Source: Undaria pinnatifida
Taxonomy: Eukaryota > Sar > Phaeophyceae > Laminariales > Alariaceae
Assembly (NCBI GenBank): GCA_012845835.1
Contig: JABAKD010000009.1
Coordinates: 11,585,785 to 11,649,784 of the forward strand
Length of the DNA: 64,000 nucleotides
Direction of reading: 5' to 3'
The translations under genes were made by a program, and so were the position numbers. A model generated the notes under the pieces. That model ran no database searches, was not told where the DNA came from, and saw nothing but the letters and a program-made list of their open reading frames with translations. Of this stretch, positions 1-64,000 are shown piece by piece (positions within the stretch are counted from its first letter, which is position 1; each line of letters opens with the position of its first letter).

Positions 1-291
1 ATTGCTAGGCTGTTCGTTGAGACAAGCTATATCGTGTTAGCAACACTAGGAATGTTCCTACTCGTCAATATGTCTAACGTACCGACATACCAACGTACCG
101 TACACACCACTACGGTCCGATGTATAACTCGTGCACATGTACAATCTACCGAAGTACCGTAGCACCACAAGAAGAGTATTCTGGTACAATAACATACAAT
201 CAACAGTTCTGCTATTCAAACCAACCAATCAGAGTTTCACCGCAGTACAGTTGATACATACATGCCGCTATCACGAACAAACCCTACGTAT

Positions 292-551
292 TACTTTTTC
301 ATGTTGACCTGCTTTGATTTCACCTCATGTTTCCCCTTTACATACACTCCTGTTCGTTTCTCGTGGTGACGTGCCTCAGTATTTGCTGCACCGCTCACCT
401 GTACATACATACTATTTTTTCATGTTGACCTGCTTTGATTTCATCTGATGTTTCCCCTTTACATACACTTCTGTTCGTTTCTGGTGTTGATCTGCCTTGA
501 GTTTCCCCTCGTGTTCCCCTTTACGTCCACTGCTGTTCATTTCTCTCCACA
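292..551. repeat. short tandem repeat, about 2.5 units
   Basis: Two units, near 292-372 and 411-492, share a pyrimidine-rich block beginning TTTTTCATGTTGACC. A third, more diverged and shorter unit follows to about 551. The unit spacing is about 120 bp and then about 80 bp. I see no gene or other structure in 1-291. Confidence 0.7.
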
Positions 552-644
552 TTCTCTTTCTTTTGCCCTTCCCAATCCAGTGTCCGTCCTTCCTGCTTCT
601 CCCTACTTTTTGCGTGTTCTTTTACCCCATTATCATAACCGCAG

Positions 645-905
645 AAGCACTGCTATATGTCCAACAGCTCTACAAACGGCAGGGACATCACGAAGCAGTG
701 CACCGTCAAGATCAAGGCCGGCGACCTCGTGGTCAAGGCCTGGGACGAGCCCCCCCTCCACCTGTGCTGCAGCAAGCGTCTGCGGACCGCCACCGTCACC
801 GGCCTGCTCCACACCAACAAGATCAACAAGGAGCTCGGCACCACCCCGGAGGAGGAGGCCTCCAAGCCCTCCGCCGCCGTCCCGCCCGCGTTCAAGGACT
901 TTTGA
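645..905 (+). CDS. terminal exon of an unrecognised gene, GC3-rich
   Basis: An acceptor-like ...ATAACCGCAG ends at 644 and is followed by an open frame to a TGA at 903-905. The first in-frame ATG is at 657 and would give an 82-residue peptide. Most codons end in C or G, very unlike the A/T-rich codons of the Rep/helicase frames that begin about 90 bp downstream. The peptide is Lys/Ala/Thr-rich with a Cys-Cys pair near the middle, and I do not recognise a family. It could be the last exon of a host gene next to the Helitron, or a host exon captured by the Helitron, which is common for that class. The different codon use argues that it has a different origin from its neighbours. Coding is likely; function is unknown. 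Confidence 0.5.
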   Translation, partial: KHCYMSNSSTNGRDITKQCTVKIKAGDLVVKAWDEPPLHLCCSKRLRTATVTGLLHTNKINKELGTTPEEEASKPSAAVPPAFKDF

Positions 906-992
906 ACAGGTGCGACGCCACCCTTTTTCCACCTGAAGCCTAAACCTTAAACCCTTGAATCGAAATCCGGCAGGTGCCTCCTAAAGTAAAAA

Positions 993-3900
993 ATGTCAAG
1001 CTCATCTCGCAGGACGACTAGATCGTCTTCAAACAATTTCAATATTTCTCCGCAGAGTGGACCCTCTACCCGCAGGCAAAGCAGATCCTCTCATACCAAT
1101 CGAGAAACAAGATCATCTGCATCTCGACGACAAGTAGCCGCAGAGAGGCGTTCCAGACGTGCTCAAATCTTACGTGCGAGACGTTCTTCCCGAAACATAA
1201 GTCAGCCTCAGGTAAATTTAGTTCAGCAACACTTCAACCGCATGCGAAACAGGCCACAGAGATTGCCTTCAAACAACGCCGTAAGCAGCGGCGATAATTC
1301 AGATAGTAACAACTCTCCTCTTGGTATTATGGAGTTTAACTCTGCCTCTAACTCTTTACCTTCAACTCCGTACACGTTTCTTTATCCAGACTTGAATCAT
1401 GAAGAAAACTACGTTTGCCCTCACCACCATTCAATGTTGTGAAAAGAAGAGAAAAGGCACGGACTGAACTGTTGTAACAAGGGGAAGTATACAATCCCTT
1501 CTCTAAAACCTGTCCCCCCTGAGCTCATGACTACGTTTCGAGGCAATCAATTTCAAAGAGAACAGAGAGCGTATAACGGTTTATTTAGCTTCACGGCTCT
1601 AGGAGCAGGTGGTATTGACAAGAAAAGTTGGACGCAGCCTCAAAAAGTGCAGACAATGCTCAATTTACACGGAAAATCTTACCACAAAATATTTGATTTG
1701 CGACAACAGTATAGACATGAACGTTTCGAACAGCAGCAGATTTTATATTTTCGACAGTGACTTTGCCCCAAACTGTTCATCTCGAAACTTGAACGTAGAT
1801 ATTGCCAATATGCTTAGAACTCATATCGACGAAAATGTACGATGGGCCAGAGAGTATCGTTCAGCTGTAGATTCAGTACTAAACAACCCAATTTTACGTA
1901 ACCCGAACGGCCCTACCCCGCACATTGAGTTTGCCGATGTTAGCCGTGTTAATGATGGCCCTGTATCGGGTGAACAAGTTTCGGCTCCTGAAATAGCTGC
2001 TTTGGTTTATACTTCAGGGCAACAAGACAGTGGTAAACGTGCAGTAGCGACTTATCCTGTGAACAGCCCAGACGAGAAGCCCCGTTTCCTTCCGCTGTGG
2101 AGCCCCGCCTACGAGGCTTTACAGTTAGTTTTCTTTATTGTTTCTCCACGGTGAATCAGGTTGGAGCAAAGGCAACGCTACCGAACAACCTCCATACAAA
2201 TCTAAAACCATGAACGTCGCAAATGATACTCATGTCCCCTTTCCCTTCTACTGTCACCAGCGTATTTTGTCAGAGCCCATCTTCAAAACAAACAGTCGTA
2301 TCGCGCAAGAATGGGCATGTGATTCTATGAGTCGAATGGAAGAGGATCGTCTTTCTTTTGTAGAGTATAGCCCACTCCAACAAAGACTTGCAACCGACCG
2401 TGCTATTCGTACTTCTGCAAATAAATGGTGACAACCCTGGCAAAATTCTACCGGCTTTTCATGCAGGTTCCCCCGCTAAACGCAAGTCAGACATGGAAGA
2501 TGGTCTCGAAATCGTGAACAGAAAAGGCGGTCCTCATATTTTTATTACAGTAACGATGAACGCAAATTGGCCAGAGATCACCAGCAACCTTCTTCCCGGG
2601 CAATCTGCTCACGACAGACCAGACATGTATATGTTGTCGTGTATTCAAAATGAAACTCAAAGAAATTATGGCTGAGATTAAGAGTGGTAAAGTGTTCGGA
2701 CCCTACATGAGTCACTGCGGAGTGATCGAATTCCAAAAGAGAGGCTTCCCTCATGCTCATTTAGTTTACATGTTCAAAGGTAACGGCCCTCACGATCAAC
2801 ACGAAATGGACAAGTGGGTGTGGGCCCAAATTCCAGACGAAAGTATTGCAAACGGCCTCCTGCGAGAAAAGGTATTAAAATATATGATCCACAAGCCATG
2901 CGGACATCTCAACGTCAACGCCCCGTGCATGCAGTTAGATAGAAGCACAAATTGTAAGAAGTGCAACAAGAAGTTCCCCCAACCCTTCAGAAGTACCGCC
3001 ACTAATAAACGATAGGAGTGGCAGAGTTGAGTACACCAGAGTTAAAATTGATGACAAAAATAAACCAACAGTCAAAATGGAGGTAGACGGAAAATATACT
3101 GACGTTCCCGTGGGCGATGAATGGGTAGCAAGCTACAACCCATATTTATTGATGAGTTTTGACTGTCACATCAACGTAGACGTTGTCACTGCCATTACTT
3201 GCATAAAGTACCAGTTCAAATATTGCCACAAATCGGAAAACTACGCGCGTGCTCGCATTCAAGGCATCACCGACGAAACCGAACTATACAGAAAGACGAG
3301 GTACATCTCTGCCGCTGAAGCAACGTGGAAAAACTACTAGGTTATCAAATGATAGACAGGTATCCTGCCCTTACCAAACTCCACGCACACCTGGAAGGGG
3401 AGCAGTATGTTTTGTTTCCTGCTAACGCCACTCAAGCTCAACGTCTCGAACTTACTACTAGTACGAGATCACCCCTCATGGAATATATTGCTCGACTTCC
3501 TCAAGAGTGTTTCGATAATCTCACACTTCTTGATTACTACGAACAATATACTGTTACCCGCCCGAAAAAAGACGCCCCACCATTGACACATGCTCCCCCC
3601 GGCAAGTTTCTAGATTCTTACAACAACGTCGTATCCAGAAGAAAGAGAATTCCGCCCATGTTTGCCGTATCGTCTCCCAGAATGCCGCCGTAGGCGACCT
3701 TTTTTACTCGAGACTGTTGCTCCATAAAATTCCTGGCCGATCGTTAGAGGAAATGCGCACTGTTCCAGGTCAAGACAACAGCAACAATATAATCCATCAA
3801 ACTTTCCACGACGCAGCTAGAGCTAGAGGTTTTATTATAGGCGACGAGGAATATTCCATCTGCATGGAAGAAGCATCACACTTTCAAGTAGGTCGAGAAG

Positions 3901-5241
3901 TCCGCGCTCTCTTTGTTACTCTAATATTAGACGGTGCCGCTGCACCGAAACTTTGGTCTGAATTTAAAGAAAGCCTGATCGAGGACCTGAAAATAACCCG
4001 TACATCAGAAGAAGCCATTCAAGAAGCGTTCTGTGATATCGATATCAAGTTACAGATGCACGGCAAATCGAACACCCAAGTCAACCTCCCCGCTACCAAG
4101 CATTCCTCAACAGAATTGCAACGCATGCGCACAGCATTCAATTCAGCCGAATGTTCGGCGTATGTCGATACGCATGAAAAAAACCTTACCAACGAACAGC
4201 GGGAAGTTTACGATACTGTTGTGAATTCAGTTCGAAATAACAAAGGTAAAGCCTACATCATCGATGCGCGGGCCGGAACTGGAAAGACATACACGCAAAA
4301 AAGCATAGCTGCAAGACTGAGAGATCAACACAAAGTAGTATTGATTGTGGCTTCCACTGGAATTGCTGCCCTTCAACTTCCAGGCGGTTGGACAGCCCAT
4401 TCTATGTTTGAGCTACCGATGGACGACAAACTCACACCTTTGTGTGTATGCAACATAAACACTCAAACTCAGCGCGCTGATTTAATTAGAAACGCCAACC
4501 TAATCATTTGGGATGAACTACCCATGACTCACAGATACTGTGTTGAGGCCCTCGATAGATCGCTCCGAGACATTACACGACAAAACAAACTCTTTGGTGG
4601 CAAAACCATCCTGTTTTCCGGTGATTGGCGTCAAATAGGTCCGATATCTAGAGGGGATACCGCAACAGAAGCAGTCGACATCGCCTTCATTTCTAGCCCT
4701 CTTTGGAAGCACGTCAACAGGTTTAAGCTTAAAAATCCCAGCGAGATAAGAATGATCCTCAATATGCTGCCTACGTACAACAAATTGGAGAAGACAGGGT
4801 ACCTCATGTCACCAAGCCTGACGGCCAAAAGCTTATCCCTCTCAACAACCATTCTGAACCAAACTCTCAGGACCACTTTCAACTACAGTGTACTACCGAT
4901 TTGGAGGAGCTCTAATAAACTTTGTTTACCCTAACCTGTCTAAGGATGCACGTAACTGGAACGATCGCGCTATCTTAGCAACAGCAAATGCAACCATTGA
5001 TAAATGTAACGACTCCATCTCATCCGACCGGCCCGGCGAGTCCGTCTCAATTTTTAGCTCCGACTCTTTAATTTCGGACGAATCAAACCCGAACACCGCC
5101 TTCGCAGCCCCTGAACACCATAATGAACTCAATATTTCTGGCGTTCCACCCGATGAACTTAGACTTAAGTCCAACATCCTTGCAATGCTAGTGCGAAATC
5201 TCAATTTCTCTGCAGGGCTCGTGAACAGTCGAAAGTGTGTG
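993..5241 (+). pseudogene. Helitron Rep nuclease plus N-terminal two thirds of helicase (broken)
   Basis: The N-terminal part (993-1442) is Ser/Arg-rich and is followed by a Cys-rich stretch and a TALGAGGIDK segment typical of the Helitron N-terminal domain. The HUH nuclease signature FPHAHLVYM lies near 2745-2770, the IHKPCGH segment near 2885-2905, and the tyrosine segment CIKYQFKYC near 3199-3225. The Pif1-like helicase begins near 4180 with Walker A ARAGTGKT (about 4268-4291) and Walker B IIWDELPM (about 4503-4526). The part after 4888 matches the segment before motif V/VI and ends at GLVNSRKCV, where the inserted element starts. The pieces lie in several frames (about nine changes), so this is a decayed gene. 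Rolling-circle transposition in the nucleus is the known role of the family. Confidence 0.85.
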
Positions 5242-5904
5242 TGTTGATTGTCCTCATGAACATGACGGTTATGATCCATCTTATATCATGGAGTTCCGTA
5301 TCTGCGGCATAGCCCCTGCCGCCGGTGGGAAATCCTACGTGCTGGGGTCCCCCAGCACGCAGGTATAGTCTAACGGGTATGAGTATAGAGGGCTCTTGGT
5401 GAGCAATCTGAAAACAGAACACGTGAGCTGCCACTCGTAGTTTTGCTCCATATGAGACAGCTCATGGCAAATCATGCCGGGAAACATCCGGCCAAACAAT
5501 CCCCTTACACCTTATACATGAATCCCTTACAAGCAGCAGCAACAGCAGCAGCAGCACAGTTACCCAAAGCAAAATTGTTGGGACAACTCTGGTCCAAATC
5601 CATTTGGGGACAGGTTTCTGCAATGGGTTGGGTACCTACCGACTCACCGTCAGGGGTTATGCCGCAGATAGAAGGCGTGATGATGACTCCAGACGGTGAC
5701 ACAGAACTCTTATATTATCCAGCCGTCGAGCCTGACTCGGTCTCATATGGAGCAAAACTACGAGTGACAGCTCATGGCGAATCATGCCGGGAAACATCCG
5801 GCCAAACAATCCCCTTACACCTTATACATGAATCCCTTACCAACATACGGAACTCCATGATATAAGATGGATCATAACCGTCGTGTTCATGAGGACAATC
5901 AACA
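5242..5904. repeat. left end unit of the composite element, 60-bp terminal inverted repeats
   Basis: The first 60 bases and the reverse complement of the last 60 match with one mismatch; both start TGTTGATTGTCCTCATGAAC. Inside, a block near 5340-5455 recurs inverted in the right unit. A second block near 5675-5780 recurs in the right unit in the same orientation. A stretch of about 70 bases (near 5457-5530) is also repeated directly at about 5771-5838. The unit is thus a nest of direct and inverted copies and should fold into large hairpins. Confidence 0.8.
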
Positions 5905-7469
5905 TCCCCCCTCCTCATTATGTTATACACGACGAATACACTTAATATCCCCCCTGCTTTGTGCATGACAAGGCACGACATCGCAGGGTTGATACATCGT
6001 CATATCGTAATGAACTTATATGAAACTCGGAACTCCAACAAACTCGAAACCAAAATTCCAGTCCTCAATTCAACAAGTCCTCCAAGTCTCAAACCAAGTA
6101 ACAACAGTCTCATGCTGCAAACATCAACTACTACTCTCGAAAATTATTGCCAGGTGAAAACGACAATAATTTTATTCTCGGAAATTACCAGGTTAAAACG
6201 GCGTCATCCTCGAAATTAGCCACAGAAAACGGCCTTTTCCTTCTTCGGATTTATGGCTCAAATAAACTCACGGATTATCCCCGATTTCCTCGAGATACTA
6301 TTACTCAGTACGGGGCCTACAAGTTGAACCAGGAAAAACAAACTCCGCATTATTATACGAAAACGCAAACAACCGCAGAAACTCGATTTAATCGTACTCT
6401 GCACACTGCACGGCGAAAAGCATCCCCCCTCCTCCGTGCACGACGAAATGTGTAGCACACGTAGCGGCGGGATGTTGCACTGTGCTCAAAAACTCAAATT
6501 TTGAATAATACCTGGTAACCAAATATCTCCCCCCAATAATAAGCTCCCGCAAAACGGGGGTTCGCACGTCGATGTACTTCGAGTTCGACGTTCACACTGG
6601 GTTTTGTGCCAGGTTCTTCGCCCCCTCGTTATCCTCGAAAACCGCAATATACGTCATACCAAACCCGGGGACAATAAAATTCACACATACCGCGAGAACA
6701 TCACTATTTTCATGGTGTCTGCCAGAACAAACGGCATTGTCCAATACGGCGGTACCGACTCAAACAGACATAGTAATCAACTCGCAAAATCAAACCATAG
6801 TACTTCGTTATTCCTGACGAGTATGCATAACATCGGTGCTATACATATTTCAAGTAAGCATGGGGTAAGTCCGCGCGATCAGACAACGCATAACCAACGC
6901 GTCAGCGGGACAATACTCGTACTCAAGTCACGAATACTCGAACTAGACCGAACGCGCCTCTGCGCAGCTCGTGGTCTGTTCAATCTCGGGGCGATTTGTC
7001 ATTGGCCGAGATTTGTCATACCAACAATAAACAATCCTCATCCTATGACAAAAAACAAGAAAAACAATCAAGTCCATCTCAAGCAGGCTGACAATCAACG
7101 TTCGAACAACAAAATCACAATCACCCAGCATCATACCCAGTCATTTCAACCCCCATGCCCCAAACACTACTGCTGGTGGTCCCTCCGCTGCGGCAGCCTC
7201 CTTCCGGTCTCATGGCATCGCCGCAGCTCGGGCACTCCAGCCTATCCTCCTGAATGAAGCAGCCGTTCCTGGCGCAAGATTGACTCCACACAAGCAGCGG
7301 ATGGATCGTGCAATCGAGCGATTAGGTCGGCATAGGTTGAACTGCTCTTTTCATCAAAAATCCCTCGCACATCAATCTCAATCTTGGGGGGTGGTTCGTA
7401 ATTCTCAAATCAACATGAAAAAAAGCCAAAACAAAAAAAACATCAGCAGCAAGCAAAACAAAGGAAATA
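5905..7469. other. interior of composite element without recognisable gene
   Basis: Several short open frames exist on the plus strand, Asn/Thr/Ser-rich and without family signatures. Two C-runs with similar context (near 5905 and 5951) and short diverged copies of an ATTATTGCCAGG / AATTACCAGG motif (near 6144 and 6182) are visible. I see no RNA gene and no transposase here. Confidence 0.4.
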
Positions 7470-8558
7470 TCACGTGCCTGGTGCGGGCCTAAGCGCTCGC
7501 TGATGGCCCGTTATTCCTTTCTCCTTCACTCGCGCTCGTTTTGGGCATCTCCTCCTTTCGCGTCCATGCTCCGACCCCCAATCGATGGTGCAGACCCTTC
7601 CACCAGTGCCCACCACCGCTCTCTTAACGTTGTTCCAGAATTCAAACGCGTGTTCCATCGCGCTCAAAATCTCCTCAACCTCTCTCCCGGCACCAGCCGG
7701 CCAAGTAATCCCATCTCTCCTTTTCTGTTCTCTTGTACAAAATAAAGTAGCCACAGATTCAGGCACAGGCCTGGCTGTACCGCGGGCTTGCAGATACAGT
7801 GGTAACAGCGGTTCCAGCGGCGGCGCTGGCAGCGGCGACGGCAACATTGGCAACAGTGGCGATGACAGCGGCGGTGACCATGACGGCGGCTGTGATGACG
7901 ACTGTAGCGGCGGCGGCGGTGGCGGCGGCGGTGGCGGCGGCGGTAATGACGGCTGTGTCCGTGGCAATTCTTCTTCGCATGCGTAGCAATCATCTGACGA
8001 CTGCTTGTCCTGCAGATGGGGCGACTGGGGCAGCTGCTGCCTCTGTAACAACTGCTTCTCTCCAGCGCCGTCGCCACCAGCGCCATGCAGATCTACCAGC
8101 TTCGGCTCATGTTTGGCTTTGCTGGGACCGCGCAGTTGCTGCTGGGGCGAAATATTCTTACTCTCTTTCTCTCTCTCTTCTCTCTCGCTCTCTCTCTCGC
8201 TCTCTCTCTCGCTCTCTCTCTTCTCTCTCTCATCCTCGAATAAAATCACTCTTTCGTCCATTTTCCGCACTACATTTGCGTGAAGCTCGTGCTCCTCGCG
8301 GAGAAGTCGTAATGCGTGATGCATCATCGACACCCGCCAGGACCAAAACGAAGTCAGGCCATACACTTCTTCAGCATACGACGCTCGCAGAGCTGCCTCA
8401 GCGAGTCCGACCTCTCTTTCATGCTTCTGCAGCGCTGTCTGGATCTTGAGCCGTTTTATATCCTCTCTTAAATAATCTACAGCAGTAATGCCAGAATCCC
8501 CCGGACCTGACATGGCTCTTCCCCACCTCTGTAGGCTGGCCTTGGCTTCGCTTACCAA
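7470..8558 (-). CDS. unrecognised coiled-coil and proline-rich protein
   Basis: A 362-residue open frame runs on the minus strand. The N-terminal third (about residues 1-110) is helical and charged (segments such as DYLREDIKRLKIQTALQKHE), then a Glu/Ser/Arg run (about 115-135) is encoded by a CT/GA microsatellite. A Pro-rich low-complexity region with a run of ten prolines follows (about 195-255). A compact C-terminal part contains the conserved-looking ITWPAGAGREVEEILSAMEH and ends in basic residues. I do not recognise a family and see no DDE or HUH motif. It is the only long gene inside the composite element, so it may be cargo or an unrecognised mobility gene. The long uninterrupted frame and non-random N- and C-termini favour real coding; introns cannot be excluded. 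Confidence 0.5.
   Translation of the reverse strand: MVSEAKASLQRWGRAMSGPGDSGITAVDYLREDIKRLKIQTALQKHEREVGLAEAALRASYAEEVYGLTSFWSWRVSMMHHALRLLREEHELHANVVRKMDERVILFEDEREKRESERESERESEREEREKESKNISPQQQLRGPSKAKHEPKLVDLHGAGGDGAGEKQLLQRQQLPQSPHLQDKQSSDDCYACEEELPRTQPSLPPPPPPPPPPPPLQSSSQPPSWSPPLSSPLLPMLPSPLPAPPLEPLLPLYLQARGTARPVPESVATLFCTREQKRRDGITWPAGAGREVEEILSAMEHAFEFWNNVKRAVVGTGGRVCTIDWGSEHGRERRRCPKRARVKEKGITGHQRALRPAPGT
8157..8236. repeat. CT/GA-rich microsatellite within the minus-strand ORF
   Basis: Imperfect CTCTCT tract with CG-containing interruptions every 10-12 bases. On the minus strand it reads as a Ser-Glu-Arg repeat in the 362-residue protein. Confidence 0.85.
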
Positions 8559-8589
8559 TAGAAATCAACCAGCTGACGAACCACTAGTG

Positions 8590-8886
8590 TGTTGATAGAT
8601 CTCTAAAGGTGTACGCGTAGCTGGCGCGGGAAGGCGTGATGATGACTCCAGACGGTGACACAGAACTCTTATATTATCCGGCCGTCGAGCCTGACTCGGT
8701 CTCATATGGAGCAAAACTACGAGTGAGTGACAGCTCATGTGTTCTGTTTTCAGATTGCTCACCAAGAGCCCTCTATACTCATACCCGTTAGACTATACCT
8801 GCGTGCTGGGGTCCCCCACCGAACCCATTACCACGTGGTCAGAGGACCGCGCCAGCTACGCGTACACCTTTAGAGATCTATCAACA
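8590..8886. repeat. right end unit of the composite element, 40-bp terminal inverted repeats
   Basis: It starts TGTTGATAGATCTCTAAAGG and ends with the perfect reverse complement of its first 40 bases. The interior (about 8632-8820) is homologous to the two inner blocks of the left unit. It shares only the terminal seven bases TGTTGAT with the left unit's termini, so the two units are related but not identical members of one family. Confidence 0.8.
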
Positions 8887-8891
8887 GTGTG

Positions 8892-9846
8892 CTTCATGTC
8901 ATCTCCCGCAATAATAGTCGTGTTATTCAGGCTGAACTTCTTACCGAGCAGGAACATCACCCCATCGTCTTCATTCCCAAAATAAATTTCACCGCGACCG
9001 TTGGTAAACGTGGCATTTCCTTTCACGAGTACAGTTTCCCCTTCGAACAGCGTATGCGATGACCATGAACAAAAGTCAAGGTCAAACCTTATCTCGCATT
9101 GGGCTCGACTTACGTTCTTCAGCATTTGCACATGGTCAACTCTATGTTGCTTTGAGCCGCGCACAAAACAAATCATCCATCATGTGTCTTCTTCCTCCTT
9201 CGCAAGTTGTGCACGACGTGCCTCACACCGAAAATATTGTTTACCCTCCGTTCGTAGAAGCTGCCACTGGCGTTATCACCGAGAAGGTTCATCCCCCTAA
9301 CCCTTCTCAAAACTCCTCTGCTCCCACCTCCTACCCCTCCTCGTCCGCCTCCCCAAAGCCCTCACTGGATTTTGCAAAAGGAAGGAGATGGTGCCTGTGG
9401 TTTCAAAGCAACTGCCCGATTCCTCCTCGGTGACCCGGAACTACACCTTCAAATGAGACAGGTTATGCAGCACATCTCTAACAATCGGAACAACCACGAC
9501 CTTCGAATATATGAAGGAATCAACATGGAGCGACTCTATGGTGCGGGAACGCAACCCTTCACATATAACTCATACGACGACTACATCGCAAAAATGTCTT
9601 TACTGCATACATACATGGGCCAGCCTGAAATCACACCTATCTCCGCACTCTACGGCAAAACGGTGCACGCCCACTATAACGACTCAACCTTACCTCCTCC
9701 TGCATTTGGTACATTGGATGACATTCACTCACGCTATGCCCAAGTGTTTCGACACTACGACACGTACCAACTAATCATTCCCCATCCCGACGGCCAACCC
9801 CACCCCGCCCATTCAGGTGGTGGGCTACCTTCAGCGTCGTTATGAT
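8892..9846 (+). pseudogene. Helitron helicase C-terminus and OTU-like protease (broken)
   Basis: The helicase resumes in the same frame right after the inserted element (CTT CAT GTC at 8892). It continues through motif VI-like MNKSQGQTL (about 9065-9091) and LYVALSRAQ (about 9141-9167). After one frame change an OTU-like domain follows: EGDGACGFKATARF carries the expected Asp-Gly-x-Cys nucleophile context, and a His/Pro-rich C-terminus, IIPHPDGQPHPAH, ends near 9830. In OTU-bearing Helitrons this domain lies C-terminal to the helicase, as here. OTU proteases normally cleave ubiquitin chains; their role in Helitrons is not settled. The C-terminal histidine that would complete the active site cannot be assigned with confidence by eye. 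Confidence 0.8.
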
Positions 9847-10740
9847 GCACCACCCTGCGGCTCCACACGTTTGGCATGTCTTCGTCAATCGTATGTAGTG
9901 GTCGTCTTACAGTCTGACGGAGTTGCCCAGCCACTGATTCTTCTTCGGGGTACTGCATTGGTTTCATCTAGGGTTTCCATACGAAACCACTTTGAGCTTT
10001 CGAGTGCCTTCATCGTACTCCTGTACCGTATGAGTCTCAGTTGCGGTATAAGTACCCGTCGACTCGCGCCAGCTTCTCCTTCCAAGTATTGGGTGCTTTT
10101 CTAATTTCGCAGTTTTGCGGTATACTCGTCGACTAGCGGCAGCTTCTTCTTCAGAGTGTTGGGTGGTTATTCAATTTCGCAGTCGACAAGAGTTGCCTAG
10201 CGCCAGCTTCTATTTAAGGTTATGTACTGCATATGAAATCGGTTGCAACTTCTGAGTGCCTTGCGCTGTTCCGTACGAGTCTCGGTTGCGGTAGACGATA
10301 CCCCACCGCCTTGCGGCACCTTCTTCCATGTATTAGGTTGATCCTTAATATCACGGGCGACCGTTCAACTCGCTTCGTACCGTCTCTTGCCCGTAGACAT
10401 GTGATTTCGGGTCGAACTTCACTCCGTTGCCTAGCGACACCTCTTTCTTACGGGTACTGCAGCTTGCAGCAAAAAATTTTGCGCTTGCAGAAAAAGTTTT
10501 GGTCTTCTTTATGACTGACCTTCTTCAATACATGTTTTTTAAAATTTCAGAGACAACTCCGTCTCCTGCCGGCATGCCACACTTCCGACGTTTGCCCGCT
10601 TCGTCGGCTAGCCGCCGACATAGTTCTCTACCAAAATATCATCTTCTCCGACAAAAATTGCACCTGAACCTCTTGGTAGGAGTCATTACTATTCACCTTC
10701 ACTCTCCTCTTCCTCACACCATCTTTAACAACAATCATGA
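9847..10740. repeat. Helitron 3' non-coding region with degenerate tandem units of about 80 bp
   Basis: Between about 10,030 and 10,330 a unit containing TTGCGGTA...CGTCGACT and a GCCAGCTTCT-like block recurs three or four times with drift. No gene is supported in this stretch. It lies between the OTU domain and the hairpin taken as the element's end. Confidence 0.5.
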
Positions 10741-10776
10741 GGGCGGGGCCGCCGAAGGCGGCGCTGCCCGATCCTT
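10741..10776 (+). other. GC-rich hairpin plus CCTTGTA, possible Helitron 3' terminus
   Basis: A stem-loop (GGGCGGGGCCGCC, GAA loop, GGCGGCGCTGCCC) ends at 10769 and is followed three bases later by CCTTGTA. Helitrons are known for a hairpin just upstream of a short conserved 3' end, although the usual CTRR end is not matched exactly. The same hairpin-then-CCTTGTA arrangement occurs near 40,911-40,980 (minus), 56,101-56,170 and 62,595-62,647. The giant palindrome starts at 10,777. Confidence 0.45.
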
Positions 10777-12786
10777 GTATAGAAATACGAATACCTGGCA
10801 GCTGTGGCGTGTACGTACGCGTATGATATGTATCTTACCTGCTGTCATATACCTGGTACCTATCAGCAGTCTACTGCTGCTTTGTCTACTGCTGCTGCTG
10901 CAGAGCCCACGTCACCGGCTGCAATGTACTCCTGCTGTAGCATCTTCAGCGAGCTATTATGAATACTGCTGAATACTGCTGTAAGACTGTGTCTGGTGCT
11001 GCTGTGACGTCCGCGTGAAACGAAGACATCACGACACCAAGAAGCGCGTTACGACTAGTCGGACGGCCGCGGGACTAGCTTGAAGGGGCCACTCCGGACA
11101 TATTTCGCCTGTGGTTTTGCTGTTTTGTCGATGTTCTTCGAGTAAAGAAGCTGCAAGACATGTTTCCAGCAGAAGCCACATGGTATGTAATGTTCTAGCG
11201 GTAGGAATAACCCCTTACGGAAAACGTGCTACCTCTTCAACCACAGCAGCTTCGTTCCCTCTGCATATGAGACGCGAAAGAACGCTTGCGTTGACGGCTT
11301 TTTTTGCTTTGTACTACTGCGAGATCACTCAGACGCACGCTCCAACGTGGTAAACGCTTCAGCGGCTAGCGTTATAAATACGACTTTGCCATCTGCCATC
11401 TATTGGTCACCCTGAAAAAACGTTCGAGTTCTCCCGTCGCCGATGTTGCTTCAGGCTGCAAACTTCGGCGACAATGCCAACCACTGGCAAACCGACTGAT
11501 GCAAAAGTCTAACAGAACCCCGCGCCCCGCACAGGACGAGGACCACAATTTTGTTGCACAGGTCAGGGTTGCAAAATGACGAAAATTCGGACGTATCTCT
11601 TGACGGGATTCAAACACAACAAGGCATGCGTTAAAAACAGCAAGGCGTGCGTTATAGCGGTATGCTGGTATTTGTAAAAGTGTTGGAGTGAGCGAAAGCT
11701 TTGCGCATGTATAACACTCGGCGGCAACGAAGCTGTGGCTGAGGAGGTGTAACGCTTTACGTGAGACGTGTAAAATACACCGCTGTTATACCGGAAATAA
11801 TGTAGCTGCTGCGGAAAAGGCAAAAAAATGAAGAAAATAAAAAATATAAAAGATATACCGGGTACGTAGCACCGGAACAGAGTCACGGAATGACCAGCGC
11901 GGCACTGTGGATCCCGTACATCGTGCGTTAGTGCAACACCTCCGCAGTTGTTTATTGTCCAAAACGAGCGTATTGCGTACGCCGCGAAGACAGTCGGTGA
12001 CCAACTATTCTGCTTCTCCTTGCCTCGCAGATGTGAAGTGCGGCTACCTCCAAGATGGGAAAAAGCTGTGTGCTCGGTACGACGAGGCGGGCAGCTCTAT
12101 AGTCTACACAGGGATGTATCGACATGCTTGGACACGTGAGTTGCACGCGTTGCCGAAGTTTCGAACACTAGTAATAATACTGGTTGATTAGTCAAGGAAG
12201 CAGGGACCCCCATTCCTTGCAGTGGGCCATATTGTGGGCTGTTCTCCTCCTTTTATTATGCACGTACGTATACTTTCGTTGTTGTTGTTGCAGATATGTG
12301 GAACATGACGCGAAGTTGCGGTGTATCCTACAGGCGCTTGTCTACATTGCATTGGCCATGTTGTCATGTTATCATCTCTTGTTTCATTTCCTTCTCTTTG
12401 CTGTTCACTTGTAACTTTCGGGGGGTTTTGTCTTTTTTTTGCTCGCTGAAACATGTCCGCCACCCCGCTGATGCTCCTTTTACGCCTTCCTTCAAATTCA
12501 AATCGCTTCCTTCATGTTGGGACGCTAAAAGACCTCCGTCACCGCCCGGCTGTTTACATTTTTCACGCGTTTTGTCGTTCCATTTGTTTCAAGTTTGGTC
12601 TCTTTATCTGCGTTGAGTACCTGATACCTGATACCGGTTACGCAACGTTCCTTCGCTGTCTCGTACTTTCTTCGTACTTTTTTTCGTGCTTTTTGTTCGT
12701 GTTCTCCTGTGTTTTGTTTGCTGGTCAGAGCCTATTACCCTGTGCCCCAAGGGTAGGAGCGATGGAGTAATCTTAAATATTACCAA

Positions 12787-13214
12787 TATGGAACCTGGTC
12801 TCTCACGGGGTCCCGGAGTCGAAGTGGAGAGGGTGGTCCCGGAGGTCTGGTACTCGTCGCGGATGGTCGGTAGTCGGAGCGGAGAGGTCGTCGCAGAGCT
12901 GAAGTCGGAGCGGAGAGGGCGTCGCGGTGCTGAGGTCCCTTGACGATCGTTCTCAACAGCGAACGCGACTGATAACCTTTCTTATATGTAGCAAGGAGAT
13001 GCTAAGCCAGAGCTAGAGTGACGGTGGGCATATGCCCTTCGTCATGCGGCGGGATCATCTTTCGGTGGCTGACCTTCCGGGGACGGGTCAACGCCGTCTA
13101 TGACGGGTGACGCCGTTCGCGACCCGGGATCATGTATTGCCTGACCGGTGACGTGTCCTCTCGCGCATGCGTGTACGCGATCTACGATAGGTATCTACGA
13201 CCCTGTCTTCCACA
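12787..13214 (-). repeat. 3' LTR of the Gypsy element (element sense is minus)
   Basis: 428 bp, starting TATGGAACC and ending CTTCCACA on the plus strand. It looks identical to the copy at 20515-20942. The CCAA target copy lies at 12783-12786. Confidence 0.95.
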
Positions 13215-13226
13215 TCACCCCCCTCT
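13215..13226 (-). other. polypurine tract of the Gypsy element
   Basis: On the element's sense strand a purine run (AGAGGGGGGTGA) abuts the 3' LTR, the expected place for plus-strand priming. About 780 bases of untranslated sequence lie between it and the end of pol. Confidence 0.7.
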
Positions 13227-14001
13227 GTATTCGCTGCAAGCCCATCTTAGCTAAGGATGGTTTTGTAGCGGTCATCGGGAGGATGACAATTTTAGGAAAC
13301 GGGGTGTCGATTTATCGGATCGAGACACAGCAGCTGTTATACTCGTATGCGTGCATCCACTCCTTACAACTGACGTGTTTAGCAAACACGGGTGTGAAAC
13401 ACCGGGCCAGCGAAGATGTTTACATTTTCGAGCTTGCATGCTGACAGCGTGTACTGGAGTTGTATGGGGTTTCCAAATATTATCTCAACGCACGTATTCC
13501 GTGTGGCCACACGTACTGGTGCGCCCCTCGTGGTTGCTGTTCTGGGAACCACGGGCAGCGAAATTGTTTAGTGATTTTTCTTTTGTGGGCGGGTCCGCCT
13601 AGATATTTTCACTCGGAGTCAGCTCAGTTGATCTAGGTGCATCAACGTGTGACTTCGTTTTGGGTGGGGTGGAGTCGCGTGGATCTCATTTCCCCTGTGT
13701 GTTTAGTGTTCGAACAATTTTGTTTGTGGCTTGTCGGTGGTGTTGCCGTTTTGTCCCGTTTGGAACGGAGTGTCGGGCACGGGCGTGAATTGTCACGCTT
13801 CTTACAGCCTCTCTCCGTTGGGTACAACAATTTTCTTACCGTCTCCTTGCCCCCGGCTATTCCCACCGAAATGCCGGGTAGAGTGCCCGTCAGATCATGG
13901 TCGACACGAGTGTGTACTGCCATGCCTGCTGGTGCTACTCTCATCACCGTTGTTGACTCTTGTGATTACAGCTGAGTCAACTGTGTTAGCTAGCTTGTTC
14001 G

Positions 14002-17000
14002 TTATTCGGTTACGCCGCGGAGCATCTGAGAATCTATTTTGCGCTGTCTCAGTTCGTGCTCGTCCCTGCCTACTATACGCTTCCGTTTCCCGAGAGAAGG
14101 GAGGGGGGGCGAAGAAGGTGAGGTTATCGCGAGTTGCAAACCCTTTTGGGCTCGGTATGCGGCGATCAATTCGTGACATTGGGGTATTTCGTCCGCGCGA
14201 TACTCGAGGTCGGATTCAGGGCCGTAACCTCGGAGTCTTAGGCGGTACTTGTAGTTGTGGGGGCTTGGTCTGCCAGGTCCCCTTTTATGATCTACTACCC
14301 TGTCTACGAAGTAGGACTCAATTTTGGGTTGAGTCGCGTCTGGATGGTCCAACTCGGGTAGGGGAATGGGCTTCCCTAAAAACAATTCCGCCAGCTTCTC
14401 AAATTGAGGTGCGGGTGGTGTTTCCCGTTGATGGTAGGGCTTTATATGGGCTAGGTGGACTGACACTTCTCGGGTGTCGTTCGTTAGTCGTACTCTATAC
14501 ACCACTGGTGATAATTGTGAGCAGACGACATACGGTCCTCGCCATGGTAATAGCAGCTTTGGGTTGGGCCCATCCGAATCCTGGTACGGTTTGTACACGA
14601 GTACTTCCTGTCCAGGTATGAACACCGGGTACGGTTTAAGTTTGCTATTTTGTTCTGCCTGCTTGTCTGCACGCTCGGTTAAGTTTCGGCGTGCGAGCTC
14701 AAAAGCGATTTGCAAATTGTCCCGTGTGTTTTGTGCGAGTTCCTCGGTGTCTGCTGTTCTTCCTACATGAGGAATACCGAGGATTATATCGACTGGGAGT
14801 CGGGGTTGTCGTCCGAACATTAAGAAGAATGGTGTCTCATGCATCGTTGCACTAAAGCTAGTGTTGTGCGCTAGCTGTACAAACGGTAAGAGAGTGGCCC
14901 AGTTGCTTTGATCGATTGCACTGTGCATTGCTAGCATGCTGTGCATCGTTGAGTGTACCCGTTCGAACACTGAATTACCCTGCGGCCGGTACGGCGTTGT
15001 GCGGGTCTTTTTGTATCCGAGTATTTGTTGCAGCTGGTATATCACCTTATTCTCGAATTCGGGGCCTTGATCACTATGCAAGGTTTCTGGTGGGCCGAAA
15101 ATGCTGATTATTCTCTCGATTATGGCATTGACTACTGTTTCGGCCGTTTTATTACGTACCGGCAGCAGTACCGCAAACCTCGTCAGGTGGTCCATCATGG
15201 AGAGAACGTATTTGCATTCGATCCCTGCGGCTGAAGTTGATACCGATTTGTACTCTACTAAGTCAACCGATATTCGTTGAAATGGCCGCTCGACAGATAA
15301 ATGGCCTGTCGGGAGCTTGGGTCTGTTGTGTGCTGTTTTTCGTCGTTGACAAGCTTGGCATTTTTCGCACCACTCTCGTACGTCGCGGCTGATGGTGGGC
15401 CACCAATATTTCTGGCGGATTTTTTCATAAGTCGGGCGAGATGCGAGGTGTCCTCCGGATAGAACGTGATCGTGGTAGGCGTGCAGAATTAATCCAACAA
15501 GGGCCTCCGGTACTACGAGTTGATCGCGGAAGGTGCTTTGTTTTCGAAGATATCCCGGAAGGTACGATTTAAACAACAGCCCGTCCTGCACTGAATAGTA
15601 AGACATGGTTCTTTTCGTTTCTTTCTCGGGTAATGGTGCGTCTGCGTGCTGTATGTAATCGATGTACCGCCCGTACTCTACTCTTTGTGCTGAGCGGAGT
15701 TTTTCTTGATCGACGGACATGAAAACATTTGTCGCGCTCACGAATACTGATTTCACACTAAAGAGCTCTCTATCGCTGCGTACTGGTTCTAGGTTATCCA
15801 GTTTGTCGGCGGAGATCTGATATGGTCGGGGGACACGAGCTGTTTGTAGCTTGGGATCATCTGGTACGTTGCGGCAAATGGGCGCGAGGGACGGCACAGC
15901 TACTTCTTGCTGGTGCTCGAACGCAAACATTCGTGAAAGCGTGTCTGGTACGACGTGCAGTTTGCCTGGTTTGTGTTGGACGGTGAAGTCAAAAGACTGT
16001 AATGCTATTGCCCAGCGTGTTAACATGTTCGATGTATCTTGCATTGAGTATAGGTATCGCAGGGCCGCGTGATCTGTCACACACACAAAATGTCGTCCCC
16101 ATAAATAAGGTCGCCAGTGCTGGATGGCCAAGACCACAGCATAACATTCTTTGAGCGTAGCGGAGTAGTGGCGCTGGCTGTCGTTGAAGCGTTGACTAAA
16201 GTATGCGATTATAACGAGGTCATCGTCTTTCTGCTGGGCGAGGAAGGCACCTGCACCTGCTTCTGAAGCGTCAACGTGTATCGCAAAGTCTTTAGAAAAA
16301 TCGGGAAATTGAAGTACGGGCGCCTGAGTGAGTAATTGTTTCACTGTTGCGTACGCCTGATCGTGTTCTGGTCTCCAACGTTTAGCGACTTCTTTGGCGG
16401 CCTCTTTTTTCGTGAGGGCTACCAGGGGTGCTATGTTACCGGCTAAGTTAGGTATAAATTTGCGTACAAAGTTAACCATTCCTAGCACTGACCGCAACTC
16501 CTTTATGGTTTTAGGCGTCGGCAAGTCAACTATAGCTTTTACGCGATCCTCACCGATCCGAATACCGTCGGCCGTCAGTATGTGTCCCAAGTATTTAACT
16601 TCTCGGGGGCCAAACTGTACTTTCGATGGTTTGAGTGTGAGGCCGGCTGCTTGCAAGGCTTTGAACATATTTTCGAGTAGCTGTAAGTGGCCTGTCCAGG
16701 TAGATGAACAACATATACAGTCGTCCATATAAACCAAGAGCTCACTTTTTGGACCAAAATGTGCAAAAGCTAGTGACATAATTCGCGAGAACAAAAACGG
16801 TGCGTTAGCTATACCGAAGGGTAGGCGTTTGAAAACCCACTTTCCGTTCTGCGTGACAAAAGCAGTTTTATCTTGTTCGCTCTCTGCTACTGGTATTTGG
16901 TGGTAAGCATTTTGTACGTCACACACAGTTATATAACGTGCTCCTCCGACCGTGTCAAGGTGGCTTTCTAAGTTAGGCATAGGCCACGATTTTTTTATCA

Positions 17001-17769
17001 GATTCTTATTTATGGTCGACCTGTAATCTACGCAGAACCGTGGAGTGCCGTCTGATTTTGCGACAATAGTTACTGCGGAACCCCAGGGACTAGGGCGCTG
17101 TTCAACGATTCCTTCTTGTTCCATCTGGTTCACGCACTTGTCGATAGTCTCCTGTACGCGAGGGTTTGCACGGTACGGGGTTCTATTTACAGGCCGTGTT
17201 CCTGGTTCAAGAGGAAACGTTGCTTCGGCCAGGGTACATTTACCTATTAATAGCTCTTGAGGCGACAAGGAAAAAACGCTGCGATATTTCGTGCATAGAG
17301 TCAGTACTTGTTCGCATTCGGCAGGTGTAAACGTGGTTTTATCAAATGCTCGAGTAAGTGCTGCACGGAGCTCGTTACGCGTGGATTCCGTTGTCTTGCT
17401 GTCTGTTTGAATTGCACTGGTCGTTTTGTTCAGGGCTACCGATACGGGCGCAATGTGACCTAGTAAGGTATTGCGTTTCAAGTATACGTATTGGTGGGAC
17501 GGGTTCGCGATCTGGACTACTGCTGTTTTATCAGCGGCCGACCAGTGACTCACTGTACGAGCAACTATCATATTTTGAAAAGCTTCAGGTACGGCGGACG
17601 ATTCGATGTCTTCGAACGTGACGATGAGTGGTTCAATGAGTGCAGCAGTGGTTGCTGTGGGTGCTGTCGCTGACACTACTTGTACTGCCATCTCACTCTG
17701 GGGGGGGATGCAGCATTTATGTCGTAACAAGACAGGCACCGACTCTACACCAGTGTTAACTGTGACCAT
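14002..17769 (-). CDS. Pol of the Gypsy element (RT, RNase H, integrase, chromodomain-like tail)
   Basis: A 1,255-residue open frame. In order: a linker completing the protease region; reverse transcriptase (about residues 198-445) with the VYMDD box; RNase H (about 495-615) with the FAIHVDASEAGAG motif; integrase (about 755-1060) with an HHCC zinc domain, the DLV..., HSDQGPEF and PQGNSVFERV core motifs and a GPY-like segment; and a C-terminal chromodomain-like module (about 1165-1225, YFVDRVVDHKRG...YKYRLRLRGYG). The chromodomain places it with the chromovirus-like branch, where that module is known to steer integration to chromatin marks. All expected domains are present and the frame looks whole. 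Confidence 0.93.
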   Translation of the reverse strand: MVTVNTGVESVPVLLRHKCCIPPQSEMAVQVVSATAPTATTAALIEPLIVTFEDIESSAVPEAFQNMIVARTVSHWSAADKTAVVQIANPSHQYVYLKRNTLLGHIAPVSVALNKTTSAIQTDSKTTESTRNELRAALTRAFDKTTFTPAECEQVLTLCTKYRSVFSLSPQELLIGKCTLAEATFPLEPGTRPVNRTPYRANPRVQETIDKCVNQMEQEGIVEQRPSPWGSAVTIVAKSDGTPRFCVDYRSTINKNLIKKSWPMPNLESHLDTVGGARYITVCDVQNAYHQIPVAESEQDKTAFVTQNGKWVFKRLPFGIANAPFLFSRIMSLAFAHFGPKSELLVYMDDCICCSSTWTGHLQLLENMFKALQAAGLTLKPSKVQFGPREVKYLGHILTADGIRIGEDRVKAIVDLPTPKTIKELRSVLGMVNFVRKFIPNLAGNIAPLVALTKKEAAKEVAKRWRPEHDQAYATVKQLLTQAPVLQFPDFSKDFAIHVDASEAGAGAFLAQQKDDDLVIIAYFSQRFNDSQRHYSATLKECYAVVLAIQHWRPYLWGRHFVCVTDHAALRYLYSMQDTSNMLTRWAIALQSFDFTVQHKPGKLHVVPDTLSRMFAFEHQQEVAVPSLAPICRNVPDDPKLQTARVPRPYQISADKLDNLEPVRSDRELFSVKSVFVSATNVFMSVDQEKLRSAQRVEYGRYIDYIQHADAPLPEKETKRTMSYYSVQDGLLFKSYLPGYLRKQSTFRDQLVVPEALVGLILHAYHDHVLSGGHLASRPTYEKIRQKYWWPTISRDVREWCEKCQACQRRKTAHNRPKLPTGHLSVERPFQRISVDLVEYKSVSTSAAGIECKYVLSMMDHLTRFAVLLPVRNKTAETVVNAIIERIISIFGPPETLHSDQGPEFENKVIYQLQQILGYKKTRTTPYRPQGNSVFERVHSTMHSMLAMHSAIDQSNWATLLPFVQLAHNTSFSATMHETPFFLMFGRQPRLPVDIILGIPHVGRTADTEELAQNTRDNLQIAFELARRNLTERADKQAEQNSKLKPYPVFIPGQEVLVYKPYQDSDGPNPKLLLPWRGPYVVCSQLSPVVYRVRLTNDTREVSVHLAHIKPYHQRETPPAPQFEKLAELFLGKPIPLPELDHPDATQPKIESYFVDRVVDHKRGPGRPSPHNYKYRLRLRGYGPESDLEYRADEIPQCHELIAAYRAQKGLQLAITSPSSPPLPSLGKRKRIVGRDEHELRQRKIDSQMLRGVTE

Positions 17770-18661
17770 TCACGGAGCACTGAGCTGTCGCAGTGTTCTC
17801 GGGGCGCGCTGTAAAGTCTACTCTACGATGAGATGCTTTGATCGTCACTTGAGAGGTTTCGAATGACAATTGCTCTGTACTCCAGTCGAGGACACCTCCG
17901 AAGGCGCCCATGATGGTGTTATCGAGTAGCATAATGTCTGGCCCTAAAGAGGGCAATACGAGCGCTTCGACTGGTAGGGTAATATCTCCTAGCGTAAGTT
18001 GAAAGCGAACATATCCTAAAATTTTGAGAGGCGACCCATCAGCACTGCTGAGGTTGATTGCTCCCGGGGGCACTGCAAAATTTTGAGTGTCTTTCATTGT
18101 GGGATGTGTCTGTACAAAGTGAACAGATATGCATGATACATCGGTCGCGGTGTCAATTGTGACATTGTGCGCCGGATAGTCATTAACTCTGGCGTTTACT
18201 CGTACGCGCTTTGACGTAGAGTTGAGAGCTGTGGGATATTTGGGATACCCACTCATGGCAGACGCGTGGAAAGCATCAAAGTGCGTTTCCCGGTTAGCGT
18301 TGCATGATAATAAAACATGATGTTTAATTTTTTCTTTTAATTTGCGGGACACAGCAGAAACATACAACGCTTGTGGTACCATGGAAGGTGAAAACGTATC
18401 ATTCTGACCTTGACTACTCTTCTCGACTCTGCTTGCTGCTTCTACGGCTGGTCCAACTCCACGCGGTACTGCTAGAACACTCGGAACCTGCTGCTTATTT
18501 TCCAAGTCTGTTACAGTATTCGACTGGTTGTCTGCATGTACTTGTTTCGCATGGGTACTCGCCAGAGGGGTGGAGCTCTTTGTTCGGCCACACTTATCCC
18601 TCCTCTTACTACTAGGTCTACCGGCACTTGCCACGGCTACGCTAGCTGATCGTGCTATCAT
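17756..18661 (-). CDS. retropepsin-like protease of the Gypsy element
   Basis: An open frame of 301 residues between gag and pol. The N-terminal half is linker-like and polar. The protease fold follows, with the Asp-Thr-Ala active-site type IDTATDVSCIS (about residue 169) and a later hydrophobic ALVLPSLGPDIMLLDNTIMG segment (about 234-253) that fits the second conserved strand and helix. It matures Gag and Pol in the family. Its position between gag and pol, and its slight overlap with pol, fit the recoding that Ty3/Gypsy elements commonly use to make Gag-Pol. Confidence 0.8.
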   Translation of the reverse strand: MIARSASVAVASAGRPSSKRRDKCGRTKSSTPLASTHAKQVHADNQSNTVTDLENKQQVPSVLAVPRGVGPAVEAASRVEKSSQGQNDTFSPSMVPQALYVSAVSRKLKEKIKHHVLLSCNANRETHFDAFHASAMSGYPKYPTALNSTSKRVRVNARVNDYPAHNVTIDTATDVSCISVHFVQTHPTMKDTQNFAVPPGAINLSSADGSPLKILGYVRFQLTLGDITLPVEALVLPSLGPDIMLLDNTIMGAFGGVLDWSTEQLSFETSQVTIKASHRRVDFTARPENTATAQCSVNGHS

Positions 18662-18733
18662 TTCTACCGCGGGTTTGGTGATCCTAGTATGCCTACTTCC
18701 CGAACCGGTTTGAGGTAACCGGCGCGGGCCCCC

Positions 18734-20437
18734 TCACGGTTTTTTCGTGACTACTATGCCGTCACGCTCGTGCATTTTCGCCAGCCTGCAGTCCGGGCGC
18801 GAGTGCGAGCTGCGATGGCGACACATCGGGTAGTCGCATTCGTCGCCCGACGTTACTTTAGGCTTTCTGTTCCTACCCGTCTCACTACTTGACGACCTGC
18901 CTCGCTTGTCGGATGGGCCGTACGTGGCAGGTTCGAAGGTCACTTTGCGTTCCCGGCCTCGCGCCGCCGTCAGGTTGGACGTGATGGCCTTTTCAAGTTT
19001 GGCCATCGACGTCATCAGCTGTCGGTTGGGTCCAGGGGATGTGCCAGAGACGGCCGAAGCATACGTGGTCGGGGAGGGGGTTGGGGCCGCGCGTAAGGCG
19101 TTGGTCTCATGTTTTTTGGCGCGAGTCCGTGAGGCTTGGTACGTGAGGGAGGGGTCTTCGCGGATAAGTTCCAGGCGTACGTGCGGAACTAGGCCGGCTT
19201 CGAAGGATGCCATGAGCGATGTTTGCCATGCATGTTGGTATGGCGAGACGTTGACAGGAGCGGTTCGTATTGCTTCGGCTAGGAGGCGCGCGTATGCTTG
19301 AGTTACACGCAGTCCGTAAGAGTCGACGGATTCACTACTGCCTTGCTTTAGGGGAGAGACGGTGCGAGCGAGGAGGACGATGCGGTTTACGGGGCTAAAC
19401 AGATTTGTGAAAGCATCCACCCACTCCTTCCAGTTGCGTGGTGCTCTGACGTCTACCGCTTCCGTGTTCAGTTGGGCAAGCTCTTTGTCTGTGCGCCACT
19501 CTAACGTACCACACTGGATTTGGTTCATGGTGCTAGCTTCGTTGTCGGTCACTAAGTATGCCAGGTATCTCACGGCGTGGCGATCGATAACCGAGTCCGA
19601 GGCGCCGTCAGGGACGTGCAAGCGAATGTGAGCGTGAAAGAGCGCCATGATTTCGGGCACATCTTCAGTTGGCAACCCGTGCAACTTGAGCGAAGGGGGC
19701 ATATCCGATTTTTTTATCGAAAATTTTGGGTCTTCGTTGTGGTTGTGGTTTGGGCTCGGGGGTGCTACAGCAGAGGTTGTACGTGCTGTGCGAGGTGCTT
19801 CTACAGCAGAGGTTTTACGTGCTGTCAGGGGGTTTGTGGGCAGTGCTTCTACAGCAGAGGTGTTACGGGCTGTCGGAGGGCCTGGTTGAGAGTGGTCAGG
19901 GGGAGAGGTACGGCTGCTGTCAGAGCTACTCGACTGCTGTTGTATAGGCGTAGCAAGAGTCGTTGAGTGCTGCACGCGTTCAAAAACAACGTCGAGGTTT
20001 TGCTGCGGTTGCGGTACTCCTCTCACGTCATCGACCTTCTCGTCGGAAGGCCCACTCACAGGCTTCCGGCTGTCCGGCAGCACCATCTCCAAGACCCACG
20101 CCGGCGGCGTGGTGCCGTCGAGCATGCACTTCTTGAGGAACGCGGCGGTCTCGACGCGGACGGGGTCGTGGCTCGGAAGGGCGCTTGGCGCGGCAAGGAT
20201 GTCCTCTGCCAGGCTCGAGCCCTCCTCAACGGCTGATACAGGCGTCGTGCTCGGCGCACCAGCCTCATCTGCAGCGTCCCGCTGGTCCTCGTCGTCCACG
20301 GCCGGTCCGCCCTGGTTGGTGGGGGCGAGGGCCGCAAAAGAGTTCCCCGCCAGTGCGGGAGTCGGTTCCTCCGGAGAGGGCGATGCCTTGCGGGCCTTCC
20401 CGCGGCTCTTTTTTGAGCGAGCTCCTGAGCGTGGCAC
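18734..20437 (-). CDS. Gag of the Gypsy element
   Basis: A 567-residue open frame. The first 170 residues are Ala/Pro/Ser-rich low complexity. The middle (about 240-420) is the globular capsid-like part, with the typical helical WKEWVDAF and RLLAEAIRTAP segments. The C-terminal part is basic and carries a single Cys/His zinc-knuckle-like motif, C-x4-C-x5-H-x4-C, near residues 535-550. Gag forms the cytoplasmic virus-like particle and packages the element RNA in this family. It is the first gene after the 5' LTR, and its first Met lies about 80 bases inside the LTR edge. The frame looks complete. Confidence 0.85.
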   Translation of the reverse strand: MPRSGARSKKSRGKARKASPSPEEPTPALAGNSFAALAPTNQGGPAVDDEDQRDAADEAGAPSTTPVSAVEEGSSLAEDILAAPSALPSHDPVRVETAAFLKKCMLDGTTPPAWVLEMVLPDSRKPVSGPSDEKVDDVRGVPQPQQNLDVVFERVQHSTTLATPIQQQSSSSDSSRTSPPDHSQPGPPTARNTSAVEALPTNPLTARKTSAVEAPRTARTTSAVAPPSPNHNHNEDPKFSIKKSDMPPSLKLHGLPTEDVPEIMALFHAHIRLHVPDGASDSVIDRHAVRYLAYLVTDNEASTMNQIQCGTLEWRTDKELAQLNTEAVDVRAPRNWKEWVDAFTNLFSPVNRIVLLARTVSPLKQGSSESVDSYGLRVTQAYARLLAEAIRTAPVNVSPYQHAWQTSLMASFEAGLVPHVRLELIREDPSLTYQASRTRAKKHETNALRAAPTPSPTTYASAVSGTSPGPNRQLMTSMAKLEKAITSNLTAARGRERKVTFEPATYGPSDKRGRSSSSETGRNRKPKVTSGDECDYPMCRHRSSHSRPDCRLAKMHERDGIVVTKKP

Positions 20438-20496
20438 GTTTTGTTTCTATTTTTCCGACGACGAACTTTATATAGGGTTTTATATAGGTTTGTTGT

Positions 20497-20514
20497 TCCG
20501 ACGGTGGTCACCAC
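20497..20514 (-). other. probable primer-binding site of the Gypsy element
   Basis: One base inside the 5' LTR the element sense reads TGGTGACCACCGTCGG, with the TGG that pairs to a tRNA CCA end. Which tRNA is used cannot be told from the window. Confidence 0.5.
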
Positions 20515-20942
20515 TATGGAACCTGGTCTCTCACGGGGTCCCGGAGTCGAAGTGGAGAGGGTGGTCCCGGAGGTCTGGTACTCGTCGCGGATGGTCGGTA
20601 GTCGGAGCGGAGAGGTCGTCGCAGAGCTGAAGTCGGAGCGGAGAGGGCGTCGCGGTGCTGAGGTCCCTTGACGATCGTTCTCAACAGCGAACGCGACTGA
20701 TAACCTTTCTTATATGTAGCAAGGAGATGCTAAGCCAGAGCTAGAGTGACGGTGGGCATATGCCCTTCGTCATGCGGCGGGATCATCTTTCGGTGGCTGA
20801 CCTTCCGGGGACGGGTCAACGCCGTCTATGACGGGTGACGCCGTTCGCGACCCGGGATCATGTATTGCCTGACCGGTGACGTGTCCTCTCGCGCATGCGT
20901 GTACGCGATCTACGATAGGTATCTACGACCCTGTCTTCCACA
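20515..20942 (-). repeat. 5' LTR of the Gypsy element (element sense is minus)
   Basis: 428 bp, with the same sequence as the copy at 12787-13214. The second CCAA copy follows at 20943-20946. Promoter and polyadenylation signals were not resolved by eye. Confidence 0.95.
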
Positions 20943-21499
20943 CCAAGGTATATATAGATTAAATATGATGAGACGTCAGAACGATTTAGAATGCCCCCAC
21001 CCAAACACCAACATGACAAGGTAATATCATCGCCACACGTTGCACGTATTGTTTTTTACGTTTTCTTCATTTTTTCTGTGTAGCTGACCGCAACCACCCC
21101 CGGCCAATACAGTTTTGGGCCCCGATTGTAATGGGAAATCACGCGAAAATGCATATTTTTGGGGCCTTCGGCGACGTCTCTAGCGCCCCCCCCCCACGAG
21201 CCAAGGGAAGCCAGGCGGCTGCGCTCGGCCAATATATTGCTGGAGACTAGTATCCTGATTGAGGCTTACCACAGTGCAATCGATACTGACTGAGTCAGCC
21301 AGTGCCCAGTGCTAAAAATCGGGGATTGGCGTTCACACCGATGCATGTACTCTCCATTATCTGAAACCACTCGACTGGTTAGTCCAACAAAGCCGACATG
21401 GAATCAAACGCCTAAACCTACCGTTGCCGACGTCTTTTCCTACCAGGAACGCCCCCCAGCAGCAGCTACGATCTGGAACCCAAGCGACGGATTTCATGA

Positions 21500-22934
21500 A
21501 TGAGCTCAACAAACAAGCTGTGGAACGAAAGCACCGAAGGCAAGAAGAAGGCGGCCGAGTCTGAAGCCATGGGCAATATAGGACAGCCGCTCGATGGACA
21601 GGGTGCCGTGGCGGGGGGTGATGGGCCGACGGCTGACTCCGCGCAAACTGGAGAGGGTTCCCCGGGCACCGAAGGGGAGGCGCCGAAACATTGGATGCAT
21701 ATACACCTGTTGACTTTCGCGTTGTTCGGGCCGCTCAGCTCCCAGGACGACGCCCACCTATCCCTGACATCTTCAGACGGTCCCACATGGAAAGTTTCGA
21801 CTGCAGCGCCGCTCCCGCAACAAGGTGGACTCGTCCAGTGGGTCCGCGTCACCTGTTGCGTGCATCGAAAGCCCGGACTGCATAAAGCTGCTCGCACCGC
21901 CGAACACGAAGCTGAGCCGGCGTGAGATTCAAAAGGCCCAAAAGGCGGCAACCAAGATGGAGGAAGAGGGCGGGGGTACGCCGAAGGTGGTGGACGTCCT
22001 CCAGAGGCAGCACAACGAGCGGCAAGAGGAGGTGGGGAAAGCACTCGGGGACTGGCGGGAGTCACTGAAGAGGAAGGATATGGCGCGAAAGAAGAGGAAG
22101 CTGACCACTTAAGCGAGCATCAAACTGAAGCTGCATGACAGGAAAGTCCGGTCCATCCGACGCCAGAATAAGGCGAAGCTGGAGACTCAAAACAACCTCA
22201 TTAAGCGCCTGCAGGCACAGGTGGCACTCGCCATCGACACGGGAGACGACGAAGAGCTCGCTGCCGTGCGCAAAAAGCTAAAGGTGGCGCTAACAGCGGG
22301 AGTTGAACTTGAGGAGGCACCTGATCCCTTGCTCGAAGACTACGAGGCCGCTCTCTCGGTGAGCGCATTCGAGACGACGGAGGCGACGCCAACAAGTCCT
22401 GACCCAATGGCTGCCACACCTCCGGCGATTGGAACGGTAAGCGCCCCAAACGCCGAGAGCATAGACCGTACAGATATTGCGACAACGTCGTGGGGTGGCG
22501 TGCCCGGGTCGCCAAAAAAACCCGCAAGACTCGCCGTCGAGGGAAGCGGGTCTCCCCTCGGGATGGGCGCCGACGCCTGTCCGCGCAGCCCCGTCTTCGG
22601 TGACGGCGGCTACAACTTTAGGGGGGGGCATGACTGGGCCGAGGCCTGTCCGCGCAGCCTCGGCTTCGATGGCGGCAGCTACAGCGTTTGGGGGGAGCAT
22701 GGCTGGGCCGACGCCTGTCCGCGCAGCCCCGGCTTTGATGACGGCGGGTACAACGTTAGGGGGGGGCATATGGCTGGGCCGACGCCTGTCCACGCAGCCC
22801 CGGCTTCGATGACGGCAGGTACAGCGTTTGGGGGGGGCATGGCTGGGCCGTCGCCTGTGCACGCAGCACCGGCTTCGGTGACGCCGGCTACAACTTTAGG
22901 GGGAGGCCAACGCCTGTTCAAAAATACATTTTGA
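21500..22934 (+). pseudogene. decayed coiled-coil gene with C-terminal peptide repeats (left arm copy)
   Basis: Reading from an ATG at 21500, an acidic Gly-rich N-terminus is followed, in shifting frames, by a basic helical region beginning KLSRREIQKAQKAATKMEEE (about 21,911-21,970). After one in-frame TAA (22110-22112) the same frame goes on as a coiled coil (QNKAKLETQNNLIKRLQAQV, then LAIDTGDDEELAAVRKKLKV). The C-terminus is a run of about six 20-residue repeats such as AGPTPVHAAPASMTAGTAFG, encoded by the minisatellite. The basic cluster ARKKRKLTT looks like a nuclear signal. The stop and the frame changes are identical in the mirror copy, so they predate the palindrome. I recognise no family; it may be the cargo of an unknown element. 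Confidence 0.5.
22560..22903. repeat. minisatellite of about 60 bp units, left of palindrome centre
   Basis: About six GC-rich units of 55-62 bp, each with a G run after TTAGG or GTTTG, a GCTGGGCCGACGCCTGTCC-like block and a GGCTTCGATGACGGC-like block. It encodes the 20-residue Ala/Pro/Gly repeats of the decayed gene. Confidence 0.85.
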
Positions 22935-24358
22935 CGTTATGGCTCAGCCTTGCCCCCCCTAAAGTTGCAGTCGGCGTCACCGAAGCCGGGGCTGCGTGCA
23001 CAGGCAACGGCCCAGCCATACCCCCCCCAAATGCTGTACCTGCCGTCATCGAAGCCGGGGCTGCGTGGACAGGCGTCGGCCCAGCCATATGCCCCCCCCT
23101 AACGCTATACCTGCCGTCATCGAAGCCGGGGCTGCGCGGACAGGCGTCGGCCCAGCCATGCTCCCCCCAAACGCTGTAGCTGCCGCCATCGAAGCCGAGG
23201 CTGCGCGGACAGGCCTCGGCCCAGTCATGCCCCCCCCTAAAGTTGTAGCCGCCGTCACCGAAGACGGGGCTGCGCGGACAGGCGTCGGCGCCCATCCCGG
23301 GGGGAGACCCGCTTCCCACGACGGCGAGTCTTGCGGGTTTTTTTGGCGACCCGGGCACGCCACCCCACGACGTTGTCGCAATATCTGTACGGTCTATGCT
23401 CTCGGCGTTTGGGGCGCTTACCGTTCCAATCGCCGGAGATGTGGCAGCCATTGGGTCAGGACTTGTTGGCGTCGCCTCCGTCGTCTCGAATGCGCTCACC
23501 GAGAGAGCGGCCTCGTAGTCTTCGAGCAAGGGATCAGGTGCCTCCTCAAGTTCAACTCCCGCTGTTAGCGCCACCTTTAGCTTTTTGCGCACGGCAGCGA
23601 GCTCTTCGTCGTCTCCCGTGTCGATGGCGAGTGCCACCTGTGCCTGCAGGCGCTTAATGAGGTTGTTTTGAGTCTCCAGCTTCGCCTTATTCTGGCGTCG
23701 GATGGACCGGACTTTCCTGTCATGCAGCTTCAGTTTGATGCTCGCTTAAGTGGTCAGCTTCCTCTTCTTTCGCGCCATATCCTTCCTCTTCAGTGACTCC
23801 CGCCAGTCCCCGAGTGCTTTCCCCACCTCCTCTTGCCGCTCGTTGTGCTGCCTCTGGAGGACGTCCACCACCTTCGGCGTACCCCCGCCCTCTTCCTCCA
23901 TCTTGGTTGCCGCCTTTTGGGCCTTTTGAATCTCACGCCGGCTCAGCTTCGTGTTCGGCGGTGCGAGCAGCTTTATGCAGTCCGGGCTTTCGATGCACGC
24001 AACAGGTGACGCGGACCCACTGGACGAGTCCACCTTGTTGCGGGAGCGGCGCTGCAGTCGAAACTTTCCATGTGGGACCGTCTGAAGATGTCAGGGATAG
24101 GTGGGCGTCGTCCTGGGAGCTGAGCGGCCCGAACAACGCGAAAGTCAACAGGTGTATATGCATCCAATGTTTCGGCGCCTCCCCTTCGGTGCCCGGGGAA
24201 CCCTCTCCAGTTTGCGCGGAGTCAGCCGTCGGCCCATCACCCCCCGCCACGGCACCCTGTCCATCGAGCGGCTGTCCTATATTGCCCATGGCTTCAGACT
24301 CGGCCGCCTTCTTCTTGCCTTCGGTGCTTTCGTTCCACAGCTTGTTTGTTGAGCTCAT
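22918..24358 (-). pseudogene. mirror copy of the decayed coiled-coil gene (right arm)
   Basis: This is the inverted copy of the gene at 21500-22934, starting at an ATG ending at 24358 and running toward the palindrome centre. The same internal stop and the same frame changes are present. The C-terminal repeat tract differs from the left copy by a few substitutions, and its last residues are read through the 51-bp central spacer, so the two copies end in different short tails. Confidence 0.5.
22955..23290. repeat. minisatellite of about 60 bp units, right of palindrome centre
   Basis: Inverted counterpart of the array at 22560-22903, separated from it by 51 bp. Unit order is mirrored and a few units differ by single bases. 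Confidence 0.85.
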
Positions 24359-26913
24359 TCATGAAATCCGTCGCTTGGGTTCCAGATCGTAGCTGCTGCT
24401 GGGGGGCGTTCCTGGTAGGAAAAGACGTCGGCAACGGTAGGTTTAGGCGTTTGATTCCATGTCGGCTTTGTTGGACTAACCAGTCGAGTGGTTTCAGATA
24501 ATGGAGAGTACATGCATCGGTGTGAACGCCAATCCCCGATTTTTAGCACTGGGCACTGGCTGACTCAGTCAGTATCGATTGCACTGTGGTAAGCCTCAAT
24601 CAGGATACTAGTCTCCAGCAATATATTGGCCGAGCGCAGCCGCCTGGCTTCCCTTGGCTCGTGGGGGGGGGGCGCTAGAGACGTCGCCGAAGGCCCCAAA
24701 AATATGCATTTTCGCGTGATTTCCCATTACAATCGGGGCCCAAAACTGTATTGGCCGGGGGTGGTTGCGGTCAGCTACACAGAAAAAATGAAGAAAACGT
24801 AAAAAACAATACGTGCAACGTGTGGCGATGATATTACCTTGTCATGTTGGTGTTTGGGTGGGGGCATTCTAAATCGTTCTGACGTCTCATCATATTTAAT
24901 ATATACCTTGGTAATATTTAAGATTACTCCATCGCTCCTACCCTTGGGGCACAGGGTAATAGGCTCTGACCAGCAAACAAAACACAGGAGAACACGAACA
25001 AAAAGCACGAAAAAAAGTACGAAGAAAGTACGAGACAGCGAAGGAACGCTGCGTAACCGGTATCAGGTATCAGGTACTCAACGCAGATAAAGAGACCAAA
25101 CTTGAAACAAATGGAACGACAAAACGCGTGAAAAATGTAAACCGCCGGGCGGTGACGGAGGTCTTTTAGCGTCCCAACATGAAGGAAGCGATTTGAATTT
25201 GAAGGAAGGCGTAAAAGGAGCATCAGCGGGGTGGCGGACATGTTTCAGCGAGCAAAAAAAAGACAAAACCCCCCGAAAGTTACAAGTGAACAGCAAAGAG
25301 AAGGAAATAAAACAAGAGATGATAACATGACAACATGGCCAATGCAATGTAGACAAGCGCCTGTAGGATACACCGCAACTTCGCGTCATGTTCCACATAT
25401 CTGCAACAACAACGAAAGTACACGTACGTGCATAAAAAAGGAGGAGAACAGCCCACAATATGGCCCACTGCAAGGAATGGGGGTCCCTGCTTCCTTGACT
25501 AATCAACCAGTATTATTACTAGTGTTCGAAACTTCGGCAACGCGTGCAACTCACGTGTCCAAGCATGTCGATACATCCCTGTGTAGACTATAGAGCTGCC
25601 CGCCTCGTCGTACCGAGCACACAGCTTTTTCCCATCTTGGAGGTAGCCGCACTTCACATCTGCGAGGCAAGGAGAAGCAGAATAGTTGGTCACCGACTGT
25701 CTTCGCGGCGTACGCAATACGCTCGTTTTGGACAATAAACAACTGCGGAGGTGTTGCACTAACGCACGATGTACGGGATCCACAGTGCCGCGCTGGTCAT
25801 TCCGTGACTCTGTTCCGGTGCTACGTACCCGGTATATCTTATATATTTTTTATTTTCTTCATTTTTTTGCCTTTTCCGCAGCAGCTACATTATTTCCGGT
25901 ATAACAGCGGTGTATTTTACACGTCTCACGTAAAGCGTTACACCTCCTCAGCCACAGCTTCGTTGCCGCCGAGTGTTATACATGCGCAAAGCTTTCGCTC
26001 ACTCCAACACTTTTACAAATACCAGCATACCGCTATAACGCACGCCTTGCTGTTTTTAACGCATGCCTTGTTGTGTTTGAATCCCGTCAAGAGATACGTC
26101 CGAATTTTCGTCATTTTGCAACCCTGACCTGTGCAACAAAATTGTGGTCCTCGTCCTGTGCGGGGCGCGGGGTTCTGTTAGACTTTTGCATCAGTCGGTT
26201 TGCCAGTGGTTGGCATTGTCGCCGAAGTTTGCAGCCTGAAGCAACATCGGCGACGGGAGAACTCGAACGTTTTTTCAGGGTGACCAATAGATGGCAGATG
26301 GCAAAGTCGTATTTATAACGCTAGCCGCTGAAGCGTTTACCACGTTGGAGCGTGCGTCTGAGTGATCTCGCAGTAGTACAAAGCAAAAAAAGCCGTCAAC
26401 GCAAGCGTTCTTTCGCGTCTCATATGCAGAGGGAACGAAGCTGCTGTGGTTGAAGAGGTAGCACGTTTTCCGTAAGGGGTTATTCCTACCGCTAGAACAT
26501 TACATACCATGTGGCTTCTGCTGGAAACATGTCTTGCAGCTTCTTTACTCGAAGAACATCGACAAAACAGCAAAACCACAGGCGAAATATGTCCGGAGTG
26601 GCCCCTTCAAGCTAGTCCCGCGGCCGTCCGACTAGTCGTAACGCGCTTCTTGGTGTCGTGGTGTCTTCGTTTCACGCGGACGTCACAGCAGCACCAGACA
26701 CATATTTACAGCAGTATTCAGCAGTATTCATAATAGCTCGCTGAAGATGCTACAGCAGGAGTACATTGCAGCCGGTGACGTGGGCTCTGCAGCAGCAGCA
26801 GTAGACAAAGCAGCAGTAGACTGCTGATAGGTACCAGGTATATGACAGCAGGTAAGATACATATCATACGCGTACGTACACGCCACAGCTGCCAGGTATT
26901 CGTATTTCTATAC
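22955..26913. repeat. right arm of giant palindrome (uninterrupted)
   Basis: This is the reverse complement of the left arm, with the centre a 51-bp spacer at 22904-22954. The arm lacks the LTR element and shows the unoccupied site near 24,911-24,915, where the left arm has a CCAA duplication around the element. The outer border coincides with the start of a TA-flanked inverted-repeat element at 26913. Differences from the left arm are single bases and short indels in runs and microsatellites. Confidence 0.9.
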
Positions 26914-27782
26914 CGTAAACTACACAAGATAACACACCCCCCACAGAATACGACACCCCGGTGGTAATTTTGGGCGCATTTTTGCAACCGTCGATTTACC
27001 ACCGGGGCTACACAAGATAACACACCCCGGTGATAATTTTAGCTACGCCGCATACATTCACGGGGCCCCTTATTTCTACCACCGGGGTCATAGAACATCT
27101 GCCCCGTGGGCACACAACACCACACCCTGTGTGCGGGGGGAACACCCCGTGTGGAGACCTCCAAGAACATGAACGTTGAGGGGGAGCAGAATGCCTCTGC
27201 AATTACCCCCGCTTCTCCGAGAACTGCTTCGACCGCAGCAGTACAGCAAGCGCCACAGATCACGTCGTTCTTTCAACTCCAGCGCACTTCTCCTACACAA
27301 GCGACTCCTGCCACGAGTCCTCCTGCTGCTGCTGCTGATCTACCAGCAGCAGCAGCAGCAGGCACCAACATGACAGCCCCTGCATCGCCTCACCAGCAGC
27401 GGCTCAACTCTACAAGGAGTGTTTCGGTATCCCCCCCCAAGCACGACCTGTGGGTGTTCGGAGGTTATCACACTCCCTGGTTTATCACACCCCCTCATTT
27501 ATCACACCCCCAAACACACCCTGTGGGTGTTCGGACGTGCCATCACACCCCCTGGTTTATCACACCCCCACATTTATCACACCCCCAAACGTACCCTGTG
27601 GGTGGTCGGACGTGCTATCATACCCCCTGGTTTATCACACCCCCTGGGGGCCGCCGCGACCAGCACTCTATCACCGGGGCTACACAAGATACCACACACC
27701 CCACAGGATACCACACCCGGTGATAATATTTTCAAGCGCTCAAATGTATCACCGGGGGTGTGTTATCTTGTGTAGTTTACGG
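26913..27782. mobile_element. TA-flanked inverted-repeat element (870 bp), no transposase
   Basis: It begins CCGTAAACTACACAAGATAA and ends with the reverse complement, about 28 bp, and is flanked by TA on both sides (26911-26912 and 27783-27784). Parts of its terminal sequence (CTACACAAGATA, CCGGGGTGATAATTTT-like) recur inside near 27,005-27,040 and 27,675-27,730. An Ala/Pro-rich open frame (from about 27,169) and a minisatellite fill the middle. The TA duplication suggests mobilisation by a Tc1/mariner-type transposase; no coding part of one is present. A second element with the same design lies at 44644-45584. Confidence 0.75.
27449..27655. repeat. minisatellite of about 75 bp, nearly three units
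   Basis: Units start TGTGGGTGTTCGGA and contain CCCCCTGGTTTATCACACC and a CATTTATCACACCCCCAAAC block. It lies inside the TA-flanked element. The recurring ATCACACCCC motif echoes the element's own terminal ACACACCCC. Confidence 0.85.
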
Positions 27783-27825
27783 TACTACGCACAACGTACA
27801 CGTGAAAAAATAGTTTTTATACCGT

Positions 27826-28341
27826 CTACAGTGTACCGACTAGAAAAAATCGTTTGCTTGTGGAAACCAACGTCAAGAGCTCGCCTGAGAGGGTAGTCTT
27901 GCCGAGCATATCTTCGGTGAGACAGTCAGGAAGCTTCTCAATCTCCCCCTCCTGACACAGCCGGGTAAGGACACGCTTCAACACGAAACCTTTGTACGTC
28001 TTGGTCACCTCACGATGCCTGCTGGCGGTGCTCATCTCCACGCCGCAGCGTTTGACGCCGAGGACAGCGTAGTAGATCAGCGGGTTTTGAACAAGCTTCA
28101 GGGTGTACGCGCCTGGGGTAGGTTTTGAAGCGAGACGACCCTTGAGTCGTTCGAAACACCATTGTGCGTACGGGTTGCTCTCGATCTCGAACTGGCTCAT
28201 GATTGGTGTAGTCCACAACTTCTCTCTGTCTCGTGCTGCTTGAGGCCAGCGTGGACATGCTGCGTGCTGCCCGCTGCCCAGTTCAAGTTTAAACCGCATA
28301 CAAAGACCAACAAATACTATACGAAAACCATCTTCGAACAT
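27826..28341 (-). CDS. unrecognised ORF, 171 residues
   Basis: An uninterrupted minus-strand frame. A likely true start is the Met of MSQFEIESNPYAQWCFERLK (about residue 48), because the upstream part is less protein-like. The remainder is a mixed helical/strand sequence with balanced charge, including VLGVKRCGVEMSTASRHREV and CLTEDMLGKTTLSGELLTLV. I recognise no family and see no membrane segment or zinc motif. It lies between the TA-flanked element and a telomere-like repeat, and may be a relic exon of a host gene or part of another mobile element. Confidence 0.35.
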   Translation of the reverse strand: MFEDGFRIVFVGLCMRFKLELGSGQHAACPRWPQAARDREKLWTTPIMSQFEIESNPYAQWCFERLKGRLASKPTPGAYTLKLVQNPLIYYAVLGVKRCGVEMSTASRHREVTKTYKGFVLKRVLTRLCQEGEIEKLPDCLTEDMLGKTTLSGELLTLVSTSKRFFLVGTL

Positions 28342-28515
28342 CAGAAACCATGGGGCAAAAAATTGAAAAAATTATCGCCCAGTTATTTCTGGAGCCTCCG
28401 TGATCGAAACTACCAGGTACAAAATAATCGCCAGGAAAAAAACATACCTGGTACTTCGAAGTAATACGTATTAACAGTTGGTCTGAGTTCGATTATATTT
28501 TTTTCCCCAGGCGAA

Positions 28516-28680
28516 CGTGCAAGGTTTTCAGATTTGCACGTGTACTCAACACTGCCCCTGCCGACCTCGAGAGCAGACCTCGAGCCCCCCAAAGGGATGG
28601 GTTGGGGTTAGGATTAGGATTAGGCTTAGGGTTGGGTTAGGGTTAGGGTCAGGGTAAGGGTCAGGTCTGGGGTTTTCAGC
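28516..28680. repeat. dispersed repeat with telomere-like (TTAGGG-related) units
   Basis: It starts CGTGCAAGGTTTTCAGATTT and contains a GACCTCGAGAGCAGACCTCG block. It then runs through about nine imperfect GGGTTAGGG/GGATTAGG/GGGTCAGG units. The same sequence in the same order lies at 46611-46750, where a complete inverted-repeat element is visible. Here the right inverted repeat is missing or diverged. Confidence 0.7.
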
Positions 28681-28787
28681 AAATAAAAAAGAGTTGGTCG
28701 ATGCCGGAACTTGACTTGTGGGAAAATATGAATCCGCATTTTTCCGGCGTAGACCCAAAGAAAAAATATATCCTCCGCAGCGCGAAC

Positions 28788-29286
28788 TTAAAAGGAGTCG
28801 TGGTGCCGGATGTTGGGAGGGAAGGGACGCAAGGGGTATCAGCTTCGCTTGGAGACAGCACCGGTTCTTCTTTGATTATTTCTTATTACTGGCGTTGAGC
28901 TATGAGAAGCTCGAAGGAGACAGGAAAGGGGAAGGAGTGAGAGCATGGGGGTGGGGTGAGGCTCACAGAGTTCGCTTCACCCTCCAGCATTGCTGCTGTG
29001 CTCTCTTCTGGACCTTTACCATGACGGAACGTACAAGAAACGTTCTCCTGGGTGTTCTATATTCCCAAGAGCGCTTAACGCGCTTACTTCTACCTATCTT
29101 GTCCAGAGGAGGACGTTCCATTACCGAGAACGTTCTTGTGGTATAAGCTAGCTATTCTCTACGGGTTATCCGCTTCACTAAGAATATTCCGTTTTAAGAG
29201 AATCTTCTTGTGACCAATAGAATAGACCGTAACTCTGCGGACTATCTTGCCGAATCTATTGCCCGCTATACCGACACTCTATTACA
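28788..29286 (-). repeat. 3' LTR of the NADAR-bearing element
   Basis: 499 bp. It is the partner of 39006-39501, with a few small differences, and the left GAAC copy precedes it. It contains two copies of an AACGTTCT-type inverted motif around an AGCGCTTAACGCGCTT segment. Confidence 0.93.
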
Positions 29287-31260
29287 TTAGCCCACCCTGA
29301 ATAGTCGTATATGCAGACCTGAAGACGGTCGAAAGATGACGACAAAGTTCATCCTAAAAGACCGGGAAAGGAGGTCGAAGATGCGGCTATTCGAAACAAA
29401 CACATGAGGCTATAGATTCCCCCACACCTCGTAATGAGGCCTAAACTCCAAGGATAGGGCTATTCACTAATAAAGCAGATCGCTAAAAGACAGGCCATAG
29501 GAAGAGAGAGGAAAACAGAAAACCCAGACTGGAGCAACCTATGTACAGTATGGAAAACTTGAAACCAAAAAGGAAACCTTAAGACAAAGGGAAGGCAGCT
29601 AAGAAAGGCAGATATCAAAGCGAAGGCAAAGAGGAAACAGAAACATATTTCCGGAGCGATCTATGTAGGACCCAGGGGGGAGCGAACGGAGAGTCGTTCG
29701 CCGTACAGGGTCGGTTACTCGAAAGCAAAGGGACATCACCCAAATTCGAAATTATATATGGCCGGGAGGCATTACGCGTAGCCGCGTGGCCGAGGCCCGA
29801 AGAAAATGAAAAGTAACACGTAAGGCAAAACGAACGCTGCTAGGTTGCCGTAAGGCTTGCTAAAACTAAGGGGCTGCTAGGACCACTTGGTAGAACGAAC
29901 AACGTGGCGACTTGGTAGGTCTGTTTGCGCTGGGAACAAAACCGGCAAACGTAGCAAGGTAACTCAACCAACACGAACAGAAAGTCAAGGTAGCCAAAGA
30001 GGTACGCGAGTTGATCGACCTAATTCGTTCAACACAGAAAAAATGTCAGCAGCGCTGAGCGACGGAGATAGCATGCCAAAACAACGCCTACAGGGGGGGT
30101 CGACTGGCGCGTCATATAGCGCAGAATGGCAACGCAACGTGTACACCTAGAAGAAAAAAAACAGGAACCAAAAGACTCATAAGAAAGGGAGAGCATAATT
30201 ACCGCCGTGATCGGGAAGTTCACGGGAACCTGAACACACTTCCAGGGGATCAACCGTGGCAGGAATATGATTACTGAGAATTCGGCAGTCATGCGGGGCG
30301 GTAAAAGCTACCGTGACCCAAACACGAAGAAAACACGAGAAGACAAAGAAAGAAAGAAAGGATGGTCGGCATTCCGGTGGTCTTGCAAGTCTGCAAGGCT
30401 GCCCGGGCCCTACTTGGCAAAGTGCGCAGAAAACCGATCAGGCCTAGAGCTCGGCGATGCCGTCAGGGCAAAGCGGCACCGGCGGCGGTCAGGATACAAC
30501 ACAAAGATCGAGCGCCTAGGGGCAAAATCACCGAGTATCGGCGGAGGAATCGTGAAGTACAAACACAAAAAGAAAACGAGACGACCACGGTTCGGAAGCC
30601 TGGACGAAACGAGACTAGCGGAGACCGTAGTGGTAGAGAAAAAACAAAAAAAAACATAAAAAAGAGGGGGGGAGGAACACCTTAACACACCCTAGGTACG
30701 AGGCGGTCCTGGTTCGATAGCCATCACGGAGTGGGGCAAAGGAAGACCGGGTCGTCAGACGGGCGTACCTAAAACACTGCATACTGCAGAAAATTATTAA
30801 TACCGCTCTACCACCACGAGTTGTCAGCCGTCACGGAGTGGGACAGACGGAATCGATGGTGGTGAGAAAAAGAGGCAAACGCTGGTATGAAGAACAAACC
30901 AAAAGCGGAGGTATTGCGAGGGACACCTCAATGTTAAAACCAAATTCAAAGCCTGATAACGGTTGTAGGCCAACCACGAGAAGACATGACGAAAAAAAAA
31001 AACACTCTATTAATAGGTGGGAAGAATGACCACGATAATACCACTAAAGTTACTGCAGGTTGAAGGCTGACTATGAAGAATCATTCCCAATGCTACCGTA
31101 GGTGAAAGGCCTAACCATTAGGTAGTACTATCAAAGCTGTTGTAGAAGGCTGACCGTGAAGAACTAATCCCAAAACTACTGTAGAATAACCAAAAACAGA
31201 TAAAACACCCGAAACTAACCAATGGGGGGAGTTGGAACGGTAGGGGCACCGCGGGAAGCA
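29287..31260. other. long untranslated 3' region of the NADAR-bearing element
   Basis: About 2 kb between the integrase tail and the 3' LTR. The plus strand is A/G-rich. Loose repeats are visible: CACGGAGTGGG near 30,726 and 30,833, and GGCTGACC/GGCCTAACC-type units near 31,060-31,180. Short plus-strand open frames (for example 29,887-30,150 and 30,267-30,659) are Lys/Arg-rich and look like by-products of composition. I see no env-like gene. Confidence 0.5.
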
Positions 31261-31329
31261 TCAGAATTCCGTAGCACCCCACGGGATAGGCTCCCATGCC
31301 CATGGCGTTGAAGGGCACCACGATCCGGA

Positions 31330-33140
31330 GACGGCGTTCCGGGCGGTAGTGTAGCGAGCTGGCTGGAGGTCGATCTTGATCGGGCCGGGGTCGTCTAGGA
31401 ACCTGATTATGTAGGAACTACCCGGGGAAGGGTCTGGGGGGGTTCGCGAAGAGGCGTCCGGTGGCGCGCGGTGAGCGGTCTTGCCTAGCCACCAGAGGCC
31501 GTCACGTGCCTTGTACCAAACGTGTGCCCCGGAGGGGAGGGTGGAGTTTCTGAAATTGCGAAGCCAAAGGTCGCGGGGGACCAGGGTGTAGCCGGGGGCG
31601 AGGAAGAATTGGCCTTGAGATCGGGAGAGCTCGCGGTGTGCGGCGCCGATGCGCATCTGGCGGTAGAGGCGGTTGGTCTGACGGTGTTGTGTCGGCTTCC
31701 CGGACCAGTAGAGTAAAATATGGCGCCTTAAGTGTTGGAGGTCGAGCTCGCGTTCCCACGAGGGGCTGAGGATTCCGGTCCAGTGGGTCTCGTATAGAAC
31801 GGCGATGACTCCGCCGCGGCCGCGTACGAGTTGGTGGCCGGTGATTTGCTCAACCCCAAGGCGCTCCGGTGGTGGTGTGACGTCGTCGAGGGTGACGTGG
31901 TAGGGGGGGGACTTGGCAGCGGAAGCTGTGAGGACGCATGTTGTGAGGTCCGCTGGTAGGTGCTTGGGTATATCGCTGGTGTCGTCGGGGTTGTGGCAGG
32001 GCTTGCACCGTTTGACGGAGACGCGTGGTTTGGAGTCCCGTCCCGGAAGGTCTGAAGGTAGATCGAGGAAAAGCAGCTTGTCTTGTAGCGGCCGGTTGTC
32101 GGGGGTGTCGGAGGCTGCAGTCGGGCCCACCGCGAGGATCTTGAAAGGCCCGTTCCAGTTCAACGAGAGTTTCGTCTTCAGAACGGTTGCGTCGGTGCCC
32201 TTCTTGGCACCCTGGCGGATAGTGGAGGCGGAGTTGTAGACCCAGGCCCAGCCGCCAACGGAGAAAGGGGGGGAGGCGAGGAGGGCGGCCATGATGGGCG
32301 CGTTGCGGCGTTGTAGACGCGAGACGGTGAGTCGGTGGAGCTCTCGGACGAGGGAGTAGGCGCGTTGTTGCCGATCGGTGGCAAGGTTGATGTAGACTAG
32401 GTGGTCGCGATCCAGGCTCTGGTGACCGCCGATGTTTTCGGGTTCGAAGACCGAGAGCGGGAGGCGTGGTAGGCGGCCGATGTGGATCTCGTTGGGCGCC
32501 AGTCCGGTGGCGGCGTTGACAGAGTTGTTGTAGGCCGCCGACACGTGCGGCAGTAGCACGTCCCAGTCGGTTTGCTTTTCGTTGCCAACCATGGAGAGCA
32601 TCTGGGCCAGAACATGGTTGACCCGCTCGACGCCGCTGTTGGTGCAGGGGTGATAGGCGCTGGTGTTGACCTTGCGGATGCCGACGCGGTCGTAGACGAT
32701 GGTTGCCAGCTTGGATGTGAATTGTTGACCATTGTCGGAGAGGAGCGTCACCGGGCACCCCCAGAGAGGGATGTACTCGTTGAGCAGGATGTCGGCAGTT
32801 CCGGCGGCCGTGAAGTTCTCTGCCGAGACAGCGAACATGTCGGCCCGGCGGCTGAAGCGGTCGGTAAATGAAAGGATGTGCACGTTCCCGCGCGGTGTGA
32901 GAGGTAGGGGCCCGAAGTAGTCGACGCTGACGGTGATGCCAGGGCCGTTGGGTAAAGGAAGGGAGAGGGTCGGCCAGCGAATGGTGTGTCGGGAGGTCTT
33001 GCGCGCCTGGCAGTGAAGGCAGAGGCGGATCCACCAGCGGGCGGAGACGTCCATGCCGATCCACCAGTAAAACCGTGCCAGCATGCGAACCGTCCGGGTA
33101 ACTCCAAGGTGTAGGGAGGTGTCGGCGTGGCATGTGTTCA
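31330..33140 (-). CDS. integrase and C-terminal tail of the NADAR-bearing element
   Basis: The zinc-binding HHCC region lies at about 33,000-33,135 (H...H...CLHCQ). The catalytic core includes SVDYFGPL, LLSDNGQQF and CTNSGVERV. A Tudor/chromo-like tail follows at about 31,330-31,550, with VWYKARDGLWWLGKTA, RFLDDPGPIKIDLQPARYTT and SGSWC. From memory, similar W-W-x-G-K...FLDDPGPIK...GSWC tails occur in oomycete Gypsy elements; I could not check this. Confidence 0.85.
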
Positions 33141-34189
33141 GCACCCAGGGGCGCATCAGCATTGGAACGTAGACGCGGGGGGGATAGGGTGCGGGTGGCG
33201 GGAGGCTGTTCCCGGGTTGAGATGTTGGTGGTCGTTAGACTAGGAGGGCTGTTTCGTCGTCAGTGCGGTGGAGTCTGCCTTTGGCGGCAAGTGCGAGGAC
33301 GTCGGAGAGTAATGGGCGCTGGGCCGAGGGGATGGAATCCAAGAGGTCAGCCGGCGGCGGAGAAGGGGAGTCCAACGATAGGAAGCGGATGGCGGCGTAG
33401 CACACGGGCTCTGCGCGTTGTTCGCGCGCCCAGTCTTTGTAGGTGTAGCGCTCAACGCGGGCGAGGAGGTGGGGGTCGATGTTGAGGTCGACAACAGGAT
33501 CCGGGAGCAGAAGTGGCGGTGTTGATGGGGACGTCGGAGAAGTGGTCGAAGGAGGGGCCGGTCTTGGTGCGGTTGGTGCGGGTGACGCGGGCGGCGTGGG
33601 GACGGCAGCTGGAGGCGTTGTAGTAAGGGGAAGCCTTGGTTGGGCCCCGGCCGGGGGCGTGTGCGGTCGACGGGTAGATGTAGATCTTCTGGATACGGTT
33701 GGTTTCGGACGGCGTCCGAACCCATAGTCTGCGGTAGGTCGGGGGTTTCCCGCGGCGGCGGCGGCGCGATGGCGGGTCCGTGAAGAGATCAGACCAGAAG
33801 GCGGTGGTTCCGTGGCGCCAATGGTGGACAGCGGGAAGACGACGGGTGGCCTGGAAGCCGAACCAGGAGGAGCGCCGGTGTTCACGGCGGCATTCTCGGA
33901 GCTGACGAGAGGCCTGGCGGTGGAGTCGCGGGTCGAAATAGGCCCGACGAAGTTGTTGGGGATGCCGTGGTGCTCCATGCGTGGTCCCAGCAGGCGGAAG
34001 TCGGTATAGTCGTCGGCGGTGAAGGGAAGAGGCTGGATTGTTGGAATGGGTCTTGAAGGGGGGGACACGAGCCCACCCAAGCCGATACCCGGTGTAGGCG
34101 GCTCGTTCGGTGCGAAGCCGCAGGGGCGGGTGAGGTAGATGCCAACAGTGTCCGGGCCAGTGAGGCGGTTGCGTCCGGTGCGGTCGGCG

Positions 34190-35470
34190 TCGGTGGCTGG
34201 TTGTGGTAGGCGTGAAAGGAAGTCGGCGTTGCCGTTGGCCGTACCTTTGCGGTACTTCAGTGTGTAGTTGTAAGCCGAAAGGAACTCGAGCCAGCGCCGG
34301 ACGCGAGCATTGTGCTCGCCAACCTTGGCGATGTTCTCGAGCGCCTTGTGGTCCGAATAAATTTCGAAACGAGTGGACCACAGATGCCCGCGTAGTCGCT
34401 TGATCGCCCAAACGATGCTGCCGGCCTCGAGGTCGAGGGGTGTCCATGAACGTTCGGAGTCCAGAGTGGCGCGGCTGATGTAGATTATCGGGCGGACGGA
34501 GCCGTCAGGTTGTTCCTGCTCGAGGGTCGCTCCAAAGCCGTCGATGCTAGCGTCGCAGTAGAGGCGGAAAGGGCGGGAGTCGTCGGCGACGGCGTCCCAG
34601 TCGGGGTAGACGAGGATCGGTGGCTCGGTAAGTTCGTGGAGGATGGCGCGGATGGTGGCTTCCATGGCGGGGGTGAAGTCGAAGGTGGCGCCCTGCTTGA
34701 GTAGAGCGTTGATGGGGCGAAGGCGTCTGGAAAGGTTTGGTAGGAACTTGCCGTAGTAGTTGATGCCTCCGAGGAGTGATCGCACCTGTTTCTTGTCGGT
34801 GGGCATGGGTATTCTGGTGAGGGCGGCGACCTTGTCGGAGTTGGGGCTGTAGCCGCCAGCGGAGATGGTGCGCCCCAGGAAGTCGGCGGTTGTGGCGCCA
34901 ATTTTGGCCTTGGAGGGAGAAAGTTTGAGGTGGTGCTTACGGAGGCGACCAAAAAGGGCTCGGATGTTGGCGACGTGGTCGGTGGGGTCAGGGTCGAAGA
35001 CGATGATGTCGTCGAGGTACGCGGCGACGCGTTCCAAGCCTTTGATGACCTCGTTGATGATCTTAACGAACCAACCAGGGGAGGCACTGCTGCCTTGCGG
35101 CATCACAAGCCACTCGAAGAGCCGGTCTGGCGTGCAAAACGCCGTCAAAGGGATGGTATCCTTGTCGATGGTGATTTGGTGGAACGAGGAGACCAAGTCG
35201 AAGAGGGAGAAAATGCGCCCTTTTCCTAAAGAATCGAGGACCTCGTCAACGCGGGGGATGGGAAGCTGTCCGAGGGAGCTGATGGCGTTCAGCTTTTTAT
35301 AGTTGATGGTGATGCAGACACCGCCGTCCTTCTTCGGGATGGCGACCATGGGGCTGGAGTAAGGTGAGGTCGAATGCTGAATCAAGCCGGCGGCCAGGTA
35401 CTGGTCGAGGACGGCGTCGGCCTTTTTGGCAAGGATGGGGTTGATCCTGTACGGGCGAGAGGTAACTGGT
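34190..35470 (-). CDS. reverse transcriptase and RNase H region of the NADAR-bearing element
   Basis: The reverse transcriptase (about 34,730-35,470) shows PYRINPILAKKADAVLDQYL, the YKKLNAISSLGQLPIPR segment, FEWLVMPQGSSASPGWF and the YLDD box. The RNase H (about 34,190-34,570) begins FRLYCDASIDGFGATLEQEQ and includes the SDHKALE segment. Order and spacing are those of Ty3/Gypsy Pol. A Pro/Thr-rich linker of about 330 residues separates RNase H from the integrase, much longer than usual. Confidence 0.88.
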
Positions 35471-36236
35471 TCGCTGTCCGGAGGTACGGTGATCTTGAAC
35501 GGCATCAATGAGCACGAGCCGAAGTCGGTCTTGGAGGTGGAGAAGACGTCCGGAAACTCGCAGAGGACATCTCCCAGGCTGTCGATCACCGATGGGGACC
35601 ATCCGGAACCGTGGAGGTCGAAGATGATGTCGCGCAGATGCGGCGGCAGACGGTCCCAGAGGTTGAGGAAGCTAGTTCGTTGATCGGTGTCGAGGCGTGC
35701 AAGGAGCTGTGGGCACGGGGCTGTCGGTGGGTCGTGGGGATCGGCTGGTGGGGGGTTCTCGCTGGCCACAGGAATGTTGTCGTGTAGGGCATGTACGCCC
35801 GGCGTAGGCGGAGGGGCTGGGGGGTCCAAAGAAGGGTGCCCAAGGGTGGCTAGTGGTACTTGCACCAGCGGGGAGAGGGAGGTTCCGAGGAGGTCGCCCG
35901 GTTCGAGATCGGTTGATCCTGACAATGGGATAGTCTGGTGTCCGTCGGAGACGAAAATTACCTTGTCGGTGAGAAGGTCCTCGCGGGGGGCATGTTGACC
36001 ATGTACTGCCCGGTAAACGCCGGGGCGCCTGACTGGCGCACGAGGTTGACCTTGATGAGCTTCGGCGAGGAGGAAAGCGAAATAACTTTCGTGCCGGCGA
36101 ACCGAAGGTGGTAGACGTCGTCGGTGTATCGGTCGTCGGGAATGAAGGCGGAGGCCCTGTTGGTGTCGTGGTGGTGCAGGGAAAGTTCGCCCAGGGTCGG
36201 TTGGGGGGGCTGGTGTGGCAGCTGGGGCTTTCGCGG

Positions 36237-36644
36237 GAGCGTGGTATACGAACGTCGCTCGAAGCGCATCCAGCTATCTCGCCCCAAGAGGATGGGATGC
36301 TGCATAGTTCCAGCGGGAACGACGCAAGCCCATACTGCCAGGGCGGCGGTGGGGGTTTGGTGGTGCTTAAACTGGATGCTTAAGCGGATGGAAACGGAGG
36401 TGGAGAGGGGAGTCGAGGTTCCGAAACCTCCCCATGAACGAGGTGAGTTCTGTCGCTCGCACTCATCCGTTGCTGACCAGGACGCCTTCAGTTGTTCCAC
36501 GGCGGCGGCGGTGATGAACGACTGAGGGGAGCCTGCGTCGAGCAGCGCCACGAGTTTGCAGCGTTTGGCGGCGGTAGGTCCGCTGTGGACTAGTACTTCG
36601 GTCGTGAACGACGCGTCGTCGACAGTTAGGATGCCGCTTGTAAG
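36237..36644 (-). CDS. retropepsin-like protease region of the NADAR-bearing element
   Basis: Follows the NADAR domain after a Pro/Thr-rich linker. It shows the strand-turn LVALLDAGSPQSFITAAAVE, with the Asp-Ala-Gly type active site used by some Gypsy proteases, and downstream hydrophobic strands including VWACVVPAGTMQHPILLGRD. Maturation of the element polyprotein is the family role. Confidence 0.7.
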
Positions 36645-36926
36645 GCACGGTCCATGTTCTGGTATTGTCGGCGCGGTAGTAGCGGGGTATAGGTTGGTTG
36701 CGCCGTCGACGGCGGAGACCTGAGCGAAGTGGCTGCTGGGCAAGGCGTCCGGGGTGGAGGGTGGCAGAAGGAGTCCAAGCGGGGTACTCGGCGTTTGTTG
36801 AAGGGGGAAGGGGCTTGTCTCGTGGATGCCATCTGCGGTGGGGAAGACCCGGCTGGCGTCGGTGGTGGTGGGTGTTGGCTCAGCGGAGCAGGGGGCGAGG
36901 GCGCTTGTGGCGTGGAGGCTTGAGCG

Positions 36927-37382
36927 AAGGCGTTCGCGGAAGTCCATAAGTAGCCGGCCTAGCAGGTTCCGACCGCGCCAGCGCGCCCTTTCGCAGGCAA
37001 ACGGGTGGTCGGCCCTATAGCCGATGCCCCAGACGAGGTCGTACGGGCTGGCCTCAGCGATGTGCTTCTCGCCAGTTGCCTCGAGCGCTTGTTGTAGGTC
37101 CGGGTTTTGGCTGAACTTGCAGAAGTTGGTGTTGAGGACGATGTCGTAGCGGTGTCGCTCCCAACACTCCTGGCCGAAGCCGGACACGGTGCGTCCAAGA
37201 GATTTCTGGTCGGCGGGGTCGGGGGTGGTTCGGATGCGAAGCTCTGTCGCGGTGTCACCGAAGAGCGCAGCCTTCTGCGCCATCATCATCTGTTCGGCGC
37301 AGTTGTACGTGACGCTTTCGTACTCGATGTCGCACAGGTACCACTGTGAGAAGACGGACGAGGAGTTCCAGAAGAAATGGAA
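36927..37382 (-). CDS. NADAR (YbiA-like) domain inside the retroelement polyprotein
   Basis: About 150 residues within an otherwise Pro/Ser-rich polyprotein region. Seen in order: FHFFWNSSSVFSQWY, YNCAEQMMMAQKAALFGD, DQKSLGRTVSGFGQECW, NFCKFSQNPDLQQALEATG, IAEASPYDLVWGIGY and RWRGRNLLGRLLMDFRERL. These match the NADAR pattern of an N-terminal F/W...S.F, a central EQ.....KA, LGR......W, KF..NP.L...L..TG, EASP.D..WG.G and W.G.N.LG..LM..R blocks. All blocks are present and none is visibly lost. Family members hydrolyse N-glycosidic bonds, in riboflavin intermediates (bacterial YbiA) or in ADP-ribosylated guanine. In this element the domain lies directly upstream of the protease. Function here is inference. 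Confidence 0.9.
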
Positions 37383-38330
37383 AGAATCCGGGGGGTCCGC
37401 GATGTCATGTGCTGGCGAGGGCGAGTCATCGGAAGGGTGTTGCAGGGGTGGGTGTCGGCGATTGTTGGTAATGTCGCCGTGTGGCGTTGTCGGGGGTAGA
37501 GTCAGGTCCGATCGGGCGGTGCTGACTTGAACGCCCGAGTTCGCGGGGGAATTGCTCGGCAAAGCCGAGGTACCGGGAGGGTCCACGCGGTGGCGCGCAC
37601 GCTGGGCGGGGATACCCTGAAAGGTCCTGTCTTCAGGCGTTTGGAGAGCAGGGCTGTACTCGCTAGGGCATGCAGATCCTGTGGCCCGAGTCCACGCAAT
37701 GCGTGAAGCCGGCGAGGATGACGGGGCAGGGTGCTCAGAGCATGTCCTGGTCGACTGTGATCGCGAGTCTTCCATCTGTACGAAGGGGCTGTCCCTCGAG
37801 CTCAGGGACAGTGGTGCTGTCAACACCGTGGCAGCGAGTGGGAAACCGTCATTCGCGGGCCCAACGTTGCCACTAAAAGGGCGCACGTCCTGTGACGAGC
37901 GGGTGAGCAGTGGCCAATCTGGGGTCGAGGCGGGCTCAGGGGGCGATGGCCCGGTAGACGAAACAGCCGTTTCGTGCGAACCGGAACCGCTGGTAGTCGT
38001 AATCGTCGAGACTTCGCCCAGGTTAGCAATGTCTGGAATCTCAGCGATAGTCGGCAGGTAGCGTTGCACATCGCGGAAAGGCGTCGAGTGGAGCATCCCA
38101 GTAGGGCTCGACGTCTTGGCCTCCTCCCGCCCACACCTCAAGGCAATCACTGGAACAAGAGGATCAGTGCTTGAACAAGTGGTTGGGGTTCGGGCTGGGG
38201 TAGGGGGGGGGCGTAGGGGGACAGGGGGCAGGGGGTTGTGACGCACGTGGTGTACTCGGGCGTCTTGAGACCCGGTCTTCGCAGCAAGTGCTGTTGGCGG
38301 AGATGCTGCAGTTGCTCCACCACCGGCTCT

Positions 38331-38972
38331 TCAGTTGGTGCGAAAGGTGCCCGGTTGTCGTTGATTGGGGTTGGTCGCGTTATTATTGCCGATCCGCATG
38401 TTCGACGGGGCGGCGGCTGGGGGGGCATAGGTCGCCGGGTCGTGTACCGTCATGGCTGTCGACTGCGATGCGGCGGCGGCGCGACGATGTTGAAATTGCT
38501 GCCCTTGCAACTGTCGGTTGCCGTTGTCGTGGGAGCGGCTGTTGTCGTGCGAGCGGCCGTTGTCGTGGGAGCGGCCGTTGTTGTGGCGTCTGTTGTTGGA
38601 GCGTCCGTTGTTGCCCCGGTGTTGGTTGGAGTGGTCGTGGTTGTAGCGGTTGTTGTTGTTGTTGGCGCCCCGGTTGTTGTTGTGGTAAGTGCCCCCACGG
38701 TTGTCGTTACGGTGGGCGTAGCGGTTGGAGTTCCGGTTGACGTTGTGCTCGTACTGGCCCCGGCGGTAAGAACGCATCCGTTGTTGCCATTGGCGGTAGG
38801 CGTGGCCGCCATCGTGCAGCTGGCCAAGTGCAGGGTTGAGGATGCCGGATATGTTGATGAAGTCCTGGGGGCAGGTCTTCATGCTGTGATCCGTACCGTT
38901 GCAGTTAAGGCGATGTCCACCGTGAGCGCGTAGGGCTTGAGCACGGGCCGAGAAAACCCATTGTGATTTCAC
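38331..38972 (-). CDS. Gag-like nucleocapsid region of the NADAR-bearing element
   Basis: Begins almost at the primer-binding site. Near the N-terminus is a zinc-knuckle-like CNGTDHSMKTC (C-x4-H-x4-C), followed by an Asn/Arg/His-rich low-complexity tract encoded by a GTTGTC/GTTGTT-type minisatellite on the plus strand. Such basic tracts bind RNA in nucleocapsid proteins. No capsid-like helical domain is visible, which is unusual for a Gag. Either the capsid has been lost or it is too diverged to see. Confidence 0.55.
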   Translation of the reverse strand: MKSQWVFSARAQALRAHGGHRLNCNGTDHSMKTCPQDFINISGILNPALGQLHDGGHAYRQWQQRMRSYRRGQYEHNVNRNSNRYAHRNDNRGGTYHNNNRGANNNNNRYNHDHSNQHRGNNGRSNNRRHNNGRSHDNGRSHDNSRSHDNGNRQLQGQQFQHRRAAAASQSTAMTVHDPATYAPPAAAPSNMRIGNNNATNPNQRQPGTFRTN

Positions 38973-38974
38973 GC

Positions 38975-39002
38975 GCAGGTTCGAGTCCTACCGACGACGC
39001 CA
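38975..39002 (-). other. primer-binding site matching a tRNA T-arm and CCA end
   Basis: On the plus strand, three bases from the LTR, the sequence reads as the 3' end of a tRNA: GGTTCGAGTCC (T-loop), an acceptor strand and a final CCA at 39000-39002. The complementarity spans up to 28 bases, longer than the usual 8-18, and includes the T-loop. The particular tRNA cannot be named without the genome's tRNA set. Confidence 0.8.
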
Positions 39003-39005
39003 AAT

Positions 39006-39501
39006 TGTAAAGGAGTCGTGGTGCCGGATGTTGGGAGGGAAGGGACGCAGGGGTATCAGCTTCGCTTGGAGACAGCACCGGTTCTTCTTTGATGATTTCT
39101 TATTACTGGCGTTGAGCTATGAGAAGCTCGAAGGAGACAGGAAAGGGGAAGGAGTGAGAGCATGGGGGTGGGGTGAGGCTCACAGAGTTCGCTTCACCCT
39201 CCAGCATTGCTGCTGTGCTCCCTTCTGGACCTTTACCTATGGAACGTACAAGGAACGTTCTCCTAGGTGTTCTATATTCCCAAGAGCGCTTAACGCGCTT
39301 ACTTCTACCTATCTTGTCCAGAGGAGGACGTTCCATTACCGAGAACGTTCTTGTGGTATAAGCTAGCTATTCTCTACGGGTTATCCGCTTCACTAAGAAT
39401 ATTCCGTTTTAAGAGAATCTTCTTGTGACCAATAGAATAGACCGTAACTCTGCGGACTATCTTGCCGAATCTATTGCCCGCTATACCGACACTCTATTAC
39501 A
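39006..39501 (-). repeat. 5' LTR of the NADAR-bearing element
   Basis: 496 bp, TGTAAAGGAG...CTATTACA on the plus strand, thus with TG/CA termini. The second GAAC copy is at 39502-39505. Confidence 0.93.
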
Positions 39502-39989
39502 GAACCCATGCGGCCACGAGGCAACGACTCTATTATTGCTGTTGTTCCCTATGCACCGGGACGATCGATCATCGCTAGGTATCGTTTGAGCGCCTTTAAT
39601 CGTAGCTGGGAGGGAGGAAAGAGTTGCACTCCCTGTAGGTCCCATTTGTTGCCAGCAACGATCATGATGGTGGCCTCCCGCCCGAGATCCGACAACGACA
39701 AAAAACAAAAAAAAAACATGTCATATGATGAGTGAGACGCTCGGCTCGGCCAAGATATTTATTGTTTTAGCGGCAATCCGTTGTTCCCACCGCCGACCAA
39801 ACAACAACTCACCTTTTTCTCACAGGGATCTCCAGCTGGCTGGTCGGCTGCTGCGCTGGTGAATTCGTTCACCGCAGGACAGGTGTTTGAAGGCTAGTCG
39901 AGGCATCTCCGTCTCGCAGGCTGGTCACAAAGAAGGATCGTTGCGACTCCTTTCCCCAAGAGAGACGCCCCCCGTCCGGCTCTCTCCTT

Positions 39990-40155
39990 ATTATTATAAA
40001 AAATGAAAATACACTCCAGCTGTGAGATCGAAGGTTTCGTCGAAACTCATCTTTGCAAGCTGTGTGTGATACTCCGATCGCGCGCATTACGAGTTGTGTG
40101 TCCTCATTAAGGATATAGGTCGGCGACTCCCCTTACAACTACAGTGTAGCTATCA
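39990..40155 (+). repeat. dispersed repeat A, copy 1
   Basis: About 165 bp containing ATACACTCCAGCTGTGAGAT, AACTCATCTTTGCAAGCTGT and TGTGTGTCCTCATTAAGGAT. Other copies lie at 51,585-51,749 (about 90% alike) and 59,941-60,036 (partial). I do not recognise the family; it may be a SINE fragment or a solo terminal repeat. Confidence 0.75.
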
Positions 40156-40910
40156 GGGTCAACAGGGTGATTTTAGTCAGTCTGTGCGCTGAAACTATAA
40201 AACCCGTTTCTGAGGGGGACAAAATCTGACAGCTGTGGAGGGAAATGTATCCTTTTATCAAGTGAATCTTGTAAGTCGAATAACCGGTGAGGGGGGGGGG
40301 CGGAGTTTTGAAGGACGTGGGGGCCTGGTTTTGATCAAAAGCGAGCGAGCTTATTATTATGATGATGAACTCAAATTCGAGCACAAGCGTCTTTGGGGTT
40401 GCGGGACACCACAGAGCGCTCCACCCCAACAGCGCCAGCAAGCAGACAGCACCGGGGTGGTCCTGTATAGGTGCCACGTTGCCGATCATCTCTCATGGCG
40501 TTGAGTGCTCCCCTCTCTGCTTCGCAAGCTTGGTGTGTGCTCGATGGTGGGTGGGCTGGTCAGTGAGTTTTCTTCTTCATGAAAGTGAAATTTGATCAGG
40601 GGAGGCTTGGTAAATATCCCCGCGAAAGGAAACCAGGCGTTTTTGTCAACTTGTTTTTTTTATAACACGCTGGTGCACTTCTGTACTCTTACTACTTACT
40701 GTTTTTCTTTGTTGTTTTATGCGTATGAAGCCCACGGCTGCGCTCCTCCGTCTATCTCACGAAGCTCCCCAGAACAGCGAACGAGAATACAGCAAAGTGT
40801 AGTGGTACGGCATGCAGCGCAGCCAACAATGACCTTGAGAAACGATCAAGACCTTGATGTACATACACTAGTAGTAGTATCGTGTTCTACTCGCAAAAAT
40901 TACATGTATG

Positions 40911-40980
40911 TACAAGGGCTCCGCATGGGTGCCGGCATTCGCCGGCGCCCATGCTTCGGGTAGGGCAGGGCAGCACTTCG
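40911..40980 (-). repeat. hairpin repeat ending CCTTGTA, copy inverted to 56,101-56,170
   Basis: On the minus strand it reads GCCCTGCCCTACCCGAAGC, then a stem-loop of GGCGCC/GGCACCC type, then GCGGAGCCCTTGTA. The copy at 56,101-56,170 has the same blocks in the opposite orientation. This may be the 3' end of Helitron-like elements. Confidence 0.65.
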
Positions 40981-41739
40981 ACCACTTAAGGTGTAGCTGT
41001 CCCATTTATTTGGCATGCATTGAACTTTAAAGTAATGCCAAGAGTTTCATACGAACATGGGATTCTGAAAGTCATGCTTTGACAAAAGAAAAAACGTAAT
41101 ATATACAATAAAAAAGGCAAGGATAGGCGAAACAAACTATTAAATGCGCCGTCAAGTAAAAGTTGGCGTCTATCAAACAAAAATACCGAAAAGAGTATTA
41201 TTGAGAACCTGCGTCGCCTCTATCTAGGCGAAACAAAAGAGGCCTTGGCATTAATGAAGAGACTGCACTGCTGTCCCCGTGGCAATGGAGGTTCGAAGTC
41301 GACAGGATGCAAAGTCGGTTTGCATCAAACGTCGACATGAGGACATGTCCGCCGGCGAGGTTTTGGAAGAAGATTGCTTTGTTACGTGAAGGCTGTCGCA
41401 TTGATTGGTCTGCGTGGTCGCGGGCGAGGAGGAAAACGTAGAAGAGGAGGGCGATCTCTCGTTGAGGCGGCGTTGTCTAAGATTGGTGCGGGGGTGGCTT
41501 TGCTCGTACGTACGGGAGGTTGGCGTAGCGCTTCTTCTCTGTTTTTTCTCGGGAAGGCGGGATATGTGTGTCTGCTGTCTTTTCTTCGTGGGGGCTTTCA
41601 CGTTGTCGATATTGGACGCGTCCTCTCAATGCATAATATCCGGAGTGTCTCTACCATGACGACTGCTGATAGTGCCGTGCGTATTTCCTAGAGACTGACA
41701 TATTATTTACTGGTAGTAATAATAATATACCTTTGCAAC

Positions 41740-42090
41740 ATTTTTTTTCTTCATCCCATTTATTATCCCCGCACCACTCTCGCGCTCCCTTCCAGTAGTA
41801 ACTCAGATCCAGGGTCAATAGCGGGCCCTCCTCCTCCCTCCCCACTTCGGCACGTGCTTTCATTTTTACCGCCAGGAGAATCCAGCATTTTCTTCCCTCG
41901 TCGACTCGCGTCGAACCAACCCACGCTGCTAGGCGCTCTCAGCAGTTGATTAATAATGCCTGTTTTTTTTTTTTGCATTTTTGCAAATAAAGTCAAATCT
42001 CATCGTGGTGGGTGTCGAACTCAAGGACAACCAAACGTTAGTAGTATTCGAGGGTAAAACCACTATTATTAATAGACCACCGGGGCGGCC
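41740..42090 (-). mobile_element. tRNA-derived SINE, family 2, copy 1
   Basis: On the minus strand it begins near 42,090 with a GCCCCGGTGGTCTA-like head shared with the copy at 53,682-54,045, and ends in an A-run (plus-strand T-run 41,740-41,748). The centre includes TTTGCAAAAA and CGACGAGGGAAGAAAATGCT blocks shared with the other copy. Its central region is also related to SINE family 1. Confidence 0.7.
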
Positions 42091-42235
42091 GGCTGACAAA
42101 TGAGTAAAAAAAAACAGGATCTTTGCATAGAGAATACATTCCCTCCCCCATATTGAGTGTATGATATTACGATGGTTGACGCGATATGTATAGAATAAAG
42201 CGCCAAATACCTAAATATCAGCGTACGCGGAGTTT

Positions 42236-42470
42236 TAGATATCATGAATAACGAACGACCGCGACGGCAGAGCACGGCAAAGCATAGCGCGTCGCTCTGC
42301 TGAGCTAGCGGTGCGCTGCTGAGCTGAGCCGCAGGGCATCGCAGGGCACTGCACGGCGCTTCGTTGCTGTAAGCTATAGCGCTGCGATGGGGTGCTGGGC
42401 GGTGTCGAGCTGATGAGCCAAGCCCAGATCTCAGCCGCTGAAGCTTCGTCAAGTACAAAACAAATGGTGC
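42236..42470 (-). repeat. CAGCGC-rich degenerate repeat, related to 61,813-62,310
   Basis: GC-rich stretch of overlapping GCTGAG/GCACGGC-type motifs. Read on the minus strand it resembles the units at 61,813-62,310 (AGCTCAGCTCAGC, GCAGCGC, TGCCGTGC motifs). I see no gene in it; long frames here arise from composition. Confidence 0.55.
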
Positions 42471-43436
42471 GAATCAAAGGAAAGCTAAAGCTGGACCGTT
42501 CCGCAACTAATGCACAGCTGTCAGGCGGCAATTAGCGGCAGTAGGAAGTTCAACTTACTAGACAAAAAGGAAGAAAAAATCGCGAAAAAGTTCAAAATCG
42601 TGTTGGCAGAAAAACCAAGTTTGCAGGAAGCAGCTGAAAGGTCAAGAAACAGGCAATATTTCAGTTGTTGTTGTTGTTGTTGTCGTTCTCACATTAACTC
42701 GCATAATCAAGTCCGTGGTCACAGGACAGGCTCCAGTCACTCTGGAGCTGAGAAATACCCTAGGGGAAAAACACAAACCAAAGGTGGTACACGCATAAAT
42801 CACAGCTGACGCAATTCATGCCTCCACCAGAAACATATAAAAGTGAAATCGGTAGTCAGTCTACGATGTGCCAGGTCCATACCGGTGCATACGTCTCATT
42901 ACTCGCGCCTGGGAAAACCGACTATACCGCTGGCCAACTAAGAAAGACTACCACGTATATATTACACGTGGTATCTATCACTACGCATGCGCACAACAGA
43001 CGCAAGTCAATTGGAAAAAAGAAACAAACAAAGAAGAGAAAGGAAAGGAAATAAATGGGTACATGGGGCCAAGAAAAAGAAAAGGCAAATAAAATTTGGG
43101 GGGCCTACTGGCGAGTCTTGCCACCAGCACGATGCCACGTGGTTTTTCGACGATCTACAGCAGTACTACGAACGACTTCCGATACACCCACCGAGGCACG
43201 GACCACCGGACAATTACGCGACCGACAGCTGGCCGTGGTTGTCACGTGTCTCTGTGTTGGGGGCCCCTGTGCGCTGCCTCTTGTTGGCTCTTGTTTGGGT
43301 AAAACATGCGGCGTGCTCGATGGTCTCACGGCACCATAATCAGAACGTCCGCTCGTACGACGTATCATTCTTACAGAAAATAAATGTAATACGACCTGGT
43401 ATTTTTTTCTCCACCAATATGAACATAAAACGGTTG

Positions 43437-44120
43437 TTATATATTGGACAGAGTGATGCGTGTACGACTAAACTTGCCAACGGCACTCGTACTGCACTTT
43501 GAGCTATCTGCTGTGGTTCTGGTTGCTACTAGTTGCTGCTGTATGTGCTAGAAGTTTCGCCCTTCGGCTACTGCTGCTGCACCTGATGTTGTGTGTTTGC
43601 CAATGTTGCCAGTTGGCGTTCATGCTCGTCGTACATACTGCTGTTCTCACCCAGTACGTACGGGTTTCCTCGTACCTCGACGGCACGACGACGAGCTCAA
43701 AACAGAAGGGAGGTGACATGAAATGGCATGGACAATGGCCACATAGAGGCGAGCACAGCGGGATAGTTCGCTGCGAATCAACCGCACTCGTTCATGCCTA
43801 CAGCAGAGGCTGCCTGGAGTGTCAGCGGCCGTGCTAAAGCCAAGGCCAAAGGCCGAAGAGACGGCTCTTCTACCTGCTTGAGATGCTGTTATATATAGAC
43901 TATTGGACAGAGTGATGCGTGTACGACTAAACTTGTCAACTGCACTCGTACTGCACTTTGAGCTATCTGCTGTGGTTCTGGTTGCTACTAGTTGCTGCAG
44001 TATGTGCTAGAAGTTTCGCCCTTCGGCTACTGCTGCTGCATGCACCTGATGTTGTGTGTTTGCCAATGCCGTCAGTTGGCGTTCATGCTCGTCGTACATA
44101 CTGCTGTTCTCACCCGGTAC
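43437..44120 (+). repeat. direct duplication of about 230 bp, 452 bp apart
   Basis: Copies at 43,437-43,664 and 43,889-44,120 both start near ATTGGACAGAGTGATGCGTG and run through TTCGCCCTTCGGCTACTGCT to CTGCTGTTCTCACCC, with a few substitutions and a small insertion. The 225 bp between them is unique. It may be a local duplication or the terminal repeats of a very small element. Confidence 0.75.
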
Positions 44121-44211
44121 GCAAAATTCCAAACATAATCACGTACCGTTTGGAAATGATGCCAATTTTGTAAATCATTCAGGCGTTGCAGCCATTAAGA
44201 TTCAACAATTT

Positions 44212-44412
44212 TTCCAAAATTCCTCCTCGACACTCGCTCGTCTCGCTCGGCGCCCGTCCGCGTTCACGTCGATGTGCGGAACGGACACGGCAGGGCGAGG
44301 GGCGTTGGAGCCGCCCCCCGAAGGCGGCGCTCGAACCAAGCCATATTCGACCGAGAAATCCAGTTCCGCGAATCGCATACTTAGGCCGAGACAAAAAACT
44401 CCGGACCAAAGT
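44212..44412 (-). repeat. dispersed repeat E, copy 1 (inverted relative to 51,775-52,105)
   Basis: Contains GGAGCCGCCCCCCGAAGGCG and a GAATCGCATACTTAGGCCGA block. The reverse complement appears at 51,785-51,960 with moderate divergence. Copies sit next to tRNA-like segments at 52,153-52,480, which suggests a third SINE-like family. Confidence 0.65.
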
Positions 44413-44643
44413 CCATGACACCAAGGAATGGCTCTATATTCAAAGAATGATTTTATATATGTTTATGTATGTATGTATGTGTAGTCTATGTATGTGCTTA
44501 CTACCGCGGTGGCGGTGGTGGTATTCTACCAGGCAGAGTGGAGTAGTACACAGCAGGGAAGACTGACCAACGTCAACGTTGGCGATCGCTCATAGGCGGT
44601 CACAGCAGCACCAACCAACCGTTGTCCTTTGCAATCACGAGTA

Positions 44644-45584
44644 CCGTAATTGTGCGAGTCATCGCACCCCCGTGCGATCGATTTTTAAATGATTTCTAAC
44701 TTTGATTTTTATCGCGCAGGGGTGCGATAACTCCGGCATGTGTGATGACCCCGGCCCCTATGCGGAAAATGATTTGATTTCCCGTTCTGACGCACACCCC
44801 TGTGCGGTAACTCCGACATGTGTGACTCTGAACAAATCACACACCCTGCCATGCTGTGATGTGAACGCACACCCCTGCAGGCTGCGCGGTAACTCCGACA
44901 TGTGCGATTCCGAGCAAATCAAACACCCTGCCTGCCGTGCTGTGATGTGAACGCACACCCCTGTGCGGCCGACATGTATGTGCGATACGGAGGAAACCAC
45001 ACCCCCCACTCACACTGCTGTACTGGTGGCGCACCTTTTGAACGTCCTCCCTGTGCGATACCTAACTCTACTACTATGTGCTACACGGAACACACCCCTG
45101 GGGTGGAAATTGAGTTGTCGGCTACCGTCGTTCCGTTGCATGATGAGGTACATACAGCAGTACTAGGTAGGTCAGCACCGCAGCGTGGCAGGGCCGGTGG
45201 TACTTTTTTTTTTTTTGGTGCGGTCGCCGAATAAAAGTTAACAGAAGCGAGAGTTTTTTTTCATGAATGTATGATATGCACCTACTACCTGCTACAAACA
45301 GCGGTGAGCCCCGGTTACAAACCGCTAGAAAAACGGATCGTGGCACAATTTTTATCCTGAGGTCACACGCCACAGCATGCAACCTCACGCTCGAAGGTGG
45401 CACCAATATCGGAGCCAATATCGGAGTCATCGCACCCCTGTGCGATGACTCCGACCCCTGTGCGGAAAATGAATTAAATGATTCCAAACTACTTGCAAAA
45501 TTAACGCACAGGGATGCGATGACTCCGGCATGTATGTGCGATGACTCCGGCCTATCTATGCTATGACTCGCACAACAATTACGG
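44644..45584. mobile_element. TA-flanked inverted-repeat element (941 bp), no transposase
   Basis: It begins CCGTAATTGTGCGAGTCATC and ends with the near reverse complement, flanked by TA (44642-44643 and 45585-45586). The terminal motif GTGCGAnnnCTCCG recurs many times inside, in units of about 90 bp near 44,790-44,960 and again near 45,428-45,560. It shares the CCGTAA tips and TA duplication with 26913-27782, so both are probably one superfamily, mobilised in trans. Confidence 0.75.
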
Positions 45585-45651
45585 TAGTCCCATGTGCCTT
45601 GGTGTGACTCCCTGACCCATAGACTAGGTAAGTTGTAGGAGCAGTACGTAC

Positions 45652-46067
<416 letters not shown>

Positions 46068-46101
46068 GGTCAACTGCAGGAGCAAGCAGTAAGTACAATA
46101 A

Positions 46102-46394
46102 TCGCCCCGGTGGCGTATCAGGTTCATATCCTCGAGCCTGGTATAGGTCAGTTTCGTGAGTTCGAGCCCCCCCGAGTGCACATACTCGTATGAATTCGTG
46201 GGGACTTTTTGTTGTGCACAATTTACCTTGCGGCGAGCGTGAGTTAGCAACATTCGATGAAAAATCGACGAGCAGTGGGAGTGCTGAACCCTATGCGCGA
46301 TAAAAATTAAAGGCAAGAACCGGGGGGGAGAAGGGAGGACACCTGTGACCACGGCTTGTCCAGAAGCTGGAAAGTAGAAGTGTGAAAAAAAAAA
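46102..46394 (+). mobile_element. tRNA-derived SINE, family 1, copy 1
   Basis: The head begins TCGCCCCGGTGGCGTATCAG (A-box-like) and has a B-box-like GAGTTCGAGCC near 46,155. The body contains CTATGCGCGATAAAAATTAA and CCACGGCTTGTCCAGAAGCT, and an A-run ends at 46,394. It lies 35 bp right of the (AAT)n tract. Other copies: 53,357-53,663 (minus) and 60,079-60,388. Confidence 0.85.
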
Positions 46395-46610
46395 GGTAAA
46401 CTGTAGGAGGAGCAGTACAATAGGTAAAACTGTAGGAGGAGCAGTACAAGTGCGAAAGCTAGCAAAGAGGGGTGTCGCATGTTGTCCGCAGTCACAAAAG
46501 GGCCCCGCGCGCTTGCGTGGCCGCTTTGCGGGGGAAATTGTATGCGCGTAATATAATATGAAGCACACGTATGGACAGCCCTCGAACGATCAGGCGTTTA
46601 GTTGCCCCTA

Positions 46611-46861
46611 CGTGCAAGGTTTTCAGATTTGCACGTAAACTCAATACTGCCCCTGCCGACCTCGAGAGCAGACCTCGAGCCCCCCAAAGGGTTGGGTGTG
46701 GGTTAGGGTTAGGTTCAGGGTTAGGGTCAGGTCTGGGGTCAGGTTGGTCTGGGCAGTGCAACCGTCGTTTTGTGCGGATCTGCACACAGGGAGCTGCCAA
46801 ACATAATCGCTACCAGGTATTATTGAATTTACGTGCAAATAAATCTAGAAAACCTTGCACG
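46611..46861. mobile_element. TA-flanked inverted-repeat element with telomere-like units (251 bp)
   Basis: The left end CGTGCAAGGTTTTCAGATTT and the right end (reverse complement, with a short insertion) are inverted repeats of about 38 bp, flanked by TA (46609-46610 and 46862-46863). The middle carries the GACCTCGAGAGCAGACCTCG block and about five GGGTTAGGG/GGGTCAGG-like units. The related sequence at 28516-28680 shares left end and core. Confidence 0.75.
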
Positions 46862-46863
46862 TA

Positions 46864-48080
46864 CGTGCAAGTTCGCCGGGGTTGATCTTCGAGCGGAACG
46901 CACGCGAACGGCCATTCATATACTTGTGTGCAGTGGCTTCACACATTATACTTCGTATACGAGTACGCACCTCGGCCGAGGACACAAAAAACTCCCGCGA
47001 AATGGTAAATGTCCGGTGTTAAAAAGCTAAGAAAAAAAGCGGTCGACGGTGACGGCAGTATTTTGATAATTTGTTTCCTATACGACTATTTAGCACTTGA
47101 CTCGACTATTTAGCACTTAGCGCTGCACCCACGTTTTTGGGGACAGACTTGATTCGGAATTAGTGTGGAATTTGTTTCCAAGTAGAAAAAAAAGGCTCGC
47201 CAAAACCAACGACCTTTGTGTCCCTGTACAGTACGGAAGCACGCGCACACACTCAAGCAAATGCATGGTGCATGAACGTGTGAAGCTTAAACGATACCAG
47301 GTATGGGCATACTCTCACGCATGTTGACAGCCTTGCATTCGTAGCTCTCGAGCCAGCCCGTGTGCTGCAAAGCTTCACTTGAGCAGTTGAGCAGTAGTAT
47401 GCCCCCCTCGCCCCTTCAACCATCTCAGTGTGTTGGATGAGACAACAACGTCGACAAAACGACTCCAACTCCCTTCGAGTGAGGTGGAAGCGTGTTTTTA
47501 CTGGGTGCACAACGGCGACACGAGAACATCACCTCTAACGTAGCGAAAGCTCCCCAAACCACTGCTGGTTCACATACTCCGTGCCTGCACGAATAAACCG
47601 GACGAACCGGTTCCACATGACAAAACCTTCCCACACCATTATTTCCGAGGATGCTCTGACTGACTGGCGGTGTGGTGCAAAACTTAGTGAACCCTTTATT
47701 CCACAAACAGCGTGCAGCCGTTGGCTCTCGCCTCGATGTTGCCGGTTCCTTCTCTACAAAAACCGAGGGCCAAAACGCACGCCTCTACTTAGACTGCTAC
47801 AGCACATGTTGAAGGCATTAGGCTAGTTTTTTGCCGCGGAGGAGGGGGGGGGGGCGTGGGCAACGGGTAGCACATATTGATAAAAGCTGATGAGCAACAA
47901 AAATATCTCCACCCAAAGCGCGACACAAACACCTCACGGGAAAACGCGTTGGGTGGCAAGCGAGGATTCCTCCTCCATGAGCCCCGGCTAAAAGGGGCAC
48001 AAATCGGCCGACTAATGCGTAAAGTAACTGTTTTTTCAGAAAACGCGCGCCAATTTAAATAAGCACAAACGTAACATCTT
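46864..48080. other. no supported gene or RNA
   Basis: Short frames only. A (C)n/(G)n run near 47,846 and a few TACCAGGTA motifs are visible. It lies downstream of the minus-strand host gene's stop codon, so its right part probably contains that gene's 3' untranslated region. Confidence 0.35.
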
Positions 48081-48296
48081 CTACATCTCCGCCTCCCCAA
48101 CAGCGGGCAGGGCTTCCTTGTTCCGTTCCTCGGCCGCAGATCGGAGCTCGTCCATCTGCGTGACCCCGGCGTCAAAGTCAGCCTTCTCGTCCACCCGTTC
48201 ATCCCGTTCTTTTTCCGCCTCGGTCGCTGCAAGCAACTCTTCATCTCGCTCGTACAGCACCGGCGGCACCGCATCCTCCCCAAGGAGTTCGAGTTC
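48081..48296 (-). CDS. last exon of the minus-strand host gene
   Basis: A pyrimidine tract and CCGCCCAG precede it. 71 codons then TAG at 48081-48083. Glu-rich coiled coil beginning ELELLGEDAVPPVLYERDEE and ending PAVGEAEM. Confidence 0.85.
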   Translation of the reverse strand, partial: ELELLGEDAVPPVLYERDEELLAATEAEKERDERVDEKADFDAGVTQMDELRSAAEERNKEALPAVGEAEM

Positions 48297-51200
48297 CTGG
48301 GCGGAAGGAAATAAAAGGGGGGATGTGGGTGTCAACAAAGCCTATGTCGCGCATATACGTGAGGCCTTCCATAACGGCGTCTATAACATGATACCATGTC
48401 CATCCGTTCGAGCTTTGCGGGCCAAGGTGGTGAATTTGTGACCAGTATGTATCTAATCGTGTAGCTCACACCGCGGTCCATCCACTGTCATACCTCAAAT
48501 CGCAGATATGTTTGCTGCGCCAGCGGCACATCAACCTTCAAGTGCAGCATAAACCAGTCCGAAGAACGCAAGAAGTGAGTGTATGGCGTCAAGGGAAAAG
48601 TAGCGCGTGGCTCTAGCCAACCGCCGGTTCAGAATAAACAGGCAACGGTACACACAAACTTGAGCCACGAACGTTTATTATCTCGGCGTTCTGCTTTGCT
48701 GACGTCAATCGCACGGCAAACACATAATAGGCACGAATCTACATAAACTTCTCGAGCAGGTTTCAATCATTTCGCCTTCGCGCCAATCGTACGGCCTCCA
48801 CCAGTAACCCCCTCGCTCCCTCTCCCTTCCACCTCCCCAAACCTCGCACGGCTCTCGTCACACGTAACCGCACGCGCCCGGAACAAGGCTGTATGTAATC
48901 CTCTGACAAATTGTGCCGGCATCGCCGGCAGGCCTAAGGGAACAATCGCCACGTTTCATCACCTGCACAATTCGGTCTAGCTTGGCCCGGCAGTCCTCCA
49001 GCCGTTCGCCGAGCGCAACCCTGGCGCTATCCAGCTGCCGCCCCTCGTCCTTTAGCCCATAAATCCTACGCTTGGCCTGTCAAGAAGGGTAGAGTAGGGA
49101 GGAAATAGGTGAAAACGCGGAGACGGAGGCATTAACGGGAGGAGATACGTCGGAATGAGGCACTGGGCAGAGACGGGTTAACAAGTTGTGCATCAAGGTG
49201 TTCGTTGAAATGCACAAGCGTCAAATACAGAAATCGGCACACGTTGGGTCCTGGGTGTGATTTGCTGAGCAATGCTGTCCTAGGGTTATAACCCATTTAC
49301 TACTGGAAACATGAACCCATATTAATTCCAACCATCTTTTCCCCAAAAAAAACGTGGGCGCAGTTCTAATGGATAAAGGTTTTGACACGGAGCATGTTTC
49401 TTCGCATCGGGGAGCGAACGACCTTCCCCTCGCCCTTGCCTCGTAATTCCTGCTCCGAGGGCACGCGCGGGTGGGTGCGACGCTGTGCTTGTCGGCGATG
49501 GTGAGCTCGAGAGTCTCTTCGCGCACGCCAACCCCCGGATTTGAAGCGCGTGTTGGCGCCACAGAAATGATACCGCAAGGGTAACACAGACATCCCAAGT
49601 CGCGGCAACGGACAAGCTAAAAACGTTGTTCTCGGCCGCGTGCAACAAATCCGTCCCGCCTCCCGACTGATTTGGCCTGGCGAGCAAGGGCACGGCCAAT
49701 GAAAACCACTTTTGCGCAGAGCAGATCCTAAAGAACATCCTGCGCAGCCTGAAACCCATTACTACATCAGAATACTCGTATACCACGTATACCACTACCC
49801 TCCAGCACTTGGCTGCTGAATGCCATAGCGGCTTGTCCCCAAAAACCGTGATCACCCGCCATGGGTGCGATGTTCAGCTACCGTGCGCCATCAGAGACAC
49901 AGCTAGCCTACGACCGCTCTATGTACGCACGTGCGTCTTGGTCGCCTTCATTATCGCGCTAATCGGGAACCTGCGAGTAAATATACTCCATGGATATGAT
50001 GTTGCCCTTATTACGTTGCGATTCTTACCTGCAGGACTTCGGTGTCCGTCTCCGAGCCTCCGCGCGAAAGCATGGCCGCTGACCGGCGTAGCCAGAGCTC
50101 CACCGTCGCGTCCACCACTCCTACGCGCTCCCGCACCTTCGCCCCCGATCGGTGGCGTTAAGGGCGACAAAAGTAAAATAACAACACAGAGATACCACCA
50201 GCGAGGGAACCGAGGGGCATAAGAAAAAACATTATGGTGATATCCATGGCAGCAATGGCTAACACGCTGCGGTTGAGCGACCGGCAAAAGCATGGGTGTC
50301 AGGCGATAAGCGCTAGCTGTGACATTTGAATACGAAGCACACGCGCGGGCGGTGCCGACGCCGGAACGCAGGCCATCGGCAGATCAAAAGCCCTCTTGAA
50401 GAAAAACGCCCAAACACGACCCCCCTCCCCCTCCAGCGCGGCACGGTCCCGTCGCCGATCACGGCGCAGAAGTGTAACGCTGATCCCCCCAACAACGCAC
50501 ACACCACAACAACGTCGTCATTTCAGTGCAACCTAAATATCCTCAGAAGAAGAGCGTTGATTGCGGCGGGGACGAACCGGAGTATTCCACCGGAAAGCCA
50601 CAAAAACAAGAAATAAAAAGAGTAAGAAGCTCTGCACCCTACATATCACTCGCCGGAGAGACGCGCGCTCGCCGATCAACCAACCAAACCTGAACGACAG
50701 TGGGAAACGTATGACCGAATCCCATACCTAACACTACACACGTCGAATTCAGCACCGCACCTTCTCGAGGTCGCCCTCAAGCTTAAGCTCTCTCTCCACA
50801 AGCTGCTTTTGTTTCCGCCGCAGCTGCCCAATTGCCACCGTGTCAGCCTCGCCCCGACCCTCATCCCCACCCCTACCCTCTCCGCGCCCCCACTCTCGTT
50901 CTCTCCTTTTTCCTGCCCCCCTCTCCCCTCCCCCTCTAAACGCCTCTTCCCTTCGGCGTGGCAGAGGGGGTTCGCGAGACGTTGGCCACTGTTCCCGATC
51001 ATCGTCCCACTCCCGCTCGCGTCCACGCTCCTTCCTCGCGCCCCGACGACTCCCCTCCTCGCCCGCCGCGTACCCCTTGAGTTTCCCGCTGCGTTGGCTT
51101 CTTCCGTCAGGGGCGGCGGCAGAATCTCGGGCGCTTGGTCGCCATCGGTAGTCCTGCTCGGCACCCAGATCCTTCGGCGGAACAATAGGCTGTACCGATA

Positions 51201-54200
51201 CATGGCACGGTGGAAAAAAAAATTGGGGATGATGCGCGTATTGGGGGGGTTAGACGCGGAGGGGGACGCGGAGGCCGAGGGGGGGGGGACAGTACAAGAG
51301 GGGGAAATGGGTTCACATGCATGGGCGCTGCTGCTTGCTCGCACCAGCAAAATAGCAACCGAATTTAAACCAAACAGTGTGCATCTGTATTAATCGGGTA
51401 ACACCGAGTTGAAACGGGCGTTTTATAAGCGCGGTGGTTAAGCTCTTGGATTGTCGTCACCTGACGGTGTGTGTCTCTCCACAAGGTATAAAACTGATGT
51501 ACAACACTGCTGTACTAGGTATAACACTGCGGTCAAAAATTGCAACGAAATTCTGCAATAAAATACTGCCACGACATATCTATATAAATTATAAAAAATA
51601 AAATACACTCCAGCTGTGAGATCGAATATTTTGTCGAAACTCATCATTGCAAGCTGTGTGTGATACTCCGATCGCGCGTATTACGGGTTGTGTGTCCTCA
51701 TTAAGGATATAGACCGGCGACTCCCCTTGCAACTACATTGTAGCTATCATTATATGATTATTCTTTTTGGGGGGGATTCGGTCAGGAGTTTTTTTTCGTC
51801 TCGGCCTCAGTATGCGATTCTCGGAACTGGAATTCTCGGTCAAAAAGCTTCATTCGAGCGCCGTCTTCGGGGGGCGGCTCCAACGCCCTTCGCCCTGACG
51901 TATCCGTTTCGCACCTCGACGTGGACGCGGATAGACGCCGAGCGAGACAAGCGGGAAATGCGTTTTTTTTTGGGGGGGGGCGGTATACGCCCGAGCTATT
52001 CTTGGATCTTGGCATATGCAGAGCTTGAACGAATAAATAAGGACAACATTTCCAAATTGGCATTCAAATTTCTTCCCGACGATGCCTTTTTCATGGCCGC
52101 CTCCAAGCGCTTGCCCTATCGTAGCTACTACTGCTGTGTGTCGTTTCCTTTCGGCTCAGTGGGTATAGTGCTAAATAACCAACGAAGGATGTGTCGTGAG
52201 TACGATTCTCACCCAGATTATTTTTGGTATTCAAGAGCGTGCGCGCTGGAGACGTTATGAATGGTTATGATAGTTGTTAGTGTTCTCCTGAGTGCTACCA
52301 ACTGTAGTACGTGGAGAGGCGATAGCTCCGTACATCGCTCTAACGAAGTCGTTGATAATTAATTAACGAACTCGAAAACATATTTGGATGGTTTTTTGCA
52401 TAATAACCCATTCACTGTGAGCTTTACTGAGTCAGGTGACAGTGGGTAATGCTATGTGTCGTGAGTTCGATTCTCACCGACTTCATATATGTCTTTTGCA
52501 AGCGTGCGCGCTGACGACATTATGAATGGTTATTTTGGCAGTTTAACATATGTAGCACTACCCACCGAGCTGCTGAGTCCAGTGATTAAGTAGCTCAGTG
52601 GAAAGTGCTGTAGGATTTCTCGGTCAAATCACTTTGTTCGAAGGCTGCCGTCCAAGCGAGAAGCGCGCAAAAAAATGTACTTTGAACGGTACTCTCCAGT
52701 TATTCTTCAGATCTTGATGTATGAATGGGTTGATAAAATAAACTTGGCGAGACATAATTTTCAAATTGGCGTCACATTTTGTCCCAAAACAAATAATAAT
52801 AATATTACTGTAAAAAAATCCCCATGGTACTGCGGTAGGGATCATAGTACGTAGTGCATTTGTTCATTGAATTTCGGTAGGTACACGTACATACATACAT
52901 GGATATAGACGTGGCAAGCGCACGCATGACTCAACGAGGAGGAGGTAGTAGTGATTACTATTACTGCGCCAGAGAAAGCCACACCGTAGCATTGCAAATG
53001 GCTGCGTCCCCGGGGCCTCGAGGGTTGTATTATACAAGTTCCTCCTGTTGTTAAGCTGCGCCACGCGAAAGTAAGTAGACAGTATCCCCGGAAGAAACCA
53101 GCGGTGGCATGCAGTCGTCCCGGTATCGCATCGTTTGTTTGTTTTTTTCCCCCGAGGAGACTCTTGGTTTGGAGAAATTTAGGCGGTGTGTGGATGGCGT
53201 GCTTTTATGTTGCTGTGGTCCCTGACTCCGTTGCTGTGGTCGTTTGCCGGTCAAGTGCAAGCGGTCGTGTTGGTACGTAACTGACAAATAAGTTTGTGTT
53301 GCTTCGTACTTGACGTGCTCCTTGCTGATGATTGCTGATTGATCATCTCTTCTAGTGTTTTTTTTTCTTTGGCACAGTTCTACTTTCCAGCTTCTGGACA
53401 TACACAAGCCGTGGTCACAGGTGTCGTCCTTCCCTTCCCCCTCCCCGTTGTTGCCTTCATTTTTTTTTTGCGCATAGGGTTCAGCACCCACTGATCGTCG
53501 AGTTTTCATCGAGTGTTGCTAACTCACGCTCTCGCGCTTTCCGCAAGTCAATTAGTTCCACAAGAAAAGTTCCACGAAAATACGAGTACGCACTCGGGGG
53601 GATTCGAACTCACGAAGCTGACCTATACCAGGCTCGAGGATAACCTGATACGCCACCGGGGCAGTGAGTGATATAGAGCCGGTCGCCCCGGTGGTCTAGT
53701 GGGGTTACACTCGAATACTTCTACTATAAATACTAGCGTTGGTCCTTGAGTTAAATAATCACCGCGTTGTGAGTTTTGTTGGCTTTATTTATTTGCAAAA
53801 ATAAATGGGGAAAAAAGGATCAACTAGCCAACTGCTGAAAGCGCCTAGCAGCATGGGTAGGTACAATTCGACGCGAATCGACGAGGGAAGAAAATGCTGA
53901 ATTCTTCTCGCGATAAAAATTAGGGCAGGCACCGTGGTGGGGAGGGGGGAGGAGAGCCCGCTATATGTCCCCGGACCTGAGTTATACTACTGGGAGGGCG
54001 AGAGTAATGCGAGCATCACAATAAATGGGACGGGAAAAAGAAAAGAAGTGAAGTGTATGACTGCTGCTGCTGTAAAATACGATACCCAAGCAAGTTGCAC
54101 CGATCGACTCGATCTGGACTGACTGCTGTATTATGCAATTGGTCCATGTACAACTTCTCTAATCGCAGGCCAGTACGAGATGATTGTCATTGCACTTGCT

Positions 54201-57200
54201 GAACTTCTTAGTGAGTGGTGGCTTCCTCTATCCACGAACCCCGGCCGAGCCAATCAATCGAAGGTTGGGTTACACTGTGCGGGGTGGTATCGAGGCAGGG
54301 GGTCAAACGAAATGTCCGCGTACCGCGGGGTTGGGGTATACGAATAAAAACTCGGAGGTATCGCGAGTTGCCCCATTTTTTTCTAGTTGCAAATACCTTG
54401 AAGGATTTCTGAACTGGGGTTGGACCCCGTTCTGTGGTGCTGGTGTTGTATACGAACCTCAGCTAGCTAAGGCTTCGACACCGTGCGGTGTGGTGTCGAC
54501 CCGGGAGAAGTCGGTTTTCGTCCCCGGTTTGTTGGCGTTGATGGGGTATGGAAGGACTTCTGGAACGGCGGTGGAGCCCTATCCTCATCGGGTGCGTCGG
54601 AACGCCCCCCGCCCGTTTGCTGGTCTATCTTCTCCCCGGGTGTCTCTGGCTCTACGAGCTGCACAGCTAGTCTACGATAAGCCAATGTGAATGGATGATT
54701 GTCGCACCATCATGCGGGGCTGTGTCGACCCGCGGGAGAAATCGGATATCGTCCCCGGTTTGTCAGGATTTCTGAAACGGGAACAGGACTCTGTAGCCTC
54801 CCATGGTGGCGCCGCCCTTATGTCCGAGCCCCAGCCAATCAGCGGTAAGCGAATATGGTTGGGGTTCCACGTCGTGCGGAGTGGTGTCGAGACGGTAGGT
54901 CATCGCTATTGTCCCCGCGTTTTTGAAGCTTTAGAGATTTGGGGGATTCATGAATCGGAGATGGGACCCTATCTTCCCCGTGTGCGACGAAAATGCCCCC
55001 AATCGATGAGCCTCTATCCGCCTAGGACGGCGCTGTGGAGCTCGAACCAATCAGCGATTAGCCAATGGGATTGGGGTTTTCTCACCGTACAGGGTGGTGT
55101 CGACCCGAGAAAGCTTGGTTTGCTCCCCCGGTCGATGGAAGTGTAAGAGATGTGGAACGACCTCTGGACCGGGGATGGGACCCTATATCCTCCCGAGGTG
55201 GAGCTGGCTCAACATACGACCCATGGTCAATCAGAATTTCGGCCGGTGGGGTTGGGAGTTCCACACCGTGCGGGGAGGTATCAACCCGGATGATATCCGT
55301 GTTTGTCCCCGGGTTGTCGGAGTTGTAGATGTGTGGATGGATTTCGATCCTGGCATGTGACCCTATCGTGACCGGGTGACGCCTACTTTGCGTATGAATC
55401 CTGGCCAATGAGCGATAAGACAAAAATGACATGTTTTTATTTTCGTCTCTAAAAACTCGAGTCTGAAATTCTTAAGTGTCAAAATTGTAAGCGCTGTAGT
55501 CGCGTTTGTATCTACAAGAAGTGAGCGATCTACACACTGTCAGCTAGCAACAAGCAGCAGCATTGCAATATTCGAGGAGTTGAATGACGAAGGCAGCCAT
55601 ACCACCGTGTTTCGCGCCTAGAACAACGTCAGCACGTCTCTCCACGATCAGACTACACACAGACAGTCGATCTGGGAGGCTCGGATCTAGATGATACTAT
55701 TATATCATGCATTGTATATTTCAGAAGCTGGCTCAGTTCGCGCCTCTCAGTGGCTACGAAGAGAACACGCAGCGGACATGGTCAGTCACCTTACTGGCCC
55801 CGAATGCTTGATTGAGTAAAAATATCATAAGAAACGCACTCGACACGTTTCGTCGCCAGACTAAAGGGTCAGTCGGCGTGTGCTCGGATTTATCCGATCG
55901 AAATCTGACGAATGAAGCTCGGAATCGGATTCACTTTAAAAACGGTACCAGGTAGCTATTAATAGCACGAGTAGTACCTAATACATTGTTATGACTGTTA
56001 GTCTGTATCGAACTCTTGGCATTACCTTAGATACTGCACGCGCATACTATGAATGTGTGTGGTGACTTTTTTTACTCTACAAGTATTGAATCGAACAATT
56101 CGAAGTGTGCCCTGCCCTACCCGAAGCATGGGTGCCAGCGAATGCCGGCACCCATGCGGAGCCCTTGTATTACCATAAAATACTGCTACGACATACGTAC
56201 TTCCACAAAAAACTACTGCAAAATATGCGGCAGACATTCTAGGTTCTGCTTTAAAGCCTTACAGCAAAATAATGCAATGAAACCCTGTCCTACTGCGTCA
56301 TTCGACACATGGTCCTGTCGTTGCTTGTTTACAGAGAAAGCATTTTACACCTGCTCCCATCTCTCCCACCCCTCACCCTCGACTTCCCCGGCGAATCGTC
56401 TCCTGCGATCGAGTCAAACCGCTCCAGCAGGTCCTGGAAGTTCATCGCTGGCAGCTGTTCCATGTCTTCCGACGCCCCCCCGTACCAAAAAAGAGCGTTG
56501 TACAAGCTGGGGCGCGGCAGCGGCGGAGGGGGCAAAAACGGGCGTCAAATTGGATAGGCTTCCGATCTGATCAAAGCGGAATACTGCTGCACGTATGGTA
56601 CTCGTACAACTTTCAGAACTAAACGAAATTTTTCGGTGCGACATCTACAAAGTTCACCTTACTTATTGCGCACGAACTCCACAAAAACAGACAGCATCAT
56701 TTGCCTGCAGCTGTGCATGTAGGCTCTAGCTCTAGCTCTACACACCAGGTATGCATACCACGCGCCTCTATCGGGTACCTGCTATCCCTTCCCTTGCCTT
56801 TCCTTTCTTCGCCGAATCAAATCAAATCGAATCGAATCTCCATCCCTCCGTACGACGACTCTAAACCCACCTGTGCAGCGCGTGCGCGCGGCACCAACAC
56901 CTGCAGCCCCGCCAGTCACCTAACCCTATGTCCTTCATCCCCTGCCGCGTTCTCTGCACTGCCACCGAGTTTCGATTCGACCCACCTTCTCGCCCACGAA
57001 AACACGCCGCTCTGGTTCGCCTGCTGCGCATCCCTGAACCAACCCGCGTTCCATTGGGAAGACGACGGTTCGACATCGCGCTGCTTGCTGGCCACGGGTG
57101 CCGGGGCCCTCGATCGTCGCCGCCGCTGCTGCTCCAGCCCGCCATCGTCCATGTAGTCGTTATCGCAATCGCTATCCCCATCTCCCTCGTAGTAATCTGC

Positions 57201-58510
57201 CTCCCTATCGTTGTTGTCGTTGTCGGAGCTGGCGGGGTGGGAAGAGAGGAGCAGGGAGGGGGGGGTGAGACGTCGGATGGGACGAGACAAGATCGAAAGA
57301 GGCGGGCCATCAGGACGTCAGACATGACGAGGGGTGGAGATGGAAATGCGTTACAGATGCACTACACATTGGAAGAACACGCGTTGTGAACTGTGGGTTG
57401 CGGGTTGTGGGGGTGGCGAGGTAGAAACGCGTCGTACGTACATACTTATCACTGTTTGTAGTCCGCCCGCAGCGCTAGCTCAAATAGAATAAAACGTGAA
57501 GCGGACAGAGGTCCACGATTTGGTGCAACTTACGACTTGCAAATGTCAAGAGCCCCACGCTCCAGGAAAATAACCGGCCGTCGCATCCACGCACGAATCA
57601 CACCATCCGTACGAAAGAGAAAGGGCGCAGAGAAAGGCGTAGTAGCGTTGAATCTTAATGAGTTCGAAATAGAGGCAAGTCCTTCGTGCATCATCAGTTA
57701 TTCATACATAGATGCTGCTTGTTGTGAGTTGTGTACGTTTTTTAGCCGGGAAGATTTCGATGTATGCATTTCGGTTTGAAAGCACAGCGAGCTGCAAAAG
57801 ATGCGCGACGATATGAATGGGTCTCGCCAACTCTGTCTGCTTTTGCTTGCATTGTCGTGCTATGATCGGCAAGTACTATTAATACGTGTTTTGCTCCGTT
57901 GTGCTCGGCTGTTTACGCTGTGCTGCGCTTGCAGCGCCAACGACAAAACATGCTATTGTTAGCTCAGGAGCTGGGTGCGCTTGTTGTGTGATGAGAGCAG
58001 AAGCAGATATATGCGTAAAGAAACATGTACTGCTGTGCGTATAAAGCAGATACAACTGCTGTCGTATTACATGCGTAAATAAACTGCTGTGTACTGCTGC
58101 TTCGAAACATACGCAGACTCGCCACACCATGCTACTCGCTGTCCAAGAACTTGTTTGCTTGTTTTTCGCCACTGCTGCTGTTACGAGTACATAACTAACA
58201 GAGCCGACATCTCACCGGAAGTAATCTGTTCGCTGCTCTCCCAAACTGAGGTCCTCCTCCTCTTCGTCCTCCTCTTCCTCTTCCAACCTCCTCCTCCTCC
58301 TCCTCCTCCTCCCCCCGCCACTGCTCCCCCCGGCAGCTTTCCGAGCAGCAGGGACGTTGCTCCATTGGATATCCTCCCAAGGAGCCGTACGACGATTTCG
58401 CGCGCCCCCTCTCCCGTCATCTCCATCATCATCGTCACCAGCGTCATCGTCCCAGCGGCTCGCTGCCACAACGAAGGGGCCTTCGCCCCTCCGAAAGGGG
58501 CCTCCTTCGC
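48081..58510 (-). CDS. multi-exon host gene for an acidic/coiled-coil protein, nine exons found
   Basis: Nine exons joined by GT-AG introns on the minus strand give about 590 residues. Splice phases agree at all eight junctions. Exons: 58216-58510, 56920-57228, 56377-56506, 50761-51189, 50029-50136, 49423-49482 (least sure), 48963-49076, 48494-48610, 48081-48296 (stop). The N-terminal third is acidic and Arg-rich low complexity around ordered blocks (APWEDIQWSNVPAARKA, WNAGWFRDAQQANQSGVFSW, LYNALFWYGGASEDMEQLPA). The fourth exon is long, charged and disordered, and ends in a coiled coil that continues through the next three. A compact block (TPYTHFLRSSDWFMLHLKVD) precedes a Glu-rich coiled-coil C-terminus. 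I recognise no family; structure suggests a scaffold or cytoskeletal role, an inference only. The start codon was not found and may lie further right. The 5,187-bp intron 3 is filled with repeats. Confidence 0.75.
48494..48610 (-). CDS. exon h of the minus-strand host gene
   Basis: Acceptor GGCTAGAG; donor TTTGAG|GTATGA. 39 codons in phase 0 with the aromatic-rich TPYTHFLRSSDWFMLHLKVD block, the most distinctive segment for a homology search. Confidence 0.82.
48963..49076 (-). CDS. exon g of the minus-strand host gene
   Basis: Acceptor CTTCTTGACAG; donor GTGCAG|GTGATG. 38 codons in phase 0 forming a heptad-like coiled coil (RQLDSARVALGERLEDCRAK). Confidence 0.85.
49423..49482 (-). CDS. exon f of the minus-strand host gene (borders uncertain)
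   Basis: The proposed 20 codons end PSEQELRGKGEGK with donor AAG|GTCGTT, a weak site. A neighbouring frame (VREETLELTIADKH, about 49,495-49,535) also looks coding, so the exon may be larger or use other sites. Confidence 0.35.
50029..50136 (-). CDS. exon e of the minus-strand host gene
   Basis: Acceptor GGGGCGAAG; donor CTGCAG|GTAAGA. 36 codons in phase 0, including VVDATVELWLRRSAAMLSRG. Confidence 0.75.
50761..51189 (-). CDS. exon d of the minus-strand host gene
   Basis: Acceptor ...ATCGGTACAG after a T-run; donor GAGAAG|GTGCGG. 143 codons, open throughout and in phase 0 at both ends, with no ATG. Arg/Glu/Gly-rich and disordered, then coiled-coil IGQLRRKQKQLVERELKLEG. Confidence 0.78.
51585..51749 (+). 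repeat. dispersed repeat A, copy 2
   Basis: Same order of blocks as 39,990-40,155, with about 10% differences. It lies in the 5.2-kb intron of the minus-strand gene, directly left of repeat E. Confidence 0.75.
51775..52105 (+). repeat. dispersed repeat E, copy 2
   Basis: Contains the CCGTCTTCGGGGGGCGGCTC block and TTCTTGGATCTTGGCATATG. A diverged relative of its second half is visible at about 52,620-52,800. An inverted copy is at 44,212-44,412. Confidence 0.65.
52153..52480 (+). repeat. two tRNA-like segments, probable SINE heads
   Basis: 52,153-52,215 has GGCTCAGTGGGTATAGTGC (A-box-like) and a T-arm-like GTGAGTACGATTCTCAC with a perfect 5-bp stem. A second copy (about 52,425-52,480) has GTGAGTTCGATTCTCAC. 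Both are followed by GCGTGCGCGCTG and TTATGAATGGTTAT. The anticodon arm is poor, so I call them tRNA-derived repeats and not tRNA genes. Confidence 0.6.
53357..53663 (-). mobile_element. tRNA-derived SINE, family 1, copy 2
   Basis: Inverted copy: T-runs at the left (poly-A tail), AGCTTCTGGACATACACAAG and GCGCATAGGGTTCAGCACCC blocks, then GGATTCGAACTC (B box) and CGCCACCGGGGC (head) at the right. It is more diverged than the other two. It sits head to head with a family 2 copy. Confidence 0.8.
53682..54045 (+). mobile_element. tRNA-derived SINE, family 2, copy 2
   Basis: Head GTCGCCCCGGTGGTCTAGTG (A-box-like). The body contains CGAATCGACGAGGGAAGAAA and CTCGCGATAAAAATTAGGGC, and an A-rich end follows AATGGGACGGG. 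Partner of 41,740-42,090. Confidence 0.75.
54225..55420 (+). repeat. degenerate satellite, about six units of 170-230 bp with CCAAT motifs
   Basis: Each unit has GCCAATCAGCG-like, GTGCGG.GTGGTGTCGACCCG-like, CGTCCCCGGTTTGTC-like and GGGACCCTATC-like blocks in the same order. The GTGTCGACCCG block recurs near 54,295, 54,492, 54,720, 54,888, 55,098 and 55,280. The array lies in the 5.2-kb intron of the minus-strand gene. Confidence 0.8.
56101..56170 (+). repeat. hairpin repeat ending CCTTGTA, copy 2
   Basis: CCTGCCCTACCCGAAGCATG, stem-loop GGGTGCC/GGCACCC, then ATGCGGAGC and CCTTGTA. Inverted partner at 40,911-40,980. Confidence 0.65.
56377..56506 (-). CDS. exon c of the minus-strand host gene
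   Basis: Acceptor CGCGCCCCAG; donor TCGAGG|GTGAGG. Codes for LYNALFWYGGASEDMEQLPA and NFQDLLERFDSIAGDDSPGK, a well-ordered segment. Ends in phase 0, as exon d requires. Confidence 0.82.
56920..57228 (-). CDS. exon b of the minus-strand host gene
   Basis: A long pyrimidine tract and CCAG precede it; donor GTTAG|GTGACT. Codes for an Asp/Asn-rich acidic stretch and the ordered block WNAGWFRDAQQANQSGVFSW. Entry and exit phases fit exons a and c. Confidence 0.8.
58216..58510 (-). CDS. exon a of the minus-strand host gene
   Basis: Acceptor CTCTGCTAG; donor CCG|GTGAGA. Codes for an acidic Asp/Gly tract, APWEDIQWSNVPAARKA, an Arg run and a Glu run. The donor phase (two bases) fits exon b. The acceptor is uncertain because the frame stays open to 58,763, and a plus-strand exon may overlap the right side. 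Confidence 0.65.
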
Positions 58511-58517
58511 CTAGCAG

Positions 58518-58744
58518 AGGCGTGTATTGCAACGGTGAGCGGGACAGCACCTGGAAGCTTGAGCTTGCAGTGTTGCTCAATCCACGCGTTCGTCGGCGAA
58601 CCCACTTCGCGGTGCTAGAGCACGAAGCTATTGGGCAGCTGTTGCAGAACGCGCAGACCACGGAGGGCGGCGATCGCGCCTGCAATGCTGGCATGGATGG
58701 GAGCGCGACAAACGCTATGCACGCGCCGTGCGCCGCACCTGGAG
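58518..58744 (+). CDS. exon of a plus-strand gene, unrecognised
   Basis: An open frame with many GNN codons; segments TWKLELAVLLNPRVRRRTHF and VLEHEAIGQLLQNAQTTEGG. Donor GGAG|GTAACA at 58,745 in phase 1, which fits the next exon's acceptor. The 5' border is unsure: an acceptor CTAGCAG ends at 58,517, but the frame is open back to an ATG at 58,357, inside the proposed minus-strand exon a. The opposite strand is also open here, so the strand call is provisional. No family recognised. Confidence 0.5.
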
Positions 58745-59064
58745 GTAACATTGTTGCATCCAAGCGTTTGAGCTAGTGTCGCCAGTCGGCAGTCGCCGGA
58801 TGAAGGGATGAGAGCCACAGCAGGGGTTTCCATTTTTTTATCGGCATGTCTGAAATGGGGCCATATCTCGATAATTATTTGGAAGCCAAGTCGCGTGTTT
58901 CACGTTCACCTGCCTTGGCCAGGGCGTGGGCGGTAGAGACGTGGACGTGACCAGTTCTTCACAAGGTCCTCAGCTGTCCCCTCTTCCTCCCTCTCAGTGA
59001 ACAAAATTTACGGTAAAACCCCTAGAGTTTGAGTTTTGGCCCTCTAAAATAGCACACTCTTCAG

Positions 59065-59256
59065 AAGCATTTCTCCTCGGAAAAAACAAACAAAAGGAAC
59101 TCCGGAAAGCAATGGAAACCAGGGACAGCAAACAGGCGGTGGAGCGTAAGCCGGTGGGCTTCATTGGCCTGCCGGCTGACCCTGTCACTCAGGAGAAGGA
59201 CATCAGCATGTCGGCGGCGTCCAGTGCGGACAGTGCGGATGTGGCAGGCGGACGCG
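59065..59256 (+). CDS. next exon of the plus-strand gene
   Basis: Acceptor CACTCTTCAG; donor CGCG|GTGAGT. Codes for a Lys-rich helix (LGKNKQKELRKAMETRDSKQ), then ERKPVGFIGLPADPVTQEKD and a Ser/Ala-rich tail. It enters in the phase left by 58518-58744 and leaves in phase 1. No family recognised. Confidence 0.65.
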
Positions 59257-59940
59257 GTGAGTGATTGAGTTTCGCCTGCTGCTGCTATACGTAGCAGACA
59301 GCAGGGTACGTGGCAGTTGGTCCAGGCGGGAACGTACCAGGTATGATACCTGGTATGCTCGCAGAAAACCTCTTCACCACAGGTACCAGGTACCTTGTAC
59401 GATCGCACCAGAATGCCCGACAGTACTGGAATATCCAGCCACCAGACACCAGACTACACTACCGCCCATCGCCACTAATGTCTTGGCCCCTGAGTACGCC
59501 GACCATCTTTCCGGCTCGTTCAATAGGGCAATAGGGTATGGAATACTAACGGCTGTACCAGCTTGCCGTCACACCGACCATCTGCGATATTTTGTTGTTG
59601 ACCGTGGCCAAAATCGGTATACCTGGTACCCGGTATCGGGTACCGTTTATATTACTGCTGTAGTGATCCCAACGACCGCACGTCATCTGATTGGCCAACG
59701 CCGGCCACGACCCGACGATGTGCCAACGCCGGCCACGACCCGACGATGGCCACATTTCCGCCGGGTAAACCCGATTTTGGTTTCTCGGCCCCCGAAAGGT
59801 ACCCGATTATTACTGTTATACCCCGCTAGCCGAAAGTGGCCGGGCTGTTCGACCACAACGGCCCACCACGCGCGCATGCACCCTCCGAGTTAATGTCTCT
59901 TGTTACCGATGAAGACGGATAAGAATCATCTTGCGCTATT

Positions 59941-60036
59941 ATTAATATTATAAAAATGAAAATACACTCAAGCTGTGAGATTGAGGATTTTGTCGGAACT
60001 CATCTTTGCAATCTGTGTGTGATACTCCGCTATTAT
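59941..60036 (+). repeat. dispersed repeat A, copy 3 (partial)
   Basis: The first ~95 bp of the repeat only, ending after GTGTGTGATACTCCG. Followed 42 bp later by a family 1 SINE. Confidence 0.7.
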
Positions 60037-60078
60037 TATTGTACCATCCATGTGACAGATGAATACTAATCCGACCGG

Positions 60079-60388
60079 TCGCCCCGGTGGCGTATCAGGT
60101 TATCCTCGAGCCTGGTATAGGTCAGTTTCGTGAGTTCGAGCCCCGCCGAGTGCATACTCGTATAAATTCGTTGGGACTTTTTCTTGTGGACAAATTGACT
60201 TGCGGAAAGCGCGAGAGCGTGAGTTAGCAATATTCGATGAACAATCGACGAGCAGTGGGATTGCTGAACCCTATGCGCGATAAAAATTGAAGGCAAGAAC
60301 CGGGGAGGAGAAGGGACGACACCTGTGACCACGGCTTGTCCAGAAGCTGGAAAGTGAAAGTGTGCTAAAAAAAAAAAAAAAAAAAAAT
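60079..60388 (+). mobile_element. tRNA-derived SINE, family 1, copy 3 (best preserved)
   Basis: 310 bp: head TCGCCCCGGTGGCGTATCAG, B box GAGTTCGAGCC near 60,131, full body and a 23-base A-tail. Pol III transcription from the internal A and B boxes is the known mode for such SINEs. The long clean A-tail suggests a fairly recent copy. Confidence 0.9.
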
Positions 60389-61812
60389 CCATCCTCTGCA
60401 TCATCATCTTGCTGCACGCTGCACGCATGATAAACAGCATGCCCGCACACTCGTCAGTTAGTTGTTGGTTGTGGGTGGACAGCAGCTGCAGCAGCAGCCA
60501 TGGATACGCACAGATAATATGGACCTCGTAATAAGTATGACCTGAAATTCGTCGAACTCACGGCTGACGTCCTTGAAAATTAGTTATAAAATAAACAGCC
60601 TACCATACATATGATAAAGCAGTATAGTGGAAACTACAGTAATAAATTTGTAAAATAGATGCGATGTTTTACCTATTAATAGCTCAAAATTCCCCACCTA
60701 AAGTATAAATACCAATACTTACCATTTTATTGGACAAAAAATAAGACACCTCCCGATAAAAACTCACTCATATAGTATACTTCGAAGTATTACGAGTACC
60801 AACAACGCAGCTTGCAAAGATGAGTTTTGACCTGAAATTCGTCAAACTCACGGCTGACGTCCTTGAAAATTAGTTATAAAGTACTTACTACGCTGACTTG
60901 CGATTTCGCGTTTATCTTTCTTTTGGTGGATGTACGACTTGCGTCTGCTATAATATACTGGTATCCACCCACAACCAACAACTAACTGATGCATGTGGGT
61001 GCATATGCTCTCTACCATGCGTGCAGCAAGATGATGGACTGTTATTGTTCCTGTCACTTGTTGCACTTGTTCCGAGAATTGTAACGCGTGGACATCGAGC
61101 AGATAAGATGGTTCTTGTCCGTCTTCGGTAACAAGAGACATGAATTCGGATGGAACGTCCTCGCGTGGTGGGCCGTTGGGCCGTTGTGGTCGAACAGCCC
61201 GGCCATTTTCGGGTAGCGGGGCGTGATAATCATGTAATTTTCCGGGGTTGAGTAGCTTAAATCGAGTCTACCTGGCGGAAATGTGACCATCGTCGGATTG
61301 TGGCCGACCTTGGTCAATCAGATGGTGTCCGGGTCGTTGCGGTCACTGAAATAGAGAGGTACCCGATTTCGGTCCCAAAGGCACCGGGTATACCCGATTT
61401 TGGCCACTGGTATTTACTACGGAGTATTTGTTGCAAATATGCCTGGTACCTCGTACCCTACGTTTATTGACGTCGAATGTGCAAGTTCGTGTCGTGTCGT
61501 GGACCAGGTACCGTATCATATGAAAAGCAGTACCGTACACCGCGCCCTTACGGTACGAAGCACTGCACCACTGCTGCTGACTTCGTTTTTCCTTCATATA
61601 GAACTACTTACAAATATCGATTTCCTGAGGGGCCTCCATTTTTTCCTTTCACACACTAACTTTAAGACATTCTCCTTCCCGGACTGCTGAACGGGCTCAG
61701 TTGCCTGAAACAGAGCTGCTCAGAGCGTTCCTACCTGAGAGACGCCGTGCTTTGCAAGTTGAAACCTGGCTTCTCTTTTTTTTTGTTTTGTTTAGGAAGT
61801 ATTGTCATATCA

Positions 61813-62310
61813 GGTCCAAGCTCAGCTCAGCGCAGCAGCGCACCGCAGCGCTAGCTTAGCTGAGCAGCGCCATGCCCTGCCGTGCGCTGCCGTACGCTGC
61901 CAAACTGTGCGATGTTGTGCGGCTGTGTGCTGTGCTGTACTTACTATTTCGTACATGCCAGGTCTCATTCGACGAAGTATCATACAGGAGAACCGCAGCG
62001 CTAGCTCAGAAGAGCAGCGCCGTGTGGTGCCGTGCCCTGCCGTGCGATGTGGTACTGTGCGGTGCTGCACGGTACTTATTATTCCGTAGACGCCAAGTCT
62101 CATTCGACGAAGTAGTATCATACAGCAGTACCGAGGTATGTCACACCAGGTCTGTAGGTACTACATTGTTGAATCACAAAAAATGCACTCCCAGCTCAGC
62201 TCAGCTCAGCTATAGTTCAGCAGCGCGCAGCGCAGCGCCGTACGGTGCCGTGCGGTGCCGTGCCTTGCGGTGCGGTGCTGTGCCGTGCTGCGCTGGGCTT
62301 TCTTTCGAGA
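61813..62310 (+). repeat. tandem CAGCGC/GTGCCGTGC-rich units, three copies
   Basis: Units of about 150-170 bp start with AGCTCAG/GCAGCGCTAGCT and pass through a TGCCGTGC-rich stretch. Units one and two end in TCTCATTCGACGAAGTA. A related inverted stretch lies at 42,236-42,470. Confidence 0.75.
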
Positions 62311-62594
62311 ACACGGTACCGGGTATCATGCGAAGTACCAGGTACCGTTATGTACGTGTGCACTCATCTTTTTTGCTTTTTTCAGTGATTGTCCTCCCTC
62401 TCGGTCCTCTTGATGTTTCCCCTCCCCGCAAATTACACCCGTACTGCGGATCAGAACGTGACATCGCCAACAAGCATACAGCACAGCACAGGGCAACCAG
62501 CTCTGCACAAGTAGCTCTTGGCATTATAAAATCGCTAATTGCACCAAATCATGGGCCTCTTCGTTCTGCCCCCTTCACATTTAGTTGTAATCCT

Positions 62595-62647
62595 CCTCGC
62601 GCGAGCGTAGCGGGCGCCGTCAGCCGCCCGCGGAGCGGAGTCCTTGT
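62595..62647 (+). repeat. hairpin followed by CCTTGTA, copy 3
   Basis: Stem GCGGGC/GCCCGC with a loop, then GGAGCGGAGT and CCTTGTA. The stem sequence differs from the other copies, but the layout is the same. Confidence 0.5.
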
Positions 62648-63821
62648 ACACTCTTACAGTCATAGAACATGTGCCATCTGCTGGCTGTATTGCTATCAAT
62701 ACCAGGTATTAGAATTGCTACTAAATGGACTTTTTTTGGGACGTATCCACGTTTTTCTGCAGCACCCGTCGGTCTTCCCTCGCGCTTCTGGCTGCGGGCA
62801 CGCAGGAGGCCCGTCAGAATTTACGACGCACGTTTGGTTCTTTTTTAGGGATTGCGAACTGCCTCGCCGAGCCGCGCAGGAAATAGAAAAACCCACAAAA
62901 TAATTGAAATAAAGTTTGTTGGTCTGCTGTAAACTGTACTACACCGCCCTTGACGACAGCAGCAGCACATCAAGGTCTTCGCCTTGTGAAATACATGAAC
63001 GGCGATTTTGTGTGCGCGTGTGTTCATGTCATCGCAATAGGAACACAATCTGGACGATTGCAACCCACAGTATGCACCAGGTACCACGTATTCAGGTATC
63101 CCTTTATTCTGATTCCAAGAGCACCCATGCAACCACATGCAGCAGCGGTATACACAACAGTCCAACATCAGAGGTACAACATCAACAGCGCGGTAAAAAT
63201 ATCAGCCGTCGTATCATACTTGCAAGCTGCTTTTGGCTTTGTGACAGCCACACGGAGCTTTTTTGTCCATGCATGTGTGCTGTGCTCACCAGGACCCCAC
63301 CGCGACCATTTCGGGTCTAAAGCCGAACCAAGCACCGTCGATCCTCGCACATTAGGTAGGCTCATGCCTGGTAGTTGTACATGTGTATGGCGTGTAGTGT
63401 ATGTAGCGTCTGTGTTCCCGTTTTCAAGGTTCAACACCCCCGGGATATAAAGTCAACCACATAACTCCCGAAGGGGAACCTTCTGTGTACCAGCATCCAA
63501 CTGCAGCCTATATGTGGTGGAACGAACGAACCGAGCGTGCATGCACGCCAATATCTCGTGAAGCACGTTCGTACAATTTCCGCATTTATGCTGTGTTCCA
63601 CCAACGCTGCGGTCTCCCGAGCCAATCCCAACCCCTAACTCAAACCCAACCCCATTCGGACAACCACCCCTACGCTCATCCCCAACCCCCGCACCCCCAT
63701 CTCCACGCCCACCTCCACCCCCACCTAGTCACTATAGCTGATTCGTGGCTGATCGTGGTCTTTTCTCATTATCCCTATCCCTCCCACCCCCTTGGCCTCG
63801 CGCGAAAAACATTTAAAGCAG

Positions 63822-64000
63822 GCTCACGAGTCGGCAACTACACCGAAGACAGGGATGGGGGTGGCGGGTTCGGGGCGGACCAAATGGGAGAGGTCAACAT
63901 ACACCCGTCCCGAGCTCTGTGGGAAGCCCAAGCCTCACCGTCGCCGACTGCCACCCCTTCCCCCCCAGTGAGCAGCTACGGGTACCACCCCGCCACCAAC
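63822..64000 (+). CDS. exon of a plus-strand gene running off the right edge
   Basis: The open frame continues to the window end. It reads VGNYTEDRDGGGGFGADQMG, then NIHPSRALWEAQASPSPTAT, then SSYGYHPATN. Possible acceptors are AAAGCAG ending at 63,821, or CACCTAG ending at 63,728 after a long pyrimidine tract; both give the same frame. The phase fits the donor at 59,256, so it may be the next exon of that gene across a 4.6-kb intron. Acidic/Gly-rich, then Pro/Ser-rich; no family recognised. Confidence 0.55.

Follow-up and report, generated by a model that had tools for sequence, protein, structure and literature searches.

A YbiA-type NADAR domain with retained active-site residues in the Pol polyprotein of a Ty3/Gypsy-type retrotransposon of Undaria pinnatifida

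Why should a retrotransposon carry a NADAR domain, and is the domain a chance inclusion in one copy or a working part of a lineage? We addressed this question in a 64,000-nucleotide stretch of the genome of the brown alga Undaria pinnatifida (hereafter the window), where a first-pass annotation had described a Ty3/Gypsy-type element that had captured such a domain. NADAR-bearing Gypsy elements are already published, having been described in Ectocarpus sp. 7 with Gypsy-12_Ec32 as an example (Genome Biol. 2025;26:320, PMC12477816), and a search of mostly non-subscription papers for work linking the NADAR domain to transposable elements, or YbiA to retrotransposons, returned this paper alone. What we add here is a divergent member of the group, the retention of its active site, and the brown-algal neighbours of these domains on a NADAR tree. 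Proteins recovered in our searches are cited by handles of the form P0059.

The domain itself was readily identified on the minus strand at 36927-37388, corresponding to residues 315-468 of a 790-codon open frame. It covers the Pfam profile PF08719 from end to end (1-163/163; 162.8 bits against a cut-off of 35.1, E=1.1e-47) and also matches TIGR02464 with 140.8 bits against a cut-off of 73.7, so that the uninterrupted block of about 150 residues noticed earlier at 36927-37382 was borne out with a marginally larger extent. Direct sequence matches to solved structures were found for the NADAR of Phytophthora nicotianae (8BAU, E=8e-17) and for E. coli YbiA (2B3W, E=2.5e-05). An AlphaFold2 model computed from a 101-row alignment reached a pLDDT of 96.2, while a run on the single sequence (pLDDT 32.4) was discarded. 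When this model was compared with the PDB using Foldseek, 11 matches were returned, of which only 8BAU (TM 0.88) and YbiA (TM 0.81) had E<=0.001, with the remaining nine at E of 5.4 or more. The YbiA fold is therefore present in the predicted model, and the folds are alike even though the window domain is only 30% and 27% identical to 8BAU and 2B3W, respectively. These profile, sequence and structure matches, which include the PF08719 and structure comparisons that had been suggested as a check, rule out a chance resemblance. The last strand of the domain further indicates its subfamily, since this strand carries Glu in YbiA, Asp in BC4488 and His in phage NADARs (PMC11543638), and the window has Glu at residue 426 of the frame, the equivalent of E125 in the P. 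nicotianae protein (codon at 37053-37055, minus strand).

The element surrounding the domain is bounded by two long terminal repeats on the minus strand, a 5' LTR at 39006-39501 (aligned to its partner over 39009-39501, and reading TG...CA on the plus strand) and a 3' LTR at 28788-29286 (aligned over 28791-29286). The outermost bases of the two repeats differ (TTAAAAGG vs TGTAAAGG), and they share 98.387% identity over 496 aligned columns, with 5 mismatches and 3 gap openings. Both are flanked by the target-site duplication GAAC, read directly at 39502-39505 and 28784-28787 and only four bases long. Three bases inward of the 5' LTR lies a primer-binding site of 31 bases at 38972-39002 (minus strand; GGTTCGAGTCC ... 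GCCA), which we take, from the general tRNA pattern, to be the complement of a tRNA-like 3' end; the window itself yielded neither a tRNA gene to pair with it nor any Rfam family.

The frames between the repeats described here all read on the minus strand. The first, of 790 codons (35958-38330), comprises a variable N-terminal part, the NADAR domain, a linker and an aspartic protease region (35961-36671). The protease region has no Pfam match, can be aligned with that of relatives and contains LLDAGSPQSFI, which we presume to be a protease-like motif. A second frame at 33235-36273, in a different register from the NADAR and protease part, encodes reverse transcriptase (RT; 34864-35340, PF00078, E=9.6e-25) and RNase H (34270-34584, PF17917, E=3.1e-28). 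Behind a stop and in frame with the RT part follows the integrase frame (31261-33234), with its H2C2 domain at 32995-33168 (PF17921, E=1e-13) and its core at 32647-32946 (PF00665, E=4.1e-08). The LTRs, the primer-binding site, the four-base target duplication and the order protease, RT, RNase H and integrase are those of a Ty3/Gypsy element, and because the LTRs flank all of these features, the NADAR domain lies inside the element. The proposed position directly upstream of the protease also holds, the two domains sharing one frame. In the four frames of the element, Pfam recognized NADAR and pol domains only, and no ADP-ribosyltransferase of the kind whose gene adjoins NADAR in DarT1-NADAR toxin-antitoxin pairs. 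About 2 kb (29287-31260) separate the integrase frame from the 3' LTR, and on the strand of the element 30000-31260 contains no frame of at least 100 amino acids.

The insertion holding the NADAR domain is fairly recent and the copy is damaged. In place of a complete Gag, a frame at 38331-38987 (minus strand) retains a zinc-knuckle region in which residues 92-164 of P0165 match 38966-38760 (E=4e-12), and the first cysteine, aligned by eye, seems to have been replaced. With only five bases between the start of this match (38966) and the primer-binding site, a capsid part could not fit ahead of it, and the zinc-knuckle region is all of Gag that remains in this copy. Among relatives, P0117 has a long stretch before its NADAR that appears Gag-like by eye, in which Pfam detects no Gag domain, and the N-terminal parts of P0117 and P0070, both called Gag-like by eye and of a kind that diverges fast, gave nothing convincing when sought in the rest of the window (E=0.029 at best). 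The zinc-knuckle frame is cut off from that of NADAR by a stop. Protease and RT lie in different reading frames, which overlap at 35958-36273, and a further stop precedes the integrase. In P0059, whose RT segment is 92% identical, the end of the protease, RT and integrase follow in one piece, as do linker, protease and RT in P0109, and the frame change and the stop before the integrase therefore look like lesions of the window copy. The NADAR part of this copy is free of lesions.

Elsewhere in the window, a second Gypsy element lies at 14002-20446 on the minus strand, with RT, RNase H and integrase in a single 1255-amino-acid frame and a Gag-like frame in which PF03732 falls under its cut-off. 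We used this element as a control, and Pfam found no NADAR at E<=0.01 in three of its frames. In addition, the window contains a long inverted repeat formed by two facing frames of 273 and 275 amino acids, near-identical by eye (22113-22934, plus strand, and 22918-23745, minus strand), a direct duplication at 43442-44121 with units about 460 bases apart and 95-98% identical, a very long TAA/TTA trinucleotide microsatellite at 45556-46069, and an open frame at 3534-4934 (plus strand) that is presumably a piece of a PIF1-type helicase.

If the domain had entered this copy alone, its relatives should generally lack it. A protein search with the RT part gave 393 matches among 7992 candidates scored, and we analysed the best 120 of these 393. 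NADAR was present in 24 of the 120, which supplies the association of pol with NADAR in other genomes that the first-pass annotation had proposed to look for. Its position before the protease is common to many of these relatives. Most of the listed proteins (87/120) have neither NADAR nor an alignable protease start, and nine have the protease start without NADAR; the majority of those lacking the domain are too short on the upstream side to include it. Where the best 120 of 393 have at least 130 residues before the protease, 13/16 carry NADAR, and where they have at least 200, 6/8 do. Of the nine that lack it, six have fewer than 130 residues upstream; the others are P0172 (150 residues, an N-terminal stretch resembling nothing else here), P0095 (830 residues, what looks like a fused gene model carrying PF14214) and P0101 (260 residues), which looks like a true NADAR-less relative. 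Related copies without the domain had been named as the outcome pointing to a one-off insertion; asked of proteins from other contigs, this outcome was seen in three of the 16 informative relatives and not in the other 13. A capture by the window copy alone is accordingly rejected, so that the original description stands in that the domain belongs to the element, with the difference that many relatives carry it too.

All listed pol relatives with an organism name came from Ectocarpus sp. CCAP 1310/34 (49-71% identity), several of them with NADAR, and the NADAR-bearing P0072 and P0074 represent 415 and 126 proteins, respectively, clustered at 90% identity. A separate search of 5.8 billion proteins with the NADAR stretch gave 58 matches of 916 candidates, some of them bearing pol, as recognized by Pfam in P0054 and P0056 and by a protease match in P0004, P0009 and P0018. 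In P0084, only the first part of NADAR seems, by eye, to be left before the RT part, an instance of decay in single copies. Six pattern matches in viral contigs suggested relatives of pol, none of which was confirmed; 23 loci in such contigs (L001-L023) encode NADARs 38-49% identical to that of the window, and by tblastn none of them has pol of the window element.

We then built a pol tree from the window, 72 of these relatives that aligned over 400 residues or more, and one distant outgroup. All 19 NADAR-bearing rows, the window included, fell within a clade of 69 rows (SH-aLRT 99), outside which P0101 was placed. This clade divides into branches of 30 and 39 rows (SH-aLRT 100 each) with 10 and 9 NADAR-bearing rows, respectively, and in the 30-row branch the window stands with P0065, P0117 and other proteins of Ectocarpus sp. 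CCAP 1310/34 that bear NADAR. The pol of the window is 90% identical to that of P0059 over 465 columns, followed by path length by P0060, P0063, P0062 and P0065. The NADAR label is scattered over this tree, requiring 18 changes, with 443/500 shuffles as low. Such scatter is to be expected if most rows without the label are incomplete upstream, and the pol tree by itself is for this reason no proof that NADAR has been retained. The simplest reading is that NADAR was probably gained once in the lineage, before the two main pol branches split.

Retention can also be approached through the conservation of the domain, for which we used protein identity per domain as a proxy for selection. Across the 15 pairs formed by the window, P0072, P0071, P0068, P0064 and P0074, identities were 46-86% for NADAR, 41-82% for the protease, 52-96% for RT and 52-92% for RNase H, and the NADAR value equalled or exceeded that of the protease in 13 of the 15 pairs, the two exceptions both involving the window. 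Between the window and its listed relatives, counting matches over more than 85% of each segment, median identity was 46% for NADAR (n=11), 48% for the protease (n=20), 57% for RT (n=105), 63% for RNase H (n=92), 70% for the integrase (n=10) and 28% for the hinge (n=50), while no match to the linker or the N-terminal part covered more than 85% in any of the 120 listed relatives. Had the domain been a passenger, it should have drifted as the linker has.

The residues of the predicted active site point the same way. In the description of the P. nicotianae structure, ADP-ribose is surrounded by 11 named residues (PMC11543638), which we mapped with a numbering offset of two, all 11 fitting the printed 8BAU stretch. 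The window keeps 9/11 of these contacts, namely E43 (codon at 37293-37295), K50 (codon at 37272-37274; both minus strand, by alignment to the P. nicotianae NADAR), K75, R79, W89, R93, E125, D130 and W133, and replaces Y84 by Phe and D86 by Gln. In a set of 34 complete or partial NADARs linked to pol, with each domain counted only at the positions it covers, E43 is kept in 21/24, K50, K75 and R79 each in 28/29, W89 in 29/29, E125 in 30/30, D130 in 31/31 and W133 in 29/31. Y84 is found in 0/29 (Phe in 28), D86 in 0/29 and R93 in 15/29, with Cys in 13. The commonest residue averages 0.87 at the 11 contact positions vs 0.72 elsewhere in these domains. These counts indicate that the catalytic core has been kept and part of the rim has not, and the state of R93 and D86 suggests that binding may differ. 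The earlier impression that the domain is better preserved than an unused passenger is thus upheld, with contact residues kept and conservation about like that of the protease.

To ask where the domain came from, we built a tree of 88 NADARs, consisting of complete domains thinned by identity together with the 8BAU stretch. The NADAR of the window pairs with that of P0267 (100/100), with which it also shares, by eye, the stretch before the domain. The tree sets this pair, whose internal branch measures 0.65, apart from the remaining retroelement NADARs in a split of 28 vs 60 rows (97/81). Apart from P0267, the NADARs of its own lineage are 40-50% identical to that of the window, which is closer to free-standing NADARs, the named ones being bacterial (52-53% for Nannocystis punicea). 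Within the window's subfamily, the NADAR sits on a long branch, whereas the pol does not. The retroelement label requires three changes on this tree, and a single origin appeared in 0% of 200 bootstrap trees from a bootstrap that had not settled. One clade of all retroelement NADARs was nevertheless not rejected, either with (p-AU 0.305) or without (p-AU 0.324) brown-algal proteins. Since the pol of the window is nested in the NADAR-bearing clade, we take one gain followed by fast change as simpler than a separate capture; a separate gain or a swap of NADAR in the window's subfamily is a possible alternative.

Five free-standing NADARs from brown algae and three proteins without an assigned setting join the remaining 18 retroelement NADARs in one group (97/74, a node under the starring limit), and the five adjoin one of the two retroelement branches (97/88). 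These five are P0197, P0210, P0229 and P0295, named as from Ectocarpus sp. 13, E. fasciculatus, Pylaiella littoralis and Scytosiphon promiscuus, together with P0227 from EukProt, all gene models of 209-252 amino acids without pol. Four of the five have a Cys/His-rich N-terminal stretch, nameless in Pfam in the two that were scanned. They nest with the other retroelement NADARs and not with that of the window. Likewise, grouping these 18 to the exclusion of the host proteins was not rejected (p-AU 0.467). The Ectocarpus study suggests a bacterial source for the domain, on the ground that blastp outside Ectocarpus gave almost only bacteria (PMC12477816). For the bulk of the lineage, the free-standing brown-algal proteins raise the alternative that the host supplied the domain or domesticated it. 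A direct bacterial donor is possible, and the tree is compatible with transfer from element to host as well as from host to element.

What, then, might the domain do? NADARs of the YbiA type and the oomycete NADAR hydrolyse guanine-ADP-ribose, those tested from bacteria, an oomycete and a phage remove ADP-ribose from guanine, and such proteins have been purified and assayed (PMC11543638, PMC11125620); E. coli YbiA has been described as acting on riboflavin intermediates, so that the substrate in the element may be a different one. Taking this activity together with a place like that of dUTPase in other polyproteins, we favour a clean-up enzyme: the window element is a damaged, fairly recent Gypsy copy whose NADAR would be, in its lineage, a working, particle-borne N-glycosidase or ADP-ribosyl hydrolase that cleans the nucleic acid of the element, a reading to which we give somewhat better than an even chance. 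The lineage carries its YbiA-type NADAR after the zinc knuckle of Gag and before the protease, so that the domain would be made as part of Pol and reach the particle with protease and RT. There it could cut N-glycosidic bonds between base and (ADP-)ribose at the place of reverse transcription, and could remove ADP-ribose or damaged nucleosides from the RNA, the cDNA or the nucleotide supply of the element. To the element this may be of benefit in the way that betaretroviral dUTPase, from the same slot, keeps uracil out. The adducts might come from host defence, from stress or from side reactions.

In the first of four other readings, the host marks guanines of foreign RNA or cDNA with ADP-ribose and the NADAR of the element removes the mark. 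NADARs do reverse guanine ADP-ribosylation and act as bacterial antitoxins (PMC11543638, PMC11125620). The lysine equivalent to K115 of E. coli C7, which is needed against DarT1 in cells, is present in the window and in 28/29 relatives. The window NADAR also matches the PADLOC model PDC-M42C (E=1.7e-37), and it reaches 41 of 240 bits against the NCBIfam model of a NADAR family anti-phage protein, far below its cut-off. A match in a defence library, however, says nothing of counter-defence, and this reading assumes a transferase system in the host, which leaves it unlikely in our view. We know of no brown-algal nucleic-acid ADP-ribosyltransferase. Bolder, and less likely again, is the idea that brown algae ADP-ribosylate retroelement guanines as a defence, that particles carry NADAR as the eraser, and that the long branch of the window's subfamily would record the resulting race. 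If true, this would be the first conflict over nucleic-acid ADP-ribosylation between a eukaryote and a retroelement, no earlier one being known to us.

The domain might instead hold its ligand without catalysis, binding ADP-ribose, NAD-capped RNA or an ADP-ribosylated host protein for packaging or targeting. The phosphate- and ribose-contacting residues are kept, as such a module would need, and Gypsy lineages of Ectocarpus carry chromatin-reader domains (PMC12477816). Yet retention extends beyond the binding residues to the catalytic E125 equivalent, which is Glu in every relative that covers the position, and we regard binding alone as improbable. Slightly less likely still is processing of the RNA of a transposition intermediate, which the Ectocarpus authors propose by analogy with the NADARs of RNA viruses in the same paper that reports NADARs in ORF1 of oyster Tx1 LINEs (PMC12477816). 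A comparable ORF1 may be represented by P0058, a protein of 725 amino acids with a distant NADAR (27% identity) near its C-terminal end. We hold this proposal doubtful, as the cited portions of these papers report no NADAR that cuts RNA. A neutral passenger, in the sense of a gene fragment picked up on one occasion and retained by accident, is very improbable: P0101 does without NADAR and the window copy has other lesions, which indicate that this copy is not itself under selection as a whole, but the presence of NADAR in both pol branches, the retention of its residues and its protease-like conservation all argue against it.

To return to the clean-up enzyme that we prefer, additional enzymes maintained by retroelements, dUTPase among them, hint at dangers to reverse transcription. 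Finding NADAR with its catalytic residues in both branches suggests a danger of this kind in the host from ADP-ribose, or a comparable N-glycosidic adduct, on nucleic acid. To our knowledge, nucleic-acid ADP-ribosylation in this host has not been characterised.

Taken together, the window element can be set against three known systems. Compared with the published NADAR-bearing Gypsy lineage, by way of the listed Ectocarpus proteins, it belongs to another subfamily. Gypsy-12_Ec32 is stated to have a C-terminal chromodomain on its integrase (PMC12477816); over 31261-33234 of the window, a Pfam scan at E<=0.1, which may miss weak chromodomains, found none. Both 8BAU and 2B3W are small proteins in their own right, whereas the domain in the window is part of Pol. 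The closest parallel in arrangement is with betaretroviruses, where dUTPase lies N-terminal of Pro (PMC1224870), and fungal chromoviruses with dUTPase are mentioned as well (PMC2774666). The dUTPase is unrelated to NADAR and the likeness is one of place and probable purpose only, in that both polyproteins would set an enzyme of nucleotide hygiene on the N-terminal side of the protease.
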